Source: Spirochaetales bacterium (GTDB taxonomy: Bacteria; Spirochaetota; Spirochaetia; JABEVK01). Taken from it: a DNA stretch of 64,000 nt. The translations under genes and the position numbers were made by a program. The stretch is from the NCBI GenBank assembly GCA_947478845.1, contig CANJXC010000002.1:124001-188000 (forward strand), read 5' to 3'. Positions 1-64,000 of the stretch are shown here, one piece after another. The notes under the pieces are model-generated. The model searched no databases and was not told where the DNA came from. It worked only from the letters and a program-made list of their open reading frames with translations. Each line of letters opens with the position of its first letter. Position 1 is the first letter of the stretch.

Positions 1-240
1 GACCGACCCCAAAATCACTTTGCGCTTTTGCTGGGCGTGGCCGGCGACAGGGTCGTAACTGCCGACCCGGCCCGCGGTGTCGAAGTGCTCTCTAGCAAGC
101 AGTTTCAAGCCCGCTGGTCGGGGGTCGCACTGTTTGTGGCCAAGGGCGACGCCGTTCGGAATCTGGTTCGTCTCGAAACGGTCGTGGATGGGGCCCTGGC
201 ACGTCACAGACTCCTAGCCCGTGTTGCCAGCTTACCATGA
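1..240 (+). CDS. Peptidase C39-like domain protein, C-terminal part (5' end outside window)
   Basis: The frame is open from the first base and ends in the ATGA overlap with the next gene. The visible 79 residues contain HFALLLGVAGDRVVTADPA followed by a VLSSKQFQARWSGVALFV stretch. In peptidase C39 (bacteriocin-processing, double-glycine peptidase) domains the His of this motif and the Asp of ADPA are the catalytic His and Asp, and an F-x-x-x-WSG-x-A strand follows. The nucleophile Cys would lie upstream of the window. No ABC-transporter part follows, so this is more like a stand-alone C39 protein. It is translationally coupled to the exported beta-rich protein downstream, which may be its substrate or partner; that is inference. 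Confidence 0.6.
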   Translation, partial: DRPQNHFALLLGVAGDRVVTADPARGVEVLSSKQFQARWSGVALFVAKGDAVRNLVRLETVVDGALARHRLLARVASLP

Positions 241-869
241 GGTTTCTGTGGCTGTTTGGCGCCTTTTCTTTGGCGCTTGTCGTTGCTTCTCAGGAGCACC
301 AGAGGATTTCAGCTGCTAAGCCAACTAGTCAAGCGGTTCAGGTTGCGGGGGAATGGGCGTGGTTGGTTACGCCCCAAGGTGTCTTGTTCGGGAACCTTGG
401 GAGCCGCATTTCTTGGGACCTGCAGGACACCGTGGAAGTCGCGGCAAGGCATGACTGGTTGAATCCATCGCCATGGCTTTTTAAGTTCACAGGGCTTGGT
501 ACACAGGATAACAGGAGGGTGCGTGGCTCGTTGGAATGGATCATTCCCGGTGGAGCCGCGCTGTCGCTGGGAACTTCTGTCATTCTTGACCCGGTTGTTC
601 TATCGCTTGAAGGTACCTGGGAAGCGACGGCGCAGCCCGCACTTGCGGCAACGCTTTCGCTGGTTGAGGTTCTCAACGACCAGATCTCGTGGCAGTTGGC
701 TGTCACCTCGCGGTTTATCCCTCTCGGTGAAGAGGCCTGGACCGGTTCGCTGGGGGTTCAATGGAGCGTCAGCTGGTTTTCCGGTCCGTGGAGCCTCGAA
801 AGCGGCGTAGCGCTCTACCCCCGGATTTTCACCGGAAGCGGCGCGGCGACGGCCCGGCTCGACTGGTGA
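237..869 (+). CDS. Exported beta-rich protein of unknown function, possible outer-membrane barrel
   Basis: A 210-residue protein starting at the ATG of an ATGA overlap with the C39-like gene. Residues 1-18 form a short hydrophobic signal-like segment (MRFLWLFGAFSLALVVAS). The rest has alternating hydrophobic/polar strands (for example LEWIIPGGAALSLGTSVIL, LSLEGTWEATAQPALAATL) and ends in an aromatic residue (ARLDW), which resembles an outer-membrane beta-barrel. I do not recognise a family. Overlap with the upstream gene implies a shared mRNA. A secreted beta-sandwich is the alternative. It converges directly with the srkA-like gene, whose stop codon is at 870. Confidence 0.55.
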   Translation: MRFLWLFGAFSLALVVASQEHQRISAAKPTSQAVQVAGEWAWLVTPQGVLFGNLGSRISWDLQDTVEVAARHDWLNPSPWLFKFTGLGTQDNRRVRGSLEWIIPGGAALSLGTSVILDPVVLSLEGTWEATAQPALAATLSLVEVLNDQISWQLAVTSRFIPLGEEAWTGSLGVQWSVSWFSGPWSLESGVALYPRIFTGSGAATARLDW

Positions 870-1847
870 CTAGAGGACTAGCCGATCCACTTGTGTGGCA
901 AGGTCTTCGAGTTCCCTGATCCAAAAAGCCTTGCTTCCCCAGCCTGGAAAGGTCTTCAGGAATCCCCGGTCGCCGCTTTGGTGGTGGCACCAGGCCAGAA
1001 AGTGTACCATCCGCATCAGACGCAGCGGTTCAACCAAGTCCCATGCTTCCTGACCGATCGCCTGAAACTCGCCGTACCCTTCGGAAAGCAGGTTCACCTC
1101 GCGACGGCAGTCTTCCCGATAGCCCGGCAGAAGAAGCCAGAGGTCCTGAACAGCCGGTCCCCAAGCGCAGTCGTCAAAGTCCATCAGGAGCAAGCCCTCG
1201 CCGGGCCTGTCGAGGATATTGCCTCGGTGGCAGTCCCCGTGAATGCGCTGCAGTTCCGTTCCCTCGAACAACGGTACCAGTTCTTTGGCCACAGGTAATA
1301 ACAGATTCTCAAAATCTCGGCCGAGGTCTCCAACGATGCCTGAGTCTGCGAGACTCTCGATCTGAGGGAGGAGGGTGGTACCTGGGGTAAACACGGGACG
1401 CCACGAAAACTGGCCCGCACGGCCCACCCGGTGAAGGCGGCCCAGCAGACGTCCCAATCGCAGCCAGTCTTCGTCACCCTCGGCGTCGAAGTTGCGGCCA
1501 CCCTTCTTCTCAAACACGGCGAAATAGTAGGGAAGGTCTCCCGTGGGAGTTTCAACGACAATTTCCCCCAGTGTTTCCGCTTCCTCATTGGCCACAGGCC
1601 GAGCCACAGGGAGTTCGGCGAGGGCTGCTTCCAAAAGAAACTGGTGCTCTTCTTCCAGGGCGGGCTTGTCCCAGCGGTCAGGGCGGTAAAACTTGACGAT
1701 GAAATTGCGGCCGTCTTCTTCTCGCACCCCGAAGACACGGTTGATGTGGCTGTTGTAAGGCACCAAAGATCCATCAAGCTGCCAGCCCGACCATTGTTCC
1801 ACCGCTTGAAAAACTAGCTGCGGCGTGAGGATGTCAAAGACGCTCAC
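870..1847 (-). CDS. srkA: SrkA/RdoA-type stress-response Ser/Thr protein kinase
   Basis: A protein of 325 residues, matching the usual length of E. coli SrkA (YihE, 328). It has the eukaryotic-like/aminoglycoside-phosphotransferase fold: a Lys-containing FIVKFYRPDRW strand near the N-terminus, the catalytic loop IHGDCHRGNIL, and the metal-binding LLMDFDDCAWGP motif. The start chosen is GTG at 1847, which overlaps the stop of the methyltransferase gene (GTGA). It gives MSVFDILTPQLVF, as in homologues; longer upstream frames are not conserved-looking. SrkA phosphorylates proteins under envelope or oxidative stress and counteracts MazF-type death. It is cytoplasmic and co-transcribed with the methyltransferase. 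Confidence 0.85.
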   Translation of the reverse strand: MSVFDILTPQLVFQAVEQWSGWQLDGSLVPYNSHINRVFGVREEDGRNFIVKFYRPDRWDKPALEEEHQFLLEAALAELPVARPVANEEAETLGEIVVETPTGDLPYYFAVFEKKGGRNFDAEGDEDWLRLGRLLGRLHRVGRAGQFSWRPVFTPGTTLLPQIESLADSGIVGDLGRDFENLLLPVAKELVPLFEGTELQRIHGDCHRGNILDRPGEGLLLMDFDDCAWGPAVQDLWLLLPGYREDCRREVNLLSEGYGEFQAIGQEAWDLVEPLRLMRMVHFLAWCHHQSGDRGFLKTFPGWGSKAFWIRELEDLATQVDRLVL

Positions 1848-2530
1848 TGCACTTCCCGGGGTGCGGCCCACCAGAACACGGTTGAGATCAGTTCGTCTTC
1901 TTCCACAACCGGATGCTCCCGCACGAGGTCGAACCCCGCATCGTAGCCTGCCTCGCGCACAGCCTCGAGCCGGTGCGAGTGCGACAGAATCGTGAACTTC
2001 TTTGTTCCCGCCACCAGCACCGGAGGTTTGCGCTGGGGAATGGTATTCATCAGAAGAATCCCTTTGGGAGCAAGCAAATGTCGCATCGCCACAAAAAAGT
2101 CTTCCTCGCGGTCGATGTGCACCAACAGGAAAAAGGCCGAAAGGAGGTCGGCACGCCCACGCTGTTGTACCCAAGCCTCACGCGCTTGTTGGTCTTCCAC
2201 ATCAAGCACGCCCAAGGTTGCCGAATGGGTCTTGGCGGAGGCGAGTTTCACCATCTGGGGGCTGAGGTCAAAGCCCTGCAACGCGGCACTTTCGTGCCCG
2301 GCCAGCCACTTCTCAAAACGAACCAGGCTGCGCCCATCGCCACAACCGGCATCCAACGCAATCAGAGGACCCTTGCGATTCTCTGCTGGAACACCGGCTT
2401 CCAGTTGGGCTAGGGCCTCGCGCCACCAGGCACCAGCGATCGTCCAGTCGAAGCTGTCCAGATGCGCATGGTCTTTCTTGTAGTAGGGCGCGTATAGGTC
2501 GTAGCCGGAGGCTGGGTCGAGGTTTTCCAC
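1844..2530 (-). CDS. Class I SAM-dependent methyltransferase
   Basis: A protein of 228 residues. Motif I is ALDAGCGDGRSLVRFE, the glycine-rich SAM loop. The acidic post-I strand is ALQGFDLSPQMVKLA, and DLLSAFFLLVHI corresponds to the motif IV region. The fold resembles Methyltransf_11/25 proteins that act on small molecules. Substrate unknown. It is the first gene of a two-gene operon with the SrkA-like kinase (4-base overlap) and diverges from the Nudix gene, with only 47 bases between the two start codons. Confidence 0.8.
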   Translation of the reverse strand: MENLDPASGYDLYAPYYKKDHAHLDSFDWTIAGAWWREALAQLEAGVPAENRKGPLIALDAGCGDGRSLVRFEKWLAGHESAALQGFDLSPQMVKLASAKTHSATLGVLDVEDQQAREAWVQQRGRADLLSAFFLLVHIDREEDFFVAMRHLLAPKGILLMNTIPQRKPPVLVAGTKKFTILSHSHRLEAVREAGYDAGFDLVREHPVVEEDELISTVFWWAAPREVQ

Positions 2531-2577
2531 AGGCCGACTCTAGCACCAAAGCCTCCCCGAGGGGTAGCGTAGGGACC

Positions 2578-3165
2578 ATGAGCTTTGAGGAACACTTCGA
2601 TATCTGCGACAGCCAAGGACGGCCGACAGGCCGCAAAGAGGCGCGGTCGGTGGCACACCAATCGGGACTTTGGCACCGCAGCGCACACCTTTGGCTGGCC
2701 AATGCCCGGGATGAGTTTCTACTTCAGCGCCGGCATCCCGAGAAACAAACCGATCCAGGGCGCTGGGATATTGCCGTGGCCGGGCACCTGTCAGCAGGTC
2801 AGAATCCGGTTGAGGCCGTAATCCGAGAAGCGTTTGAAGAACTCGGGCTTGTTCTCGAGGCCTCAGCACTGACCTATTTGGAAGACCGACGCAAGGAATA
2901 CCAGGAGCTTGGATTCGTCGATCGAGAGTTTCAATCTGTCTTTGTATTGCGCCGCGAGGTCGATCTGTCCGAGCTTGTCCTGCAGGAAACGGAGGTGACC
3001 GCAGTTGCCTGGGAACCTGCCTGGCGCTTGGCCCAACGGCTGGAGGCAGGAGACGAAAGCCTGGTGAACCGGCGTGGGGAATGGCAGGACGTCTACAGGT
3101 TGCTTGGTCTTGATCCGATACTTCAAACATGGCCGACAAAAGTGGTTCATGGTTCTTCGAGCTGA
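2578..3165 (+). CDS. Nudix hydrolase, IPP-isomerase-like/YfcD subgroup
   Basis: A protein of 195 residues. The N-terminal FDICDSQGRPTGRKEARSVAH followed by GLWHRSAHLWL is typical of the isopentenyl-diphosphate-isomerase-like Nudix subgroup. The Nudix box is at about residues 69-91 (GHLSAGQ, then REAFEELGL). The catalytic REUxEE core is intact, but the first Glu of the consensus is Gln. Members hydrolyse nucleoside diphosphate-type substrates, and the exact substrate cannot be read from sequence. Its 3' end overlaps the next gene by 37 bases, suggesting translational coupling. Confidence 0.8.
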   Translation: MSFEEHFDICDSQGRPTGRKEARSVAHQSGLWHRSAHLWLANARDEFLLQRRHPEKQTDPGRWDIAVAGHLSAGQNPVEAVIREAFEELGLVLEASALTYLEDRRKEYQELGFVDREFQSVFVLRREVDLSELVLQETEVTAVAWEPAWRLAQRLEAGDESLVNRRGEWQDVYRLLGLDPILQTWPTKVVHGSSS

Positions 3166-3788
3166 TTCTCAACGTCCTCTTGCTCAGCGGCGTCGCGTGG
3201 GTCACTTTTGCGGCACGGGGCGAGCAGGAGCGCGGTCTGGCGGTTCCGCTTTTCGCTGCCGTTTCGCCGACCCAATCTAACCTGATCTCTAAAATCCCCG
3301 CCAATGCCCTTACCCCCGCTGCACCGGCCCTCACCAGCAATCCCGCGGTCCCGTCCACATCCCCGGCCGCCAATCCTGCCAGTCAGGTAAAACCATTGGT
3401 TCCCGCAGCGGCTCAAAGCTTTCAACAGGCGTTCGGAGCTCTGGAAGTTTGGGCCGCAGGCCTCGACGGCAAGATCTCACCCGACGAACTGAAGAAAATC
3501 CAAGACACCCTTTCCACCGGCTGGAACGGGACGCAGTCGGCGCGCGACTACCTGAAGACAGTCAACGACCGCATCAACAATGGGCAGGCCGACGCCGTGA
3601 TCAACGAGGCCCTCAAAACCCTCTCGCAGCAGGCCTCCGAAAAGAAGGTTCTGGCGATGAACGCCGTGCTTCAGCTCATGCGAGACAACGGAATCACGTG
3701 GGAACAGGCTAAAGTTGTGCTCACCAAATGGATTACCGAAGTTCTCAAGCTCAGCCCCCTCGATGTGGTCAACGCCCTCAAGTCGTAG
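3129..3788 (+). CDS. Membrane-anchored protein with Pro/Ala linker and TerB-like helical domain
   Basis: A 219-residue protein. Residues 9-28 (FFELILNVLLLSGVAWVTFA) form one membrane segment. A low-complexity Ala/Pro/Ser linker follows (about 55-95), then a helical domain (about 97-219). This domain begins with a short acidic DGKISPDELKKI motif like the D-G-x-I-x-x-x-E motif of TerB/DjlA-type domains. I therefore infer an inner-membrane anchor with a soluble TerB-like domain; the function is unknown. The start at 3129 puts the membrane helix at the N-terminus and overlaps the Nudix gene by 37 bases. The next gene starts 4 bases after its stop. Confidence 0.6.
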   Translation: MADKSGSWFFELILNVLLLSGVAWVTFAARGEQERGLAVPLFAAVSPTQSNLISKIPANALTPAAPALTSNPAVPSTSPAANPASQVKPLVPAAAQSFQQAFGALEVWAAGLDGKISPDELKKIQDTLSTGWNGTQSARDYLKTVNDRINNGQADAVINEALKTLSQQASEKKVLAMNAVLQLMRDNGITWEQAKVVLTKWITEVLKLSPLDVVNALKS

Positions 3789-3791
3789 CCG

Positions 3792-4640
3792 ATGAGAAAA
3801 CTTCACAAGTCAGGCGATGCGCTCAGGCAAGAAATCGAGCTCACCAAGGTTACATCTGGTCAGGTGGCGCTTTGGAGTCTAGGCAATCTGGGTTTCGTCC
3901 TCAAAGGATCGCAACCGGGTGCCTGTGTTGCGGTCGACCCCTTCCTCACCGACTCCTACCGAGCTAAGAACCCCGAAACGGAGTTTATACGTGCCTTTGC
4001 TTCTCCCTTGCAACCCGAGGATCTGGCTGTCGACTTCCTTTTCATTACCCACGAGCATGAAGATCACCTCGACCCCGAAACCCTGCGGCGCCTCCATGCG
4101 GTGTCGCCGCGACTTTCCGTCGTGGTTCCTTCGGGTTTGGTGGGCCTAGCCCGTGACCTAGTTCCCGGGTTGGCCCCGTTAGGCTCACAGGAAGGCGAGG
4201 TACTGAGTCTCGGACCGCTCAGTGTGACGGCCGTGTCCGCGTGCCACCCCAAGCTCGAAAAAGACCTCCAAGGACGTTCTTTGCGATTGGGTTACCTGTT
4301 CGATTTCGGGGATTTGCGCATCTATCATTCGGGCGACACCTTGATTTTCCCGGCTCTGGTGGAAACCCTGAGGGGTCTGAAGCCCGATGTGATGATCCTT
4401 CCCATCAACGGTGGTGACTTTTTCCGGGTGTCGCGGAACATTGTTCCCAATATGAACTATCGTGAGGCCGTTGATCTGACCCGGGCCGTGGGGGCCGATC
4501 TGGTTGTCCCCGCCCACTTCGACCTGTTTCCCAACAACCGGGAACGACCGGCCCATTTTGCCGACTACCTGCTGGAAGTCACCCCAGAGCAGAAGTTTCA
4601 CTACTTCACGGCCGGGGAAAGATTCCTCTATCTGAAATAG
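3792..4640 (+). CDS. MBL-fold metallohydrolase, UlaG-like (sugar lactonase type)
   Basis: A protein of 282 residues of the metallo-beta-lactamase superfamily. The metal motif HxHxDH is seen as THEHEDHLDPE, a second ligand region is IYHSGDTLIF, and a C-terminal VPAHFDLFPNN resembles the terminal His motif of UlaG (L-ascorbate-6-phosphate lactonase). VDPFLTDSYRAKNP is also UlaG-like. It starts 4 bases after the previous stop and precedes the Gfo/Idh and SDR dehydrogenases. A role in opening a sugar lactone made by one of these dehydrogenases is reasonable inference. Generic UlaG-family phosphodiesterase or lactonase activity is the alternative. Confidence 0.75.
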   Translation: MRKLHKSGDALRQEIELTKVTSGQVALWSLGNLGFVLKGSQPGACVAVDPFLTDSYRAKNPETEFIRAFASPLQPEDLAVDFLFITHEHEDHLDPETLRRLHAVSPRLSVVVPSGLVGLARDLVPGLAPLGSQEGEVLSLGPLSVTAVSACHPKLEKDLQGRSLRLGYLFDFGDLRIYHSGDTLIFPALVETLRGLKPDVMILPINGGDFFRVSRNIVPNMNYREAVDLTRAVGADLVVPAHFDLFPNNRERPAHFADYLLEVTPEQKFHYFTAGERFLYLK

Positions 4641-4664
4641 TTTAGACCATCAAAGGAAGTTCCC

Positions 4665-5756
4665 ATGGCAAAGATAGGCGTAGCAATCATCGGTGCTGGT
4701 GGCATCGCACTGGCTAACCACCTCCCAGGCCTAGCGTTGTGCCCCGATACGAAGATTGTTGCAGTGTGCGACACCGATCCCGGGACCCTTGAAAGGGCGA
4801 AAAGTGCAGCTGGGGTTTCGATAGGCTCGACCGACTGGCACCAGATCGTGGGGCGCGAAGATGTGAACGCTGTGATCATCTGTACCCCCAATCATCTGCA
4901 TGGCCCTATCGCCTTGGCGGCCATAGCATTCGGCAAGCATGTGCTGTGCGAGAAACCCATTTCGATGAACGGCGCCGAGGCCCAACAGATGTGGAGCTCT
5001 GCCGACGCAGCCAACCTTCGGCACATGACGGCCTTTACCTATCGGTTTGTACCCGCTTTGCGCTACTGTGCTCATCTGGTCCAGCAGGGTGCGGTCGGAA
5101 CTCCCTACCACTTTCGGGTCCAGCGATTTCAAGATTGGGGAACGCGGAACCTCGGTTGGAGGCAGCAACGGCAGTTTGCCGCTACCGGAGAAATTGGGGA
5201 TATGCTCAGTCACCGCATCGACTACGGCCACCTGCTGATTGGTCCTCTGAAGAGTCTTGTGGCGCAGACAAAACTTCTGGTTCCCAACCGAGACGGCCAC
5301 CCGGCCGACGTTGAGGATTGGGTGGCTATGCTGGCCGAGTTTCAGCAGGGCGCCTCCGGAGTTTTTGAGAGCTCCAAACTGGCCACAGGTTGCGGCGAAG
5401 GCAAAGACAGCCCCGACCGCTGCGAAGTCAACGGCAGTGAGGGTATGGTGGTCTACCAACTGGCCTCTCCCCACGAGATTCTGCGCGGTACCAAGGGCGC
5501 CCACGGTGGACTGAAGGTGGAGAAGGTACCCCGAGAGTTTTTGACCTGGCCCCACTCGACCCGCGACCCCTACCAAGGGGACCCGCTGGTAACCTTCCGT
5601 TACGATCAGAACGTGGAGTTCATCCACGCCATTCTAGAGGGCAGGCCCTGTACCCCCTCTTTCGCCGAGGGAGCCAACGTACAGGCCGTGGTGGATGCCA
5701 TCCTGCTGTCTCAGTCACAGCGGCGCTGGGTCGATGTTGGATATCCGAAAGTCTAG
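4665..5756 (+). CDS. Gfo/Idh/MocA-family NAD(P)-dependent oxidoreductase
   Basis: A protein of 363 residues. The N-terminal Rossmann motif is AIIGAGGIALANHLPGL, followed by VCDTDPGTLERA. The family-typical lysine is in LCEKPISMNGAEA, and a catalytic His region is GDMLSHRIDYGHLL. These enzymes oxidise or reduce sugars and cyclitols or their derivatives. A good Shine-Dalgarno (AAAGGAAG) precedes ATG 4665. It is flanked by a UlaG-like lactonase and an SDR in one co-directional run, pointing to a sugar-acid or ketose pathway. Specific substrate unknown. Confidence 0.85.
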   Translation: MAKIGVAIIGAGGIALANHLPGLALCPDTKIVAVCDTDPGTLERAKSAAGVSIGSTDWHQIVGREDVNAVIICTPNHLHGPIALAAIAFGKHVLCEKPISMNGAEAQQMWSSADAANLRHMTAFTYRFVPALRYCAHLVQQGAVGTPYHFRVQRFQDWGTRNLGWRQQRQFAATGEIGDMLSHRIDYGHLLIGPLKSLVAQTKLLVPNRDGHPADVEDWVAMLAEFQQGASGVFESSKLATGCGEGKDSPDRCEVNGSEGMVVYQLASPHEILRGTKGAHGGLKVEKVPREFLTWPHSTRDPYQGDPLVTFRYDQNVEFIHAILEGRPCTPSFAEGANVQAVVDAILLSQSQRRWVDVGYPKV

Positions 5757-5769
5757 AAGAGGGGGAGTC

Positions 5770-6486
5770 ATGTTGCATGCAGTCGTTTCAGGCGCCGGGA
5801 GCGGCGTTGGTCAGGGAGTTGCCCTAGCTCTGGTTCAGCGGGGCTGGACGGTATCCCTTCTCGGCCGCCGGGGTGAAGCGTTGAAGCAGACAGTCGCCTT
5901 GGCAGGCAGCCTCGGATCGAAGATGGACACCTACCCTGTCGACCTCGCCCGGGAAGCCGAGGTCTCCAAGGTTGTCGGTGCCATTTTGATCAAGTTCCCA
6001 GAGGTTCAGGCCTTGGTCAACGCCGCCGGTACCAATATTCCGCGACGCAGCCTCGCCGAACTGAGCCGCTCAGACTGGAAGGCGGTTCTCGATACAAATC
6101 TGAATGGAACCTACTACCTCGTGAGTGAACTCCTCCCTGTGATGCGACGACAGGGTGGCGGATCGATCATCAATCTGGTCAGTGATGCCGGTATCCGGGC
6201 TAATGCCAAGGCTGGGCCCTCGTATGTGGCCAGCAAGTTTGCGGTAAGCGGTCTCACCCAAGCCATCAACTGCGAAGAACAGAAAAACGGCATTCGGGCG
6301 ACCTCCATCTTCCCCGGAGACATCGACACACCCCTGCTCGACAAGCGTCCTGTACCCCCCAAGGCCGAGGCCCGCGTGAATATGCTCCAAGTTGCTGATG
6401 TGACGGCGTGCGTTTTACTCGCGCTCGAATTGCCATCCAACGCTGTCATCGAAGAGTTGGTGCTTCGTCCTCGTGCTCTATTCTGA
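5770..6486 (+). CDS. SDR-family oxidoreductase
   Basis: A protein of 238 residues starting at ATG 5770, behind an AGAGGGGGAG ribosome-binding site and 13 bases after the Gfo/Idh stop. Cofactor motif VSGAGSGVGQGVALAL, NAAGTN at the NNAG position, catalytic Ser region IINLVSDAG and YVASK (YxxxK) are all present. It probably oxidises a hydroxyl or reduces a ketone in the same pathway as the preceding dehydrogenase. It ends 12 bases before the converging FG-GAP gene. Substrate not predictable. Confidence 0.85.
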   Translation: MLHAVVSGAGSGVGQGVALALVQRGWTVSLLGRRGEALKQTVALAGSLGSKMDTYPVDLAREAEVSKVVGAILIKFPEVQALVNAAGTNIPRRSLAELSRSDWKAVLDTNLNGTYYLVSELLPVMRRQGGGSIINLVSDAGIRANAKAGPSYVASKFAVSGLTQAINCEEQKNGIRATSIFPGDIDTPLLDKRPVPPKAEARVNMLQVADVTACVLLALELPSNAVIEELVLRPRALF

Positions 6487-6498
6487 TCTCCGGGAGTT

Positions 6499-7530
6499 TC
6501 AGAGGCTCAGTTCGTAGCGGACGAGTTCGCCCTGGGTTTGGTTGGTGGCCAGGATGAGTTCCCGGCCCTCGTAGCCCACAATCAGCATGTTGGCGGCACC
6601 GACACCGGACTCCACCACAGAACGTGAGGGCGGAAAGGCCGCGGGTCCCGTTTTCGCAAACTGAAACAAAAGCAGATCCTTATCGCCAGCCCTGTTGCTA
6701 ACCAGCACCGAAGGTTTGCCGGCAACAAGGCCCGCAAGCACGCAATGGCCGAAGTTTAGTTGGGCTTCCCATACTTTGTTCCAGCCCGAATCCGAGGCCT
6801 TGTAAACGGCCAGAACATTGCCGTGGAAAGGCTCGATGGTAATCAGTTCCTCCTTTCCGTCGCCGTCGAGGTCGAACACCGCCACCTCGCTCACTTCGTG
6901 TGCGAGAAGCCTTACGAAGTTCCAACCGGCGCCCGGGGCGGAAAGGTCGAGTTCAAATAAACCTTCGGTGCCAGAAACCAGCACGGTAGGCCGCCCCAGA
7001 AACGGGCATTTGAGAAACCCGTGGTTCTTATGGAGGTTTTCCAACACAGGCGTCAAAATCCACTTCTGGTCGGCCGGGTGTGTTAAAGCGATGGCGTACA
7101 GCGCGCCGGCCCGCGTCCAGTCCGCAGGACTGTCTTTCGTGGAGGCAAGGTTAGCCAACAAGAGGTAAAGTTGCCCGGCTTTCTCTACGATTTCCATGCG
7201 GTGAGCAAAGGGCAGATCGGCTAGCTTGTTAGAAACTACCGACGCCCCAAGGGTAGCGATGCGGTACAAGGCTCCACCGTGGAAATTGTAGCCCAAAAAA
7301 CAGCCCATGATGGCGTAAAGCTCGCCTGGAAGCTCAGGATGCGAAACCAGCGACATGCACCCTCCCGGGCCCGGGACAAGAACCTCGGCGCGGGTGTAGG
7401 GTGGGGGCGAGAGGACAACCTCTCCTTTGTCTTCCGTGGCTGCTACGACGCAGCTTTGGCCGTTACGAACAAACGTCCCCAGCGCGTAGGGCATGTTGAA
7501 CTTGTGAAGAACCCGCTTTTCAAAGTGCAT
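6499..7530 (-). CDS. FG-GAP/VCBS-repeat-like beta-propeller protein
   Basis: A protein of 343 residues without an obvious signal peptide (MHFEKRVLHKFNMPY). It contains VFDLDGDGKEELITIEPF, a calcium-binding DxDxDG motif typical of FG-GAP/VCBS blades. Weaker repeat-like strands (GEVVLSPPP, GGALYRIATL, GALYAIALTHP, GRPTVLVSGTEGLFELD, GKPSVLVSNRAG) suggest a seven- or eight-bladed propeller. It is the last gene of the operon HIBADH-like - rpiB - dhaL, 3 bases after dhaL, so it may be a cytoplasmic sensor or enzyme of that pathway. Function unknown. Confidence 0.65.
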   Translation of the reverse strand: MHFEKRVLHKFNMPYALGTFVRNGQSCVVAATEDKGEVVLSPPPYTRAEVLVPGPGGCMSLVSHPELPGELYAIMGCFLGYNFHGGALYRIATLGASVVSNKLADLPFAHRMEIVEKAGQLYLLLANLASTKDSPADWTRAGALYAIALTHPADQKWILTPVLENLHKNHGFLKCPFLGRPTVLVSGTEGLFELDLSAPGAGWNFVRLLAHEVSEVAVFDLDGDGKEELITIEPFHGNVLAVYKASDSGWNKVWEAQLNFGHCVLAGLVAGKPSVLVSNRAGDKDLLLFQFAKTGPAAFPPSRSVVESGVGAANMLIVGYEGRELILATNQTQGELVRYELSL

Positions 7531-7533
7531 GGA

Positions 7534-8187
7534 TCAAACTTGGTCAGCTTTGAGAAGTTTTTGTGAGCTTTCGGCCATGGCCTTGAGCAATAACCAGCAC
7601 GACACCGAGCCAGCGTCGAGAACGCCCCGGGAGCGCTCCCCCAGCCGGCTTGCGCGTCCCAGTTTCGCCACCAGAGCTCTGGCGTCTTCCTTGCCTTTCT
7701 CGGCGGCCATACTCGCCGCCTCTAAAGCTTTCGCAAAGGAGGGGTCTTTCGAGAGGGACTGATCGAAGGCTGCCACGGCGGGGTGGAGGGTATCGACCAG
7801 AGTCTTGTCGCCCACCTGGGCTCCCCCTAGTTCCTGGACGGCTTCCAGTGCCGCGTTCAGCATGTTACTGAACACCGCCGCCTCGATTCTTTCGTGGTTG
7901 TTGCTGACTTTTGCCATTTCCCCGAAAAACGTGCCGTAGAGGGGTCCCATGGCCCCACCGATTTCGCCGAGCAGGACCTCAGCAAGGGTCGAAAGTCCCG
8001 CGCTCAGGTTACCCTCTGCACCAGCGAGCCTCGTTGCGGTCAGGGTGAAGCCCTTGTTCATGTTGATGCCGTGGTCGCCATCGCCGATGGCTCCGTCGAG
8101 CTGGCTGAGGTAAGCAGCGTTCTCATGGATGGTTTGTACCATGGCGTCGATGAGAGCCCTGCCATCTTGGTTCGCGAAGTCGTTCAT
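7534..8187 (-). CDS. dhaL: Dihydroxyacetone kinase subunit L (DhaL), ADP/ATP-binding
   Basis: A protein of 217 residues, the usual DhaL length. The nucleotide/Mg-binding motif is DGAIGDGDHGINMNKGF; further DhaL signatures are GGAMGPLYGTFF, DKTLVDTLHPA and GRASRLGERSRGVLDAGSVS. DhaL phosphorylates the ketose bound covalently to DhaK. Here DhaK lies on the other strand about 2.6 kb away, and no DhaM phosphotransferase gene is in the window, so the phosphoryl donor (ATP or DhaM elsewhere) is open. ATGA overlap with rpiB shows translational coupling. Confidence 0.9.
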   Translation of the reverse strand: MNDFANQDGRALIDAMVQTIHENAAYLSQLDGAIGDGDHGINMNKGFTLTATRLAGAEGNLSAGLSTLAEVLLGEIGGAMGPLYGTFFGEMAKVSNNHERIEAAVFSNMLNAALEAVQELGGAQVGDKTLVDTLHPAVAAFDQSLSKDPSFAKALEAASMAAEKGKEDARALVAKLGRASRLGERSRGVLDAGSVSCWLLLKAMAESSQKLLKADQV

Positions 8188-8642
8188 TGGTCGCCCCTGA
8201 GGTGTTTTTTTTCGATCTGCTTAATCCTTTCGACTTTTGCCGTGGAACCGCCGCCTTGGAACTCGGACGCCAGCCAGGCATCGACGATGGTTTTGGCAAG
8301 TTCCGACCCGACCACCCTGGCTCCCATGGTGAGGATCTGCGCATCGTTGCTCTTTCGGGCTCTTTCGGCGGAATAAGTGTCGTGGCAGGTGGCCGCGCGG
8401 ATTCCAAACACCTTATTGGCGGTAATGGCCATGCCCAAGCCAGTGCCACACAGCAAGATGCCCCGATCAAAATGGCCCGCTGCTATTTCTAGAGACACTT
8501 CAAGGGCAATATCGGGGTACATTGCCGGTGCCGAGGTATGGACCCCAAAATCCTTGACGACCAACCCTTTGGCTTCGAGGTGGGCTTTGAGGAGGTTTTT
8601 GAGGTCCAAGGCGGCTTCGTCACAGCCAAGGGCGAGGCTCAT
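8184..8642 (-). CDS. rpiB: RpiB/LacAB-family sugar-phosphate isomerase
   Basis: A protein of 152 residues starting at ATG 8642, which overlaps the upstream stop (ATGA) and follows a GGAGGCACC ribosome-binding site. RpiB signatures are LGCDEAALDLKNLL, the GILLCGTGLGMAITANK loop containing the catalytic Cys, and AATCHDTYSAERARKSNDA. The family isomerises ribose-5-P/ribulose-5-P, and also allose-6-P or tetrulose phosphates. Next to DhaK/DhaL homologues, a tetrulose-4-phosphate isomerase role (as in tetritol catabolism) is plausible inference; ribose-5-P isomerase is the default. Confidence 0.88.
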   Translation of the reverse strand: MSLALGCDEAALDLKNLLKAHLEAKGLVVKDFGVHTSAPAMYPDIALEVSLEIAAGHFDRGILLCGTGLGMAITANKVFGIRAATCHDTYSAERARKSNDAQILTMGARVVGSELAKTIVDAWLASEFQGGGSTAKVERIKQIEKKHLRGDQ

Positions 8643-9508
8643 GGTGCCTCCTGGCGGGCCCACAGTTCAAAGATGGCCGGCTGCGATTCGGCTCCCCGGC
8701 CCATCGCCTGTGCTGCCACAAAAATTTCATGGGCAGCAGCGGTCATGGGAATCGAGGCCTGGCTTTCGGCAGCCAAGGTGCGAGCGTAGCTGAGGTCTTT
8801 CTGCATCATGTTGATGGTTCCCCCTGGAAGGTATTGGCGGGCGGCTATGGCGGGCGCACTCACATCGAGCACCTTCGAGCCGGCCCAGCCTCCTTGTATC
8901 GCCTGATAGAGCACCAAAGGGTCGAGGCCGTTCTTCACGGCCAAGGAAAAACCCTCCGAAATAACGCCGAAGGTGACCCCGACGATCATGTTGTTGACCA
9001 GCTTTGCCACGTTGCCGGCCCCCACTTCTCCGGCTCGAATCACCGAGGATCCCAAGGCCGAGAGGTAAGGGAGAGCCCGCAGGTAATCTCCCTGTGAAGC
9101 CCCTACCATGATGGCCAAGGCCGCAGCCTTGGCACCGGCCTCCCCACCGCTCACCGGCACGTCGGCGTAACCGATGTTGCGAACCGCGACGGCCGCAGAG
9201 ATTCTGCGAGAAACCGAGGGAAGCCCCGTGCTGAGGTCGAGGATCAGCGATCCTTCGGCCAACGTGTCGATGAGACCCCCGGGCGCAAGGATGACGGACT
9301 CGACAATGGCAGCGCTAGGCAGCGAAAGGCACACGACCGAGCATTGGCCTGCTACAGAGGCGGCGCTGTCAGCGCGCTCAACACCGAGGATTCCATGAAA
9401 CTTTGATTCCTGACTATCGAAACCGACTACCCGGAACTTCTTAGCGAGGTTCTCGGCCATGGGTCTGCCCATGATGCCCAGACCAAGGAAACCAACGGTT
9501 TCTGACAT
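8639..9508 (-). CDS. NAD-binding beta-hydroxyacid dehydrogenase (3-hydroxyisobutyrate dehydrogenase/tartronate-semialdehyde reductase family)
   Basis: A protein of 289 residues. Rossmann motif GFLGLGIMGRPMAENL, substrate-binding DVPVSGGEAGAKAAAL and the catalytic lysine region VGAGNVAKLVNNMI match the family (GarR, GlxR, MmsB, LtnD). Start at ATG 9508 follows an AAGGAAG ribosome-binding site. It heads the operon with rpiB, dhaL and the FG-GAP gene. Substrate is probably a 2- or 3-hydroxy acid or a reduced sugar derivative; it cannot be told apart within the family by eye. Confidence 0.85.
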   Translation of the reverse strand: MSETVGFLGLGIMGRPMAENLAKKFRVVGFDSQESKFHGILGVERADSAASVAGQCSVVCLSLPSAAIVESVILAPGGLIDTLAEGSLILDLSTGLPSVSRRISAAVAVRNIGYADVPVSGGEAGAKAAALAIMVGASQGDYLRALPYLSALGSSVIRAGEVGAGNVAKLVNNMIVGVTFGVISEGFSLAVKNGLDPLVLYQAIQGGWAGSKVLDVSAPAIAARQYLPGGTINMMQKDLSYARTLAAESQASIPMTAAAHEIFVAAQAMGRGAESQPAIFELWARQEAP

Positions 9509-9544
9509 CAAAACTTCCTTTTTGCGTGTACGTCCACACAAACC

Positions 9545-9574
9545 ACTATTGGTCTGGCCACCAGACCCTGTCAA
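9545..9574 (-). promoter_or_regulatory. Sigma70-type promoter of the HIBADH-rpiB-dhaL operon
   Basis: On the minus strand there is TTGACA (9574-9569), an 18-base spacer and AATAGT (9550-9545). This lies 36 bases upstream of the ATG at 9508. The spacer contains the inverted repeat listed separately, so a protein bound there would block RNA polymerase. Seen in sequence; activity is inference. Confidence 0.6.
9551..9567. promoter_or_regulatory. Operator candidate 1: inverted repeat GGTCTGG-N3-CCAGACC
   Basis: A perfect 7-base inverted repeat with a 3-base spacer sits exactly between the -35 and -10 of the minus-strand promoter. The TGGT...ACCA core resembles sites of FadR-subgroup GntR repressors that control sugar-acid genes. 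No regulator gene is adjacent. Confidence 0.55.
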
Positions 9575-9584
9575 GCTTCGTAAC

Positions 9585-9596
9585 CTCTGGCCAGAG
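9585..9596. promoter_or_regulatory. Operator candidate 2: palindrome CTCTGGCCAGAG
   Basis: A perfect 12-base palindrome sharing the core TCTGGCCA with operator candidate 1. Its centre is about 31 bases away, close to three helical turns, so both could be held by one cooperatively bound regulator. It lies upstream of a GATAAT (9612-9617) that could be the -10 of the rightward NIPSNAP-SDR-dhaK transcript, overlapping the -35 position. Confidence 0.5.
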
Positions 9597-9659
9597 AACC
9601 GACTTTCAGCCGATAATCAGCTCACTAGTCCCGTGAAGTTGCCCCAAAAAGGACGTCGC

Positions 9660-9968
9660 ATGATCTACGAACTACGATTATACTATCTTTACCCTGACCA
9701 ACTCCCGGCACTTCATAAGAGGTTTGCCAACCATACGCTGAAGCTTTTCGAAAAGCATGGGATCAAGATCGTTGATTCATGGGATGATGCCGAAGGCAAA
9801 GAGGCACTTTATTACATTGTAGAGTTTGCCGATCGCCAGGCCCGTGACCGAGCTTGGACTGCGTTCCAAGACGACCCTGAATGGCAAGAGGCAAAACGTC
9901 ATTCAGAGCTTGATGGTCCCATCGTCGAGCGGGTGGAATCCATTTTTATGAACCGTACTCCGCTCTAA
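9660..9968 (+). CDS. NIPSNAP-family protein
   Basis: A 102-residue protein beginning MIYELRLYYLYPDQLPALHKRF, with FADRQARDRAWTAFQDDPEW and a C-terminal SIFMNRTPL. These are the hallmarks of the dimeric ferredoxin-like NIPSNAP fold. ATG 9660 follows AAAAAGGACG. The family often sits in sugar or aromatic catabolic operons as an accessory enzyme of unknown reaction. Here it is first in the rightward operon with an SDR and dhaK. Confidence 0.8.
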   Translation: MIYELRLYYLYPDQLPALHKRFANHTLKLFEKHGIKIVDSWDDAEGKEALYYIVEFADRQARDRAWTAFQDDPEWQEAKRHSELDGPIVERVESIFMNRTPL

Positions 9969-10013
9969 TTTTCAAAGTCCGTGGTAAGCTTGAAACCACC
10001 AAGGAGTACAAAT

Positions 10014-10769
10014 ATGTCCATCGACATGAACTTCCCATTGAAGGGAAAGGTGGCTCTGATCACCGGAGGCGCCTCGGGCATCGGACGGGCTATTGCCGAG
10101 GCTTTTGCCTCAAAAGGCGTGGCGGTGGCCGTGGCCGACCTGGACGGCGCGGCCGCGGCCACTGTTGTCAAAGAACTCGGCGGCGAGTCTTCGGCGCACC
10201 ACTGCGACGTCACCGATCAGGACTCTATCGCCAAGGTGGTTGCTGAAGTTCTTGCGAAACACAAACGCATCGACATCCTGGTCAACAGCGCGGGAATCGC
10301 AGCCCTTGATCCCGCTGAAGACCTCGGCCGGAAAGCTTGGGATCTTACCCTCAGCGTCAACCTCAGCGGCACGTTTTTCATGTCTCAGGCCGTAGGGAGG
10401 GTGATGCTAAAGGCCGGCAAGGGCAAAATTGTCAACCTCGCCTCGCAGGCAGCCAGTGTCGCTATCGAGGGCCACGTAGCGTACTGCGCCTCGAAGTTCG
10501 GAGTGCTGGGCCTCACAAAAGTCATGGCCGCGGAATGGGCAGGCCGAGGCGTCACGGTAAACTCAATTTCCCCCACAGTTGTCTTGACGGAACTGGGAAA
10601 GAAGGCCTGGGACGGACCCAAGGGCGAGGCGCTGAAAAAGATGATCCCCACTGGAAGGTTTGCCAGGCCCGAAGAAATTGCCGCGGCAGCAGTTTTCTTG
10701 GTTTCCGACGGTGCCGACATGATCAACGGTGCCGACCTGCTGGTGGACGGCGGGTACACGATAAGGTGA
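10014..10769 (+). CDS. SDR-family oxidoreductase (polyol/ketose dehydrogenase type)
   Basis: A protein of 251 residues. Start ATG 10014 with AAGGAG six bases upstream. TGGASGIGRAIAEAF cofactor motif, ADLDGAAA acidic NAD-preferring turn, NSAGIAALDP, IVNLASQAAS, YCASK and the C-terminal GADLLVDGGYTI are canonical for classical SDRs. The closest functional types are polyol or hydroxy-acid dehydrogenases. Placement between NIPSNAP and dhaK suggests it produces or consumes the ketose phosphorylated by DhaKL. Inference only for substrate. Confidence 0.87.
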   Translation: MSIDMNFPLKGKVALITGGASGIGRAIAEAFASKGVAVAVADLDGAAAATVVKELGGESSAHHCDVTDQDSIAKVVAEVLAKHKRIDILVNSAGIAALDPAEDLGRKAWDLTLSVNLSGTFFMSQAVGRVMLKAGKGKIVNLASQAASVAIEGHVAYCASKFGVLGLTKVMAAEWAGRGVTVNSISPTVVLTELGKKAWDGPKGEALKKMIPTGRFARPEEIAAAAVFLVSDGADMINGADLLVDGGYTIR

Positions 10770-10799
10770 GTCTTAAAAAACGATAAAGGTGGTTGTCCC

Positions 10800-11825
10800 A
10801 TGCAGCGGATACTTAATGATCCCAATGACGTCGTAGCCGATATGCTGCGAGGCTTCTTGAAGGCCCACTCGCGGTTGGTCCAAGCTACCGCGAACCCTAA
10901 GGTGGTCAAATACAAGGCAGCTCCGGTAAAGGGAAAAGTTGGCTTGGTGACCGGCGGAGGCTCAGGCCACAAACCGGCATTCGTGGGCTACATAGGCCGC
11001 AACCTGCTCGACGCGGTGGCTGTAGGGGAAGTTTTCTCCTCGCCTACGGCCAAGAGTTTCCTCGACGCCTTTCTGGCCGCCGATGGGGGAGCCGGCATAG
11101 CCTGCCTCTACGGAAACTACGCCGGCGACAACATGAACGTCAAAATGGCCATCAAGAAGGCCGCAGAGCGGGGTCTCACAGTGAAGACTGTCGTTGCCAA
11201 CGACGACGTGGCCTCCGCACCTCACGACCAGAGAGAAAAGCGCAGGGGGGTCGCTGGCGAGGTTCTCATGTGGAAAGTGGGCGGAGCCAAAGCGTCGTTG
11301 GGCGGAGACCTCGATGCTGTGATCGCAGTCGCCCAAAAAGCCATCGACTACACCCGCAGCGTTGGTATTGGGCTAACACCTTGCACCATTCCCGCCGTGG
11401 GACAACCGAACTTTTCCATCGAAGCAGGAACCATGGAAGTGGGAATCGGCCACCACGGTGAGCCCGGGGTTCGTGTAGAGCCCCTTAAGACCGCGAAACA
11501 GATGGCCCTCGAAATGGTAGACCTCTTGGTGCCGGATTTACCCTTCGTCGCTGGACACGAAGTTGTCGTGCTGGTGTCGGGACTCGGAGCCACCCCCGTC
11601 ATGGAACTCTACATCCTTTACGACGAGGTGGAGAGGCTACTTCTAGAGCGAAACATCACCGTTTTCAGGCCCTACGTGGGTAACTATTTCACCTCATTGG
11701 AAATGCAGGGAGCAACCTTGACGCTTATGAAGCTCGACCCCGAGTTGAAACAGCTCATTGAGCTCGACTCGGAGTCGATGGGCCTCACCCAATTCTCCGG
11801 AATCACAGCTCCAGCACACTCTTGA
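10800..11825 (+). CDS. dhaK: Dihydroxyacetone kinase subunit K (DhaK), ketose-binding
   Basis: A protein of 341 residues. Signatures: LVTGGGSGHKPAFVGYIG, GGAGIACLYGNYAGDNMNV, ANDDVASAP and MEVGIGHHGEPGV. The last contains the family's His that binds the ketone carbonyl covalently. Known substrates of homologues are dihydroxyacetone, and D- or L-erythrulose in tetritol pathways. DhaL is on the opposite strand. The 3' end overlaps the converging barrel gene by 23 bases. Confidence 0.9.
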   Translation: MQRILNDPNDVVADMLRGFLKAHSRLVQATANPKVVKYKAAPVKGKVGLVTGGGSGHKPAFVGYIGRNLLDAVAVGEVFSSPTAKSFLDAFLAADGGAGIACLYGNYAGDNMNVKMAIKKAAERGLTVKTVVANDDVASAPHDQREKRRGVAGEVLMWKVGGAKASLGGDLDAVIAVAQKAIDYTRSVGIGLTPCTIPAVGQPNFSIEAGTMEVGIGHHGEPGVRVEPLKTAKQMALEMVDLLVPDLPFVAGHEVVVLVSGLGATPVMELYILYDEVERLLLERNITVFRPYVGNYFTSLEMQGATLTLMKLDPELKQLIELDSESMGLTQFSGITAPAHS

Positions 11826-13050
11826 GTCCTAAGGTAAAGCTCCCCGGCGGGACCCGCAATGTAAACTCCCGGTTGGTCGGGCCACCGTTGTAGCCCACGC
11901 TGAGGGAAAAGGGCAGAGTCTTGGGCAGGCGCACACTAAGCGACGCCGTGGCCGTGTAAGAGAGGTCGCTCAGGTTAGCAATGGTGCTCACACTGCCATC
12001 AATCGCATCGGTAAGGAGCTTAGTCTTGCTTAGCGAGGCAAACACATACTGCTGACCCCAACGGAAGGGCACAAAATTAGCGAGAACCAGACCGGTTAGT
12101 TCGGTATCGGACTTGCCGTCGGGGTTCTCAAACGCCTCGAAGCGAAGGGTAAAGTCGTCCAATGACTTTTCGCCGCCTAGACTCGCCGCCCAGCTGTAGG
12201 TGTAATCGTTCAACGGTACCGTGGCCCCGTACTCGCCCCAAAGATCGAATCCGAGCAGGCGGCCGCTGAAGGTGGCACCGGCCTGCGGTTTGGACGATTT
12301 GCCGTAGGAGCCCTGAACTCCAATGTTGAAGCCCCAAAGTGTGGTATCGATCCTTGCCGCTACCGAACCTTTTTCGATCAGGTCCTGCGGAGCGCCGGCA
12401 GCATTGAGCGTTTGGGATAGGTCACCAAATAAGAATACATTGCCTACCCCCACTGGGAGGTGGAGGCGCAATCCCGGCTTGCCCGTGCGTATATCGATGG
12501 CTGCCTGGGAGTCTGCCGGTCTCTGGTTGATGAAGTCGGCAGGGCTCCAGAAAAAGGCCGAGCCCCAATTTACCAACTGATTGCCTAGGCGCACAAACAG
12601 GATTTTGCTCACGTCAAAGCTCAGGTACACCTCAGAAAGCTGAAACTTTGGTGTATCGAGCGAGGGCTGAGCCAGTTGAAAAGCCGTTTTAAAGACCGAG
12701 TCGTTTGTGGAAGTCAGCCAGGTGTGGCCAAACGAATAGCTAACAAAGAACTGGCCCGTATCGGGCTTGTCGGCCTTCAGGAAGCCCTTGCCCGACACCA
12801 AGCTCTGTGCACCGTAAGCCTGCCGATCGGAAGGAATAAGCAGCGAGGTGTCGGAGAGCACGCTGACCCCGCCCAGCCAGGTCAGCTTGGTGGTTTCAGC
12901 TGAGGTCTGACTGGCTGTCAACGTCTGGTCAAACGCACCTTCGGCGAAAATATCGTCTTCGGAGGCCTCATCCTGTGCGAAGAGCGGCGAAAGGGCCACA
13001 AACAATGTAAGGACCGCGAGCAGTACCCTCTTGGGTTGTTGTTGGTTCAT
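11803..13050 (-). CDS. Outer-membrane beta-barrel protein of an ABC/LolA-like system (copy 1)
   Basis: A protein of 415 residues with a signal peptide ending SPLFAQ (about residue 26), then an acidic EDDIFAEGAF segment. The body is made of amphipathic beta-strands (for example LFGDLSQTLNAAG, TLRFEAFENPDG, YVFASLSKTKLLTD) ending GSFTLGLKSVLEL. The segment at 151-176, VRLGNQLVNWGSAFFWSP, is closely echoed in the protein at 60220-61716 (VRFGKQSASWGVAYFYSP). A shared DD-x-FA motif follows the signal peptide in both. It is the last gene of the TetR-LolD-FtsX-FtsX-LolA-like operon, 11 bases after the LolA-like gene. DUF1302-type barrels are a possible wider family. Confidence 0.75.
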   Translation of the reverse strand: MNQQQPKRVLLAVLTLFVALSPLFAQDEASEDDIFAEGAFDQTLTASQTSAETTKLTWLGGVSVLSDTSLLIPSDRQAYGAQSLVSGKGFLKADKPDTGQFFVSYSFGHTWLTSTNDSVFKTAFQLAQPSLDTPKFQLSEVYLSFDVSKILFVRLGNQLVNWGSAFFWSPADFINQRPADSQAAIDIRTGKPGLRLHLPVGVGNVFLFGDLSQTLNAAGAPQDLIEKGSVAARIDTTLWGFNIGVQGSYGKSSKPQAGATFSGRLLGFDLWGEYGATVPLNDYTYSWAASLGGEKSLDDFTLRFEAFENPDGKSDTELTGLVLANFVPFRWGQQYVFASLSKTKLLTDAIDGSVSTIANLSDLSYTATASLSVRLPKTLPFSLSVGYNGGPTNREFTLRVPPGSFTLGLKSVLEL

Positions 13051-13061
13051 GAGGGCACTCC

Positions 13062-13823
13062 TTAGCGGGATTGTTCTTCCAGAAAGGCTTGGCTGAAGGT
13101 GTAATCGGGGATTTTTCCTGTGCCGATATCGTCGTTGCTCAACAGCGTGCTCTGATTCTTCTCAAGATTGTTCTTGGCAAGGAGCTTCGTGAACAGGAAC
13201 TTGCCCTTGGCAACTTCTTTGAAATCTACGTAGTAGGTGGTTCGCAGCAAGGTCTTGCTGGCTGAATAGTTCTCCACCTTCACCGGGAGATTATTGGTCT
13301 TGTTCAAGTACCACTTCTGCACAGGGAAGCTCACATCGAGAGTTTTGGCATCCAGTTGGACAACAGTCGTGTCGTACTTGGAGATCTTCTCGTCGCCTGT
13401 CACTTTGGCGGTGTACTGGCTCAAAAGGTCCTGCTTGCCAAAAAGGTCGGTGCGCACGTCGGTGCTTCCCACGTCGTCTTTTCGGTTGCGGAAAACAAAC
13501 TCGCGGGTGCTGGGCAGATACAGGTATAGGTTGTCGTTGTCGCGATAATAGCCTTTTCCCTTTTCGCTGTCGGGGTACTGAAACAAAATGGTAAACTTGC
13601 CGGCTGTGTCCCGGCGGAAAATCCTGAGGCGGAGCACCCGATCGGCCTCGCCTTCTTTTTTTTGCACCAGGGTGAAAGTGCTGGTCATGTCGAGAGATTC
13701 CGTGTTGATTTTGTTTTCCAAATCCTTGATCAGAGCTGTCCCCACAGCGGCAGGATCAGAGTTTTGGGCCGACAACGTGGCGGCAAGGAGCAGGAATAGG
13801 CCTGCGGAAATGAAGCGGTTCAT
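13062..13823 (-). CDS. Outer-membrane lipoprotein-sorting protein, LolA-like (copy 1)
   Basis: A protein of 253 residues with a signal peptide (MNRFISAGLFLLLAATLSAQ). The periplasmic half-barrel features of the LolA-like family (Pfam LolA_like type) include LRIFRRDTAGKFTILF, GKGYYRDNDNLYLYLPSTREF and QKWYLNKTNNLPVKVENY. The C-terminal KIPDYTFSQAFL matches KLPDTVFTQAYL in the second copy. Start ATG 13823 has AGGAGG upstream. It presumably carries a lipid or lipoprotein from the FtsX-type transporter to the outer-membrane barrel. It is not LolA proper, which is shorter. Confidence 0.8.
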   Translation of the reverse strand: MNRFISAGLFLLLAATLSAQNSDPAAVGTALIKDLENKINTESLDMTSTFTLVQKKEGEADRVLRLRIFRRDTAGKFTILFQYPDSEKGKGYYRDNDNLYLYLPSTREFVFRNRKDDVGSTDVRTDLFGKQDLLSQYTAKVTGDEKISKYDTTVVQLDAKTLDVSFPVQKWYLNKTNNLPVKVENYSASKTLLRTTYYVDFKEVAKGKFLFTKLLAKNNLEKNQSTLLSNDDIGTGKIPDYTFSQAFLEEQSR

Positions 13824-13837
13824 GAAGCCTCCTAGGC

Positions 13838-15163
13838 TCAATAGGTTTTCGAGAGGGCGACGGCCGCCCGGATTTTGCCCCCGTGGCGAGCAGGGAAGAA
13901 CGAGAAGATTGCAGTAAACAACAACGCGACGGTCAGGATTAGACCCAGGGATCCCAGAGTAGGAATAAGCACCAAGTGGCCTTGGTCGAGGAAGAGGCTT
14001 AAGATTCCGGCGGGGGGCAGCGTGAGAAGGTTGCTGACGAAACCGATGATCAGAAGCGCGGCGGTGAGGCCCGCAAGCACAAACAGAAGGCTCAGGAACA
14101 CGTTCTCAAAGATCAGCATCAGAACGATGTCCTTGGTTTCGGTACCTATGGCCCTCAGGGTTCCTATTTCCTGCATGCGGTCGTTGATGGTCATGCGCAT
14201 GTTGATGAAAATCGAAATGGCGATGATGAACAGCATGATGGCCGCGAGGAAGCCACCGGCGGCATTGACCGCGTCGAGCACCTGCGCCAAAATGGCGACC
14301 ACTTCATTCACCGTGGCGATAGTGAGGCGGTTCTCGTTGACGTCGACCCCTTCGGATTTGTTCTTGGGCGTCGATGATGAAACCACCGAAATGGCATCGG
14401 AACTGCTCTCCGGCTTGCTGGTGACGTAGCCGGCATCTTTGAGAAGGCCCAAAAGTTTTTCACGCTTGACATCTAGACCGTCGGTATTCTTGAAGTACAC
14501 AAAAAGAGTGCTTGCGGAAAGCTTGTCTCCCATGGCAAGGGACTGCAGGAAGTCAAAATGGCAAAGCACAATTCCCTGCACGAAGTAGTTGGCGCTTTCG
14601 TAGATTCCCTTCACCCGGATGGTGCCGGTATTGAAGGCTCCAAAAATCGTACGGGTGCTGATAACCACCTCGTCGTCGAGCTTTAGCTTGAGGTAGTCGG
14701 CGGTATCCTTCGAAACAAGCACCCCGTTTTCTTGCGCCACGTAGTCTGCCCAACTGCCCTGGACAAAGTTCACCTGATCGCGAAGGCCGGTGTCTTTGGC
14801 AGTGTTAATGCCCTGAAAGCTCAGGCTCTTACTTTGTCCGAGGTAGTAAACGGTGCTGGTTAACTTGTAGCGAGCCAGCACGGTTACTTCACCGGGGTAC
14901 TCGTCCTCAATGACTTTGGTGATTTTGGGGTAGTCAGAGACCCCGATAAGGGTTTTCCCTTTGACAACTTTGCCGCCCGAAAGGGTCAGGTGTCCCGCCG
15001 CCGCCGAAATCAGGTTTCCTGAGAAGTTTTTCTTCACCCCATCGGAAAACGAGAACAGCAGGAGCATGAGAATGGCCACAACAAAGTAATTGACGCCAAG
15101 GGTGAAGCTGCGTTTTTTTTGGCGGAAGATGTTTTTGAACGCTAAAGAAAGGTAATAGGGCAT
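13838..15163 (-). CDS. FtsX/LolCE-type ABC transporter permease (copy 1, second permease)
   Basis: A protein of 441 residues. Topology is that of MacB/LolCE permeases: an N-terminal helix after KNIFRQKKRS, a large periplasmic domain (about 45-270) and three C-terminal helices. The FtsX signature MRMTINDRMQEIGTLRAIGTE lies between the second and third helices. The C-terminus, ALLFTAIFSFFPARHGGKI, is typical. It starts 9 bases after the preceding permease gene and pairs with it. These transporters extract lipoproteins or lipids from the inner membrane instead of passing solutes through a channel. Confidence 0.85.
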   Translation of the reverse strand: MPYYLSLAFKNIFRQKKRSFTLGVNYFVVAILMLLLFSFSDGVKKNFSGNLISAAAGHLTLSGGKVVKGKTLIGVSDYPKITKVIEDEYPGEVTVLARYKLTSTVYYLGQSKSLSFQGINTAKDTGLRDQVNFVQGSWADYVAQENGVLVSKDTADYLKLKLDDEVVISTRTIFGAFNTGTIRVKGIYESANYFVQGIVLCHFDFLQSLAMGDKLSASTLFVYFKNTDGLDVKREKLLGLLKDAGYVTSKPESSSDAISVVSSSTPKNKSEGVDVNENRLTIATVNEVVAILAQVLDAVNAAGGFLAAIMLFIIAISIFINMRMTINDRMQEIGTLRAIGTETKDIVLMLIFENVFLSLLFVLAGLTAALLIIGFVSNLLTLPPAGILSLFLDQGHLVLIPTLGSLGLILTVALLFTAIFSFFPARHGGKIRAAVALSKTY

Positions 15164-15172
15164 GGGATCTCC

Positions 15173-16594
15173 TTAGACGCCGCTCATGGCTTTGAGAGGC
15201 GATATATCCACCGCGACGCGGATGGGGTAAAGGGTGGCCAGAAAGGATACGACAAGGACCAAGCCAACACCGGTCAAGAAAGGTACCGGGCTAATCACTA
15301 AGTTCAGGGGGCCACCGCCCACCAGATACTGCGCCACGATGTCGGGCAGTTGAACACCGCCGGAACCAAAGCTGGCAATCAGGAGAAGGCTCAAGCTGAT
15401 TCCTACCACTGCTGCGAAAAGGTTGAGCAGAATACTTTCCCACAGAAAGATGGCTGAAACGAAGCTTTTATCAGCCCCTATTGCCCTCAAGGTTCCAATT
15501 TCGCCCGTGCGCTCGAGGATGTTGATGATCAGGGTGTTCATGAGAATGAAAACCACGATGAGGAAGATCAGGAAGGTCGCCCCGTAGATGACGGCCTGAA
15601 GGATGTCGGCAACGCTGGCAAAGAAGCTGGAGGCTTTGTTCCACGGAATCGACTTCACCTGAAAACCTTGAGCTTCCACGTCTTTGAGGAAGGCTTCCGC
15701 TCGCCCGGAATCTTTGAGCTTGATAGCAATCTGTGTAGATCCGGTGAGTTCTTCTTTGGCCAGCGAAGCCACGTCGAGCTTGTCGAAGGCCGCTGTGTCG
15801 GCGAGGCCAAAAATAGCATCGTCGCTGGTGGCGGCGAAGGCATCATCCATGGTGGCTGGCAGCGAACCGGTGGCAATCCCCGTGAAATTGAACAGGCTGC
15901 TGTAGGTGCGCATGTCCATGAAATTGATGTAATTAAACACATTGCTATAGTGCTTGGGCTCGAAATACCCCAATATCTGACTGGGGACAGCATTCACGCT
16001 TCCGCCCCCCGTGAGGCTCAGAAGGGTTACCTTCTGGCCCGGCTCGAGAGTGACGCCATACTTGTCGCGGTAGGCTTTTTTCTGCATCTCGCTGAGTAAA
16101 ACTCCCTGCGAGGATGGGGACCCCTCTGAACCGAAGTACTGACCCGTGGTGACCTTCAAGTTGTCGAAGGTTTTTTGGTAGCGGGCCGTGTCGACGGCAT
16201 AAAACAGAATGGGTAGATCAATTTTCGCTCCATCCTTCACCGTGGAGATCAGGCCGTAGTTCTGCCCGATGGAAACAAAAGATTCCACATCTGGGTTCGA
16301 ATCGAGCCAAGTCTCAATCTTGCGCGAGTCTTCCACCACAGGCAGCGGGGTGTTGAAGCTGAACGGGGAAGGAATCTCCCGCGAACGGTTGGAGTAGAGT
16401 TCTAGGTCGCCGGTAAAGTAGCTAACGATGGCCTTCTTGCTTTCACTTTGCGCCGAGGAGGCGAAGGTACCGCCAAAAACGATAAGGAAGGTACCAATAG
16501 TGACCAGGCTTCCGATGAGCAGCATTCGCGTCTTGCGGCGGAGTATAGACCGCATCGCGATGCGGATCGCAGCGGGCTTGAACAGATCCCTCAT
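15173..16594 (-). CDS. FtsX/LolCE-type ABC transporter permease (copy 1, first permease)
   Basis: A protein of 473 residues. N-terminal helix IGSLVTIGTFLIVFGGTF, a periplasmic domain, then FLIFLIVVFILMNTLIINILERTGEIGTLRAIGADK, with the coupling motif that follows the second helix in FtsX-type permeases. The C-terminal end is ATLYPIRVAVDISPLKAM. The truncated gene at the end of the window ends WIYPVSIALKVSPLKAI, marking it as the counterpart in copy 2. ATG overlaps the stop of the ATPase gene (ATGA). Confidence 0.85.
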   Translation of the reverse strand: MRDLFKPAAIRIAMRSILRRKTRMLLIGSLVTIGTFLIVFGGTFASSAQSESKKAIVSYFTGDLELYSNRSREIPSPFSFNTPLPVVEDSRKIETWLDSNPDVESFVSIGQNYGLISTVKDGAKIDLPILFYAVDTARYQKTFDNLKVTTGQYFGSEGSPSSQGVLLSEMQKKAYRDKYGVTLEPGQKVTLLSLTGGGSVNAVPSQILGYFEPKHYSNVFNYINFMDMRTYSSLFNFTGIATGSLPATMDDAFAATSDDAIFGLADTAAFDKLDVASLAKEELTGSTQIAIKLKDSGRAEAFLKDVEAQGFQVKSIPWNKASSFFASVADILQAVIYGATFLIFLIVVFILMNTLIINILERTGEIGTLRAIGADKSFVSAIFLWESILLNLFAAVVGISLSLLLIASFGSGGVQLPDIVAQYLVGGGPLNLVISPVPFLTGVGLVLVVSFLATLYPIRVAVDISPLKAMSGV

Positions 16595-17298
16595 ACAGCC
16601 TCTCCCACGGATTTTACATTGTCACCGGCAATCATCCCGTCGTGGATCGATATGACCCGGCGAGCCTTGTCCATGATGGTGTGATCGTGGGTGCTGAATA
16701 AAAAGGTGGTTCCCTGGCGTCGGTTGAGGTCTTCCATGAGCTCTAGAATCTTCGCCCCGGTTACCGAGTCAAGGTTGGCGGTCGGCTCGTCGGCCAAAAC
16801 CACCAAAGGCCTTGTCACCAGGGCGCGGGCAATGGCAACACGCTGTCGCTGGCCACCGGAGAGCTCGCTAGGCTTGTTCTTCATGCGGTCGACGAGCCCT
16901 ACTTCTTCGATGAGCTGCATCACGTGGGCCTTGCGCTCGGCCTCGTTCATCCCCTTTTCCAAAAGTAGGGGCAATTCGATGTTTTCGTAAACGTTGAGAA
17001 CCGGAATCAAGTTGAAACTTTGGAAGATAAAACTGATGGTGCTGCGACGGTACTTGGTGAGCCTCTTGTCGCTCAGGGCACTGACGTCGTCGCCACCGAT
17101 AATGACCCTTCCCGAGGTAGGGTTGTCAATACAACCCACCATGTTGAGAATGGTGCTCTTTCCCGAACCCGAAGGCCCGGCAATCGCGGTGAACTCACCT
17201 TTGGTGATTTGAAAACTGACGCCGCGCAGGGCTTCCACCTTGGTGGTTCCCAGCATGTAATGTTTCTTGACGTCGCCTAATTCAATAATAGTGCTCAT
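16591..17298 (-). CDS. LolD/MacB-type ABC transporter ATP-binding protein
   Basis: A protein of 235 residues. Walker A GPSGSGKSTILNMVG, Q-loop SFIFQSFNLIPVLNVYENI, signature LSGGQRQRVAIARAL, Walker B LVVLADEPTANLDS and the H-loop STHDH are all intact. The QSFNLIP-x-L-x-V-x-ENI stretch is typical of the LolD/MacB/FtsE group. Coupled by ATGA overlaps to TetR upstream and the permease downstream. It powers the two FtsX-type permeases. Confidence 0.92.
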   Translation of the reverse strand: MSTIIELGDVKKHYMLGTTKVEALRGVSFQITKGEFTAIAGPSGSGKSTILNMVGCIDNPTSGRVIIGGDDVSALSDKRLTKYRRSTISFIFQSFNLIPVLNVYENIELPLLLEKGMNEAERKAHVMQLIEEVGLVDRMKNKPSELSGGQRQRVAIARALVTRPLVVLADEPTANLDSVTGAKILELMEDLNRRQGTTFLFSTHDHTIMDKARRVISIHDGMIAGDNVKSVGEAV

Positions 17299-17924
17299 GT
17301 TTCCTCTCTTTTTGTGATTCCGTTGATCAGAATCTTGATAATCTGTTGTTTCATCGCTTGCCGGTCCCAGCCTTTTCCAAAGGTGGCCGGCGCCATTAAC
17401 CCACCGAGCATACCCAGCAGCATTTCTGCCAGCACCTGCGGCTCCATCTTCCAGTAAAAGCCCTCATCCACACCACGGCCGATCAGCCCCAGAATCTTCT
17501 CGTTCATGTCGCGCATCTTGAGGCCCATTTCTACCCGCTCTTCGGGCGACAAAATGCTGTCCATGAAGTGCCCTACATGATGGTGAATCTGGAAAAACGA
17601 CCGCTGCGAATCGGCATCGTCAATGTAGTTGCCAATCAGGTCGCGCAAGTTGTCCACCGGATGGCTCGAACGTTCAAATAACCGGTCCATTCGGGCGCTA
17701 GCTTCATCCATCGAGTCGCCAATAAGCGACTTAACGATGGCCTCCTTGCCTGGGAAGTAATAGTAGAGAGAGGCTTTGGCGTAGCCGAGTTCCACCGCTA
17801 TATCCTCAATGGTGGTGCCTTCGTAGCCCTTGGTCGCAAACAAGCGCAACGCCGCGTCCTTAATCTTTGCCGACTTTCTTCCTCTCTCACCTAGCTGCCG
17901 CGTTGTCCGGCTTTTGGCCGTCAT
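17295..17924 (-). CDS. TetR/AcrR-family transcriptional regulator
   Basis: A protein of 209 residues. N-terminal HTH: IKDAALRLFATKGYEGTTIEDIAVELGYAKASLYYYFPGKEAI, i.e. the TetR helix-turn-helix ending in the YYYF-x-x-KE motif. The helical ligand domain follows (GNYIDDADSQRSFFQIHHH). It is first in the operon encoding the LolD-type ATPase, permeases, LolA-like protein and barrel, so it probably autoregulates this export system. An inverted repeat overlaps its own promoter. Confidence 0.9.
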   Translation of the reverse strand: MTAKSRTTRQLGERGRKSAKIKDAALRLFATKGYEGTTIEDIAVELGYAKASLYYYFPGKEAIVKSLIGDSMDEASARMDRLFERSSHPVDNLRDLIGNYIDDADSQRSFFQIHHHVGHFMDSILSPEERVEMGLKMRDMNEKILGLIGRGVDEGFYWKMEPQVLAEMLLGMLGGLMAPATFGKGWDRQAMKQQIIKILINGITKREET

Positions 17925-17950
17925 TAGCCCTCCTCGTCCCTTAGTTCTGT

Positions 17951-17972
17951 TTTTCGAACGCTGGGTCGAAAA
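17951..17972. promoter_or_regulatory. Candidate TetR operator: TTTTCGA-N8-TCGAAAA
   Basis: A perfect 7-base inverted repeat with 8-base spacer overlaps the -10 and start region of the TetR promoter. Size (22 bases) and position suit autorepression by a TetR dimer. The same site should recur upstream of the copy 2 regulator if that gene exists beyond the window. Confidence 0.55.
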
Positions 17973-17997
17973 TAGAAGGTAACTGGGGGGAAGTCAA
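17969..17997 (-). promoter_or_regulatory. Sigma70-type promoter of the TetR-ABC-LolA-barrel operon
   Basis: On the minus strand there is TTGACT (17997-17992), a 17-base spacer and TATTTT (17974-17969), 45 bases upstream of the TetR start codon. It lies in the divergent gap to the MCP gene. Spacing and hexamers are good; activity is inferred. Confidence 0.6.
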
Positions 17998-18072
17998 CTA
18001 GCTTTTCAACAATTCAAGGTAATGGTCCCCACTCTTGTTCAGATATTGCATCAGGACGCACATATATCTAGA

Positions 18073-20055
18073 ATGTCCAATATGATAAAGTTCAACTTAA
18101 CGGGGAAGATCCTGCTGGGGGTTGTTTTCCTTCTGGTTCCATTGGGCCAGACACTGACGTCGGTTGTCCAATTTGGATCTACGACTATCACGACGGCCAA
18201 TACAGAGCGCAAAGGCCTCGCTTTGGCCTCGCCGCTTCTGGAATCAGCGCTGCAATGGCAGATCAAAGGACCCGACAAGGCTGGAGACTCGAAATTGTCG
18301 GGTCTGGTGGATACTTATGTGAAGCTGCTGGCAGCCACCCCGGAACTCACCATCAACGAGGCATCCTTGAATGCTGGCGGTTACTCATGGTTAGCGCCTG
18401 AGGCCATCCGCGAGGGTCTCTTGAGTGGAGCCGGCGGTAATCTCGAGCAGTTCAAGGTGCTGGAGAATGCACAACTCGATCAGGTATCGGCCATCGCTGA
18501 CGCCTCCTCCCTGGTCCTCGACCCTGACATAGACAGCTACTACCTCATGCTAGGCATCTTTGATTCATTGCCTGCTTTGCTCGCCGGGGTTACCGGTATC
18601 CGCAACACGTTAGTGAGCGACAAAGAGATGAGCGGTCCTGAAAAGGTTGTCGCCGCCGCAGCAGCAGACTCCTTGGAATCAAACTCCAAAAAGTTTGCCT
18701 TGAGGGTGTCGCGATCCATCGATACCGATGCCAGTGCACACGGTGCGGTGGCCGGATTCAGCGAAACGGTGAAGCCCCTGCTCACCACCGTCACCAGTCT
18801 TGGTACCGAACTCAAGGCGCTTACCTCCTCCGCTGTGCTCGGTGGTTCCCTTGACCGGCTCGCCTACCACTCTAAGTTGATTTCTTACGTTACCCAGCTA
18901 GCGAGTTTCCGAGCCACTGCAGTAAACGTGATGGATAAAATGCTGTTGGCTCGCATCGATGAGGCTCAGAAAAGTCTCTGGGAAGCCATCTTGGGAGCCT
19001 TGGCCAGTCTGGTCGTAGGGGCCTTGGTGCTCACCTGGGTACTCCTCGACGTGCGTTTCCGGGTCCGCGGCCTCGAAAAAACAATGTCTGCGGTCGTTTC
19101 AGGGGATCTTACCCAACCACTGCCCACTCGACTTCTCAAATCGAACGACGAAATTGGGCAGATGGGCAAACACTTCAACGAACTGCTCCTGATGCTTGCT
19201 GAGTTGCTCAAACAGATTCAACTCACCTCGGTTCAGATCACCGACATGGTGCAAGGGCTTTCGGCCTCATCGCAGGAAATCAGCGCAACCGCCAATGAGC
19301 AGGCCGCGGCTGTGAAGGAAATTGTCTCTACCATTGAAGACACCAACCATCTGGCCAAAAATATTTCGAACCGGGTAGAAGAAGTGAGCCGCATCGCCAC
19401 TGACACCAAGGGCAATGTAGAGGACGGAGTCACGGCTGTTCAAGACAATATTTCGAAGAGCAACGAGATTCATGACGCCAACAGCAAGACAATTTTGGGT
19501 ATCAATTTTCTGAGCGACAAGATCAAAAACATCTGGGACATCGTCAACATCATCAACAGCATCGCTGACCAGACCAAGATTATTGCCTTCAACGCCGAAC
19601 TCGAGGCTTCCAGTGCTGGAGAGGCAGGCAAAAACTTCCAGATCGTTGCCTCCGAAATCCGACGGCTGGCTGACAGCACCGTCACGTCGACGAATGAGAT
19701 CAAAATCCGCATCCAGGAGATTGAGCGAAGCAGTGACGCGCTTCTGCTATCTAGCGAGCAGGGAACTCTTCAGATCCTCCAGGGAAAAGACCTCTCGCAG
19801 CGCATGAACAAGCTCTTTGGCGATATCGCCCTGAGCTCTGAGGTGAGCAGTAGTTCTACTCAGCAGATAGCGGTTTCGATACGTCAGCAAGTGAGCAGTT
19901 TTGAGCAGATTCTGATTGCTATCAAGCAGATTTCCCAAGGCGTGGACAACTTTGTGGTGTCAACGAAGTCTACCTCCGGCACCACCGAGAACTTGCGCAA
20001 GATGTCTACAAAACTTTCGGCCATGCTGGAGAAGTTTGAGATGGCCGAAGAGTAA
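18073..20055 (+). CDS. Methyl-accepting chemotaxis-type receptor
   Basis: About 660 residues from ATG 18073 (an upstream in-frame ATG at 18022 would add 17 residues; neither has a strong ribosome-binding site). There is an N-terminal membrane segment (ILLGVVFLLVPLGQTL), a helical periplasmic domain to about residue 300, and a second membrane segment (LGALASLVVGALVLTWVLL). HAMP and a cytoplasmic coiled-coil follow. The signalling tip is divergent, QTKIIAFNAELEASSAGEAG instead of the usual QTNLLALNAAIEAARAGE, followed by FQIVASEIRRLADS. It heads a chemosensory operon with CheW, CheB, CheR and CheA, and its array probably feeds the nucleotide cyclases at the operon's end. Confidence 0.88.
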   Translation: MSNMIKFNLTGKILLGVVFLLVPLGQTLTSVVQFGSTTITTANTERKGLALASPLLESALQWQIKGPDKAGDSKLSGLVDTYVKLLAATPELTINEASLNAGGYSWLAPEAIREGLLSGAGGNLEQFKVLENAQLDQVSAIADASSLVLDPDIDSYYLMLGIFDSLPALLAGVTGIRNTLVSDKEMSGPEKVVAAAAADSLESNSKKFALRVSRSIDTDASAHGAVAGFSETVKPLLTTVTSLGTELKALTSSAVLGGSLDRLAYHSKLISYVTQLASFRATAVNVMDKMLLARIDEAQKSLWEAILGALASLVVGALVLTWVLLDVRFRVRGLEKTMSAVVSGDLTQPLPTRLLKSNDEIGQMGKHFNELLLMLAELLKQIQLTSVQITDMVQGLSASSQEISATANEQAAAVKEIVSTIEDTNHLAKNISNRVEEVSRIATDTKGNVEDGVTAVQDNISKSNEIHDANSKTILGINFLSDKIKNIWDIVNIINSIADQTKIIAFNAELEASSAGEAGKNFQIVASEIRRLADSTVTSTNEIKIRIQEIERSSDALLLSSEQGTLQILQGKDLSQRMNKLFGDIALSSEVSSSSTQQIAVSIRQQVSSFEQILIAIKQISQGVDNFVVSTKSTSGTTENLRKMSTKLSAMLEKFEMAEE

Positions 20056-20060
20056 GCAAA

Positions 20061-20570
20061 ATGGACTCAACACAGATCCTGGCAGAAATAGAGCTGTCTC
20101 AGAAACTGGACGACCAAGGTGAAGTAGCTGCCCTCGACGATACTAAGTACATTATATTTACTGCTGGAACAAGGCTTTACGCGCTTTTGGCCGATGACGT
20201 ACAGGAAATCATGCTTGGATCCGAAATCCACTACCTGCCGTTCCTGCCTCCCTTCGTGCGTGGCCTGATTAACCGGCTTGGCGAACCACTGACTGTTCTC
20301 GACCTCGATTACCTTTTGCAAGGGCGTCCCTTACAGGGTAAGGCCTTCATTATCCTCAAGCCCCATTTGTCAAAAATGGCCTTGCTGATCGATGCGGTGC
20401 AAGACATAACCCGGGTACCAGCAACTTCCATCCGTTCGGTCGCAGAAGGTAGTCAGGGTCAGGACGCTTATGTCGGTGGTGTTTTTGCCCGCAAGGATGG
20501 TGATGTCATCCTGCTGTCACTTGAGCACATCATTGCGGCGGTTCGGAAGGCTGTTGATGTCACGAGCTGA
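20061..20570 (+). CDS. cheW: CheW-type coupling protein
   Basis: A protein of 169 residues. The CheW fold is recognisable from KYIIFTAGTRLYALLADDVQEIM, LPFLPPFVRGLINRLGEPLTVLDL and ALLIDAVQDITRVP, followed by YVGGVFARKDGDVILLSLE. It links the receptor to the CheA-like protein. It starts 6 bases after the MCP stop. Its 3' end overlaps the next, CheW-like, gene by 14 bases. Confidence 0.88.
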   Translation: MDSTQILAEIELSQKLDDQGEVAALDDTKYIIFTAGTRLYALLADDVQEIMLGSEIHYLPFLPPFVRGLINRLGEPLTVLDLDYLLQGRPLQGKAFIILKPHLSKMALLIDAVQDITRVPATSIRSVAEGSQGQDAYVGGVFARKDGDVILLSLEHIIAAVRKAVDVTS

Positions 20571-21087
20571 CTTTCTCGTGCTCCACTACGGTACTTTCGA
20601 CCTCTTGTTTGCGCGAGACACCCTCTACGCCTCAACGTTTCGAAAACCAGCTCAGGGCGTAGAGGGTCGCGCCAAAGTTATTTTTGGCAATCGAGCCATT
20701 CCGGATATTGATCTCGACCTTTATGTTCGTCACCTTTTTCCGAAGGCCGTCGCGAGCCTGCCTCATCTTGGTGCGGTTTGCAAAGTGTCTGACTTAGAGA
20801 AGAACCAGGAATTGCTCGAGGGAGAGGAGTTGTTCGCGCTGGCAATTCCGTCGGATTCTGAGGTGAGGGCCCTCGAGCTCTCGGAGTTTCGGCCCCTGCC
20901 GTTTCACCTGCGCCCCTGCCTCGATCGTCACGGCTTGCGGGCAATTCGTTTTGAAGGCCTACGAATTCAGTATTTCTGCGATGCGGGTGTCTTTATTCCG
21001 GGATGTCTGATTTTTCATCACCTTAAAGGAGTTCAGGATGACCATTCTGGTGGTTTCACCTTCAGCCCTGTTGCGCTCCACGCTTAA
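20557..21087 (+). CDS. Divergent CheW-like protein
   Basis: A protein of 176 residues from ATG 20557. The pattern FLVLHYGTFDLLFARDTLYA and later KVIFGNRAIPDIDLDLYVRHLF fits the beta-strand layout of CheW (sensor strand, then GxxxPxIDL), but sequence similarity is low. Its 3' end overlaps the cheB start by 50 bases. It is probably a second coupling protein of the same array; an unrelated protein of unknown function cannot be excluded. Confidence 0.5.
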   Translation: MSRADFLVLHYGTFDLLFARDTLYASTFRKPAQGVEGRAKVIFGNRAIPDIDLDLYVRHLFPKAVASLPHLGAVCKVSDLEKNQELLEGEELFALAIPSDSEVRALELSEFRPLPFHLRPCLDRHGLRAIRFEGLRIQYFCDAGVFIPGCLIFHHLKGVQDDHSGGFTFSPVALHA

Positions 21088-22006
21088 GGAGCTCCTCATC
21101 CAAGTTGCAGGGGTCGACACGGTGCGGGAACTCGGTTCTGAGCTTCAGCTGGAAGCGACGCTTAGCCAATTCAACCCTGCCCTTGTCCTTGTGGATGAGG
21201 TGCTTAGCGTCGATTTGACCAAGGTTGGCAAGGTTTCGGGCACCTCCCCTTCGGTGTTTCTCCTTCAAAGCCCATCTTCACCAGCCCGCACCAAGGCAGT
21301 TTCAAAACCTGATTTTGCCAACGCTAGCCAAGGAGATCTGAAAAAGACCTTCCTTCCGTTGCTTGGCGAGCTGGTTGCTGAGGCCTCTTTGAAACTCCAG
21401 CGAGGCACTGAACAAAGGGGCAGATCTTCCGGTTCGTTCTCGATGGTCGTGATTGGTGCCTCAACTGGTGGCCCTGCAGCAGTGCGTACGGTACTGTCAC
21501 ACTTTGGCCCCGAGTTTCCCTATCCTATCGCCTTGGTGCAACACATCGACACCGGATACGACGAAGGTTACGCCTCCTGGCTAGCGCAAAACTCCAAACT
21601 CAAGGTGCGACTGGCCTGTGAAAACGACCGACCAAAACCCGGAGAGGTGATTGTAGCTCCCAACGATAAGCACTTGGTCTGCCAAGGAGAAACTTTTGGT
21701 CTGGATGATGGCCCGAAGGTTCTCAGCCAAAAGCCCGCCGTAGATCGCTTGTTTTCCAGCGTTGCCCGTTACCACGGCGCAGGGGTACTCGCCGTTCTGC
21801 TCACAGGTATCGGCTCAGATGGTGCCAACGGATGCCTCGATATCGTGAAAGGTGGCGGCATCACGATAGCTCAGGACGAGGCTAGCTCGACCGTGTATGG
21901 AATGCCCAGGGCCGCCGCCGAATTGGGGGCCGCTACCCACGTGTTGGGACTCAATGACATCGGTCCAGCGGTATTGGAACTGATTACCGCTCGGCAGGCA
22001 AAATGA
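21038..22006 (+). CDS. cheB: CheB-type protein-glutamate methylesterase with degenerate receiver
   Basis: A protein of 322 residues; start ATG 21038 follows AAAGGAG. The N-terminal receiver-like domain (about 1-115) begins ILVVSPSALLRSTL, so the acidic DD pair normally found there is missing, although an Asp survives in LVLVDEVLS. The C-terminal methylesterase domain is intact: Ser in IGASTGGPAAVRT, His in VQHIDTGYDEG, Asp in LLTGIGSDGANG. It removes methyl groups from receptor glutamates. Loss of the acidic pocket suggests regulation other than by phosphorylation. Confidence 0.88.
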   Translation: MTILVVSPSALLRSTLKELLIQVAGVDTVRELGSELQLEATLSQFNPALVLVDEVLSVDLTKVGKVSGTSPSVFLLQSPSSPARTKAVSKPDFANASQGDLKKTFLPLLGELVAEASLKLQRGTEQRGRSSGSFSMVVIGASTGGPAAVRTVLSHFGPEFPYPIALVQHIDTGYDEGYASWLAQNSKLKVRLACENDRPKPGEVIVAPNDKHLVCQGETFGLDDGPKVLSQKPAVDRLFSSVARYHGAGVLAVLLTGIGSDGANGCLDIVKGGGITIAQDEASSTVYGMPRAAAELGAATHVLGLNDIGPAVLELITARQAK

Positions 22007-22839
22007 ACAGCGAAGAAAGGCTGGAGATTGTTCTGCAATACTTGGAAACGCGGTTGGGTCTGGCAGTTCCTGCAACCAACTATTCCCGCTTGTCGGAGTT
22101 TGTGGGTGAACGTCTGATGGGGCAACAATGGACCTTTGACGACTACTTGGAGCACTTGGCTTTTGACTCGGACGAGATGGATCTGCTCATCGAAGCCTCC
22201 ACCATTGGAGAAACCTATTTCTTCCGTGATGAGTCTCACTTTGCCTTGCTTGAGCAAGAGATACTTCCGTTTTTTTCGACTTTGGGACGCATACCTGTGG
22301 CGTGGAGTGCTGCCGCGTCTTCTGGCGAGGAGGCCCTCTCCATCGCCGCTCTTTTCGCCCATTATTATGGTGGAACCCAGAATCTGACTGGAAAAATCTG
22401 GGCTTCGGACATCAACAGCCTTGGCCTTCAAACCCTCGCCCACGGGAACTATCCACAACGTTCGCTGCGCGACGACGGCAGCCGATTTCATCCGGTCCTG
22501 GAACCCTGGATTGAGCGCGGGTCCCGCATTCAAGTCGACTCCCGCCTCAAGAGCGCCGTGCAGGTTCGCATGATCAACCTGATGACCGACAGCTTCGACG
22601 CGATTCCGGGCCGGGTCGACATCCTTTTCCTCAAAAACATGCTGATTTACTTTCCGCTGGAACGACGCAAAGCCATTTACCGGAAGGTCAGCGAGAAACT
22701 CTCCTCCGAAGGATTTCTAATCCTGGGAAAATCGGAGGTGCCGTTCTTTGAAGACCCGGGCTTGACGCTCCTGGAACACAGGGGGCTATTCTATTTTGTG
22801 GCCAAGACCTCCTCTTACGATGGCAGGAGGGAGCTGTGA
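22003..22839 (+). CDS. cheR: CheR-type receptor methyltransferase
   Basis: A protein of 278 residues. The CheR layout is an N-terminal helical domain, then EASTIGETYFFRDESHFALLEQE (the conserved TTNxTxFFRD region as STIGETYFFRD). WSAAASSGEEALSIA is the SAM loop, DINSLGLQTLAHGNYPQRSLR follows, and the catalytic-domain end is VDILFLKNMLIYF. It methylates receptor glutamates with SAM. ATGA overlaps both with cheB and with cheA. Confidence 0.9.
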   Translation: MNSEERLEIVLQYLETRLGLAVPATNYSRLSEFVGERLMGQQWTFDDYLEHLAFDSDEMDLLIEASTIGETYFFRDESHFALLEQEILPFFSTLGRIPVAWSAAASSGEEALSIAALFAHYYGGTQNLTGKIWASDINSLGLQTLAHGNYPQRSLRDDGSRFHPVLEPWIERGSRIQVDSRLKSAVQVRMINLMTDSFDAIPGRVDILFLKNMLIYFPLERRKAIYRKVSEKLSSEGFLILGKSEVPFFEDPGLTLLEHRGLFYFVAKTSSYDGRREL

Positions 22840-24917
22840 TTTCTGATCAGCTGACAGCTCTGTTTCAGAGTCAGGCACGGGCAACCACGGGGACGCTCCG
22901 CGCACTCTTAGTACAAGCTCTCCGCAACGCCGACGATGAGCTTCTCTGGATACGACTGAGCCGGATGCTGGAGGCTTTGGCCGCTGATGCCTTGGCCGCA
23001 GGAAATACTCCCGTCTCAGAACTGTCTACGGCAATGAACCAAATTCCAGCCGGTCTCATGGAAGGCCGATTTTCGTTTGGCCCCCTCTATGTCAAGCTTC
23101 TGATGTTGCTCATAGAACACCTCGAAGAGTTTCTCGGACCCACAACGGAAACCGCCACCTTGAGGCTGGCGACTTTGTGCAACCTCTGCAACCGGGCCTA
23201 CAACCGCGAGTCCTTTTCACTCAAGGGCTTTTCTCTCATGGAAATGCAACAGCAGAGAAAAGCACCTGACGCGACGAAGGTTGACGAAAAAGTGGACGAG
23301 TCGGTCCAAGTGAGTCTCGATACCGTGGAACGCTTGGGCGAACAGCTCAATTCTGTGATTGTTCACCAGTTTCAGCTCAAAAAGAACGGCGATGGGCTCT
23401 CGCATATAGAAGACGCAGTCAGAGAGCTCCTTCACGGCTTGTCGGGCGCCGATCCCGGGCCGAAGAATCTGCAACGGGCCGAAACCATCTTGAAAGATTT
23501 ACAAACCCTGGGTACGGGTCTCAAGGAAGACTTGCTGGCGGTTGACCGCTCGTCGTTCGGCTTGCAGGAAGAAATTGCCCGCCTGCGAATGCTTCCCTTT
23601 CACGTGATCGGTGAGCGTTTGGCCACCCACGCCCGAAAGCGCGCCCAGAGCGAAGGAAAGGTGGTAGAGCTCAGTTTGCAAGGGCAGGCAACCCTTCTCG
23701 ACAAGTCAATACTCGAGTTGGTGTACTTGCCGCTTTCTGAGCTGGTTTCCAACGCTGTGACCCATGGAATTGGTAGCTCGCCTGAGGGCAAGGTGAGCCT
23801 CGAATGTTCGAGCGACGGCACCTCAATACGCATTGCTGTGATCGATCATGGACCAGGAATCGACTTCGAAGCGTTGCGAAGCTCTGCGGCGGTGGCGTTC
23901 CCTTTGGAGCGAGACGAGATTTTGGCCATGGCGGCCGAACAGCTCACCAGGTTTCTTTTCGAACCCGGTCTGGGAAGTTCCGTCGGTCTTTCGGGGGTAA
24001 AAGAGGCTCTCGATGCCATGCAGGGCAAGATCAGCATCGACTCACATCAGGGAACGGGAACCACCATCGTGCTCCAGATTCCTGCCTCAGTTTCGCTCGT
24101 GAGTGGTTTTTTTGTCCGGGCTGGCGGGGAGCGATTCTTTATCCCGGCGGTGTATGTGCGCGAGGTTGTCATTTTCCAGCGCAGCGATCTGGTCAGTTTG
24201 CCAGGGGGCCCGGTTTACCCCTTGAGGCAGGAAATGGTGCCGGTTGTTCCTCTGGCGAGCGTTTTTGAGGGAAAGGAAGCCTTGCGCAAAGACGTCGAAC
24301 AAATGGCCATCATTTCTCTTTTGGGAGAAACCTGGGGCCTTATTCTCGATACGATTGTTCGTCATGCTACCCTAGGCTACAAACCTCTGCCCGACAACTT
24401 GTCTTCGCTTCGAGAGGTCCAAGGCCTGGTCTACGACGAGAAGTTCAATCTGGTGCCTATTCTGAGTATTCCCGCCATCATCATACAGATCCGCCGACTG
24501 CGTTCCATCGAGTTCCGCCAGAGGTATCACAAGGCGGATGTGTCGGGACGCAACATATTGCTGGTCGATGACAGCCTGGTTTCACGCCAGACTCTCGGGC
24601 GCATCCTCGCCGATGGAGGCTTCACTGTTGAGGTCGCCGAAGACGGCATCGCTGCGCTCGAGTTACTTCACCACAAGTTCTTCCACCTGGTGATCAGCGA
24701 TGATGAGATGCCGCGGATGGATGGCCTGACTCTCGTGGAAAACCTGCGCAAAGAGCCCGAGTACGTTGAGGTACCCGTCATCATTCTGATTGCCGAGAGG
24801 GGCGGTAACGCAGAAAGCCAGTTTCGCAAAGTCGGTATCAAGGATTTCTACCAGAAGTCCGACTTCGACAGGCACGCGTTGTTGCGTGACATCCAACGGC
24901 TTCTGGCTGGGGCCTAG
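22836..24917 (+). CDS. cheA: Hybrid CheA-like histidine kinase with C-terminal receiver; Hpt histidine apparently lost
   Basis: A protein of 693 residues. An N-terminal helical region (about 1-105) resembles an Hpt domain, but the position expected to hold the phosphorylated His reads RLSRMLEAL around residue 43 where CheA has R-L-x-H-x-L-K-G. Dimerisation helices follow (about 150-260). The kinase ATPase domain has LSELVSNAVTHGI (N box), IDHGPGID (G1) and GLGSSVGLSGVKEAL (G2). After it come a CheW-like regulatory domain (about 420-560) and a receiver at about 569-690 with LLVDDSLVSRQT, LVISDDEMPRMDG and a Lys in FYQKSDF. No other Hpt is seen nearby. It sits in the MCP-CheW-CheB-CheR operon and is followed 2 bases later by the first cyclase. 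Confidence 0.85.
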   Translation: MISDQLTALFQSQARATTGTLRALLVQALRNADDELLWIRLSRMLEALAADALAAGNTPVSELSTAMNQIPAGLMEGRFSFGPLYVKLLMLLIEHLEEFLGPTTETATLRLATLCNLCNRAYNRESFSLKGFSLMEMQQQRKAPDATKVDEKVDESVQVSLDTVERLGEQLNSVIVHQFQLKKNGDGLSHIEDAVRELLHGLSGADPGPKNLQRAETILKDLQTLGTGLKEDLLAVDRSSFGLQEEIARLRMLPFHVIGERLATHARKRAQSEGKVVELSLQGQATLLDKSILELVYLPLSELVSNAVTHGIGSSPEGKVSLECSSDGTSIRIAVIDHGPGIDFEALRSSAAVAFPLERDEILAMAAEQLTRFLFEPGLGSSVGLSGVKEALDAMQGKISIDSHQGTGTTIVLQIPASVSLVSGFFVRAGGERFFIPAVYVREVVIFQRSDLVSLPGGPVYPLRQEMVPVVPLASVFEGKEALRKDVEQMAIISLLGETWGLILDTIVRHATLGYKPLPDNLSSLREVQGLVYDEKFNLVPILSIPAIIIQIRRLRSIEFRQRYHKADVSGRNILLVDDSLVSRQTLGRILADGGFTVEVAEDGIAALELLHHKFFHLVISDDEMPRMDGLTLVENLRKEPEYVEVPVIILIAERGGNAESQFRKVGIKDFYQKSDFDRHALLRDIQRLLAGA

Positions 24918-24919
24918 CC

Positions 24920-26467
24920 ATGGTGGTGGTGCTCTTGGGCGACGACGAGCAATGGCCCGAGCAATGGAAAACGCCCGCGGTGCAGTTCCTTTGCCTTTCC
25001 GATAGGGATGGGTTTACCGATTTTGATTGGGGGACGCTGGAGTTGCTTCCAGACCTTGTTGTGCTCGACCAACCCGGCTCACCGCGATTTTTGGCCCTTT
25101 TTAGTCAGGTAAAGTTCCACTTTTCTGAAAACCGGACCCAAATTGCCTCGTGGTCGGAAAATCCCAGCCCACGGGAGGTGTTCATTTGCCACAATGCCGG
25201 CATTTTGCTGTTGCATCCCGGGTTGTTAGAACGACATCCAAGTTTGGAGAATCTGCCCAAGCCGGTTCTGCCCGGCTCGCCGAGGCCGGAAGTTCTGAAT
25301 CTTGAGAATCAAGGTTTTGCTTTGGGACTTCACAAAGACCTCACCCAGTCGTTTTTGGAGGGCCAAAACCCAACCGCGCTCTTCTGGCACCTGCGCAACG
25401 CCTTTTCGCTGGTTTCAAACCCTGACATCTTGGTGTTCATCTTGAAAGACCGGCCTCATATCAAGGCCACGATTTTTGCCGGACCCGATCTGGTAACCGC
25501 CGAATGTGATAACTTCCTGCGTTTCTGTCAGCAGGATTTTCTGAACACCGACCGCTTTGTTGATCTGGAAGCCATGGTGATCGAGTACCTCGAACGCGAT
25601 CAACGCCAAATAACCGGTCGCGGCCGGGGGGCCCTCAGCTCGTACTGGTTCCATGAGCTCAAGGATGCGCAGGGCGTGAGTCTGGGAACGGTGCATAGCG
25701 GAAGTTTCAGCAATCAGTATTTCACTCCGTTAGTTGAGCGCCGGTTGTCGTCCGTGGCGGTATTGGCTGGTCCCCTAGTCGGAATGATGCTGCGCGACCA
25801 GCACCTGAGCAAGCGATTGACGTCGCTGCGGACACTATTTGGAAAGTTCCTGCCGGACACCGTAGTTGAGAAGCTACTAGCGGCCGACCAGGATAGCCCT
25901 ATGGAAGAGGGCAGAAAGCAAGAGCTGGCAATCCTTTTCTCGGATATCCGAGGCTTCACATCCATTACCGAGAGAAACGGGGCCGAGGCTGTCGTTGGCT
26001 TTCTCAACCACCATTTTGATGCCATGGTGGCGGCCATTGTGGCCAATGGCGGCGTGGTCGATAAGTTTATCGGCGATGCCATCGTTGCCGTGTTTGGCAT
26101 CGATCCCTTGCCGATCTCTCCAGCGGAGGCGGCAACCCGAGCGGCACAAGCCATGATCGCTAACCTAAAATCGGTCGAAGTGTCGGGTCTTTTGCTCGAC
26201 GGAAACACCTACCGCATTGGTATCGGCCTGCACTACGGCGAGGTTGTGCTTGGATACCTTGGATCTGACGAAAAAACCGCGTTCACCGTGATCGGAAAAG
26301 CCGTCGAGACCGCCGAACTGTTGGAGTCCTCAACTAAAGCCTACCAAGTCGATATCCTTGTTTCAGGCGAACTGCGTGAACGAGTCTTGACCGATGTCCT
26401 GAAGTTTCAAGACCTAGGAACCATGGAAGATGCCGAAGGCGAAGCTTTGAGGTTGTATACCGTATGA
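24920..26467 (+). CDS. Class III nucleotide cyclase, C1-like half (metal-binding Asps kept, transition-state Asn/Arg lost)
   Basis: A protein of 515 residues. The N-terminal segment looks like a degenerate receiver (VLLGDDEQW, LVVLDQPGS), and a middle domain of unknown type ends in LRTLFGKFLPDTVVEKLL, the usual helix before cyclase domains. The cyclase domain (about 335-510) has metal-binding Asp342 (LFSDIRGFTS) and Asp386 (KFIGDAIVAVFG) and the base-recognising Lys382 and Thr456. In the motif normally reading VIGDxVNxAARLE it reads VIGKAVETAELLE, so the transition-state Asn and Arg are Glu463 and Leu467. Alone it should not cyclise nucleotides; the next gene supplies the missing residues. 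Coupled to cheA (2-base gap). Confidence 0.85.
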   Translation: MVVVLLGDDEQWPEQWKTPAVQFLCLSDRDGFTDFDWGTLELLPDLVVLDQPGSPRFLALFSQVKFHFSENRTQIASWSENPSPREVFICHNAGILLLHPGLLERHPSLENLPKPVLPGSPRPEVLNLENQGFALGLHKDLTQSFLEGQNPTALFWHLRNAFSLVSNPDILVFILKDRPHIKATIFAGPDLVTAECDNFLRFCQQDFLNTDRFVDLEAMVIEYLERDQRQITGRGRGALSSYWFHELKDAQGVSLGTVHSGSFSNQYFTPLVERRLSSVAVLAGPLVGMMLRDQHLSKRLTSLRTLFGKFLPDTVVEKLLAADQDSPMEEGRKQELAILFSDIRGFTSITERNGAEAVVGFLNHHFDAMVAAIVANGGVVDKFIGDAIVAVFGIDPLPISPAEAATRAAQAMIANLKSVEVSGLLLDGNTYRIGIGLHYGEVVLGYLGSDEKTAFTVIGKAVETAELLESSTKAYQVDILVSGELRERVLTDVLKFQDLGTMEDAEGEALRLYTV

Positions 26468-26477
26468 GGATACCGGA

Positions 26478-28211
26478 GTGAAGAAACTGCTGGTCCTCGA
26501 TGACTCCCCTTTCTTCTCTGCCCTCTTACGGCCGGTGCTGCAGGTTTGTGGATATGAGCTGACCGACCGACCGGAGGAGGCCAACGCTGTCCTGGTGGAT
26601 CCCACCTGGCATTCGGATGCAGGCTTCCTGATGTTATTGGCCCTGCGCGAGCTTGCCCCCGGTGTTTCTCTACCCGTTGTGGTGCTTCTAGCTTCACCGA
26701 CGAGTCAGTCGAGGGCTTTTCTCCAGGGGCTCGAGTTCCCTTGGGCAGTGAAAGGACGACTGAAGGACGAGGCACTGGGTAAGTACTTCTTGAAGTTTTT
26801 GGAGCAACCGACGACCCTACTTTCGCACGAGTTTGGACCCCTGCTTCAAGAGGCTTTGGCCAAAGCGTTGCAAGCCGACTCCCGGCCCTACCTGAATCCA
26901 CTCATCAGCGGCGCTTTGCTTCACGCCCTTTCAGAAGCTGGAACCACTGATGTTGCTCTTGAGAGGGGTTCCCGGTCGCTTTTTGACCATTATCCGCTCC
27001 TGGTGGCGGGCATCGAGGTCCCCGGTGCCACTCTGCTGACCTGCCTCGGGGTCGACACGGCCCGGGGCGCCGTAGCGAGAGTCTTGCAAGCCCTAGGCTG
27101 GACTTCTGAGCGCCGGGTTAACGAGCTTCGCGAAATCCGTGCAGAGTTTCCGATGTCACAGACACCCGCAGGCCACTTTGAACGGAGTTTTTCTTTGCCA
27201 CAATGCTCGGGCCGATTCGTTGCGGTGTTCTCCACCGATGATGAGTTGATTCTAGAATACTTCGAGCGTACCCTCGCGGCCTTTGACCGGGCTCTCACGG
27301 TTCTCGCCAAAGGACTGGCGCTTGCCAATTCAGAGAAAAGGGTATTCCGCGTTTTTTCACGCTTTGTTCCTTCGGTCGTGATCGAAGACCTGTTGCGCAA
27401 GAAATCGGCTGCCGCCCTTCTCACCGGGGAAAAACGCCGCATTGTCGCCCTGTTTTCCCACGTGCGGGATTTCTCGTTTTATGTTGAGGAAAACGACCCT
27501 AAGGAGCTCGTGCGGTTCCTCAACCGCCACTTCAGACTGTATGCGAAGATCATCCGAAAACATGGTGGTTTCATCAACAAGTATATCGGCGATGCGGTGT
27601 TTGCTATTTTTGGGGCTCCGGTGAGCCACATAGACAACGCACGACGGGCGTTGGCGGCGGCCCTCGAGATTGAGCAGGAACTTGCCTTGCTTCCGCCTCT
27701 GGAACTGCACTACCCCGCCGAGGGCTATAGGGTCGGCTTGGGCCTCAACGAAGGCGAAGCCATTGTAGGTAACATCGGAAGCAGGGATTCCTTCGATTAC
27801 ACGGCCATTGGCGACACTATCAACCTAGCCGCACGACTCGAATCGCTGTGTAAGCACTATGGAACAGGTGTTCTGCTCTCGGACGAGTTCCGTCAAGCGC
27901 TAGAAGCTCAGCATGACCCACACCGGCTCAGACAAGTGGATCGGGCCAGGGTGAAAGGCAAGCTTGTGGCAACGGTGTTTCATACCGTATACCCTGAGGC
28001 GAGTGTGGACCCTGAGTTTGACAGATGCTACCGCAAGGGCATGAAGATGTTCAGGTTAGGCAACTGGACAACAGCAGTCGAGTTCTTTGACAGGGGACTC
28101 GAGCTCCAAAGTGGGGATTTTCTCTGCGACTTGTACTCTCGCAGATGCCGGGAGTTTATGGTTTCGCCACCAGAGGGCTGGGATGGGGCAATCACGTTGG
28201 GCTTCAAGTAG
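26478..28211 (+). CDS. Class III nucleotide cyclase, C2-like half (transition-state Asn/Arg kept, first metal Asp lost), with receiver domain
   Basis: A protein of 577 residues from GTG 26478 with GAGGA upstream. The N-terminal receiver (about 1-110) keeps the acidic pair Asp8/Asp9, a phospho-acceptor candidate Asp41 and Lys92. A middle sensor-like region leads to VFSRFVPSVVIEDLL and the cyclase domain (about 320-490). Here the first metal Asp is His328 (LFSHVRDFS), while Asp372, Lys368, Thr442, Asn449 and Arg453 (YTAIGDTINLAARLES) are kept. The C-terminal FRLGNWTTAVEFFDRGL is TPR-like, as in many bacterial adenylate cyclases. It complements the previous protein, so a heterodimer with one complete site is predicted. 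The Lys/Thr pair favours ATP, hence cAMP. Confidence 0.85.
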   Translation: MKKLLVLDDSPFFSALLRPVLQVCGYELTDRPEEANAVLVDPTWHSDAGFLMLLALRELAPGVSLPVVVLLASPTSQSRAFLQGLEFPWAVKGRLKDEALGKYFLKFLEQPTTLLSHEFGPLLQEALAKALQADSRPYLNPLISGALLHALSEAGTTDVALERGSRSLFDHYPLLVAGIEVPGATLLTCLGVDTARGAVARVLQALGWTSERRVNELREIRAEFPMSQTPAGHFERSFSLPQCSGRFVAVFSTDDELILEYFERTLAAFDRALTVLAKGLALANSEKRVFRVFSRFVPSVVIEDLLRKKSAAALLTGEKRRIVALFSHVRDFSFYVEENDPKELVRFLNRHFRLYAKIIRKHGGFINKYIGDAVFAIFGAPVSHIDNARRALAAALEIEQELALLPPLELHYPAEGYRVGLGLNEGEAIVGNIGSRDSFDYTAIGDTINLAARLESLCKHYGTGVLLSDEFRQALEAQHDPHRLRQVDRARVKGKLVATVFHTVYPEASVDPEFDRCYRKGMKMFRLGNWTTAVEFFDRGLELQSGDFLCDLYSRRCREFMVSPPEGWDGAITLGFK

Positions 28212-28247
28212 TCGCCAGGGAACTAGCGGTAGGTTGGTAGCCCACGG

Positions 28248-28601
28248 CTATTGCCTCAAGATCTTTTCCATGGCTTTGCCCTTGGCGAGCTCGTCGATAA
28301 GCTTATCGAGGTACCTGACTTTCTGGACGACCTTGTCTTCAATGTCCTCGACTCGGTAGCCGCAGATCATTCCGGTGATCTTGTGCGAGCTGGGGTTCAG
28401 TTGCGGCGCTTGCTTGAAAAAGGTCTCGAAGTCGGCGTCTCCAGCGGTTAGCGAAACCAGTTCGGTCTTGTCATAACCTGTCAGCCAAGTGATGATCTGG
28501 TCCACCTCTGCCTGAGTGCGGCCCTTCTTGGTCGCCTTTGCCACATAAAGCGGATAGACCTTGGCAAAGGACATTTTGTAAATCCGCGAATGGTCGTGCA
28601 T
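28248..28601 (-). CDS. DUF2200 family protein
   Basis: A protein of 117 residues matching the whole DUF2200 pattern: [66 protein letters not shown] and the conserved C-terminus [16 protein letters not shown]. Small cytoplasmic protein of unknown function. It converges with the cyclase gene and lies downstream of the amine oxidase on the same strand. Confidence 0.9.
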
Positions 28602-28640
28602 CGTTTTCCGCTCCCTGCATGGGCCGTTCGGGCCGTCAAA

Positions 28641-29996
28641 CTAGTCCTTCTCGAGAACTTCCTTGGCCGCTTCGAGGCCGCTCAGAAAGGCACCATGGAC
28701 GGTACCGCGATAAAGTCGGTTGGTGTGTTCCCCCGCAAAGTACAAGCGCTCCCCAACCGGCTCAGCAAGAGTGTCGAACATTGAGATATCGGCTCCCTGC
28801 GCAGCGTAGCTGTAGGAACCGAGGGTGTAAGGCTGAACAGACCATTTGGTGCGCAAGAAAACCTTCGGTTTGCCGACCTTCGGGCCATAGATGGCTTTCA
28901 GATTGGAAAGAATCTCGTCCAGGGCAGCCTCATCGGTCATGCCTTCCGATTGCTTGGCAAAATCTCCAAACGCAAAGGTCATAAGCGCGGGCTTCTTGCT
29001 GAAAGTCATCAGGTTAACAAAGTAGTTGAAATGGCCTTTTTCCTTGGGCGTGTACCCAATGTACTGGACTTTTGAGTTCCAAAAGGGTGCATCCCAAATC
29101 AACAGGAACTTGTTCACAACCCCCATTTGCATTTTGCCAATCGCCGTTTGCGTCTTGGTGGGCAGGTCGGGAACGAACTTGATCATGCCCGATTTCAGTA
29201 TTCCCAAGGGTACAGTGCAAACCACCGCATGAGCCTTATAGGATCCAGACTTCGTCGTAACCACGACTTCAGGTCGGGAGTAATTAATGCCTGTCACCGG
29301 TTCATTGAGCCTTATCGTCAGGTCCTTCGCAAGGAACCGCGCCAATTTGTCGTAGCCGTTGGTCACGATAACGTCCTCTCCGGGGAACTTCTCGTCACTC
29401 TGGAATTGTCTGCCAGACATTTTTGAAATGTCCCCGCCGACATCAAACTCCAGGTAGGCCGAAAGCATGTAGGACCAGAGCGGGTCGTTCAGGTGTTGGG
29501 GTTGTAACCTCTGAAAAACTTCGAGAAACGATTCCTTTGGTCCCGCTTCAGCCTGGACTTCTTCCAGCGCAGCCTCGTAGCGGGAGAACTCGGCATCGAG
29601 AACCGTATCTGAGTAGACTTTTCCATTCTGCCCGAAAATCTCTAGGCTATTGTCAGAGGTCAAGAAGGTGACAAGTCCAGCCTCTGCGGCCAAATCGGTA
29701 ATTGGGTTTCCGCGCGGGCCATGAATCCAACTGGCTCCCTCGTCAAAGGCGAGGCCCGGGCTGTAGTCGGTACGGAGTCTTCCTCCCACCCGGTCTTGAG
29801 CCTCGATCACCAAAACGGTTTTATGTTTCTCTTGAAGTTCTTTGGCCGCGGCGAGACCCGAGGCTCCCGCTCCGACAACGATAACGTCGTAAATGGGGCT
29901 TTGGGAGGCCAGATCGACAGGGAAAGGGAGGCAAAACGTTGCAACAGCGGCTAAGAGCGTGAAGGCACGCCTAGGGGTAGGTTTTCTGAACTTCAT
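28641..29996 (-). CDS. Exported flavin-containing amine oxidase
   Basis: A protein of 451 residues from ATG 29996. An N-terminal signal-like segment (RRAFTLLAAVATFCLPFPVDLAS, with an RR pair that could suit Tat export of a folded flavoprotein) precedes the FAD motif DVIVVGAGASGLAAAKEL. Then come VIEAQDRVGGRLRTD, the flavin-site region DEGASWIHGPRGNPI, and C-terminal RLYFAGEHTNRLYRGTVHGAFLSG. These are hallmarks of the monoamine oxidase/polyamine oxidase family. Probably deaminates amines or polyamines in the periplasm; substrate unknown. Confidence 0.85.
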   Translation of the reverse strand: MKFRKPTPRRAFTLLAAVATFCLPFPVDLASQSPIYDVIVVGAGASGLAAAKELQEKHKTVLVIEAQDRVGGRLRTDYSPGLAFDEGASWIHGPRGNPITDLAAEAGLVTFLTSDNSLEIFGQNGKVYSDTVLDAEFSRYEAALEEVQAEAGPKESFLEVFQRLQPQHLNDPLWSYMLSAYLEFDVGGDISKMSGRQFQSDEKFPGEDVIVTNGYDKLARFLAKDLTIRLNEPVTGINYSRPEVVVTTKSGSYKAHAVVCTVPLGILKSGMIKFVPDLPTKTQTAIGKMQMGVVNKFLLIWDAPFWNSKVQYIGYTPKEKGHFNYFVNLMTFSKKPALMTFAFGDFAKQSEGMTDEAALDEILSNLKAIYGPKVGKPKVFLRTKWSVQPYTLGSYSYAAQGADISMFDTLAEPVGERLYFAGEHTNRLYRGTVHGAFLSGLEAAKEVLEKD

Positions 29997-30067
29997 TCGA
30001 CGGGATTCCTTTTTTGAGCCAACGCCTGCCAGATTTTGCGGCAACCACCGAGGCGTGTCAATCCGGA

Positions 30068-30517
30068 CTACAGCGCCGCTTCCACCCGGTTCCAGTCTAG
30101 GGCACTGGTGATGCGCAGTACTTCGTTACCGTTCTCATCGATTAAAATGAGCGTCGGCGTAGCCATTACCTCGTGAGTTACCGCGGCGTCGAAACCTTGA
30201 ACTTCGCCCACGTTAAAGATCGTGCCCGCAAAAGGGAGTAGGGGGAGTTTGCTTTTTAGGGCAGGGCACTGGGGGCAGTTGTCTTTGACAAAAGCAAGCC
30301 AAGAGGTCGGCTTGTCGGATTTGGAGCTTAACTGCTCAGACAGGCCTTCGCGGTAGGTGACGCGGTGGTCGTACTCTTCCCGTTTACCGGCGTTCCAATT
30401 GGCTAGCGATCGGTAGTAGCCCACGATACGCGTGTAGATCTCGGTGGGATGGTGGCCAGGTTGCGCCATCCGGGTTTCGAGCAGGGCGATGCGGGTCTGA
30501 ATCTGTGTCTTTGTCAT
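30068..30517 (-). CDS. Detached glycyl-radical domain of class III ribonucleotide reductase fused to a CPQC thioredoxin-like domain
   Basis: A protein of 149 residues. Residues 26-55 read EIYTRIVGYYRSLANWNAGK followed by REEYDHR. This is the C-terminal glycyl-radical signature of NrdD proteins (R-I/V-x-G-Y...WN-x-GK-x-x-E), with Gly33 as the predicted radical site. Residues 70-149 form a thioredoxin/glutaredoxin-like fold with CPQC (81-84) and the cis-Pro ATPTLIL. The NrdD body encoded just upstream lacks this radical motif. A strong AGGAGG ribosome-binding site lies in the 25-base gap, so it is a separately translated protein. It would supply the radical glycine and possibly the reductant in trans. 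Confidence 0.8.
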   Translation of the reverse strand: MTKTQIQTRIALLETRMAQPGHHPTEIYTRIVGYYRSLANWNAGKREEYDHRVTYREGLSEQLSSKSDKPTSWLAFVKDNCPQCPALKSKLPLLPFAGTIFNVGEVQGFDAAVTHEVMATPTLILIDENGNEVLRITSALDWNRVEAAL

Positions 30518-30542
30518 GGGAACCTCCTAGTTCATCTCATTC

Positions 30543-32636
30543 TCAGTGGGTCAATTGCGCCTTCATTTCCCTCAGTTCGGCTTCGATGGCCTGTTTCTCT
30601 TCCGCATCGCACTTGGGACAGCTGAAATGCTCTCCGGGCAAATAGCCGTGGACGGTGCAGATGCTGAACGTGGGACTAATGGTGAAATACGGAATGCGGT
30701 AGTTGCTGCACATGGCCTTGACCAGGCTGCGGCATGCCCGCCAGTCGCTAATCCTCTCGCCCAAGAATCCGTGAAACACTGTACCGCCGGTGTATTTGGT
30801 TTGCAGACTTTCCTGGTGGTCAAGGGCATCGAAAATATCGGTTGTGAAATCGACCGGTAGTTGGCTCGAGTTGGTGTAGAACGGCTCGTTGGTGCCGCTG
30901 GAAATGATGTTTGGGTAATGTTTTTGATCGTGCAGGGCCAGGCGGTAACTGGTGCTCTCGGCCGGCGTGGCTTCTAGGTTGAACAGGTCACCGTAGCGTT
31001 CCTGGTAGTCTTGCAGACGCTCACGCATGTGCACTAAAACCTCCTCGGCGAACTTCTTGCCTTCGGGGGTTTCGATGCCGAACTCTCGGCCGAGGAAGTT
31101 TTGGCAGGTTTCATGCATACCGCAGAGGCCTATGGTGGAAAAGTGATTGTTGAAGTGCTTCAGGTAGCGCTTGGTGTACGGAAAAAGCCCCGCATCGGTG
31201 AGGCGGCTGATCACCTTGCGTTTCACAGTCAGGCTTTGCGCTGCCAGGTCCATCAGGCTGTCTAGTCGGCCGTAGAACTTCAGCTTGTCGGGAGCTTCTT
31301 TCGTGGAACCCCGGGCGAGGTAGCCAAGACGAGGTAGGTTGATTGTGACCACTCCGATGCTACCGGTGAACTCATCGCTGCCAAACAGTCCGCCCCCGCG
31401 CTTGCGCAGTTCCCGCTTGTCGAGCTGGAGCCGACAGCACATGGAGCGCACGTCGCTGGGCTCGAGGTCGCTGTTCAAGAAGTTCTGAAAGTACGGAGTG
31501 CCGTACTTGGCCGTCATATCAAACAGAAGCTGGGCGTTGGCGCTGTCCCACACAAAATCGCGGGTAATGTTGTAGGTGGGGATGGGGTAGGCGAACCCAC
31601 GTCCCTGAGAATCGCCACCAATCATCACTTCGAGGAAGGCTTTGTTGACCACATCCATTTCGGCCTGGCAATCACCGTAGGTAAACTCGAGCTCCAAGCC
31701 CCCGACCACGGCCTTGCGTTCTGCTAGGTCCTTCGGGACCGTCCAGTCGAGGGTGATGTTGGTGAACGGCGCTTGGCTACCCCAGCGACTGGGTGTGTTG
31801 ACGCCAAAGATGAAGCTTTGCACCGCCTGCAAAACCTCCTCGTAACTGAGGTGATCAAATCTGACAAACGGCGCGAGGTAGGTGTCGAAACTGCTAAGCG
31901 CCTGGGCACCAGCCCATTCGTTTTGCATCACGCCAAGGAAGTTCACCATCTGATTGACCAAGGTACTGAGGTGCTTGGCTGGCCTCGAACTGATTTTGTC
32001 GTTCACTCCGCCTAGACCCTCCAAGATAAGCTGCCGAAGACTCCAGCCCGCGCAGTAACCGCTGAACATACTCAGGTCGTGCAGGTGGAAATCAGCGTTC
32101 TGGTGAGCCTCGGCTATAGCTTGTGGGTAGACGTTGCGCAGCCAGTAGTTGGCCGTCAGGGTGCCCGAGTTGTGAAGGATGAGCCCGCCGAGCGAGTAGT
32201 TGACGTTGGCATTCTCTTTGACCCTCCAGTCCGCACCCGAAAGGTAGCCCTCCATGGTATCGCCGATGTCGAGCAGAAGCCTCTTGCTGTCGCGCAACGC
32301 TGCGTGTCTCTCACGGTACAAAATAAACCCCTTGGCCAAGTCTGCGTGGTTTCCTTCGATGAGAGCCACCTCGATGCGGTCCTGAATGGCTTCGATATCA
32401 GGGGTACCGTTTAAGTCGTGGAGGACCTGATTGGTCAGATGTTGAACCAAGTCAGGGTCGTCGGCACCCCTGACCCCGATCAGGGTTTTCGATAGGGTCG
32501 CCTTGATGCGTTCGAGGTCAAAAGGCCTGGTTACTCCCTCACGGGTGACAACCAGGGGAACAGGACCGGCTGCGGCTATTTCCAATCGGGTAAACCCCAG
32601 AAACTCCTGCCACGCCTTGCGAGAACTATTTGACAT
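30543..32636 (-). CDS. nrdD: Anaerobic ribonucleoside-triphosphate reductase body (NrdD), lacking its own glycyl-radical motif
   Basis: A protein of 697 residues. An N-terminal ATP cone (about 28-115: VTREGVTRPFDLERIKATLSKTL) is followed by the class III reductase barrel (NANVNYSLGGLILHNSGTL, DFHLHDLSMFSGYCAGWSL, TFNITLDW-type strand FTNITLDWTVPKDL). GLCGMHETCQNF, SGTNEPFYTNSSQLP and KYTGGTVFHGFLGERI also match. The end has CTVHGYLPGEHFSCPKC, where the zinc-binding CxxC normally leads straight into the glycyl-radical loop. Here the protein stops 19 residues later and the loop is on the next gene. The activase NrdG is not in the window. Confidence 0.9.
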   Translation of the reverse strand: MSNSSRKAWQEFLGFTRLEIAAAGPVPLVVTREGVTRPFDLERIKATLSKTLIGVRGADDPDLVQHLTNQVLHDLNGTPDIEAIQDRIEVALIEGNHADLAKGFILYRERHAALRDSKRLLLDIGDTMEGYLSGADWRVKENANVNYSLGGLILHNSGTLTANYWLRNVYPQAIAEAHQNADFHLHDLSMFSGYCAGWSLRQLILEGLGGVNDKISSRPAKHLSTLVNQMVNFLGVMQNEWAGAQALSSFDTYLAPFVRFDHLSYEEVLQAVQSFIFGVNTPSRWGSQAPFTNITLDWTVPKDLAERKAVVGGLELEFTYGDCQAEMDVVNKAFLEVMIGGDSQGRGFAYPIPTYNITRDFVWDSANAQLLFDMTAKYGTPYFQNFLNSDLEPSDVRSMCCRLQLDKRELRKRGGGLFGSDEFTGSIGVVTINLPRLGYLARGSTKEAPDKLKFYGRLDSLMDLAAQSLTVKRKVISRLTDAGLFPYTKRYLKHFNNHFSTIGLCGMHETCQNFLGREFGIETPEGKKFAEEVLVHMRERLQDYQERYGDLFNLEATPAESTSYRLALHDQKHYPNIISSGTNEPFYTNSSQLPVDFTTDIFDALDHQESLQTKYTGGTVFHGFLGERISDWRACRSLVKAMCSNYRIPYFTISPTFSICTVHGYLPGEHFSCPKCDAEEKQAIEAELREMKAQLTH

Positions 32637-32709
32637 ACCGAAGGCCTCCCAACCAAGGAATTCTCGAGCGCTAAGCTCAGCGGCGGCAGTTCTCTGCCAA
32701 TACTAGCTG

Positions 32710-32725
32710 TCCCCATCCCTAGTGT
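32710..32725. promoter_or_regulatory. NrdR-box-like site 1
   Basis: TCCCCATCCCTAGTGT, with a good right half (TAGTGT) and a weak left half against the NrdR consensus. Its centre is 43 bases from that of site 2, about four helical turns; NrdR boxes occur in such phased pairs. Weak on its own. Confidence 0.3.
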
Positions 32726-32744
32726 CCTAATGCCTATGTTTATG

Positions 32745-32774
32745 AGGATAAAACACTATTAGTAGTTTTGGCAA
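32745..32774 (-). promoter_or_regulatory. Promoter of nrdD
   Basis: On the minus strand TTGCCA (32774-32769), an 18-base spacer and TATCCT (32750-32745), about 109 bases upstream of the nrdD ATG. The spacer contains the NrdR-box-like site 2. Inferred from sequence only. Confidence 0.5.
32753..32768. promoter_or_regulatory. NrdR-box-like site 2 (promoter spacer)
   Basis: ACACTATTAGTAGTTT matches the NrdR consensus ACACWATATATWGTGT at most positions and lies between -35 and -10 of the nrdD promoter, the usual place for repression. Confidence 0.45.
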
Positions 32775-32839
32775 GAGTAAATCTGAATAAACTTATGGTT
32801 CATCTTAGCCCGTCGTAACCTGGCCGTCTGGCTTCGGGT

Positions 32840-32864
32840 CTGAGACGTCCACCGGATGTCTCAG
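32840..32864. repeat. Inverted repeat/hairpin in the leader of the FliG-like gene
   Basis: CTGAGACGTCC, a 3-base loop (ACC) and GGATGTCTCAG form an 11-base-pair stem with a single G-T pair, followed by a run of eight G. There is no T-run, so it is not a standard terminator. It lies 42 bases upstream of the FliG-like start codon. Confidence 0.5.
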
Positions 32865-32906
32865 GGGGGGGAGACCTTCCCCTCGGTACCCTGTTAGACT
32901 CTTGTC

Positions 32907-34103
32907 ATGGACCCGCGCCTCAAGGCCTACCAAAAGCAAAATCCGCCTCCCAAGGCCGAGGCCACGAAAGCGCCGGCCCCGCGGGAGCCTGAACCTGCGC
33001 CAAGGGCCCCCAAGTGGAACCAGTTTGTCCAGCAGACCCCCCCACCCCAAGCCAAGGTGGAAGGTCCGCCCAATAAATCCGACGACCTAGCCGATGGCAA
33101 AGCCAGTGCCGATGGTGACAAATCGATACGGAAGGTGGCCAAGTTCCTCATCCTCCTCGGTCAGGACGAAGCGGCTAAGGTGGTGCGGCACCTCGAGCCA
33201 AGCCAAATCGAGGCCATAAGCCAAGAGATTGCCACCATCAAGAAAATTGACCCGCTGGAGGCCGAGCACCTTTTGAAGGAGTTTGGCTACATCGCAGCGC
33301 AGCAGGTGGGGGTCTTTAAGGGTGGCAAAGCGGCCGCCAAGGAGATTCTTGACGGGGCGTTTGGCAAGGAAAAGTCGAAGTCAATTCTCAATCGTGTGGT
33401 GCCCGACCTGCAGCTGAAGCCTTTCCGGTTCTTGGCCAACCTCGAAAAAGAAGTTCTGCGTACCCTTCTTTTGGACGAATCGTTCACCGTGCTTTCCATT
33501 GTTGTCCCATTTCTCGAGAAAGGGCAGGCCGCTGCGGTGATGAAGGCCCTTGACCCTTCGATGCGCCTCGACTTGGTAAAGAGGCTTGCCAAGATGGAAA
33601 AGGTTGCCAGCGAAATTGTTGCCAAAGTGGAGGAAGGCCTTCGCGAAAAACTGCACAATCTCAGCCCCTCCACCTCTGAGGAAATTGATGGTAAATCGCG
33701 GTTGGCGGATATTCTGCGTCACATGAGCGTCGACAAAGAAGAGAGTATTCTCAAGGACCTCGACAAGGCGCGCCCCGAACTTACCGAGGAACTCAGGCGA
33801 CGCCTGTTTACCCCCGAACATCTGGTGCGGGTGGGCGATGACGGCTTCGAAGATATTTTGCGGGCAAAGACGGAAGTTCAGATTGCCCTCCTGTGGCTGG
33901 CGAGTATTGATGAACTGCGCGCCAAAATCGAGAAAAACATTTCCACCCGCCGTTTCCTCATTGTGCAGGGCGAAATCGAACTGTTGCAGGAGACCCCTCG
34001 TCGTGAGCTCCAGAAAGAGATGCGGTTCTTCCTTGAAGAAGTGCGTGAGGCGGTCAGGTCCGGTCGGGCCGCCCTATACGACGACACCGAGGAATACCTT
34101 TGA
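32907..34103 (+). CDS. Divergent FliG-like flagellar motor-switch protein
   Basis: A protein of 398 residues, longer than usual FliG (about 335-345) because of a Pro/Ala-rich N-terminal extension (about 1-70). FliG-N-like: IRKVAKFLILLGQDEAAKVVRHLEPSQIEAIS. The middle domain shows DESFTVLSIVVPFLEKGQAAAVMKALD where FliG has its EHPQ motif, so the EHPQ residues are absent. The C-terminal part, ELTEELRRRLFTPEHLVRVGDDGFEDIL, parallels FliG-C. Spirochaetes carry two FliG proteins, one not essential for rotation, and this looks like such a second type. No Shine-Dalgarno is obvious. It overlaps the TM2 gene by one base (TGATG). Confidence 0.7.
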   Translation: MDPRLKAYQKQNPPPKAEATKAPAPREPEPAPRAPKWNQFVQQTPPPQAKVEGPPNKSDDLADGKASADGDKSIRKVAKFLILLGQDEAAKVVRHLEPSQIEAISQEIATIKKIDPLEAEHLLKEFGYIAAQQVGVFKGGKAAAKEILDGAFGKEKSKSILNRVVPDLQLKPFRFLANLEKEVLRTLLLDESFTVLSIVVPFLEKGQAAAVMKALDPSMRLDLVKRLAKMEKVASEIVAKVEEGLREKLHNLSPSTSEEIDGKSRLADILRHMSVDKEESILKDLDKARPELTEELRRRLFTPEHLVRVGDDGFEDILRAKTEVQIALLWLASIDELRAKIEKNISTRRFLIVQGEIELLQETPRRELQKEMRFFLEEVREAVRSGRAALYDDTEEYL

Positions 34104-34570
34104 TGGCGCAGGTTTGGGTGGCTTACCTCCTTTGGCTGTTTAGCGGGTTTGGAGCGCTGGGCTTCCACCGCTTCTATTTGGGGAAGATTCCTACCGGGCT
34201 TCTGTGGGCCTTTACTGGCGGCCTAGGTATGGTGGGGTCTGTATACGATTTTTTCACTCTTCGAAGCCAAGTTGCCGAGGCCAACTACCGCCGTGGCTTT
34301 TATGCAGCTCCGCAGACCATTGAAGTTCACCACACCAGAGAAAAGACTCCTTTAGAACGGGTCATTCTCCAATTAGCTCAGACGCAACAGGGCCGGGTGA
34401 CTCCAGCCCAGGTGGCCGCTTCCAGTGACTGGACGGTTGATCAGGCCCAAAAAGAACTAGACAACCTGGTTCGCCGGAATGTCTGTGAATTGCGTGTGCT
34501 GAAAAGCGGTACGGTGGTTTATCATTTCTCTGAGTTTGATCCCTCTTCGAGCCAAGAGTATGAGCTTTGA
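34103..34570 (+). CDS. TM2-domain membrane protein with C-terminal winged-helix-like domain
   Basis: A protein of 155 residues. Residues 1-60 form the two-helix TM2 domain: YLLWLFSGFGALGFHRFYLGKIPTGLLWAFTGG, with the conserved G-x-HRFYLG turn, and VYDFFTL. The soluble part (about 85-140; RVTPAQVAASSDWTVDQAQKELDNL) resembles a winged helix. Start ATG shares its A with the TGA of the FliG-like gene, so translation is coupled. Role unknown. Confidence 0.8.
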   Translation: MAQVWVAYLLWLFSGFGALGFHRFYLGKIPTGLLWAFTGGLGMVGSVYDFFTLRSQVAEANYRRGFYAAPQTIEVHHTREKTPLERVILQLAQTQQGRVTPAQVAASSDWTVDQAQKELDNLVRRNVCELRVLKSGTVVYHFSEFDPSSSQEYEL

Positions 34571-35162
34571 GCCGCTAACCGGAAAGTTGCTCCTAGCCGA
34601 CCTCGATCTCCACGACCCTCACTTCTTGAAATCTGTCGTGCTGCTGGTGGAACACAATACCGAGGGTGCTTTCGGGTTGGTGGTCAATCGCGCGTTGGGC
34701 CTCACTGCCGAACAAATTGTGCACGAACAAAGCCAAGGCGTGAGATTTCCTCTCAGGAGGGGAAAAATCTCCCTCTACGGGGGTGGTCCGGTCGAGAACC
34801 AGGCCGTGTTCACGCTCCACACGGGGCTCGAACCCGGTTCTTGTTCGCCCGCGGTTCGTGAACTTGCTCCCGGGCTGTTCTTTGAACCGAGCTTTCCCGC
34901 AGTCCGCGACTATGTTTCGGGAGTTTCACCCGAATACCCGCCCGACGATGTGCCAACGGTGCGCCTTTATTTGGGCTATGCCGGTTGGGCTGGGGGGCAA
35001 CTGGAAGCCGAGATGAGCGAGGGGGCGTGGCAGGTGCTCCAAGCCGAGGCGAGCTTGATTTTTCAAACTCCTCCCACCGAGATGTGGCAGCGCGCCATGG
35101 AACTAAAAGGCGGGTTTTGGGGGATTGTGGCCCAGACCGGCTTCAAACCCTCCTTGAACTGA
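34560..35162 (+). CDS. algH: YqgE/AlgH family protein
   Basis: A protein of 200 residues starting at ATG 34560, 11 bases inside the end of the TM2 gene. Family signatures: GKLLLADLDLHDPHFLKSVVLLVEHN, GAFGLVVNRAL, YGGGPVENQAVFTLH, RLYLGYAGWAGGQLEAEM and GAWQVL. The cytoplasmic YqgE/AlgH family is widespread and poorly understood; in Pseudomonas AlgH influences alginate and virulence regulation. Converges with the serine-hydrolase gene. Confidence 0.88.
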   Translation: MSFEPLTGKLLLADLDLHDPHFLKSVVLLVEHNTEGAFGLVVNRALGLTAEQIVHEQSQGVRFPLRRGKISLYGGGPVENQAVFTLHTGLEPGSCSPAVRELAPGLFFEPSFPAVRDYVSGVSPEYPPDDVPTVRLYLGYAGWAGGQLEAEMSEGAWQVLQAEASLIFQTPPTEMWQRAMELKGGFWGIVAQTGFKPSLN

Positions 35163-35204
35163 AGTCCGCTTCAAGCTAAGGAGCGTTCCACAACCCGCTG
35201 TTTG

Positions 35205-36575
35205 CTACTTCTTGAGGGCCTTGGTGAGGGAGTTGAGGAACTCTTTGCTACCCCAATCGCCTTTCCAGGTCATACCCAGGCGGACTGCCACAAGGTCGAG
35301 AGACGGGCAGAAAAAAATCTCTTGGCCGTTATGTCCGTCGGCATAACTCAAGTCGGAGGGAACTTCCGGGTAATCTTTCTGCTTTGCGTTGAGCCAGACT
35401 GACGCTCCGTAGGTTCCATCGCCTTGTGTTGTAGTGGGCGTGGTGCTGTACTTTACCCAGCCTTCAGGCAGCAGCCTCACACCGTTGACAACACCGTCGT
35501 GCAGAAACAGAAGGCCGAACCGGGCATAGTCGCGAGCCGTGGCATAGATGTAGCTTGAGCCGATGTAGGTACCCGAAGTGTCCACGCCCCATTCCGCGCT
35601 AGCCATCCCCAAGGGAGTAAACAGGGCACGGTAGGGGAAGGCCCAATAGGCCTCGTCGCCACCGAAACTCTTGCGGATCACCCGGCTTACAAGATTGATG
35701 CTGCCAGAAGAGTAGTTCCAGGCCGTGTCGGGGGTGACAGCCAGCGGTTGCCGGGCGGCAAAGGCGCCCATGTCGCTTTCAAGAAAGAGCATCTGGTTCA
35801 CATCGCTGATCGGATGATCGGTATAATCTTCGAAAAACGACAGACCGGAACTCATTCGAAGCAGTTGGTCTACCGTGATGGGTGCCCGGGAATCTCCCCC
35901 TTTGGACCACTCGGGCACGGGGGCCGGTTGCTTGACCTCCAGCCTTCCTTGACCCACGAGGATGCCGGTCAACGCATTGGTGAAAGTTTTGGCCATCGAC
36001 CAAGATAAGAGGCGGGTGTTCGCCGTTATGCCCTCAGCATAGCGTTCAGCGACGATTTTTCCGCCCACGAGCACAAGCACAGCGCGCGTGCGCTTCGGGT
36101 TCTTGGTGTCTGTCTCAATAAATGTTTGACCCACAGCCTCGGCAACGCCCGCAATCGGGGTCTCAGACACCGGGAGGTCGGTTGACTCACTTGCCATCAC
36201 CGGACTTTTCAAACCGGAGCGCAGGTTGGCCTCGCTTTCCCCCTGCAAGAGGACCGCACCTAGTCCCGGGAGGCGAATGGCGGTAGCCGAAAACAGGCCC
36301 GTGCCCCACAGCGAGCAAGTTACCTTCTGTTTTTCGGTATCGACTGTGGCATTCAAGAACGGGAAAAGAAAGTGAAAACCCGCGTCCTCAGTTTCGAGCC
36401 GGCTTTGCTCGAGGCCCTGAATGAAGATGCCAGCGCACAGAGTTTTGGCCTTGAAACCCGAAGCAAGCTGTAATTGTTCGGGGTATTGACCTTGAACGAC
36501 AAAAACCGTGGCACCGGCCACCACCAACAGCAGGACCGAAAAGATCCCCAACCAGACCGTCGTTTTGCGTTTCAT
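35205..36575 (-). CDS. Membrane-anchored serine hydrolase, beta-lactamase class C/CubicO-like
   Basis: A protein of 456 residues. One N-terminal membrane segment (VWLGIFSVLLLVVAGATVFVV) is followed by a penicillin-binding-fold hydrolase. The S-x-x-K nucleophile motif is LSWSMAKTFTNAL, the Y-x-N-like motif is WNYSSGSINLVSRVI, and the third motif is DGHNGQEIFFCPS. It most resembles 6-aminohexanoate-dimer-hydrolase/CubicO proteins that cleave amides or esters. Single gene, diverging from recC; substrate unknown. Confidence 0.8.
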   Translation of the reverse strand: MKRKTTVWLGIFSVLLLVVAGATVFVVQGQYPEQLQLASGFKAKTLCAGIFIQGLEQSRLETEDAGFHFLFPFLNATVDTEKQKVTCSLWGTGLFSATAIRLPGLGAVLLQGESEANLRSGLKSPVMASESTDLPVSETPIAGVAEAVGQTFIETDTKNPKRTRAVLVLVGGKIVAERYAEGITANTRLLSWSMAKTFTNALTGILVGQGRLEVKQPAPVPEWSKGGDSRAPITVDQLLRMSSGLSFFEDYTDHPISDVNQMLFLESDMGAFAARQPLAVTPDTAWNYSSGSINLVSRVIRKSFGGDEAYWAFPYRALFTPLGMASAEWGVDTSGTYIGSSYIYATARDYARFGLLFLHDGVVNGVRLLPEGWVKYSTTPTTTQGDGTYGASVWLNAKQKDYPEVPSDLSYADGHNGQEIFFCPSLDLVAVRLGMTWKGDWGSKEFLNSLTKALKK

Positions 36576-36645
36576 AGGCAGCCACCTTGTTGAAATTGTA
36601 ATCTCCCTGCGCCATTGGTGCCAGAGGGCATGTTAGGATGGGACA

Positions 36646-39600
36646 ATGGCAATGACTGTACACCAGCATCCTGATTTGTCTACCCTCGTTAATCTGCTTG
36701 CCGACCATCTTCGGCGCCGTCCGGAGGGCTTTTCTGCCTTGGAGACTCAACCGCTGATTGTGCAGACCCCCGGTATGGCTCGCTGGGTGGCGCTGGAGTG
36801 TGCCCGCCTCAATGGGTCCTTTGTCCGTGTGGAGGCGCTCAAGCCCGTACAGTTCATCATGCGATTAGGTTTTCTGGTGCTCGGCCAGCGGGAAGAACGA
36901 ACCCTTTTTGAGAAGGATGTTTTACCATGGGCCCTTTACCGTCTGCTCCGTCGCGACATCGAGGCCCGGGTGCCCGCAGTGGCCGAACTCGCACGCTATG
37001 TGGCCGAATCCGAAGAAGAGGCCTCGGTGAGACTCTTTGCGCTCGCGACGACCCTTGCCGATCTTTTTGACCAGTACCTGCTCTATCGGCCCGAATGGCT
37101 GGAAAGTTGGGAACACGACAAACTGCTAGGTAGCGGTCGCCCCGAGGAGGTTTGGCAGGCTCATCTGTGGCGTCAATTGCAGGAGCAGTCAGGCGATACA
37201 CCCACACGAGCCGATTTTCACCAGCGACTGACCAGTGAGCTGAAGGTGGGCAAACTACCCGAAGGCGTTCCGCGCCGGGTATTTCTCTTCGGGATGTCTC
37301 TGCTCCCACCTCGTTTTCTTGAGGTGTTCTCGCTGCTCGGGGAGAATGTCGAAGTGGAGCTCTTTCTGCAACAACCAAGCCTGCAGTATTGGGGAGACCT
37401 CGAAACCGACAGGCGGGCTCTGAAACAGGGCCGCCTAGGGAAAGGAAACCGGCTTCTGGCCAACCTTGGGTCGAGTGGCAAGGAGTTTCAAGACCTTCTT
37501 CTCGCTTTTCCCCACCATAGCCCCGACAGTTGGGACTGGTCAGAGTTTCCCCGTCCGGTGGAACCGACCCTTCTCCAGGCCCTTCAGGACGACCTTCTGT
37601 GGTGCCATGACCCTAGAGACGAGCCTGAATACTTGACAGAAGGCGACCGATCGCTGCGCTTTGCGCGTTGTCCTTCGATGCTTCGCGAGGTCGAGGTTTT
37701 GCATGATCTCCTGCTCGATGCTTTGGCGGACATACCGGGACTCACTCCATCGGAAATTTTGGTGATTTCTCCCGAACCTGGCCGTTACGCCCCCCTCATA
37801 CAGCAGACGTTCTCGATTCCCTTCACGCTTGCCGACCAATCGGTTCTTGAGGAAGACCAAGTGGTCCGGCTAGCCACCGAATTGCTAGAGGCCAGCAACT
37901 CAGCGTTTTCGCCTTCGTTAGTGGTTCCGTTGTTTGAGCGTGCCCGGGAAATCGCCGGCGAGCCTTTGGAGGCAAGGGAGCACGACCGTTTAGTCCGCTG
38001 GGTGATCGAATCGGGAATCCGCCGCGGTTGGGACTCGCCAGTGCTCAGTTGGCAGGCCGGGCTCGATCGTCTTTTCAGCGGTTTTACTTTCGACGGCACC
38101 GACCCCGACGAAAATGGCTTGTTTCCCGTCGAGGCGGGGTGGGGTACCGAAGCCCAGCTGCTGGGACCCCTGGCTTCCTTTCTGCGTTCTCTTGCCGCCC
38201 TTGCCGCCCTCAAAGACAAGGCACGGCCGTTTGAAGCTTGGGTGGAGGCCGTGTTTCCTTTGCTCAAAAACCTTCTTTCGCCCCTGGAGCGGTTGGAAAA
38301 AGCGACGCAGAAACTACGGGAACAACTGGGACTTTCCTCGGTTCTTGACGACAACCTTTCGTGGTCGCTCTTCCTAAGCACTCTTACCAAAGAGCTCTCC
38401 CTTCCCTCGTCCGGGTCGTTTCTCCAAGGCAGAACTACCGTATGCGGAATGGTTCCCATGAGGTCACTGCCGTTCCGGGTGATTGCAGTTCTCGGACTCA
38501 ACCAAGGGGTTTTTCCTCGTGCCAGCGAACAGCCGGAATACGACTTGATGCGGGGGACTCACCAGCCGGGGGACCGCGATCTTTTGGAATCCGACCGGTT
38601 CTTGTTTCTCGAGTTGCTCGCAAGCGCGAAGGACCGCCTGATTTTCACCTCTTGCGGCCTTCAAGACGGCGAAGCTCGGCCGCCTTCAAGCGTGCTGGAA
38701 ACCCTGTTGTCGTGGCTCGACACCGAGTATCGAGTAGGGGAAACAAAGGCAGGAGAGGCCATTACCGTGGACTACCCGCTTCACCCGGGATCCAGGCGCT
38801 ATCTTTCGGCTCGAGTGGAAGACAAACTTCTGAGCACCTGGGGCACCCAATGGTTTGAAGTGCGGCTACCAGCTGCTCCCGCAAGCCGATTCTGGGATTG
38901 GCGTGCTCTGTTCACCCCTGATTTCCACGTCGAAGGTAAGGTTCTCCTGAGGCGCCTTTGTGACCCCCTAAAGGCCTTCTGGGACGAGGGTCTGAGAGCG
39001 AGCCCCGAACGCCGCGAAGATCTACTTCCAGAAACCGAATTATTCCGCCTCGTGGGACTTTCCGAGTTTGTGGTGCGCGACGCCGCCTTGGAAGACCTTC
39101 AGGGTGATGCCCATGCGCTGGCCAGACTAGAGGCCTCAGGTGGCCTTCCGCCGGGCCGCACGGGAGAGTTCCTACGCGAGCGCGTGGTGCAGAGCCTGCG
39201 TGGGCGATGGGCCCGCGCCCAGGCGCTCTTGCAGGCACCGCCGGTCTTTTCTCACCTGGCTTTTAGCGCCGAACGCGACGGCTCTACCTTCGCCCACGAG
39301 GCTTTTCTGGCAACCGCCGGTGACCTGCAACTTCTCCTCGAGGCGGGTAAGGTCAAACCCAAGAGGTTGCTGGCGTTTTATTTAGCGCATGCCTTCGCCA
39401 ACTTGCAGACGCCTACGACAACGGTGATGGTGGCCCTCGACGATACCCGCGAACTTCCTGCGTGGGGACCCCAGAAGGCCTCGGAGAACCTGCGGAACTG
39501 GAAGAAAGTGGCCGACCTTTGCGTCAGCCAGCCGCTTCCGTTTACCCTGGAAGCCCTCGAAGCGTACTTTAACAACCCGGGTGCTCCGCAAAAGGAAAGA

Positions 39601-39777
39601 CTGGAAGCCGCTTTTGCAACCCTTCATCAGGCACTCGGAAGGAACGACTACGCGCCGGCCTGGAGTTTGAACTCTCAGCTCATGGAGGCCTTTGGCGATG
39701 CCAAAAGTTACGCCGAAGCCGGAGTAGAGCCTCTGTTTTGCGAATGTGCGGAACTCCTGAAAGGACTTTTCCTATGA
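36646..39777 (+). CDS. recC: Exodeoxyribonuclease V gamma subunit RecC
   Basis: A protein of 1043 residues (E. coli RecC 1122). N-terminal HPDLSTLVNLLADHLRR and IVQTPGMARWVALECARLNGSF are the standard RecC opening (VQSPGMAQWL type). VFLFGMSLLPPRFLEVFSLLG, SEILVISPEPGRYAPLIQQTF and VCGMVPMRSLPFRVIAVLGLNQGVFPR are further RecC signatures. It is a catalytically inactive helicase-like subunit that in RecBCD scans for Chi. Ends in an ATGA overlap with recB. Confidence 0.93.
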   Translation: MAMTVHQHPDLSTLVNLLADHLRRRPEGFSALETQPLIVQTPGMARWVALECARLNGSFVRVEALKPVQFIMRLGFLVLGQREERTLFEKDVLPWALYRLLRRDIEARVPAVAELARYVAESEEEASVRLFALATTLADLFDQYLLYRPEWLESWEHDKLLGSGRPEEVWQAHLWRQLQEQSGDTPTRADFHQRLTSELKVGKLPEGVPRRVFLFGMSLLPPRFLEVFSLLGENVEVELFLQQPSLQYWGDLETDRRALKQGRLGKGNRLLANLGSSGKEFQDLLLAFPHHSPDSWDWSEFPRPVEPTLLQALQDDLLWCHDPRDEPEYLTEGDRSLRFARCPSMLREVEVLHDLLLDALADIPGLTPSEILVISPEPGRYAPLIQQTFSIPFTLADQSVLEEDQVVRLATELLEASNSAFSPSLVVPLFERAREIAGEPLEAREHDRLVRWVIESGIRRGWDSPVLSWQAGLDRLFSGFTFDGTDPDENGLFPVEAGWGTEAQLLGPLASFLRSLAALAALKDKARPFEAWVEAVFPLLKNLLSPLERLEKATQKLREQLGLSSVLDDNLSWSLFLSTLTKELSLPSSGSFLQGRTTVCGMVPMRSLPFRVIAVLGLNQGVFPRASEQPEYDLMRGTHQPGDRDLLESDRFLFLELLASAKDRLIFTSCGLQDGEARPPSSVLETLLSWLDTEYRVGETKAGEAITVDYPLHPGSRRYLSARVEDKLLSTWGTQWFEVRLPAAPASRFWDWRALFTPDFHVEGKVLLRRLCDPLKAFWDEGLRASPERREDLLPETELFRLVGLSEFVVRDAALEDLQGDAHALARLEASGGLPPGRTGEFLRERVVQSLRGRWARAQALLQAPPVFSHLAFSAERDGSTFAHEAFLATAGDLQLLLEAGKVKPKRLLAFYLAHAFANLQTPTTTVMVALDDTRELPAWGPQKASENLRNWKKVADLCVSQPLPFTLEALEAYFNNPGAPQKERLEAAFATLHQALGRNDYAPAWSLNSQLMEAFGDAKSYAEAGVEPLFCECAELLKGLFL

Positions 39778-42700
39778 TTGAGTCACTTGAGTTGAAGGGC
39801 CGCCATCTCATTCAGGCCAGTGCCGGTACCGGCAAAACCCATTCGCTCGGCCTCTTGGTGTTGAGGCTGGTTTTGGAACAGGGCCTCCCCATGGCGCGGC
39901 TTGCCGTTGTGACGTTTACCGAAGCGGCAGCGAGGGAACTCTCTCAGCGCATCGCCTCTTTTCTTCGTCAAGCCCGTTTTCCCGAGCCCAAAACCGATGC
40001 AGGACTCCTTGCGCTCGTTTCCAGGGCGGAGCATGCCCTCGGTAAGCAGGAAGTTTCCCGCCGACTCGATTTGGCCTTGCAGACAGTCGATCAGGCCCGG
40101 ATCAGCACCATCCACGGTTTTTGCTCAAGGCTTCTGCGTGAGTTTGCCTTTGAACTGCGGGCAGGCTTCGGTTTTGAGCGCCTTCCGAGCGAAGAGCCGC
40201 TGATCACCGAGATCCTTGCCGACTTCTGGCGGGAACATGTTGCTCCGCTCGACTCGGCTCTTCAGCCCCGTGCCGCGAGCCTCGATCCGGGTGAACTGTA
40301 TCAACGTTTACGACCGCTTTTGTCCCACCCTGGAATAGAGGTGCGTGGTCCAGTTCTCGATCTAGGTCGGGCCACCGAGGCCCAAAAAGCTTGGTATGAA
40401 CTGGCCGAGCTTTGGGCAACCGAGGGCCCGCAGCTCAGAAGCTTCCTAGAGGCAGAAAAAGCCCAATTCAAGGGTAACAGAACTCCTGTCAACAACCTTG
40501 TAGTGCACTGGCAAAAGGCAGAAGATGAGTTGGACGACGGCGCGCACCGATGCGAAAGCTTGCGGATGTTTGGCCGTTCGCACCTTACGGAGGGCCTCAA
40601 AAAAGCCTCGCCCGAGCAAGGCGCGAGCTTCACCGCTCTCGAACTTCCTGGCGCTATCGACCGCTTCCACGAGCAGTTTAGCGTCTGTCTCGCTCTGGTG
40701 GTTCCGGCCTTGCTCACAAAAGGCTGGGAGTACCTGCAGAGAGAACTTCCGGCCCGTAAGGCCGCCCTCAGGGTGAGGTCCGACAACGACTTGATTCGCC
40801 AGATGGACGAGGGGCTTGCGCGCGCATCGGCTCGTTCGGTCCTTGCCATTCGGTCTCGTTTTGACGCGGTGTTCATTGATGAGTTCCAAGACACCGACGA
40901 GGTTCAAAGCCGCATCTTCGACACCCTGTTCGACGGACCTGAGGGTAATCCCGTTCTGGTGGTCATGGTGGGAGACCCTAAGCAGGCTATCTACGGGTTC
41001 CGCGGCGGAGACATCGAGGCATACCTGACGGCCTGTCGCACCGTCGACAGCGGGAAGCGCCATAGCTTGGCCACCAACTACCGTTCGCAACCGCGACTTC
41101 TGGAAGCTCTGAACGCCATCTATGGAAGGGTTAGCCGCCTTCATCCTCCCTTCCGCGTCGCCGAAATACACTATGAGACCGTCGGACCCGGTAGGCCTCC
41201 GGTAGACCCCGTGAAATTGGATGGCACGCTCCAAGCTCCTGTGACTCTTTGGATCAATTCTCAGGCCACCGCTCCCGATACCCTGGAAGTTGCCAAACGG
41301 CTGGCTGCCGAAATCCTCAGAATCCGCGTTGCCACCGGCTGGAACGCGTCCGATTTCGCCATCTTGGTCAGTTCGCACGTCACAGCTCGCGAACTTAGGC
41401 GCCACCTTGCCCGGCACGGAGTGCTGGCCGTGAACGGTAAGTCAGGGTCGGTGCTCGAATCCATGGAGGCACGGGAACTGGAGCTGGTGCTGGAGGTTCT
41501 GTACCAGCCGTCGAAGGTGGTCGCGGTTCGTGCCCTGTTGCTCAGTTCCCTCTACGGTTGGGACTCCTCTCAGCTTCAAGCTTGGGAAGCCGATGCGTCC
41601 CAGATGGTGGCGACCCTCGATGCCTTGCGCCACCTAGGTCGAGTTTGGTTGGCCCGCGGGGTCGCGGTCGCAGTTTCCGAACTCCTGCGCCAGAGGGGTG
41701 TGTGGGCGATACCTGAAGGTGATTTGCGCCACCAGCGCCGGATTGCGAACTTCCGCCAACTGCTCGAGCTTCTGAATGCCGAAGACCAGAGCGATGGCCG
41801 ACAACCCCAGCGCACTCTCGCTCGCTTTCTGGCGTGGAAACAGTGTAGCGGAGAAGAACGGTTCGAACAGGCCCCCGAGGCCGACGAAGGGGCCGTCAAC
41901 ATTGTTACGATGCATCACGCTAAGGGCCTGCAATGGAAGGTGGTTTTTGCCGTCGACCTTCACAAGGAGTGGAGGGGTAACGGCAAAGATGCCCCCTTGC
42001 TTCGCGAAGCCAACGGACACCGCTACGCCGATTTTTCACCCGAATGCGAAGCGGTTGCAAAGGCCACACGGGACCGGGCCACTGCCGAGGAACGCTTGCG
42101 GCTGGCGTATGTGACTCTTACCCGAGCGGAGGAACTGCTCTATGTGGTGGTTCGCGCCCCAGGAACAGACGAAAAACCCGACCAGTGGCTTTTTGCCGGT
42201 CAGCAGCCACTGTCCGACCCGGAAGGCAAGCCCCTGGTTTCGCTGGAACCGTTGGCAGCCTGTCCGCCGCTTCCCACCAACCTCGTGCACCCTGAGCCTG
42301 CGACCCGACGTCCCCGCGAAGCCGCTGAGATGGGCAATTTGCGGCCCCGTTGGTCGGTGGGAAGCTACACTGCGCTCACTCGTGATCTGCCCCACCCCAC
42401 CCTTGCCGAAAGCAATACGGGACCTTCAGGACCCGGCTTACCCGTGGGTCCCACCACAGGTATTTTTGGGTTTCCTCGGGGAGCGGACGCCGGGACCGCT
42501 CTTCATACGGTGTTTGAGCGCGTCGATTTTCAGAAAGTCGAACCCGACAAAGTGAAGCGCTGGTTCATCAGTGGTGGCATTTCCGACCCAGAGCACCTGG
42601 AAACCGGCGTCGCGCTGGTGAAAACCATTCTTGAAGCACCCTTACGTAGAGAAGGTGAAGGCCAGAATCGTGAGACCCTGGTTCTTCGTGAGCTGCGCCG

Positions 42701-43175
42701 GGAAGACCATGCAGCCGAGGTTGAGTTCTTTCTTTCGGCGGCCTTCCCGGGGACCAAGCCTGCGCTGACACCAGAGAGTCTGGCTCCCTTGGCGCCTCGG
42801 GTGGGTACCATCGCCGACGGCCAGGCCCTTGCCGGCTACCTTAACGGCATCATGGATCTCGTCTTTTTGTGGCGCAAACGTTGGTACATCCTCGACTGGA
42901 AGTCCAACCACCTCGGTAACTCAGCCGACGACTACGGTCCTGAGGCGCTGCAGAAAGCGATGGAAAACAATCACTACCTTCTGCAGGCCCATCTTTACAC
43001 GGTCGCGTGGTGCCGTCATCTCGCCTCTACCGGCAAGTTTGACTATGAACGTGACTTCGGAGGCGTCTTTTATGTGTTCCTTCGCGGTGTCGATCCGCAA
43101 CATAAAACAACTACGGGTTTGTATTTCTTGAGACCCGAAGCCACCGACATCGAAACCCTGGCGGACCTCTTATGA
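39774..43175 (+). CDS. recB: Exodeoxyribonuclease V beta subunit RecB, helicase-nuclease
   Basis: A protein of 1133 residues from ATG 39774. Walker A is IQASAGTGKTHSLGLL (Lys21), followed by VVTFTEAAARELSQRI. Motif II is DAVFIDEFQDTDEVQ, then VMVGDPKQAIYGFRGGDI and NIVTMHHAKGLQWKVVF. The C-terminal RecB nuclease has NGIMDLVFLWRKRWYILDWKSNHL, with Asp1028, Asp1041 and Lys1043. It is the 3'-5' motor and nuclease of RecBCD, for double-strand-break repair and DNA degradation. ATGA overlaps on both sides. Confidence 0.95.
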   Translation: MIESLELKGRHLIQASAGTGKTHSLGLLVLRLVLEQGLPMARLAVVTFTEAAARELSQRIASFLRQARFPEPKTDAGLLALVSRAEHALGKQEVSRRLDLALQTVDQARISTIHGFCSRLLREFAFELRAGFGFERLPSEEPLITEILADFWREHVAPLDSALQPRAASLDPGELYQRLRPLLSHPGIEVRGPVLDLGRATEAQKAWYELAELWATEGPQLRSFLEAEKAQFKGNRTPVNNLVVHWQKAEDELDDGAHRCESLRMFGRSHLTEGLKKASPEQGASFTALELPGAIDRFHEQFSVCLALVVPALLTKGWEYLQRELPARKAALRVRSDNDLIRQMDEGLARASARSVLAIRSRFDAVFIDEFQDTDEVQSRIFDTLFDGPEGNPVLVVMVGDPKQAIYGFRGGDIEAYLTACRTVDSGKRHSLATNYRSQPRLLEALNAIYGRVSRLHPPFRVAEIHYETVGPGRPPVDPVKLDGTLQAPVTLWINSQATAPDTLEVAKRLAAEILRIRVATGWNASDFAILVSSHVTARELRRHLARHGVLAVNGKSGSVLESMEARELELVLEVLYQPSKVVAVRALLLSSLYGWDSSQLQAWEADASQMVATLDALRHLGRVWLARGVAVAVSELLRQRGVWAIPEGDLRHQRRIANFRQLLELLNAEDQSDGRQPQRTLARFLAWKQCSGEERFEQAPEADEGAVNIVTMHHAKGLQWKVVFAVDLHKEWRGNGKDAPLLREANGHRYADFSPECEAVAKATRDRATAEERLRLAYVTLTRAEELLYVVVRAPGTDEKPDQWLFAGQQPLSDPEGKPLVSLEPLAACPPLPTNLVHPEPATRRPREAAEMGNLRPRWSVGSYTALTRDLPHPTLAESNTGPSGPGLPVGPTTGIFGFPRGADAGTALHTVFERVDFQKVEPDKVKRWFISGGISDPEHLETGVALVKTILEAPLRREGEGQNRETLVLRELRREDHAAEVEFFLSAAFPGTKPALTPESLAPLAPRVGTIADGQALAGYLNGIMDLVFLWRKRWYILDWKSNHLGNSADDYGPEALQKAMENNHYLLQAHLYTVAWCRHLASTGKFDYERDFGGVFYVFLRGVDPQHKTTTGLYFLRPEATDIETLADLL

Positions 43176-44737
43176 AAGAGGCCGATCTGCAATCTTTTGA
43201 TACCGAGTTTGCCCACTACCTTGAGCGCCAGTGGGGAGCTTCCGCTGGCGTTTCTAGGCTCGGCTCACGCCTCACAGCAGCTCTGCGGGAGGGTCACTCC
43301 TGCCTGCCTGTTGCTATCGGGGAGTCACCTGCCATTGGGCTTTCCAGCCAGCGGCGACCTCTGGTCATCGACGGCGAAAACTTGTTCCTCCAGCGGGTTT
43401 GGACCTTGGAAGACAGAGTCGCCCAGGCGGTCTTTCGGCTCACCCAACTTACGCCTATCCAGCTTTTACCCGGCACTGTTTCGTTGGCCGGCCAACTTTT
43501 TGATGCCGAAGGCCCACAGAAGTTGGGAGCCTTTCTTCCTTTCCAGTCTGGGCTTTCTGTGATCACGGGGGGTCCCGGCACCGGCAAGACCTGGGTTCTC
43601 AGCCGTCTTCTTGCCCTACAAATGGTTCAAACCGAAGGTGCGATCCGGGTCGCACTTTGTGCCCCTACGGGTAAGGCGGCCCAGCGTATGGCCCAGGCGC
43701 TCCAATCGGGCTCGCCAGGGGCACCCTTACCGCAGACACTGCACCGACTTCTTGGCTTGGGCGGCCCCCTTTCCCGACCACGGTTTCACGCCGAGCGGCC
43801 TCTTCCCTTCGACCTTGTGGTGGTCGATGAGGCCTCGATGGTCGATCTGCAGCTCATGGATTACCTCTTATGCGCTCTAGCGCCCACGGCGCGTTTGGTT
43901 CTGCTTGGCGATGCGGGCCAATTGCCGTCGGTGGATGCCGGGCGAGTACTGGGCGACCTTGTCGAGCATCTTTGCGCGCATAGGCCTTCGCTCTTGGTAA
44001 CGCTCACTGAGTCAAGGCGGTTTGTCGCCGGACAGGCGATTGGAATCGTCGCTAGGGCCCTCAGTCAAGGAAACCTGGAAGGGGCTTGGCCTGTGCTGCG
44101 CGAGTCTACTCCGGGAAAAACCTCCTGCCGTTTGCTACCGCGTCCCGCACCCGCGACGCTAGTTTCGAGGTTGTTGGGCGAGTTTCAGGGCTTTCTTGGA
44201 TGTTCGGATCCCGAAGGAGCCTTGGAAGCCCTAGGTCAATTTCTGATTCTGGCCGCGGTTAACGATGGGCCGTGGGGACAAAGCGGCTTAAATAAGGCAC
44301 TTCGTGGCCTGTTGCCCTTCGGGGCTCCAAGACCTGTAATGATCACCGAGAATGATGCTCCCACGGGTCTGGCCAACGGCGACTTAGGAGTCATTTGGAC
44401 AAAAGACGGCGGCGAGGTGGCGTGGTTCGTCCTGGAAGGGGAGCCACGGGGGTTTCCTGTCGCGCTCCTTCCCCCCCATCAGGACGCGTTTGCCATCACC
44501 ATTCACAAGTCTCAAGGCTCCGAGTTCGATCGGCTGGCCATCGTGATTCCCGAGGTTTCCGACGGTTCGCAGTTCGAATTGAGCCGGGAACTCATTTACA
44601 CGGCCGTCACACGGGCCCGCCACCACGTTACCCTTTACGCCACCCCCGAAGAGTTTGTTGCGGCTGCATCCACCCCGACGGTGCGCTATTCGGGGCTGAC
44701 CCGCCGCCTCAAATGGTGGCAAAACCAACCGGTGTGA
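43172..44737 (+). CDS. recD: Exodeoxyribonuclease V alpha subunit RecD, 5'-3' helicase
   Basis: A protein of 521 residues (E. coli RecD 608). Walker A is VITGGPGTGKTWVLSRLL (Lys139); CAPTGKAAQRMAQAL; Walker B LVVVDEASMVDLQLM; RLVLLGDAGQLPSVDAGRVLGDL; C-terminal AFAITIHKSQGSEFDRLAIVIP and ELIYTAVTRARHHVTLYA. Superfamily 1B helicase. Completes the recC-recB-recD operon, overlapping recB by ATGA. Confidence 0.94.
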   Translation: MKEADLQSFDTEFAHYLERQWGASAGVSRLGSRLTAALREGHSCLPVAIGESPAIGLSSQRRPLVIDGENLFLQRVWTLEDRVAQAVFRLTQLTPIQLLPGTVSLAGQLFDAEGPQKLGAFLPFQSGLSVITGGPGTGKTWVLSRLLALQMVQTEGAIRVALCAPTGKAAQRMAQALQSGSPGAPLPQTLHRLLGLGGPLSRPRFHAERPLPFDLVVVDEASMVDLQLMDYLLCALAPTARLVLLGDAGQLPSVDAGRVLGDLVEHLCAHRPSLLVTLTESRRFVAGQAIGIVARALSQGNLEGAWPVLRESTPGKTSCRLLPRPAPATLVSRLLGEFQGFLGCSDPEGALEALGQFLILAAVNDGPWGQSGLNKALRGLLPFGAPRPVMITENDAPTGLANGDLGVIWTKDGGEVAWFVLEGEPRGFPVALLPPHQDAFAITIHKSQGSEFDRLAIVIPEVSDGSQFELSRELIYTAVTRARHHVTLYATPEEFVAAASTPTVRYSGLTRRLKWWQNQPV

Positions 44738-44752
44738 ATCATAATGGTACCC

Positions 44753-45628
44753 ATGATTCACCTCGAAAACGACTTTCTTAAGGCCTCCTTCCTCACAAAG
44801 GGAGCTGAATGGCGGAGTTTCGTCGCCAAACCCCACGATGCAGAGTTTCTGTGGAACGCAGACCCGAAATATTGGGCTAAATCTTCACCTCTGCTGTTTC
44901 CAATCGTGGGTAGCCTCAAGGGCGGCCAGTTCCAGCATTTGGGTCAGACGTATTTTCTTGGCCGCCACGGTTTGGCCCGCGAGCGAGAGTTTGCTATCGT
45001 TGAGCAAGAAACTTGGCGGGTTATGCTTCGACAGACCTCAGACGCCGAAACCCGTAAGGTTTACCCCTTCGACTGGGACTTGGAGGTGGAATACCGCCTA
45101 TGGAAGCGCGTGATGCACACCACTTGGCGCGTGCGAAACACCGGCGCCGTAGCCCTGCCGTTTAGCATTGGTGGCCATCCCGCCTTTGCCTTGCCGCTGG
45201 GCGGCGGGGCTGGTGACTTCGAGGATTCTTTCCTAGACTTCGAGCTGGAGGAGCCCCTCGAGCGCTGGATGTTGGACGCCAACGGGCTTCTGTCTGGTGA
45301 AACAAGGCCTCTACCCACTTTGGGCCACAGTCTATTGCTCACCAGATCGCTTCTGGCTGAGGATGCCGTGGTGATCAAACGGCCTCAGTCGAAGCGGGTC
45401 ACCCTGAGAGCACAAAACTCACCTTACAGCCTCAGCCTCGAGTTTCCTGGGTTCACCCACTTGGGCATTTGGAGTGCTCCCGGGGCGCCGTTTGTGTGCA
45501 TCGAACCCTGGTGTGGAGTCACCGACGGCGTTGATGCCACTGGCAAACTTGCCGACAAGGAAGGCATCGTGGTCCTCGAAGCGGGTGGAACCTTTGAGCG
45601 CTCGTTTGCTGTCACTCTCCACCTTTAG
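44753..45628 (+). CDS. Aldose 1-epimerase family protein (LacX-like)
   Basis: A protein of 291 residues from ATG 44753, where MIHLENDFLKASF aligns with the usual family start; an ATG three codons upstream is possible. Galactose-mutarotase fold motifs: GAEWRSFVAK, LFPIVGSLKGGQF, LGRHGLARERE, FSIGGHPAF (catalytic His region) and ICIEPW-type VCIEPWCGVTDGV. Interconverts sugar anomers or a related sugar phosphate. It lies 15 bases after recD but is functionally unrelated. Confidence 0.85.
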   Translation: MIHLENDFLKASFLTKGAEWRSFVAKPHDAEFLWNADPKYWAKSSPLLFPIVGSLKGGQFQHLGQTYFLGRHGLAREREFAIVEQETWRVMLRQTSDAETRKVYPFDWDLEVEYRLWKRVMHTTWRVRNTGAVALPFSIGGHPAFALPLGGGAGDFEDSFLDFELEEPLERWMLDANGLLSGETRPLPTLGHSLLLTRSLLAEDAVVIKRPQSKRVTLRAQNSPYSLSLEFPGFTHLGIWSAPGAPFVCIEPWCGVTDGVDATGKLADKEGIVVLEAGGTFERSFAVTLHL

Positions 45629-45640
45629 AGCCCTACCGAA

Positions 45641-46951
45641 CTAAAAACTGAAAGCCTCGAAAATGATGTGTTTTGAGGGGATTCCCAGACTTTTGAGCGC
45701 TGGAACCACCCTTTCGCGCACACGTTCCGACGAGCACAGGAATACCTGGAACTTACGTGGATACACGAGCTCCTGCGCGAACAGGTTGGCGTCGTAGAGC
45801 TGGAAGTCTTCTTTGTAAATGTAGGTTTTGACCTTCAGGTTTGGCATCACGCGCGCAATTTCCGCCACGCGTTCTGGCTCGAGAAGCTCTTCGCGAACCG
45901 TTACGGCTTGGAGGTAAACGACTTCACGTGTGGGGTCTTTTTCGGCAAGTTCCTTCAAGATACCGATCAGAGGTGCGACACCGATTCCTGAACCTATGAG
46001 GGCCAGGGGCAGGTCTAACCTACCGCGGCGGATGGGATTAAAGCTTCCAAAACCCGCGTTCACCCGCACTTTGTCTCCGGGTTTGAGCCCGGCGAGTTTG
46101 CGTGTGAAGTCACCGAGTTCCCGTATGGCGAAACCGATCGTTCCTTCGTCTGCGGTGGAAGTGAAGCTGAAGGGATGCTCTTCACCGCGCAGACCCGGGG
46201 TAAGAAATCTCAGGAAGGCGAACTGGCCGGCGTGATACTTTAACCGTGGATGGTTGGTCAGCGTCAGGCGGGCAATCCCCCCTAAATGGGTCACCGCTTT
46301 GACCTCCACAACAGGGAGAAACGCTTCGCGAGTTCGCGCCACGAGGTAGGCGAGTACCGTCACGGCAAACAGAATCTGATACCCCCAAGCCGAAGCAGGT
46401 GGAGCGTTGTGCGAGTTGTTCGGGTCAAGGATCGACATGCCACGGTCGGCCACATGCCACCAGGTAAAGGCCGCCAACACAAGAAACAAAACTTTGTGTC
46501 CGCTCTTGAGAAAATCGTAGGCCTTCGTGAGCACCAGCTTGCGCACGAGAGGCAGGGGAATCCAGAGCATGGAAGCCACCAGAAGGATCACGAACACGGG
46601 AAGCGGGATCCAACTAAACAGATCGATGGTCTGAGGATTCAAAAAAATGGTGTACACCGCATGCCAAAGGAGCAAAAGGGCCACACCCATGGTGCTCCAA
46701 ATATGGTAGCGGATTCTCAGGTCATAAGGCAGACCGTTCTGGAGAAAAGGCAGCTTCAGTGACAACAGCACATTGGCCAGAAGCCAGTGGTAGCTAAAAA
46801 TCGACGACACAAAGTTGAGCGCCTGAAAAGGGTCAAGCGAGGCCCCAAAAGGCCCCCCGTTAGCAAGAAAACTATCAATGTAGACGGCACTTTGCACCAG
46901 GGGTAACAGCAGGTACAAAAACACCAGCACAAATATGCCGTGGGTTTTCAT
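45641..46951 (-). CDS. Ferric-reductase-like transmembrane oxidoreductase with FAD/NAD domains
   Basis: A protein of 436 residues from ATG 46951. Six predicted membrane helices (about 5-220) contain spaced histidines in YHIWSTMGVALLLLWHAVYTI and SGHKVLFLVLAAFTWWHVADRG that suit two b-type haems. The cytoplasmic ferredoxin-reductase half has the flavin motif EHPFSFTSTAD, the nicotinamide loop LIGSGIGVAPLIGIL and C-terminal QVFLCSSERVRERV. It probably moves electrons from NAD(P)H across the membrane. The co-transcribed periplasmic protein (10-base gap) may be its acceptor; inference. Confidence 0.82.
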   Translation of the reverse strand: MKTHGIFVLVFLYLLLPLVQSAVYIDSFLANGGPFGASLDPFQALNFVSSIFSYHWLLANVLLSLKLPFLQNGLPYDLRIRYHIWSTMGVALLLLWHAVYTIFLNPQTIDLFSWIPLPVFVILLVASMLWIPLPLVRKLVLTKAYDFLKSGHKVLFLVLAAFTWWHVADRGMSILDPNNSHNAPPASAWGYQILFAVTVLAYLVARTREAFLPVVEVKAVTHLGGIARLTLTNHPRLKYHAGQFAFLRFLTPGLRGEEHPFSFTSTADEGTIGFAIRELGDFTRKLAGLKPGDKVRVNAGFGSFNPIRRGRLDLPLALIGSGIGVAPLIGILKELAEKDPTREVVYLQAVTVREELLEPERVAEIARVMPNLKVKTYIYKEDFQLYDANLFAQELVYPRKFQVFLCSSERVRERVVPALKSLGIPSKHIIFEAFSF

Positions 46952-46961
46952 TTCAAAAGGT

Positions 46962-47450
46962 CTACTTCTTTTCCAGGTAGTCAGCGAGAACCTGAACCCA
47001 CTGGGAATGCATCTGCCTGGTTCCAAAACCCCAAGTTGTCGCCGACGAAACTCCGTCGACACCAGCTGCGCTCGATGATGAGTTGAAGCTCGCCACAAAG
47101 TTTGTCGTACTGCGGCTCAGAAGATTCACCAAATACAATTCTTTTGGGGCCGCATAAGCCTTCATAAACTTTGAAAGAACCGGGTCGACACCGGTGGCTG
47201 TGTTGGTGCTGATGACAATCACAGCCTTGAATTGACCGGGCTTGACATTGCCGGAATCCAAGGTTGCATAGACGTTGTAGGGAACACCCGAGCTTTGAAA
47301 CTCCTGCCGGATAAAGTTGTACGTGTGACGGTTGACCTCGGTGTTTCCGTTGAACACCAGCATGATGTTGTTGTTTGTGGCTGCAAAGGTGACCAGTGGA
47401 GCAGCGAGCATCAGGCCGGCAAGGAACAGACTCTTAAGCAAGGGTTTCAT
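46962..47450 (-). CDS. Periplasmic protein with flavodoxin-like core and FMN-attachment-like motif
   Basis: A protein of 162 residues from ATG 47450 with a clear signal peptide (MKPLLKSLFLAGLMLAAPLVTFAA). The mature part alternates strands and helices (NIMLVFNGNTEVNRHTYNFI, KAVIVISTNTATG) in a flavodoxin-like pattern. It contains VDGVSSATTWG, which recalls the D-x-V-S-G-A-T motif where FMN is attached to Thr in FMN_bind domains, although the rest of that domain is not recognisable. Next to a ferric-reductase-like membrane flavoprotein, an extracytoplasmic redox role is suggested. Not a family I can name. Confidence 0.6.
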   Translation of the reverse strand: MKPLLKSLFLAGLMLAAPLVTFAATNNNIMLVFNGNTEVNRHTYNFIRQEFQSSGVPYNVYATLDSGNVKPGQFKAVIVISTNTATGVDPVLSKFMKAYAAPKELYLVNLLSRSTTNFVASFNSSSSAAGVDGVSSATTWGFGTRQMHSQWVQVLADYLEKK

Positions 47451-47487
47451 CAGTATCTCCTGAAAAAGAACTAGCAAACAACGTGCC

Positions 47488-47520
47488 AAAAAAAGGACCC
47501 TCCGGAAGCCGGAAGGTCCT
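47488..47520 (-). terminator. Rho-independent terminator upstream of the periplasmic/ferric-reductase pair
   Basis: Read on the minus strand: AGGACC and GGTCCT arms with an inner TCCGG/CCGGA stem (one mismatch) and a three-base loop, followed directly by seven T (47494-47488). It is 37 bases upstream of the ATG at 47450. It therefore either ends the rubredoxin/cyd transcript or sits in the leader of the next genes. Confidence 0.8.
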
Positions 47521-47527
47521 CAAGTCC

Positions 47528-47564
47528 CGGGAATAGCTTTCCCGATTGGGAAAGAAGTTCCCAA
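47528..47564. repeat. Tandem inverted repeats GGGAA-N5-TTCCC with an alternative central hairpin
   Basis: On the minus strand TTGGGAA-N5-TTCCCAA (47564-47546) is followed by CGGGAA-N5-TTCCCG (47544-47528). The middle halves can pair instead as CTTTCCC-AATC-GGGAAAG, which excludes both outer hairpins. It precedes the terminator by 7 bases. Either a double protein-binding site or a switching RNA leader. Confidence 0.55.
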
Positions 47565-47627
47565 CCGAGCGTCGTTTAATCCGGTGTTCAGGCTGAAAAT
47601 CCGAAAATGGCCAAGCGCGGTAAGGGC

Positions 47628-48242
47628 CTAAGCCGCGACCTTTTTCTTCTTCTTTCCAAGAAACACCTTTTCGCCTGGCATGACTCCGCCCACCAGGTGA
47701 GCTCCCCATTTGCCCAAGACGGACGCGGCAACCAAAGAGACGATGGAAGTGATCACGTAACCGAGCCAAAGGCCAAAGTTAGCCTCCCCTTCAAAGTTTC
47801 CGATGGCCGGCAGAACTGCCACCACAATCGAGGCCACCACAAAAATGGTACCGAGGACAGACTTTTGCAACAGGCGGGGAGTGCTGAGCTTACGATAGCG
47901 AACTTTCCCGTCGATGATGCCCGTCAGGAAGGCACCCAAAACCATCAGGGGGAAGAGCCAGCTCAAAAACTGAATCACCGGCCAGAAGAACGAGGTGTGC
48001 ATTGAGGCGGGAATCAGGGGGTACGCCAGGGCCAAGAGCACCAGCATGGGCGAAATAGCATTGGGCAAATGCACAACAATCGGATGCACGTGGAGGTCCA
48101 ACCACAAGCGACGAGCCGCCCCAACCTTGTCTTCCCAAGGCTCAAACATTTCTTTTTTCACGCCGCAGGCTGGGCAAACCTCGCCCAACGCGTCTTTTTC
48201 CAATATGTAGCCGCAGGCTTTGCAGCGCACGTGTTCTTTCAT
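47628..48242 (-). CDS. Membrane protein: rubredoxin-like zinc ribbon plus DUF2231-like domain
   Basis: A protein of 204 residues from ATG 48242. N-terminal rubredoxin-like knuckles CKACGY and CPACGVKKEMFEPW bind Fe or Zn. Then DLHVHPIVVHLPNAISPMLVLLAL, with the paired His of DUF2231 proteins, starts a four-helix membrane part, ending in a Lys-rich tail (GKKKKKVAA). Placed directly after cydB in one direction, it is probably an accessory to respiratory electron transfer or oxygen defence. The next gene is separated by hairpins and a terminator. Confidence 0.78.
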   Translation of the reverse strand: MKEHVRCKACGYILEKDALGEVCPACGVKKEMFEPWEDKVGAARRLWLDLHVHPIVVHLPNAISPMLVLLALAYPLIPASMHTSFFWPVIQFLSWLFPLMVLGAFLTGIIDGKVRYRKLSTPRLLQKSVLGTIFVVASIVVAVLPAIGNFEGEANFGLWLGYVITSIVSLVAASVLGKWGAHLVGGVMPGEKVFLGKKKKKVAA

Positions 48243-48292
48243 CGGATACTCCTTTCGGAAAACTCGGGGATAGCCAAGCAACCCCCCCTACA

Positions 48293-49354
48293 TTAATAAT
48301 GTGGGTTAGTCTTGTGGTCAACCTTCCCTTTGAAAATGCGGAAAACAAGGATGCTGTACACCGCCGTGATAGACAGGGCTATCACGGCCACGATTCCGAT
48401 GAACTGGAGGCTCCCGAGAGGATTAGACACCCCTTCCTTGAAGATCGTGAGGTCAAACTGGTTGCCCAGGCTCGAATGCACCATGGTCGGAAACTGGATG
48501 GCTCCGATGAGCACAAACGCCCCGGCTATCAGGGACGATGAGCCAACAAAGGCGAGTGTCTCACTCTGTTTTTTGTAGTTGAGAAAAACCGTGGCCAAAC
48601 CTCCGAGTACCAGAATCAAGGCCAACACCAAACCGAGGATGGCCAAGGGGTGGGTTCCGTCGGTGAAACTGGTTAACGCTCCAGGCAATAGGACCGCCTG
48701 CACGACCACCAAGACCAGCAACACGGCGGCGGCGCCCAGTTGGAGCGGCAGGTTGGCTCGGGCGTTGTCAGCCAGAGTTCCGGTGGTCTTTTTGACTACG
48801 TAGGTGCTGCCGTGCACCCAGCAGACGGAAACAACAGCCAGACCCAGCGTCACCGAAAAGGGACTCAAGACTTCCCAAAACCCGTTGGCCGAGTCCCATT
48901 CCATTTTGCCATTGTAGGGCAAACCGGCAATGGTGCCGCCGAGGGCCACCCCAGCGACAAAAGGAATCGTGAAACTTGCCCCAGCAAACAGCCATTCCCA
49001 TAGGGCTTTGCTGCCCATCTCGTTGTTCCAGGCTTCCAAGACAACGGGGCGAAGCATAATAAACACCAGGACAAGGACGAGCCACGGATACAGGCCCGAC
49101 AACAAACCGGCGAACACCACGGGGAAGGTCGCAAAAATGGCACCGCCGGCAATCAGGCCGTAGAGCTCGTTACCGTCCCAAACGGGCCACATGGTGTTAA
49201 GAATAGCTCGCTTCTGGTTTTCCTGCTTGAGGAAAGGCAGGTTCATCCCAATGCCCAGATCAAAACCGTCCAGCCAAATGAACAGGAACAGGGCCGCACC
49301 GATCAACAGGAACCATAAGGCTTGCCAAAAGGCAAGGTTGTTGAGAAAGTCCAT
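48293..49354 (-). CDS. cydB: Cytochrome bd ubiquinol oxidase subunit II
   Basis: A protein of 353 residues. Typical CydB opening ALWFLLIGAALFLFIWLDGFDLGIGMNLPFL, then WPVWDGNELYGLIAGGAIFATFP and the eight or so further helices. Its ATG overlaps the cydA stop (TAATG). Integral membrane partner of CydA in the high-affinity oxygen reductase. Confidence 0.95.
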   Translation of the reverse strand: MDFLNNLAFWQALWFLLIGAALFLFIWLDGFDLGIGMNLPFLKQENQKRAILNTMWPVWDGNELYGLIAGGAIFATFPVVFAGLLSGLYPWLVLVLVFIMLRPVVLEAWNNEMGSKALWEWLFAGASFTIPFVAGVALGGTIAGLPYNGKMEWDSANGFWEVLSPFSVTLGLAVVSVCWVHGSTYVVKKTTGTLADNARANLPLQLGAAAVLLVLVVVQAVLLPGALTSFTDGTHPLAILGLVLALILVLGGLATVFLNYKKQSETLAFVGSSSLIAGAFVLIGAIQFPTMVHSSLGNQFDLTIFKEGVSNPLGSLQFIGIVAVIALSITAVYSILVFRIFKGKVDHKTNPHY

Positions 49355-50715
49355 TACGCTAAACCCCCTTCGCTGTGGCTGGTGATTCCAGCGCGGATCA
49401 ATTTGGGAAGGAACCGAAAAAACACGATGTAGATAATTACATAAACGAGGTTGAAGCAGATGAGCGAAAACCAGAGGTTAGCTTCGGGCTGGTTCTGCGT
49501 AAGAGCCTGCTGAACGGTCATGCCTGGGTAGTTGTCAAAGGGGTAAATGAGAAACGGTTGGCGTCCCACTTCCGCCGTGAACCAGCCCGATAGGATGGCC
49601 ACGTAAGGAAGAACGGCCGTCCAGATCATCACGGTGAGGGATTTCTTTTTGCGAATGAGAGTGTCTCTCCAGAAGAAAATCATGCCCAGCAGAATCACTC
49701 CCAGGGCCGTTGTCCCGGTCAGCACCATGAGCCGGAACGATTGAAAAATGGCGTTTATGGGCGGAATCGGCGTGCCACCGGCAGCAAGTTCATCCATGCC
49801 AGCCACTTTGAACGGTTTTGCGCCGTAGTTGTAGAACCAGCTCAACAACCCAGGCACCGCGAAGCCGTCCACCTTCTTTTTCTGTTCGTCGACCCAACCG
49901 AAGAAGTACAGCGGAGCACTTTCCGAGGACTGGTAAATGCCTTCCATCGCCGCGCTCTTGGCCGGTTGGTATTGCTCTACAAACAGGGCCGACTCGTGAC
50001 CAAGGATTGGCATGGCAATGGCCGTGATCAAAGCGATGGTACCGGCCCAGGTCATTAGCCTCTTGGCCAAAGGAAGTTCCTTTTCGTGCTTGAAATACCA
50101 GGCTGCAGAAGCAACGAGAAGGAAAGAGGCTATCATCCAGGCACCAGTGATGGTGTGAAGGAAGCGGATACCGGTGGACGGGTTAAAGTTCACGGCCCAG
50201 AAGCTGTCCACGATTAGCTTCCCACTCGCGGCGTCTAGGTGCACGCCTGCGGGGGTCTGCATCCAGGAGTTGGCCATGATAATAATCAGTGCCGAAACAT
50301 GCGAGCCGAGGAACACAAACACGGCACTGAGCCAGTACCACAGGGGCTTCATCTTGTCGCGGCCAAAAAACAGAACGCCGATGAATACCGACTCAAGGGT
50401 AAACGCCACTGTGGCCTCAACGGCTAGCTGCACGCCGAAATAGGCCCCTGCGTGCTTCGAGAACTCGGCCCAATTCATACCGAAGGCAAAGGGAAGAGGC
50501 AAGCCGGTTGCCACGCCTAGAGCAAACACGAGGGTAAGGAGGCGGATGGCAAAGTTGGATAGCTTTTTGTAATCCTCTTTTTTCGTGAAGAAATAGGCAC
50601 TCTCCACCAAAAGGATAAAAAACGCCAAACCCAAGGTAGTCGGCGGAAAAATAAAGTGAAGGCCTGCTTCCAGTCCGAACTGTATTCGCGAAAGCAGGAG
50701 CACAAAACTGTCCAT
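49354..50715 (-). CDS. cydA: Cytochrome bd ubiquinol oxidase subunit I
   Basis: A protein of 453 residues, so the short-Q-loop type (E. coli CydA is 522). Features: haem ligand region GLHFIFPPTTLGLAFFILL, GMNWAEFSKHAGAYFGVQLAVEA, ESVFIGVLFFGRDKM, RFLHTITGAWMIASF and the quinol-site GWFTAEVGRQPFLIY. It reduces oxygen at low concentration without pumping protons. Operon: UbiA-like - cydA - cydB - rubredoxin/DUF2231. No CydX recognised, and cydCD are not in the window. Confidence 0.95.
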   Translation of the reverse strand: MDSFVLLLSRIQFGLEAGLHFIFPPTTLGLAFFILLVESAYFFTKKEDYKKLSNFAIRLLTLVFALGVATGLPLPFAFGMNWAEFSKHAGAYFGVQLAVEATVAFTLESVFIGVLFFGRDKMKPLWYWLSAVFVFLGSHVSALIIIMANSWMQTPAGVHLDAASGKLIVDSFWAVNFNPSTGIRFLHTITGAWMIASFLLVASAAWYFKHEKELPLAKRLMTWAGTIALITAIAMPILGHESALFVEQYQPAKSAAMEGIYQSSESAPLYFFGWVDEQKKKVDGFAVPGLLSWFYNYGAKPFKVAGMDELAAGGTPIPPINAIFQSFRLMVLTGTTALGVILLGMIFFWRDTLIRKKKSLTVMIWTAVLPYVAILSGWFTAEVGRQPFLIYPFDNYPGMTVQQALTQNQPEANLWFSLICFNLVYVIIYIVFFRFLPKLIRAGITSHSEGGLA

Positions 50716-50746
50716 AGCATTACCTCTCTTTTTTTTTAGTTTCTGC

Positions 50747-51613
50747 CTACGGCAAACTTTCGATGACGAAGAACACGACCATCAGGCTTGAGGCCATCAG
50801 GTTCATACCCATGGTGCGGCCAAAACTGGCTTTCGACGGGTCGACAAAACTGCTGCGGGCCCACCACAGGAAATAGACTACAGTGGGTAGCTGAACCGCA
50901 AAAAAAAGGCCAACCAGCGGCCAACCTGCATGGAGGTAAAACAGCACCGCGAACACGACCACGGCCAAGTTCAGGAAAAGCCCCGACAACACGAACGTGC
51001 CGCGGATACCGACGCGGCGGCTTACCGTAAGGTCTCCGTGCGCTTGGTCTTCCTCGTGTTGGTAGATCTGAGTCAGCGGATACACGCCCATCAGGAACAG
51101 CGCTGAAGTGAGAGTTCCTAGCCACAACCACGGGTCATTCCACGGGCGTAACGTTCCAACTGACTGAACCACGGCCATGAAGGTCAGCGAACCCTGAACC
51201 AAACCGACGCCCACCCACCCCAGCCAAGGGCGTCTCTTCAAGCGTGTGACCTTCCAGCTGTAGAGTTTGGAGGCCAGCGTGTACACCAGAATCGCCAGGA
51301 AAAAACCCAAGCCTAAAAACCACGAGCTGACAAGCGCCGCAGTGTCGAGAAACCAGGCAGCCCACAAAAGGCTGGGAGTCACCGGGGGCGGCAGCTTGAT
51401 TCCACCAATGCTTTTCTCGTCTCTGTCGTACCAGGTATTGAAGGCATGACTGGCCGGGTATAGAAAGAAATGGATGATGACAAAAGAAGACCATAGACGC
51501 AGCGGGTTCGCGTTCAACGAGCTCCAGGATGCAAACAGCCAGATCGGCAGAAGAAAGTAGGAGAAGGGAAACCTGAGGTGGATAAGGGTACTAAGCCAAC
51601 CCGCTCGTGCCAT
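50747..51613 (-). CDS. UbiA-superfamily prenyltransferase
   Basis: A protein of 288 residues with about eight membrane helices. The two Asp-rich motifs are HAFNTWYDRDEKSIGG (N-x-x-x-D-x-D type) and YQHEEDQAHGDLTVSRRVG, as in UbiA/MenA proteins. It is upstream of cydAB in the same operon (31-base gap), so a role in making the quinone used by the oxidase is likely. Haem O/A or chlorophyll-type substrates are less fitting here. Confidence 0.83.
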   Translation of the reverse strand: MARAGWLSTLIHLRFPFSYFLLPIWLFASWSSLNANPLRLWSSFVIIHFFLYPASHAFNTWYDRDEKSIGGIKLPPPVTPSLLWAAWFLDTAALVSSWFLGLGFFLAILVYTLASKLYSWKVTRLKRRPWLGWVGVGLVQGSLTFMAVVQSVGTLRPWNDPWLWLGTLTSALFLMGVYPLTQIYQHEEDQAHGDLTVSRRVGIRGTFVLSGLFLNLAVVVFAVLFYLHAGWPLVGLFFAVQLPTVVYFLWWARSSFVDPSKASFGRTMGMNLMASSLMVVFFVIESLP

Positions 51614-51659
51614 AAACCCAGCTTAACTTATTTACACCAAGTTGAAAAGATTAATCGTA

Positions 51660-51688
51660 TTAAAGATGACACAAAAGCTTTCTATATA
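51660..51688 (+). promoter_or_regulatory. Possible promoter of the CobW-family gene
   Basis: TTAAAG (51660-51665), a 17-base spacer and TATATA (51683-51688), 38 bases before ATG 51726, in a strikingly AT-rich 112-base gap shared with the divergent UbiA gene. A GGAG ribosome-binding site precedes the ATG. The -35 is weak. Confidence 0.4.
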
Positions 51689-51725
51689 GTATCTTACAAG
51701 AATTGTCAGATATAGGAGACTGCCT

Positions 51726-52817
51726 ATGCCCATGCTTCCTGCACTGCCCGTAACCCTGCTTTCCGGTTTTCTAGGAGCCGGAAAAACGACCCTCCTCAAC
51801 CACCTGCTCAGCCATCCGCAAGGGAAGAAACTGGGAGTCATCGTTAACGACCTGAGCCCTGTGAACATTGATGCCGGTCTGGTCGTTCGAAACGATCACG
51901 GACTGGTGGAGCTCTCCAACGGTTGCATTTGTTGCACCTTGCGGGACGAGCTGGTAGTACAGATCGCCCAACTCGCCCGGGAAGGTCAGATTGATGCTCT
52001 GATCATCGAATCGACGGGAGTCTCTGAGCCTCTTCCGGTAGCCCAGGGGTTCCTCCTAGAAGCCGGTGGTGTCCCTCTTCAGGAGTTGGCCCGCATCGAT
52101 ACCCTGGTCACGGTTGTCGATGCCAGCAGTTTTGCCTCTGATTTCCAGACTCTTCAAAAGGTGGAAGATCGGGACCCTGACGCCCCGGCTGAAGACCGTC
52201 GCAACATCGTCGACCTTCTAGTCGATCAGGTGGAGTTCGCCGATGTGTTGGTGCTCAACAAGACCGACCTCATTTCGCGGCGCAGGCTGGCGCAGGTGAG
52301 GGCAAAACTAGCAGCACTGAATCCAGGGGCCTTGGTGCTTGAAACTGTGCAAGGAATGGTAGAACCGAACTTGCTTATCAATGCCAAGAGGTTCAACTTT
52401 GAGGCCTCGACCGGCTTACCCGCCTGGCAAAAGGAACTGACTGCTCGACACCTTCCCGAGACCCTCGAATACGGTATTGCCAACTTCTCGGTGGTCAGTG
52501 ATAGGCCCTTTCATCCTCAAAGGCTGTTCCGTTTCTTTGCCAAACGCCGACCACGGCTTTTGCGTGCCAAGGGCTGGTTCACGTTGGCAACTCAGCCAGA
52601 ATACCGCTGGTTGTTTCAGCTTGCGGGTCGAAAAAAAACCATAGTAGGTGCGGGCAAGTCCGTGGAAAAAAAAGTAGAATTAGTGTGCATAGGTCAGTTT
52701 AACCGGCGTCAGGCGGATGCCCTACGAAGGCAGCTCGAGAGTTGCCTCTTGAAGCCAGGAGAGGTTGCTGATCCGGCAAGTGATCCATTTGCCCGTTACC
52801 AGGAGGTGAGTTTATGA
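51726..52817 (+). CDS. CobW/ZNG1-family GTP-binding metallochaperone
   Basis: A protein of 363 residues. P-loop LLSGFLGAGKTTLLNHLL, the metal-binding CxCC motif in NGCICCTLRDEL, switch region IESTGVSEPLPVAQ, base-specificity NKTD and a C-terminal CobW domain (AKRRPRLLRAKGWFTLATQPE). Members load zinc or cobalt onto target proteins using GTP. Followed with ATGA overlap by a degenerate SDR. The target metal is not predictable. Confidence 0.9.
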   Translation: MPMLPALPVTLLSGFLGAGKTTLLNHLLSHPQGKKLGVIVNDLSPVNIDAGLVVRNDHGLVELSNGCICCTLRDELVVQIAQLAREGQIDALIIESTGVSEPLPVAQGFLLEAGGVPLQELARIDTLVTVVDASSFASDFQTLQKVEDRDPDAPAEDRRNIVDLLVDQVEFADVLVLNKTDLISRRRLAQVRAKLAALNPGALVLETVQGMVEPNLLINAKRFNFEASTGLPAWQKELTARHLPETLEYGIANFSVVSDRPFHPQRLFRFFAKRRPRLLRAKGWFTLATQPEYRWLFQLAGRKKTIVGAGKSVEKKVELVCIGQFNRRQADALRRQLESCLLKPGEVADPASDPFARYQEVSL

Positions 52818-53608
52818 ACTGGCTCATTACCGGAGCTTCCTCAGGAGTTGGTCGAGTCATGGCAATAGCCTTGGCGGGAGCGGGGCATCGAGTTCTGCTC
52901 ACCGCGCGCAATGAGTCTTTGTTGTCCGATACCCAGCGGAACTGCCTCGGGTCCGAAGTGGCTGTCGCGGATTTGTCCCATCTGGAGGCGGTAAAAGAAC
53001 TAGCAAGGCATGCTGATACTTGGGCCGGGCCCGATGGCCTAGCCGGAATTGTCCACGCTGCGGGATTGATGCTTTGGGACAGCCCAGCGACGCGGGGTGG
53101 TTGGAGTTTGGTTCCTGCAGTAAATGCTGTGGCCCCTTGGCAACTCACACTGGCATTGGAAGGCGTTTTGCATCGGGCTATGGCCCCAAGAGTCCTGTTC
53201 ATCGCAGGGGCACCGTTCACTATGAACGGAATAGAGCCTCAACTCGACCAATGGAAAGGCGAGCAGAAGGGGCGGGGGCTCACGCTTTCTCTACAGTCGG
53301 CGGCTGCTAAAGTTTGGATGGCACGGGAGCTTCACAGACGCTGGGCCGGCCGGGGATCCGCTTTCGCGTTTCATCCCGGTTACTTGCAATCCCACTTGGC
53401 CGATGGTTTGCCTTTTCCCATCAACCTGTTGGGTCAACTTGCCCAACCCTTTTTGGGAACCCGTTGCCAAAACGGCGAGTTCTTGGCCCTCAATTCGGCA
53501 GCAATGGCCCTCTCAGGCAACCTAGTGGCGAACAGGAAGGCGTCGCCCCAATGCCCTGGGCCTGAGAACTCCGCGGCAGAACAGGAGTTCTTAGCGAAAC
53601 TCAATTGA
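52814..53608 (+). CDS. Degenerate short-chain dehydrogenase-like protein
   Basis: A protein of 264 residues. Cofactor motif WLITGASSGVGRVMAIAL and AGIVHAAGLMLWD are SDR-like. Where the YxxxK catalytic motif should be, the sequence reads LSLQSAAAKVWMA, so Lys is present but Tyr is replaced by Ser (or Gln if shifted). The upstream Ser strand reads VLFIAGAPF. Probably NAD(P)-binding but not a standard dehydrogenase. Coupled to the CobW gene by ATGA overlap. Confidence 0.75.
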   Translation: MNWLITGASSGVGRVMAIALAGAGHRVLLTARNESLLSDTQRNCLGSEVAVADLSHLEAVKELARHADTWAGPDGLAGIVHAAGLMLWDSPATRGGWSLVPAVNAVAPWQLTLALEGVLHRAMAPRVLFIAGAPFTMNGIEPQLDQWKGEQKGRGLTLSLQSAAAKVWMARELHRRWAGRGSAFAFHPGYLQSHLADGLPFPINLLGQLAQPFLGTRCQNGEFLALNSAAMALSGNLVANRKASPQCPGPENSAAEQEFLAKLN

Positions 53609-53657
53609 AGACGGTGGCCAGTTCAACGCGTGAGGGGACCAGAGGCAGCAGCTGCCT

Positions 53658-54713
53658 TCAGTTCTCGAGGTATTTCAAGTAGATTCCCAACACCAACACC
53701 GCGTATACCACAATTTGACCCGTGAAGATCAGTTTGTCCCACATGTCTGCCCTCTGTTCATCCCAGCCCTTGGTGATTTTCTTGTAGAAGTAGATCTTGC
53801 CCATCATGGTGAGAAAAGTGGCTAGGTAAGAAAACAGGTACACGTAGTCGATCAACACCAGTTGTTGGTTTGGAATACGCCCTAAATACTGCTGCTGCAG
53901 AAACATCAAGCTCAGAAGGGTTCCCGAAATGAAGAACAGCTTCGACTCAATAAACGCGTAGGGCAGCCAATACACGATGTAATTCGCAAGAAGGATCAAA
54001 GTCAGCGGAAACACAAACTTTACAAAAAAGAACAGGAAAGGATGGCTGATCGTAATGATGAACTTCAGCTGCGATACCTTGTTTTGATTGACTTCGTCCG
54101 TATACCCAAAGTTGGACTCGTAGGCATTTTCCGAAACCTTAAACGCAACTTGATTCAATTCCCATCCGGTAAGCACCAATTGATCGGTCTTGGTATTGTT
54201 CACATCGGGTACGTAGACCAAATCTTCCGACGAGCTCACCGAGTCTTCCAAAATAAGGGTCAGCTGCTGCTGGTCAACCGGGTAGTTTGTCATGTCAAAA
54301 GCCTGGAAGAAAGTACCCTCTACCTTCATCAAGTGGTAAAACCGCCCGTCCTTCAGCACTTCGTGCTCGAGATCGGTCTTCATGTAGTCTTGCTGTCGGT
54401 TGACAAGATTCATGATCTCGAAGGTTTCATTTGGTTTGATATCACCGCTCCAAATCATCCAAATATAGGCACTCATCTGAAAGGTATTGGATGAGGTATC
54501 GATTTGAGACACGGTGAGCGGATAGATGCCTACAATCACCTTTTCTTGGTTCTTCTTGACGGCTTGGCTGTAGTTTGTTGCATCAATGAGCTGAACGCCT
54601 TGGTTGACCTGTTGATGGGGCCGAAGCCAATAGAGCCCAAAGAAAGTTGCCACCAGCACCAGGGCAAAAACAAGCAGCTTCAACGAAAAGTTCTTGGTCA
54701 GAGATTCTATCAT
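53658..54713 (-). CDS. Pentameric ligand-gated ion channel (Cys-loop receptor family) homologue
   Basis: A protein of 351 residues. An N-terminal hydrophobic segment (12-30) is followed by an extracytoplasmic ligand-binding domain (about 55-220): VIVGIYPLTVSQIDTSSNTF, YIWMIWSGDI and FDMTNYPVDQQQLTLILED. The last contains the F/YPxD motif (Tyr144-Asp147) of these channels; the disulfide loop cysteines are absent, as in prokaryotic members. Four helices follow at about 226-250, 258-273, 285-310 and 328-347. Known bacterial relatives are GLIC and ELIC. Ligand and ion unknown. Overlaps aroA by 4 bases. Confidence 0.75.
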   Translation of the reverse strand: MIESLTKNFSLKLLVFALVLVATFFGLYWLRPHQQVNQGVQLIDATNYSQAVKKNQEKVIVGIYPLTVSQIDTSSNTFQMSAYIWMIWSGDIKPNETFEIMNLVNRQQDYMKTDLEHEVLKDGRFYHLMKVEGTFFQAFDMTNYPVDQQQLTLILEDSVSSSEDLVYVPDVNNTKTDQLVLTGWELNQVAFKVSENAYESNFGYTDEVNQNKVSQLKFIITISHPFLFFFVKFVFPLTLILLANYIVYWLPYAFIESKLFFISGTLLSLMFLQQQYLGRIPNQQLVLIDYVYLFSYLATFLTMMGKIYFYKKITKGWDEQRADMWDKLIFTGQIVVYAVLVLGIYLKYLEN

Positions 54714-55981
54714 GATAACCTCAAGGGGAGAGATTTTGGCCAGTTTTGGAATCGTTCGAGGTAATCCCAGAAGTCAGGAAAGCTCTTGGCCACACAGCTA
54801 GGATTCTCCACACTAACCCCCGGGACTGCCAATCCGGCAACTCCAAAACTCATGGCTATCCTGTGGTCATTGTACGGGTGGATAGTCGCTGGTTGAAGAT
54901 GCCCTTTCGTGCCTACGACGGTGTAGGTTTCGTTGTCGTGCCAGGAGGTGCAACCCATTTTTGCCAGTTCCGTCTCCATGGCCAAAACACGGTTGGACTC
55001 CTTGTGCACCAAATGCCCAATACGCGTGAAACGGCTTTCGCCTTTGGCAAAAGCCGCAGCAATTGCCAAAGGTGGCACCAGATCGGGAACATCGCTCATG
55101 TCTTGCTCAAGCCCGATCAGCTCACCTCCCGTGACGGTGACGGCTTCGCCTTTCCACTCGACCCTGCAGCCCATCCGCTCCAAAAAATTCAGGAAGAGCT
55201 TGTCCCCTTGGACGCTTTCGGGGTTTAAACCCTCAACGGTCACTTTTCGTTTCTGAACGGCAGCCGCGAGGAACAAAAACGAGGCACTCGAAAAGTCACC
55301 TTCGACCAGGAGGTCCTGGGAGTGATACGGCTGGGGTGCCGCCACGGTGATGGTTTTGTAGCCCTCGTTATGACAGTGAACTCCGAAGCCGCGCATCATT
55401 GAGGTGGAAATGTCAAAATAGGGGCGCTCGGTCATCTCGTCGAGGCAGACCAACGTCACGGGAGCGCGGGACAAAGCGCTGCCGATCACCAGACTACTGA
55501 AATACTGGCTTGTGACGGCCCCGTGAATGGCGGCCTTTCCTCCGGTCAGCCCGCCGGGGAGAATACGCACGGGTGGAAAACCCTCCCTACCGAGGTATTC
55601 AATGTGCGCCCCCAACTGACGTACACCTTCCACCACTTCACGTATGGGCCGCTCATTGAGCCTCGATGAGCCGCCTACGACCACTGGTTTTGAGGCAAAG
55701 CAGGCCGCCGAGGTCAAAAAGTTCATGGTTACGCCAGAATCTCCCACAAAAAGCTCGTCCGCGACCGGGACAAACCGACCTCCGACCCCTTCGACGAAAA
55801 CTTCATCATTTACCCTTTGTAGCCTAACTCCAAGACCCTCAAGGCAACTGATCATGTTGAGCTGATCTTCGGCCAACAGCGGACGCCTCAGACGCGTATC
55901 ACCTTCGGCCAGAGCTCCGAGCAAGAGGGCACGCAACGTATAGGCTTTGGCCGCAGGAGCGACAACCGTGAGGTGACTCAT
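54710..55981 (-). CDS. aroA: 3-phosphoshikimate 1-carboxyvinyltransferase (EPSP synthase), divergent
   Basis: A protein of 423 residues, the normal length. AroA features: AKAYTLRALLLGALAEGDTRL (Lys12 kept, but SKS is AKA), GDSGVTMNFLTSAA at the usual NAGTAMRPL site, and RLNERPIREVVEGVRQLGA. GDFSSASFLFLAAA, DVPDLVPPLAIAAAFAKG and HKESNR are also present. It makes EPSP from shikimate-3-phosphate and PEP. The changed NAGTAMRP motif makes it either an unusual AroA or a related enolpyruvyl transferase. No other aro gene is nearby; it is co-transcribed with the ion-channel homologue. Confidence 0.82.
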   Translation of the reverse strand: MSHLTVVAPAAKAYTLRALLLGALAEGDTRLRRPLLAEDQLNMISCLEGLGVRLQRVNDEVFVEGVGGRFVPVADELFVGDSGVTMNFLTSAACFASKPVVVGGSSRLNERPIREVVEGVRQLGAHIEYLGREGFPPVRILPGGLTGGKAAIHGAVTSQYFSSLVIGSALSRAPVTLVCLDEMTERPYFDISTSMMRGFGVHCHNEGYKTITVAAPQPYHSQDLLVEGDFSSASFLFLAAAVQKRKVTVEGLNPESVQGDKLFLNFLERMGCRVEWKGEAVTVTGGELIGLEQDMSDVPDLVPPLAIAAAFAKGESRFTRIGHLVHKESNRVLAMETELAKMGCTSWHDNETYTVVGTKGHLQPATIHPYNDHRIAMSFGVAGLAVPGVSVENPSCVAKSFPDFWDYLERFQNWPKSLPLRLS

Positions 55982-56045
55982 GCAATAACCGTACTGGAAA
56001 CGATTCCGCTAGTCAAATCAGTGTTACTACAGCTAGATTCAAAAG

Positions 56046-57953
56046 ATGGACTTTGCCTCGCCCGAGTTCACGGAAAAGTACACCAATCAAACTCCTCTCG
56101 GTGCTTTCTGGACTCTCGAGGCCACAACTTTCCGTTTGTGGGCCCCTCAAGCCCAGCAGGTCAGCCTCCGTTTGTACGAAACCTGCGAAGCAGAGCAAGC
56201 AACGGAAACACCGATGGTGCTCGGAGAAATGGGCGTCTGGGAAGCTTGGCTGCCTGGCAATCATGCCGGACGCTTTTACACCTTTGCCACCAACTACCAT
56301 GTTTTGGGTTGGAGGGAGGGGGTGGACCCTTACGCACGGTCGGTCGGACCACAGGGTTTGCGCGGGTATCTGTTCGATCCCCGCTCGACCGATCCTGAAG
56401 GATGGGCGGAAGACCGCCCTCCAGTTTTGGAGCACCAACTCGACAGTGTTCTCTATGAGTTAAGCGTACGTGACGCCTCTAGCCTGAGTTCCTCGGGGAT
56501 AGTCCAACGTGGCCAGTTTCTCGGTCTCACTGAAGAGGGAACAGTAAGTCCCCAAGGCCTCGCCACCGGTCTAGACCACCTTGTAGAGCTTGGAGTAACT
56601 CATGTTCACCTTTTGCCTGTGTTTGATTTCGACGGTGTAGACGATTATGCCGTAAGTTCCACCGCTTACAACTGGGGCTATAACCCCCGCAACTTCAACG
56701 CTCTTAAGCTTTCCTTTTCCAGCAACCCTCGCGACCCGGCCGTTGCCATCTTTGAGTTCAAACAGTTGGTCGCCGCCTTTCACCGCAAGGGACTGAGGGT
56801 CGTCATGGATGTGGTCTACAACCACACGTTTGCCAGTAATGATTCCCACCTTAACCGCAGCTATCCTTTTTACTACTACCGCATGTATGGAACAGAGTTC
56901 TCCAATGGTTCTGGCTGTGGCAATGAACTCGCCACCGAACGTCCGATGGTGAGACGTTACATCCTCGACTCGCTCCGGTACTGGAAATCTGAGTTTCATC
57001 TTGACGGGTTCAGGTTCGATCTCATGGGACTCTACGATATCGACACCATGAACGAGGTGTCCCGAGAACTGCGAAAAGACGACCCCCATTTTCTTCTCTA
57101 TGGTGAAGGTTGGACCGGTGGTTTATCGACACTTCCTGATGAGAGCAAGGCCATCAAAGCCAACGCAAAAAAAATGCGTGAAATCGCCTTCTTCAGCGAT
57201 GAGAACCGCGACGCCCTCAAAGGTCCTGTTTTTGAGGTTGCCCGCCCGGGGTTCGTCAATGGTGGCACGAACTTGGAGTCTGCCGTTAAGTTTGCAGCCG
57301 TTGGTTGCATGGCTCATTCGGCCCTCGGCCAAGGCGGATGGGCCGAGGGGCCCCATCAAACCATCAATTACGTTGCGGCCCATGACAACCATACTCTCTG
57401 GGACAAGCTTGCTCACACGAACCCCGACGCAACCGAAACTGAGCGCATTGCTATGGCCAAGCTCGCGCACGGTGCCGTGCTGCTTTCGCAGGGCATACCG
57501 TTCCTGCATGCAGGGGAGGAGTTCCTGCGGTCGAAGCAAGGCATTGAAAACTCCTACAATTCTCCCGACTCGATCAATGGGATGGAGTGGTCGGCCAAGG
57601 CACGTTACCGCGAGGTTTTTCAGTATCTGCGCGGTCTGATTTCCCTCAGAAAAGCCCATCCGGCCCTGCGTCTGCGGTCGGCCGAACTGGTCAACCAGCA
57701 CGTGAGGTTTCCTGAATTGCTAGAGCCGGGCATGGTCTCGTGGCTAATCAGCGGCCATGCGGGAGGCGATGAGGCGCGACTTCTCCAGGTCATCCTCAAC
57801 TCGACATCACGTCTACGGGAAGTTCATTTGGCTGAAGGTTACTGGGAAATCCTTGCCAACGCGCAAGCCGCCGGCGTCCGGTCCCTCGGTAAGGCCCGCA
57901 ACCGAATCGCAGAAGTGGAACCCGTAAGCCTCATGGTCTTGGTGTCAACTTGA
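56046..57953 (+). CDS. Type I pullulanase / glycogen-debranching GH13 enzyme
   Basis: A protein of 635 residues without a signal peptide, so cytoplasmic. An N-terminal CBM48-like domain (TTFRLWAPQAQQVSLRLY) precedes the GH13 barrel. The pullulanase signature YNWGYNP is at 208-214. Then come VVMDVVYNHTF, nucleophile Asp325 in LDGFRFDLMG, acid/base Glu354 in YGEGWTGG, and Asp447 in AAHDNHTLWDKL. It cleaves alpha-1,6 branches in pullulan or glycogen-type glucans. Single gene, diverging from aroA. Confidence 0.92.
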   Translation: MDFASPEFTEKYTNQTPLGAFWTLEATTFRLWAPQAQQVSLRLYETCEAEQATETPMVLGEMGVWEAWLPGNHAGRFYTFATNYHVLGWREGVDPYARSVGPQGLRGYLFDPRSTDPEGWAEDRPPVLEHQLDSVLYELSVRDASSLSSSGIVQRGQFLGLTEEGTVSPQGLATGLDHLVELGVTHVHLLPVFDFDGVDDYAVSSTAYNWGYNPRNFNALKLSFSSNPRDPAVAIFEFKQLVAAFHRKGLRVVMDVVYNHTFASNDSHLNRSYPFYYYRMYGTEFSNGSGCGNELATERPMVRRYILDSLRYWKSEFHLDGFRFDLMGLYDIDTMNEVSRELRKDDPHFLLYGEGWTGGLSTLPDESKAIKANAKKMREIAFFSDENRDALKGPVFEVARPGFVNGGTNLESAVKFAAVGCMAHSALGQGGWAEGPHQTINYVAAHDNHTLWDKLAHTNPDATETERIAMAKLAHGAVLLSQGIPFLHAGEEFLRSKQGIENSYNSPDSINGMEWSAKARYREVFQYLRGLISLRKAHPALRLRSAELVNQHVRFPELLEPGMVSWLISGHAGGDEARLLQVILNSTSRLREVHLAEGYWEILANAQAAGVRSLGKARNRIAEVEPVSLMVLVST

Positions 57954-57977
57954 CAACCGGCTGTTTTCGGCTATCCT
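57950..57977 (+). promoter_or_regulatory. Promoter downstream of the pullulanase gene
   Basis: TTGACA (57950-57955, overlapping the pullulanase stop codon), a 16-base spacer and TATCCT (57972-57977). It would drive the small membrane protein and possibly rplM-rpsI. A short hairpin TCGGCT/AGCCGA (57967-57985) followed by GTTTTG overlaps it and may weakly terminate incoming transcripts. Confidence 0.45.
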
Positions 57978-58007
57978 AAAGCCGAGTTTTGTGTATGGAG
58001 GCATCCT

Positions 58008-58265
58008 ATGGCGATCTTGGTTGGTTTAGTGTTTCTTTTGCTGTCCGTGTGGGCCATGTTGCCCTCTGCTTTCTTCGGACTGAATTGGGGCGAACATGTC
58101 CTTACCTTTCTGATGGGGGGTGGGCCCATACTCGGAATCTTCATCGGTTTGATCGCTGTGTTCATCGGCATAGCCGACATGAAGGACAAAGCCGAGGCCA
58201 AGAAAGAAGAAGAAGCTGAAAAGGCCAAGGCTGCTGCGCCCTCCAATAGCGGCCCGGCCTCTTGA
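58008..58265 (+). CDS. Small two-helix membrane protein with Lys/Glu/Ala-rich tail
   Basis: An 85-residue protein. Two hydrophobic segments (LVGLVFLLLSVWAMLPSAFF and LGIFIGLIAVFIGIADM) are followed by a charged coiled tail (KDKAEAKKEEEAEKAKAA). GGAGG stands 9 bases before the ATG. Unknown function. It lies just before rplM, in the same direction. The coding call rests on the ribosome-binding site and clear membrane pattern. Confidence 0.65.
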   Translation: MAILVGLVFLLLSVWAMLPSAFFGLNWGEHVLTFLMGGGPILGIFIGLIAVFIGIADMKDKAEAKKEEEAEKAKAAAPSNSGPAS

Positions 58266-58318
58266 CCGAGTTTGTCCATCTGTGACATCTTGTCCTACCC
58301 GTAATTGAGAAGGAATCC

Positions 58319-58747
58319 ATGAAGACGATTTTTGTGAAGCCTGCCGATGTTGTACGCAAGTGGTACATCATTGACGCCGAAGGCCAAGTGCTAGGACGTG
58401 TAGCCACCAAAGTGGCCACCATACTCCGTGGCAAGAATAAACCCCAATACACTCCTCACCAAGAGGTCGGCGATTACGTCATCGTGATCAACAGCAGCAA
58501 GATGAAGGTGTCCGGCGGAAAAGAGTTCAAGAAAATCTATTACCACCACACGACCCACATCGGCGGGATCAAGGGTGAGTCGTACCAGTCGCTGCTTAAA
58601 AGGCGTCCAGAGCGTCCTTTGGAACTTGCCATTAAAGGCATGCTTCCCCATACGCCCCTCGGATATCAGCTTTTTGGTAACGTCAAAGTGTACGGTGGCG
58701 AACGCCATCCGCACGCAGCTCAGCAACCCCAGGCCTTGAGCCTTTAA
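58319..58747 (+). CDS. rplM: 50S ribosomal protein L13
   Basis: A protein of 142 residues. Signatures: RKWYIIDAEGQVLGRVATKVATILRGK, YTPHQEVGDYVIVINSSKMKVSG, KKIYYHHTTHIGG and the conserved MLPHTPLGYQLFGNVKVYGGERHPHAAQQP (normally MLPKNxLGRxxxxxLKVYxGxxHPHxAQ). Classic pair with rpsI. Confidence 0.97.
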   Translation: MKTIFVKPADVVRKWYIIDAEGQVLGRVATKVATILRGKNKPQYTPHQEVGDYVIVINSSKMKVSGGKEFKKIYYHHTTHIGGIKGESYQSLLKRRPERPLELAIKGMLPHTPLGYQLFGNVKVYGGERHPHAAQQPQALSL

Positions 58748-58762
58748 GGTCAGGAGAACACA

Positions 58763-59158
58763 ATGGCAGAGAAGAAGACCATCAACGGAACCGGACGCCG
58801 CAAGACGGCTGTCGCGCGAGTGTATCTGAGCAAGGGGAAAGGGAAGATCACCATCAACCACCGTACCCTAGAGGAATATTTTCCTTATGCTATCCAGCAG
58901 GTCACTGTGAAGTCTCCCATGACCGTGCTCGATGTAGAGGGTAAATACGACATCAATGTGAACTGCAAAGGCGGCGGGTTCAATGCTCAGGCTGAGGCCA
59001 TTCGCCATGGTATCTCCCGAGCCTTCGACGAGCTCGACGAGACAAATCGCCCGGTTTTGAAAGCTAATGGTTTCCTTACCCGCGACTCCCGCATGGTGGA
59101 GCGCAAGAAGTACGGGCAAAAGAAGGCTCGTAAGCGCTTCCAGTTCAGCAAGCGCTGA
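58763..59158 (+). CDS. rpsI: 30S ribosomal protein S9
   Basis: A protein of 131 residues. GTGRRKTAVARVYLSKGKGKITIN, GGGFNAQAEAIRHGISRAF and the C-terminal DSRMVERKKYGQKKARKRFQFSKR, ending in the conserved KR that reaches the P site. AGGAGAAC before the ATG. Co-transcribed with rplM (15-base gap). Confidence 0.97.
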   Translation: MAEKKTINGTGRRKTAVARVYLSKGKGKITINHRTLEEYFPYAIQQVTVKSPMTVLDVEGKYDINVNCKGGGFNAQAEAIRHGISRAFDELDETNRPVLKANGFLTRDSRMVERKKYGQKKARKRFQFSKR

Positions 59159-59175
59159 TTCTGTCGATTGCTTGT

Positions 59176-59203
59176 AAAAGGTGTCCCGTCAGGCTGGCCT
59201 TTT
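59176..59203 (+). terminator. Weak terminator-like inverted repeat after rpsI
   Basis: AAAAGG and CCTTTT separated by 16 bases, 18 bases after the rpsI stop. The stem is short and the loop long, so the call is tentative; position after the ribosomal operon supports it. Confidence 0.3.
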
Positions 59204-59211
59204 GCGGTTCG

Positions 59212-59240
59212 TTGACAATCGGTCCAACAGGAACTATTCT
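59212..59240 (+). promoter_or_regulatory. Sigma70-type promoter of the response-regulator pair
   Basis: TTGACA (59212-59217), a 17-base spacer and TATTCT (59235-59240), 24 bases before ATG 59264. Near-consensus spacing and -35. Confidence 0.65.
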
Positions 59241-59263
59241 CAACTGTGGGGTAAACTTAATCC

Positions 59264-59860
59264 ATGTCATCTTTGTCTAAGCAGAAGGTCTTTTCGGCTC
59301 TCGAAGTAGCCAAAGTTTGCGGGGTTGTTAACCAAACCGTTATCAATTGGATCCGTGCGGGTCGGCTCAAGGCTTCGACGACGCCCGGGGGGCAATTTAG
59401 GGTTTACCCGGAAGATTTGCGCGCCTTTCTCCTCGAAAATGGAATGAAGATTCCTGAAGACCTGAAGCGTCTGTTCCGACTCGAACAGGTCTCGGTTCTC
59501 GTTGTCGAGGACGATAGAGTACTCAATGACCTTGTGGTGGTCCATCTTCGGCGCTCGTGGCCTGAAGCGCATTTGTTTCAAGCTTTTGATGGCTTTGAGG
59601 CCGGATCGTTGCTCGGTGTCAACCGTCCGCAAGCCGTTCTTCTCGACTTAAATCTTCCTGGAGTGGATGGGTTCGAACTGTGTCGCCGCATCAAGGTTGG
59701 TGAAGGTTTCGAACAACCACTCGTTGTTGCCATGACCTCGAGCAATGATCCCGACGTTGAGGCACAAGTCTTAGGTTTAGGAGCCGATGGGTTTTTCAAA
59801 AAACCGGTCAACTTTGAGGATCTGATCACGTTTCTGCGTCAGCGCCTGCCCTTAACCTGA
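59264..59860 (+). CDS. Response regulator with N-terminal excisionase/MerR-type HTH
   Basis: A protein of 198 residues. Residues 8-65 form an excisionase-type winged helix (FSALEVAKVCGVVNQTVINW followed by IRAGRLKASTTPGGQFRVYPEDL). Residues 75-197 form a receiver with VLVVEDDRVLNDL, the phospho-acceptor Asp in AVLLDLNLPGVDG, Thr/Ser in VAMTSS and Lys in FFKKPVNFEDL. The HTH-first order is the reverse of most response regulators. It probably binds DNA under control of an unlinked kinase. Followed 12 bases later by a stand-alone receiver. Confidence 0.85.
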   Translation: MSSLSKQKVFSALEVAKVCGVVNQTVINWIRAGRLKASTTPGGQFRVYPEDLRAFLLENGMKIPEDLKRLFRLEQVSVLVVEDDRVLNDLVVVHLRRSWPEAHLFQAFDGFEAGSLLGVNRPQAVLLDLNLPGVDGFELCRRIKVGEGFEQPLVVAMTSSNDPDVEAQVLGLGADGFFKKPVNFEDLITFLRQRLPLT

Positions 59861-59871
59861 AAGGAACACGC

Positions 59872-60216
59872 ATGGATGCAGGACTTTCCCACATCTTGAT
59901 TGTGGAGGACGAAGACTTAATCAGGATTCCACTCAAGGAATACCTGACTCGAACTGGGTTCACGGTGTTGGTAGCCTCTGATGGCGTCGGTGCCATCAAG
60001 CAACTGCTCGACTTTCCCGTTTCCTACATCATTACCGACTACCGAATGGAAAATCTTGGTGGAGATTATTGGATGCGATTCCTTCAGCGCTACTGTGGCG
60101 ACATGAAAGTTTTGGTCACAAGTGGCTTTTTGAAGGGAGACCTTCCTATTCCTTACCAGTTTCTAGCCAAGCCATACTCGTTTAAAGAGCTCGAAGAGCG
60201 GTTGCGGGCCCTTTAG
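59872..60216 (+). CDS. Single-domain response regulator (CheY-like)
   Basis: A protein of 114 residues, receiver only: ILIVEDEDLIRIPLKEYL (acidic pocket), phospho-acceptor Asp in YIITDYRMENLGGD, Thr/Ser in VLVTSGF and Lys in FLAKPYSFKEL. All key residues are present, with a slightly shortened C-terminal half. Probably acts with the preceding HTH-receiver protein in one phosphorelay; partner kinase not in the window. Converges with the barrel gene, 3 bases apart. Confidence 0.85.
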   Translation: MDAGLSHILIVEDEDLIRIPLKEYLTRTGFTVLVASDGVGAIKQLLDFPVSYIITDYRMENLGGDYWMRFLQRYCGDMKVLVTSGFLKGDLPIPYQFLAKPYSFKELEERLRAL

Positions 60217-60219
60217 AGT

Positions 60220-61716
60220 TTAGAACTTCCCGGTGCCAAAGTTGACTCCGAAGTTCAGAGAAAGCTTGTTTCCCCCAAACTGGAGTGGGAACTGCGTTCC
60301 ACTGTTGCCCCACACCACGTTGGCGCCGAGGCTCAAGCTCAACTCGTCCCACGGACTGTAAGTGAAACCTGGTTTGGCCCAACCTGAGTTGTCGCTGAGG
60401 TTTTGTTGCACCAGAGTACTGAAGTTCACGTCGGACCCTAGAAGCTTGCTCAGGCTCACCAAGGCCGTCATGCTATGTTTAGCGGGGTTGGCCACATCTC
60501 CAAGCCCGTAAGTGCGGCCGGAAGTGTTGATCGCATCTATGTAGACAGCCTTCGTAGCGGCTAGCTGGCTCAAAGCGTAGGTGTTAAAGGCGCGCTGAGC
60601 GTAGGTGGCATCGTCGCTTCCAAAGGGGTTGTACCAGTACTCACCCCGTAAGCTGAAGTTTAGGTCGGTATTGCTGTAGCTGGCTCCTAAGGTACCGGTG
60701 TAATAGATGGCCGTGGCATCGTACTTTTTGATCGAATTGAAGATATCTTTTGTTCCAATCGTGGGAATCGTGACCGTACTAGAGCCGGAACCGTTCAGCA
60801 CATCGGCGCCGTAGAGCGCTATACCTTCTGAAAACAGGCTGACCTTGTTGAGTTCAGGTATGGGAAGGAAACCCAAGCCGGTATTGATGGTGGCTACCGC
60901 TTTTGGAGCGTTGTCTTTTTGGTAGAAGCCACCAACGGTGAGTTGGGCTTCGCCAACCAGGATATCTCCTTGCAGAGCATAACCCAAATCTTGCAGGGTC
61001 GGCGACTTCCCCGTGGTAAAATACTCGTCACGCAAGAGGGCATAAGCGGTGAGGTTGGCTTTAAGAGCTGGAATCGGTACCGTGACATTGAGAGCAACCG
61101 GACCTTCGCGGCTGGCGGTGGGGTCTGTGGCATCCTTAGCGGTGAGCGATATCACATCGCCGGGGCTATAGAAATAGGCCACTCCCCACGAAGCCGACTG
61201 TTTTCCGAAGCGAACGAATACCGCATCGGCTAGGGTTACGTCAGTGTACATTTCCCAGATTTTGATGTCGGGGACTTTCAAGGTTGCCGAGGTTGTGGAA
61301 AGGCTCGTGACGTAGGTCGCACCGGTGAGCACGGCCGTGTCGTTGGTGAACGGCGCGCCGGTTTTTAGCCCCAAGTGGAACCGGAAATCCTTGGTGGGAC
61401 GACCATCGAGGTTGAGCGAGCTTCGCAAACTGTAGCCCAACGCCTGAGTGAAGTTCTTGCTCGGGTCGGCGGCCTCAGGCCACTCGGTCCAACTTCCCGA
61501 CCAAGTGGCCCCACTGGTGACGCTTCCGCCCCACTTTAGGCCATCGGAGTTCTTCGAAAACTGGGCGGTCGGGTCAACGGTGCTCGCTGTGCCAGTTGTT
61601 ACCAAGGGGCCCGCATCGGCAAAGAAGTCATCTGCCGCAGAAGTGTCTGCAGAGTCTTGGGCAAACCCCAGCAGGGGAAGGGTGGCCAGCGCGAACAGCA
61701 ACAGCGTAGGTTTCAT
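60220..61716 (-). CDS. Outer-membrane beta-barrel protein of an ABC/LolA-like system (copy 2)
   Basis: A protein of 498 residues with a signal peptide ending LPLLGFAQ (about residue 20) and then the acidic AADDFFADAG motif. Beta-strand-rich throughout, ending NKLSLNFGVNFGTGKF with a terminal Phe as in outer-membrane barrels. VRFGKQSASWGVAYFYSP (about 168-185) matches the corresponding segment of the barrel at 11803-13050. It follows the LolA-like gene by 10 bases, in the same order as copy 1. Probable receiver or outer-membrane portal of the exported cargo. Confidence 0.77.
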   Translation of the reverse strand: MKPTLLLFALATLPLLGFAQDSADTSAADDFFADAGPLVTTGTASTVDPTAQFSKNSDGLKWGGSVTSGATWSGSWTEWPEAADPSKNFTQALGYSLRSSLNLDGRPTKDFRFHLGLKTGAPFTNDTAVLTGATYVTSLSTTSATLKVPDIKIWEMYTDVTLADAVFVRFGKQSASWGVAYFYSPGDVISLTAKDATDPTASREGPVALNVTVPIPALKANLTAYALLRDEYFTTGKSPTLQDLGYALQGDILVGEAQLTVGGFYQKDNAPKAVATINTGLGFLPIPELNKVSLFSEGIALYGADVLNGSGSSTVTIPTIGTKDIFNSIKKYDATAIYYTGTLGASYSNTDLNFSLRGEYWYNPFGSDDATYAQRAFNTYALSQLAATKAVYIDAINTSGRTYGLGDVANPAKHSMTALVSLSKLLGSDVNFSTLVQQNLSDNSGWAKPGFTYSPWDELSLSLGANVVWGNSGTQFPLQFGGNKLSLNFGVNFGTGKF

Positions 61717-61726
61717 CGCCGTCTCC

Positions 61727-62476
61727 TTATTCGTTCACTTTCTTGAGGTAGGCTTGGGTGAAAACCGTATCGGGCAGTTTTTGTAGGGAGAAGTTCTCAA
61801 TCTTGATGGTGGTCACTTCGTCTTTCTTCAGCATGTCTTGGATCCGGGTGAGCTGGGCAATGTATTTGCCTTCAACAGACAGGTACTTGCCGTACAGGCT
61901 GGTGCGAAGCAAGCGGTCCGACAACGAATAGGCTTCCGACTGCAGAAGGAGCCCTGTGGACTTATCTATCCAAATCTTCTGCTTCGGATAGGTCACTTCG
62001 TTGTTTTTACCCTTGAGCGTGAGCACCCAGGTCTCTAGCTTTCCGAGTGTCCCCGTCCCGGTTGAGGAGATTTCGTAATCCTCGCTGAGCGTCGAGTTCT
62101 GAAAGTCAGAGTTCTTGGCATTCGAGTCTTGGAAGTTTCCGCTACCGGTCTGTTTTGCGAACTTGCCGCTCGATGGATCGTAGAAAAAGATACTGCTGTC
62201 GAGTTTTAGGTAACCTTGACCCTTGTTGATTTCGGGCTTGAGGATGAGCAAGAGGAACTTGCTTTCGGTGTCGCGCCGGAAGTACTGGGCCTGCAACACG
62301 TTGTCTTCCACGCTGGGCTTGCGGGTTGTCACCGTGATCTGCGCCGAGATGTCGGTGGCTTTGAAATTGGTCTGCTCGTCAATTTTGGCCATGATGGCCT
62401 TGAAGTCCGGCTCGGCGGCAAAAGTCATAGAAACTAGGACAGCGAAGGCTGCACAGAAAAGCACGAATCGTTTCAT
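61727..62476 (-). CDS. Outer-membrane lipoprotein-sorting protein, LolA-like (copy 2)
   Basis: A protein of 249 residues from ATG 62476. Signal peptide MKRFVLFCAAFAVLVSMTFAA. AQYFRRDTESKFLLLILKP, NKGQGYLKLDSSIFFYDPSSGKF, KQKIWIDKSTGLLLQSEAY and the C-terminal KLPDTVFTQAYLKKVNE parallel the copy 1 protein strand by strand. Periplasmic carrier is the family-based inference. Confidence 0.82.
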   Translation of the reverse strand: MKRFVLFCAAFAVLVSMTFAAEPDFKAIMAKIDEQTNFKATDISAQITVTTRKPSVEDNVLQAQYFRRDTESKFLLLILKPEINKGQGYLKLDSSIFFYDPSSGKFAKQTGSGNFQDSNAKNSDFQNSTLSEDYEISSTGTGTLGKLETWVLTLKGKNNEVTYPKQKIWIDKSTGLLLQSEAYSLSDRLLRTSLYGKYLSVEGKYIAQLTRIQDMLKKDEVTTIKIENFSLQKLPDTVFTQAYLKKVNE

Positions 62477-62499
62477 GAAAGTATCCTTTGAGAAGTAAA

Positions 62500-63798
62500 T
62501 CAATTGGTGGTCCTAAGGGCTTCGGCCGGGGTGAGTTTTCCTGCCCGACGGGCGGGAAACAGAGCGGCTAAAGCTGTGAGGCCGGCAATGACGATAAGGT
62601 TGAGGGCAAAGGAGCCGAGATTCACCTGCAACTGCAGGTGGTTGTCCTTAAGCAGGATATTGAAGTCCTTCCAGGCCGATAGGTCGATCCACGACACCAC
62701 GACCAGCACAAACACTCCCGCCACAAAGCCCACGACAATACCCCCCAAGCCAAGAAAAACGGCTTCGTACAGGAATAAGTTGCGCACTTCTGGACGCTGC
62801 ATGCCCAGGGCGCGCAAGGTTCCAATTTCGCGCGTGCGCTCGTACACCACCATGCGATAAGTGTTTGTAATTCCCACCATGATCACCACAAAGAGCACCA
62901 GCAAAATTAGGAAGGCGATGAGGTTGAGGGTCTGGAAGATACCCTTGATGAAGCTCAGAATGTCATTGAGGGTGTAAAGGCTATACTTCACGCCCGTCCA
63001 AGTCTGATCACGGTACTGCTTCTGGGTTTCCTGAAGTCCCCCACGGGCGAAGAACGGCAAACCCTTGTCCTGCAGATCCTTGAGCAGGAGGGCCCCCCAC
63101 TGGTCGGCAGTTGCCACATCCTTCAGGTAGATTCCAAAGGTGGTAAACTCACCGGGCTTCATGTCACGCAGTGCGTTCACCCTATCAAGCGGAGCATAGG
63201 CACCCGCTAGACTGGCGGCGACACCTGGGTCCTTATAAATGGCCCTCAAGACGAAGTCGACGACATTCTGCTGGCCTGTGATGGTCTCACTCTGAACCGA
63301 AATCCGGTCACCGATCTGCACGTTGAGCTTTTTGGCCACTCCTTCTGAGATCACGATGTTGTCAGCGGCGTCAAAGTCGTCGAGCGATCCCTCGACAATG
63401 GTCAACTTGTCGTGGAGGTAGGTTCCTTGACCGAGGTTGACCCCCGAGAAGCTCTGGTAGGTCGTTGAAAAGTCGGAAACCAACGCAACAGACTGCACGT
63501 TGGTGGTCTTGGAAACGTAGCTGTAGGGAACCCGCAGTTTGTCAACGGCAGTCTGAAAGACCTCTGACTCCTTCAGAGTGAGGATGACCCGCCCTGTGGA
63601 AGTCTTTTCAGCTCCGCGTAAAATGACGTGGCCAGGAATTAAGTTGCTGATGTTGGCTTCCAGCGAAGTGATCAGGCTCCCAGACAGGCCATTAACAATC
63701 GTGATGACCAGAAGGCCAAAGGCAATGGCACCACCGAGCAACAAGGAACGGCGTTTCTGCCGCGAAAGATTCTTTAAAGCCATTGTGGCGACGGACAT
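62500..63798 (-). CDS. FtsX/LolCE-type ABC transporter permease (copy 2, second permease)
   Basis: A protein of 432 residues. N-terminal ALKNLSRQKRRSLLLGGAIAFGLLVITI, a periplasmic domain (about 45-270), then LIAFLILLVLFVVIMVGITNTYRMVVYERTREIGTLRALG with the FtsX coupling motif. The end is AALFPARRAGKLTPAEALRTTN. GGAGA before ATG 63798. Homologous in place to the gene at 13838-15163. Confidence 0.87.
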   Translation of the reverse strand: MSVATMALKNLSRQKRRSLLLGGAIAFGLLVITIVNGLSGSLITSLEANISNLIPGHVILRGAEKTSTGRVILTLKESEVFQTAVDKLRVPYSYVSKTTNVQSVALVSDFSTTYQSFSGVNLGQGTYLHDKLTIVEGSLDDFDAADNIVISEGVAKKLNVQIGDRISVQSETITGQQNVVDFVLRAIYKDPGVAASLAGAYAPLDRVNALRDMKPGEFTTFGIYLKDVATADQWGALLLKDLQDKGLPFFARGGLQETQKQYRDQTWTGVKYSLYTLNDILSFIKGIFQTLNLIAFLILLVLFVVIMVGITNTYRMVVYERTREIGTLRALGMQRPEVRNLFLYEAVFLGLGGIVVGFVAGVFVLVVVSWIDLSAWKDFNILLKDNHLQLQVNLGSFALNLIVIAGLTALAALFPARRAGKLTPAEALRTTN

Positions 63799-63807
63799 GA
63801 ACTTCTC

Positions 63808-64000
63808 CTATTCCGAGGCGATCGCCTTGAGCGGCGACACCTTGAGCGCGATAGAAACGGGGTAGATCCAGCTCACCACTCCGATAAAGAGGGTGAATCC
63901 GATCGAAAGTACAACTTGAACCAGACTCAGTTCAGGTTTGAGATTCTTGGAACCAAAAAGCACCTGCAGAAACTCGTTGTCGAGGGGGAGGCCGATCAGG
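63808..64000 (-). CDS. FtsX/LolCE-type ABC transporter permease (copy 2, first permease), C-terminal fragment
   Basis: The frame is open to the window end; about 63 residues are visible. The last helix VVLSIGFTLFIGVVSWIYPV is followed by the cytoplasmic tail SIALKVSPLKAIASE, equivalent to the end of the permease at 15173-16594 (YPIRVAVDISPLKAMSGV). Its stop is 9 bases before the next permease, as in copy 1. The ATPase and any regulator of this copy would lie beyond position 64000. Confidence 0.8.
   Translation of the reverse strand, partial: LIGLPLDNEFLQVLFGSKNLKPELSLVQVVLSIGFTLFIGVVSWIYPVSIALKVSPLKAIASE

Follow-up and report, generated by a model that had tools for sequence, protein, structure and literature searches.

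In class III nucleotidyl cyclases, the aspartates that hold the metal ions and the asparagine/arginine pair acting on the transition state are contributed to the active site by opposite chains (PMC3591389). Heterodimeric enzymes that divide these residues in the same way have been established in eukaryotes (PMC3591389, PMC8815786), and such split-site heterodimers are a textbook feature of animals, represented by the adenylyl cyclases and soluble guanylyl cyclase. A natural bacterial pair of genes encoding C1/C2-type subunits was not reported in the open literature searched, which left subscription journals mostly outside; the same searches for bacterial heterodimeric or pseudo-cyclases returned only eukaryotic cases or unrelated papers, and yielded no paper on spirochaetal che operons ending in a cyclase. 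Here we describe two adjacent cyclase genes, termed C1 and C2, within a 64,000-nucleotide stretch of a Spirochaetales genome (contig CANJXC010000002.1, positions 124,001 to 188,000; hereafter the window), which very likely encode an obligate C1/C2-type heterodimeric adenylyl cyclase with one ATP site, although the pairing, the activity, the product and the input of this enzyme are inferred.

Gene order, domains and active-site residues

The window belongs to a spirochaete draft genome of 2.99 Mb in 22 contigs, and the relatives found for it carry the names Spirochaetes or Spirochaetales. A tight run of plus-strand genes (18022–28211) starts with a methyl-accepting chemotaxis protein (MCP, 18022–20055), followed by CheW (20061–20570), a conserved but unassigned protein (20557–21087), CheB (21038–22006), CheR (22003–22839), a CheA-like protein with a C-terminal REC domain (22836–24917), C1 (24920–26467) and C2 (26478–28211). 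The che genes and the MCP were assigned by Pfam, supplemented by alignment for CheB and CheA, while the conserved protein, with a probable start at 20557, was recognized from its open reading frame and from homologues present in most operons with a cyclase pair and, weakly, in several operons with a single cyclase (singletons). The gaps between CheA and C1 and between C1 and C2 amount to only 2 and 10 nt, respectively. This gene order is shown by the sequence, and from order and spacing alone we infer that the run from MCP to C2 constitutes one operon, the cyclase pair being its last part directly 3' of CheA. With MCP, CheW, CheA, CheB and CheR encoded together with an output, the locus meets the definition of a chemosensory system of the ACF type.

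C1 comprises 515 aa (ATG start) and C2 577 aa (GTG start), with the same boundaries that an earlier note, made without database searches, had given for both frames. Both proteins scored far above the Pfam cut-off of 21.9 bits for Guanylate_cyc (PF00211), with 67.4 bits for C1 and 59.0 bits for C2. AlphaFold2 single-chain models (mean pLDDT of 81 for C1 and 86 for C2) share one domain order, namely a receiver-like N-terminus, a GAF/PAS-like domain, a single 38-residue helix (aa 270–307 in C1, aa 256–293 in C2) and the cyclase domain (aa 331–515 and aa 317–508); the GAF/PAS-like label is inferred from how strands and helices follow one another in these predictions. CyaB is the closest solved fold for both cyclase domains, matching C2 with a VIA Z of 25.4 (1.8 Å over 187 residues) and C1 with a Z of 24.6 (2.2 Å over 182 residues), so that membership in the class III nucleotidyl cyclases is met by profile and by fold. 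C2 additionally carries a TPR-like tail ending in WDGAITLGFK (TPR was detected in a relative), which C1 lacks. The earlier description of the N-termini as receiver-like inputs held in part: a Pfam search detected no REC domain in C1 or C2 of the window, while singleton relatives contain a clear one (69.6 and 73.5 bits), and we regard the receiver of the pair proteins as REC-like by descent and eroded. The second, GAF/PAS-like input domain had been missed, and neither the chemosensory operon nor the changes in CheA described below had been used. As a separate observation, the genome contains a truncated extra copy of the C-terminal part of C2 (L104, G000:C14, 7347–7943, minus strand), a 199-aa frame with 58% identity to C2 residues 433–575.

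Neither protein holds the complete site expected of a homodimeric cyclase, as C1 reads DKDKEL (D342, K382, D386, K460, E463, L467) and C2 reads HKDDNR (H328, K368, D372, D446, N449, R453) at the six diagnostic positions. Sequence alignment to CyaC (1wc0) and CyaB (3r5g) places Asp342 (25943–25945) and Asp386 of C1 (in KFIGD together with Lys382, 26063–26077) on the metal aspartates, and Glu463 and Leu467 on the asparagine and arginine, with Lys460 at the position of the adenine-specifying aspartate (26297–26320). In C2, the first metal aspartate is replaced by His328 (27459–27461), while Lys368 and Asp372 (KYIGD, 27579–27593), the adenine-specifying Asp446 and the transition-state residues Asn449 and Arg453 (27813–27836) are retained. 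C2 also keeps Lys493 of a VKGK motif (27954–27956), which we take to be the counterpart of Lys593 of soluble guanylyl cyclase beta, a correspondence based on what is generally known of this family; Lys593 itself is a phosphate-binding lysine (PMC3591389). This lysine is present in all C2 proteins (seven of seven) and in all singletons checked, but absent from every C1 checked (six of the seven, including that of the window). The residue pattern is thus shown, and the earlier note's assignments were confirmed for every residue named, their placement being supported by the sequence alignments to the solved cyclases. Since Lys368 and Asp446, invariant in all seven C2, form the base-specifying pair of adenylyl-type enzymes, ATP is inferred as the substrate and cAMP as the predicted product.

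Conservation and origin of the tandem pair

A search for co-conserved pairs, as suggested in the earlier note, showed that the tandem pair is kept directly after CheA at seven loci, i.e. the window, G250 (its contig being that of L043), L044, G021, G070, G050 and G029. All seven C2 display the pattern H-K-D-D-N-R, and all seven C1 retain D-K-D, with both metal aspartates and the lysine, and have lost asparagine and arginine, the remaining three positions reading K-E-L, S-E-G, D-G-E, N-G-E, E-S-A, D-S-E and D-R-E. Metal aspartates on one subunit and Asn/Arg with the base-specifying pair on the other are therefore complementary and conserved in every pair. As the orthologues share only 26–53% identity with the window proteins, this retention reflects selection and not recency. 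Homologues of one subunit occurring widely without the other would have spoken against a heterodimer; at the loci inspected, which left out some lower-scoring matches without a locus, neither C1 nor C2 occurred without its partner, and the homologues found alone were intact cyclases of the homodimer type. Of 130 cyclase domains collected from spirochaetes (about 127 distinct after a few duplicates), 109 distinct domains retained both aspartates, asparagine and arginine, and every exception lay within a tandem pair. One apparent natural C1–C2 fusion, a 1356-aa open frame in G419, was rejected as it proved to be an intact 616-aa singleton in a high-GC open frame.

The pair is rare, being present in six of 393 sampled genomes of the phylum in addition to L044. 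In most other spirochaetes examined, the operon of MCP, CheW, CheB, CheR and CheA closes with only one cyclase, which is about 600–620 aa long and has an intact D-K-D-D-N-R site. In a tree built without the active-site columns, C1 forms one clade (99/98), and C2 groups as one clade as well (89/66), although the latter is not firmly shown. Both clades branch compatibly, with L044 outside the other six, the window joined to G250 and G021 joined to G029. The simplest account, which we infer from these data, is that the homodimeric cyclase closing the chemosensory operon was duplicated in tandem, that the two copies would then have lost complementary halves of the site, and that both were inherited jointly. 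No C2 orthologue was present in the six other genomes searched from the window's own order and the nearest relative is placed in a different family, which makes it likely that the window operon was acquired by horizontal transfer; no further pairs turned up when the orders that include G021 and G029 were searched.

Contig C8 of the same genome encodes two more tandem pairs of about 900-aa proteins, one of which contains NHL, HAMP and cyclase domains according to Pfam. One pair is complementary, with D-R-D-P-D-K and S-K-E-D-N-R (L125, G000:C8:68001-88000, positions 8561–11320 and 11136–13856, minus strand), while the other is dead on both sides, with K-H-E-D-E-Q and T-K-E-A-N-I (13955–16516 and 16471–19158 of the same locus, minus strand). 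Because the tree groups like with like, the C8 pair itself has been duplicated. Its relatives elsewhere are intact singletons, and the complementary C8 pair has an origin independent from that of the che-operon pair; complementary splitting consequently occurred at least twice. As one phylum offers the intact ancestral type, the split pair and another, independent split, the step from a homodimer to an obligate heterodimer becomes datable and replayable.

Proposed heterodimer and its probable control by the array

Given that metal aspartates and Asn/Arg come from opposite chains, a C1:C2 dimer would hold one full and one dead site, whereas a C1:C1 dimer would have no transition-state residues and a C2:C2 dimer would miss one metal ligand. 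In the proposed enzyme, the subunits would pair through their helices of equal length and through the cyclase domains; Asp342 and Asp386 of C1 would hold the metals, and Lys368, Asp446, Asn449, Arg453 and Lys493 of C2 would hold ATP. This composite site is complete (D, D, K, D, N, R plus the lysine of VKGK), and none of the seven pairs deviates at any of these residues on the subunit that has to supply it. The mirror site, formed by His328 and Asp372 of C2 with Lys382, Lys460, Glu463 and Leu467 of C1, would be dead, possibly serving as a regulatory pocket. The C1/C2-like heterodimer already inferred in the earlier note is supported by the co-conservation of the pair, with pairing and activity remaining inferences. 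The term obligate is very likely justified for C1, where the loss of the asparagine, the arginine and the VKGK lysine makes it near-certain as far as can be judged without activity data. It is less certain for C2, in which one metal aspartate has become an invariant histidine: the second metal aspartate is kept and the substitution does not look like random decay, so that some activity of C2 homodimers, or a function of the mirror site, is not excluded. Furthermore, C1 retains Lys382, which would sit idle in the dead site of a heterodimer, and enzymes of this kind have promiscuous surfaces on their catalytic domains (PMC3591389), for which reason the preference for the heterodimer is merely assumed.

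Three other explanations were weighed against the heterodimer. If C2 alone were the enzyme, a homodimer using His328 and Asp372 as metal ligands, C1 would be a catalytically dead modulator acting through heterodimers. The invariance of His328 in seven C2, the retention of the lysine, the second aspartate, Asp446, asparagine, arginine and the VKGK lysine, and the preserved C-terminal tail of the ancestral enzyme all favor this reading. However, all seven C1 keep both metal aspartates despite their other catalytic losses, although a dead modulator would have no use for them, and all intact relatives have aspartate at the position of His328; we thus regard it as very unlikely. The same holds for the proposal that both proteins are pseudo-cyclases that signal within the array without catalysis. 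Degeneration across the operon (CheA Hpt, CheB REC and the REC-like inputs) and the fully degenerate tandem pair elsewhere in the genome are in line with this proposal, but what survives adds up to precisely one full set of active-site residues, which does not vary among the seven divergent pairs. That the substitutions merely reflect random decay or sequencing errors in one genome, without functional pairing, is supported only by the draft state of the assembly in 22 contigs and is all but excluded, as the pattern is repeated at seven loci in different genomes and families and the reading frames are full length.

The heterodimer model further proposes that the cyclase would be controlled by the MCP-CheW-CheA array encoded upstream. 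Alignment revealed that, of the six pair operons with a fully readable CheA, five have another residue in place of the phosphotransfer histidine of the Hpt domain, namely Glu46 in the window (nt 22971–22973), Asp in both G250 and G021, Thr in G050 and Gln in G029. The CheA of L044 and each of the twelve singleton CheA proteins aligned retain the histidine. Consistently, Pfam detected no Hpt domain in the CheA of the window, G021 and G029 (HATPase_c, CheW and REC were present in that of the window), but did so in the CheA of L044 and of G048, a singleton operon. The window CheA, in which part of the ATP-lid segment is lost as well, does not meet the definition of a canonical CheA kinase with a phosphorylatable Hpt histidine, while the Hpt of L044 is intact. 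In the same five operons the acidic pair of the CheB receiver is lost, with VSPS instead of VDDS in the window. This change was considered as an unambiguous sign that phosphotransfer is lost but proved only a weak marker, since the CheB receiver is also degenerate in three singleton operons with an intact CheA Hpt. Because L044 branches first, the cyclase split likely preceded the loss of phosphotransfer, and a single loss of the histidine on the tree is possible.

A CheA without its phosphotransfer histidine would probably control the cyclase by conformational contact and not by phosphate; for the species lacking the histidine we consider this likely, with moderate support and by inference only. 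In pair operons, the loss points to a chemosensory output without phosphorylation. The bolder reading in its entirety, i.e. that a phosphotransfer-dead CheA scaffold directly switches the obligate C1/C2 cyclase by contact and that the mirror site is an allosteric pocket, is one we lean slightly against; if true, receptor occupancy would be converted to cAMP without a phosphate relay. The 13 cNMP-binding domains encoded in the genome could possibly serve as cAMP readers.

Comparison with known systems

Among the chemosensory systems, Pil-Chp of Pseudomonas aeruginosa resembles the proposed arrangement in that an array controls a class III adenylyl cyclase, CyaB. Unlike the window pair, CyaB is a membrane enzyme of the homodimer type encoded apart from the chp genes. 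ChpA also differs from the window CheA in having multiple Hpt domains, most of them with the histidine (PMC10782961). The REC-cyclase singletons of che operons (e.g. L111, L113 and L137) share the operon position and the domain order, including the WDG..FK tail, and are 26–30% identical to C2 overall and about 40–46% in the cyclase region and tail. In contrast to the pair, they hold the full D-K-D-D-N-R site in a single protein of ordinary homodimeric layout, and their REC is intact in several cases.

The fungal NeoR/RGC rhodopsin cyclases likewise form an obligate heterodimer of two class III subunits, yet RGC1/2 retain all catalytic residues and heterodimerization is not forced by complementary losses (PMC8815786). 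Soluble guanylyl cyclase alpha/beta (3uvj, 4ni2; PMC3591389) is also encoded by two genes, with the metal aspartates on alpha, arginine and lysine on beta and a helix before the cyclase domains. Its homodimers are inactive, as is predicted, with less certainty for C2, for those of the window proteins. It differs in producing cGMP and in sensing NO via H-NOX, whereas the window pair carries a Lys/Asp base-specifying pair indicative of ATP and REC-like and GAF/PAS-like inputs.

The mammalian transmembrane adenylyl cyclases, C1/C2 pseudo-heterodimers (1azs, 1cjk), show the same division of labor: the metal aspartates come from the C1 half, the lysine, aspartate, asparagine, arginine and phosphate lysine from the C2 half, and the mirror site is degenerate. 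Both window models match 1azs_A (VC1) with a Z of 21.9. The window pair differs in that it is encoded by separate genes, soluble, without membrane cassettes, located in a chemosensory operon and of separate origin, and in that its C2 keeps the second metal aspartate with a histidine in place of the first. As a compact, soluble, two-part cyclase, it would lend itself to use in split reporters. By analogy, the enzyme would work on the principle known from soluble guanylyl cyclase and the adenylyl cyclases of animals, here in bacteria and divided between two genes that close a chemosensory operon.
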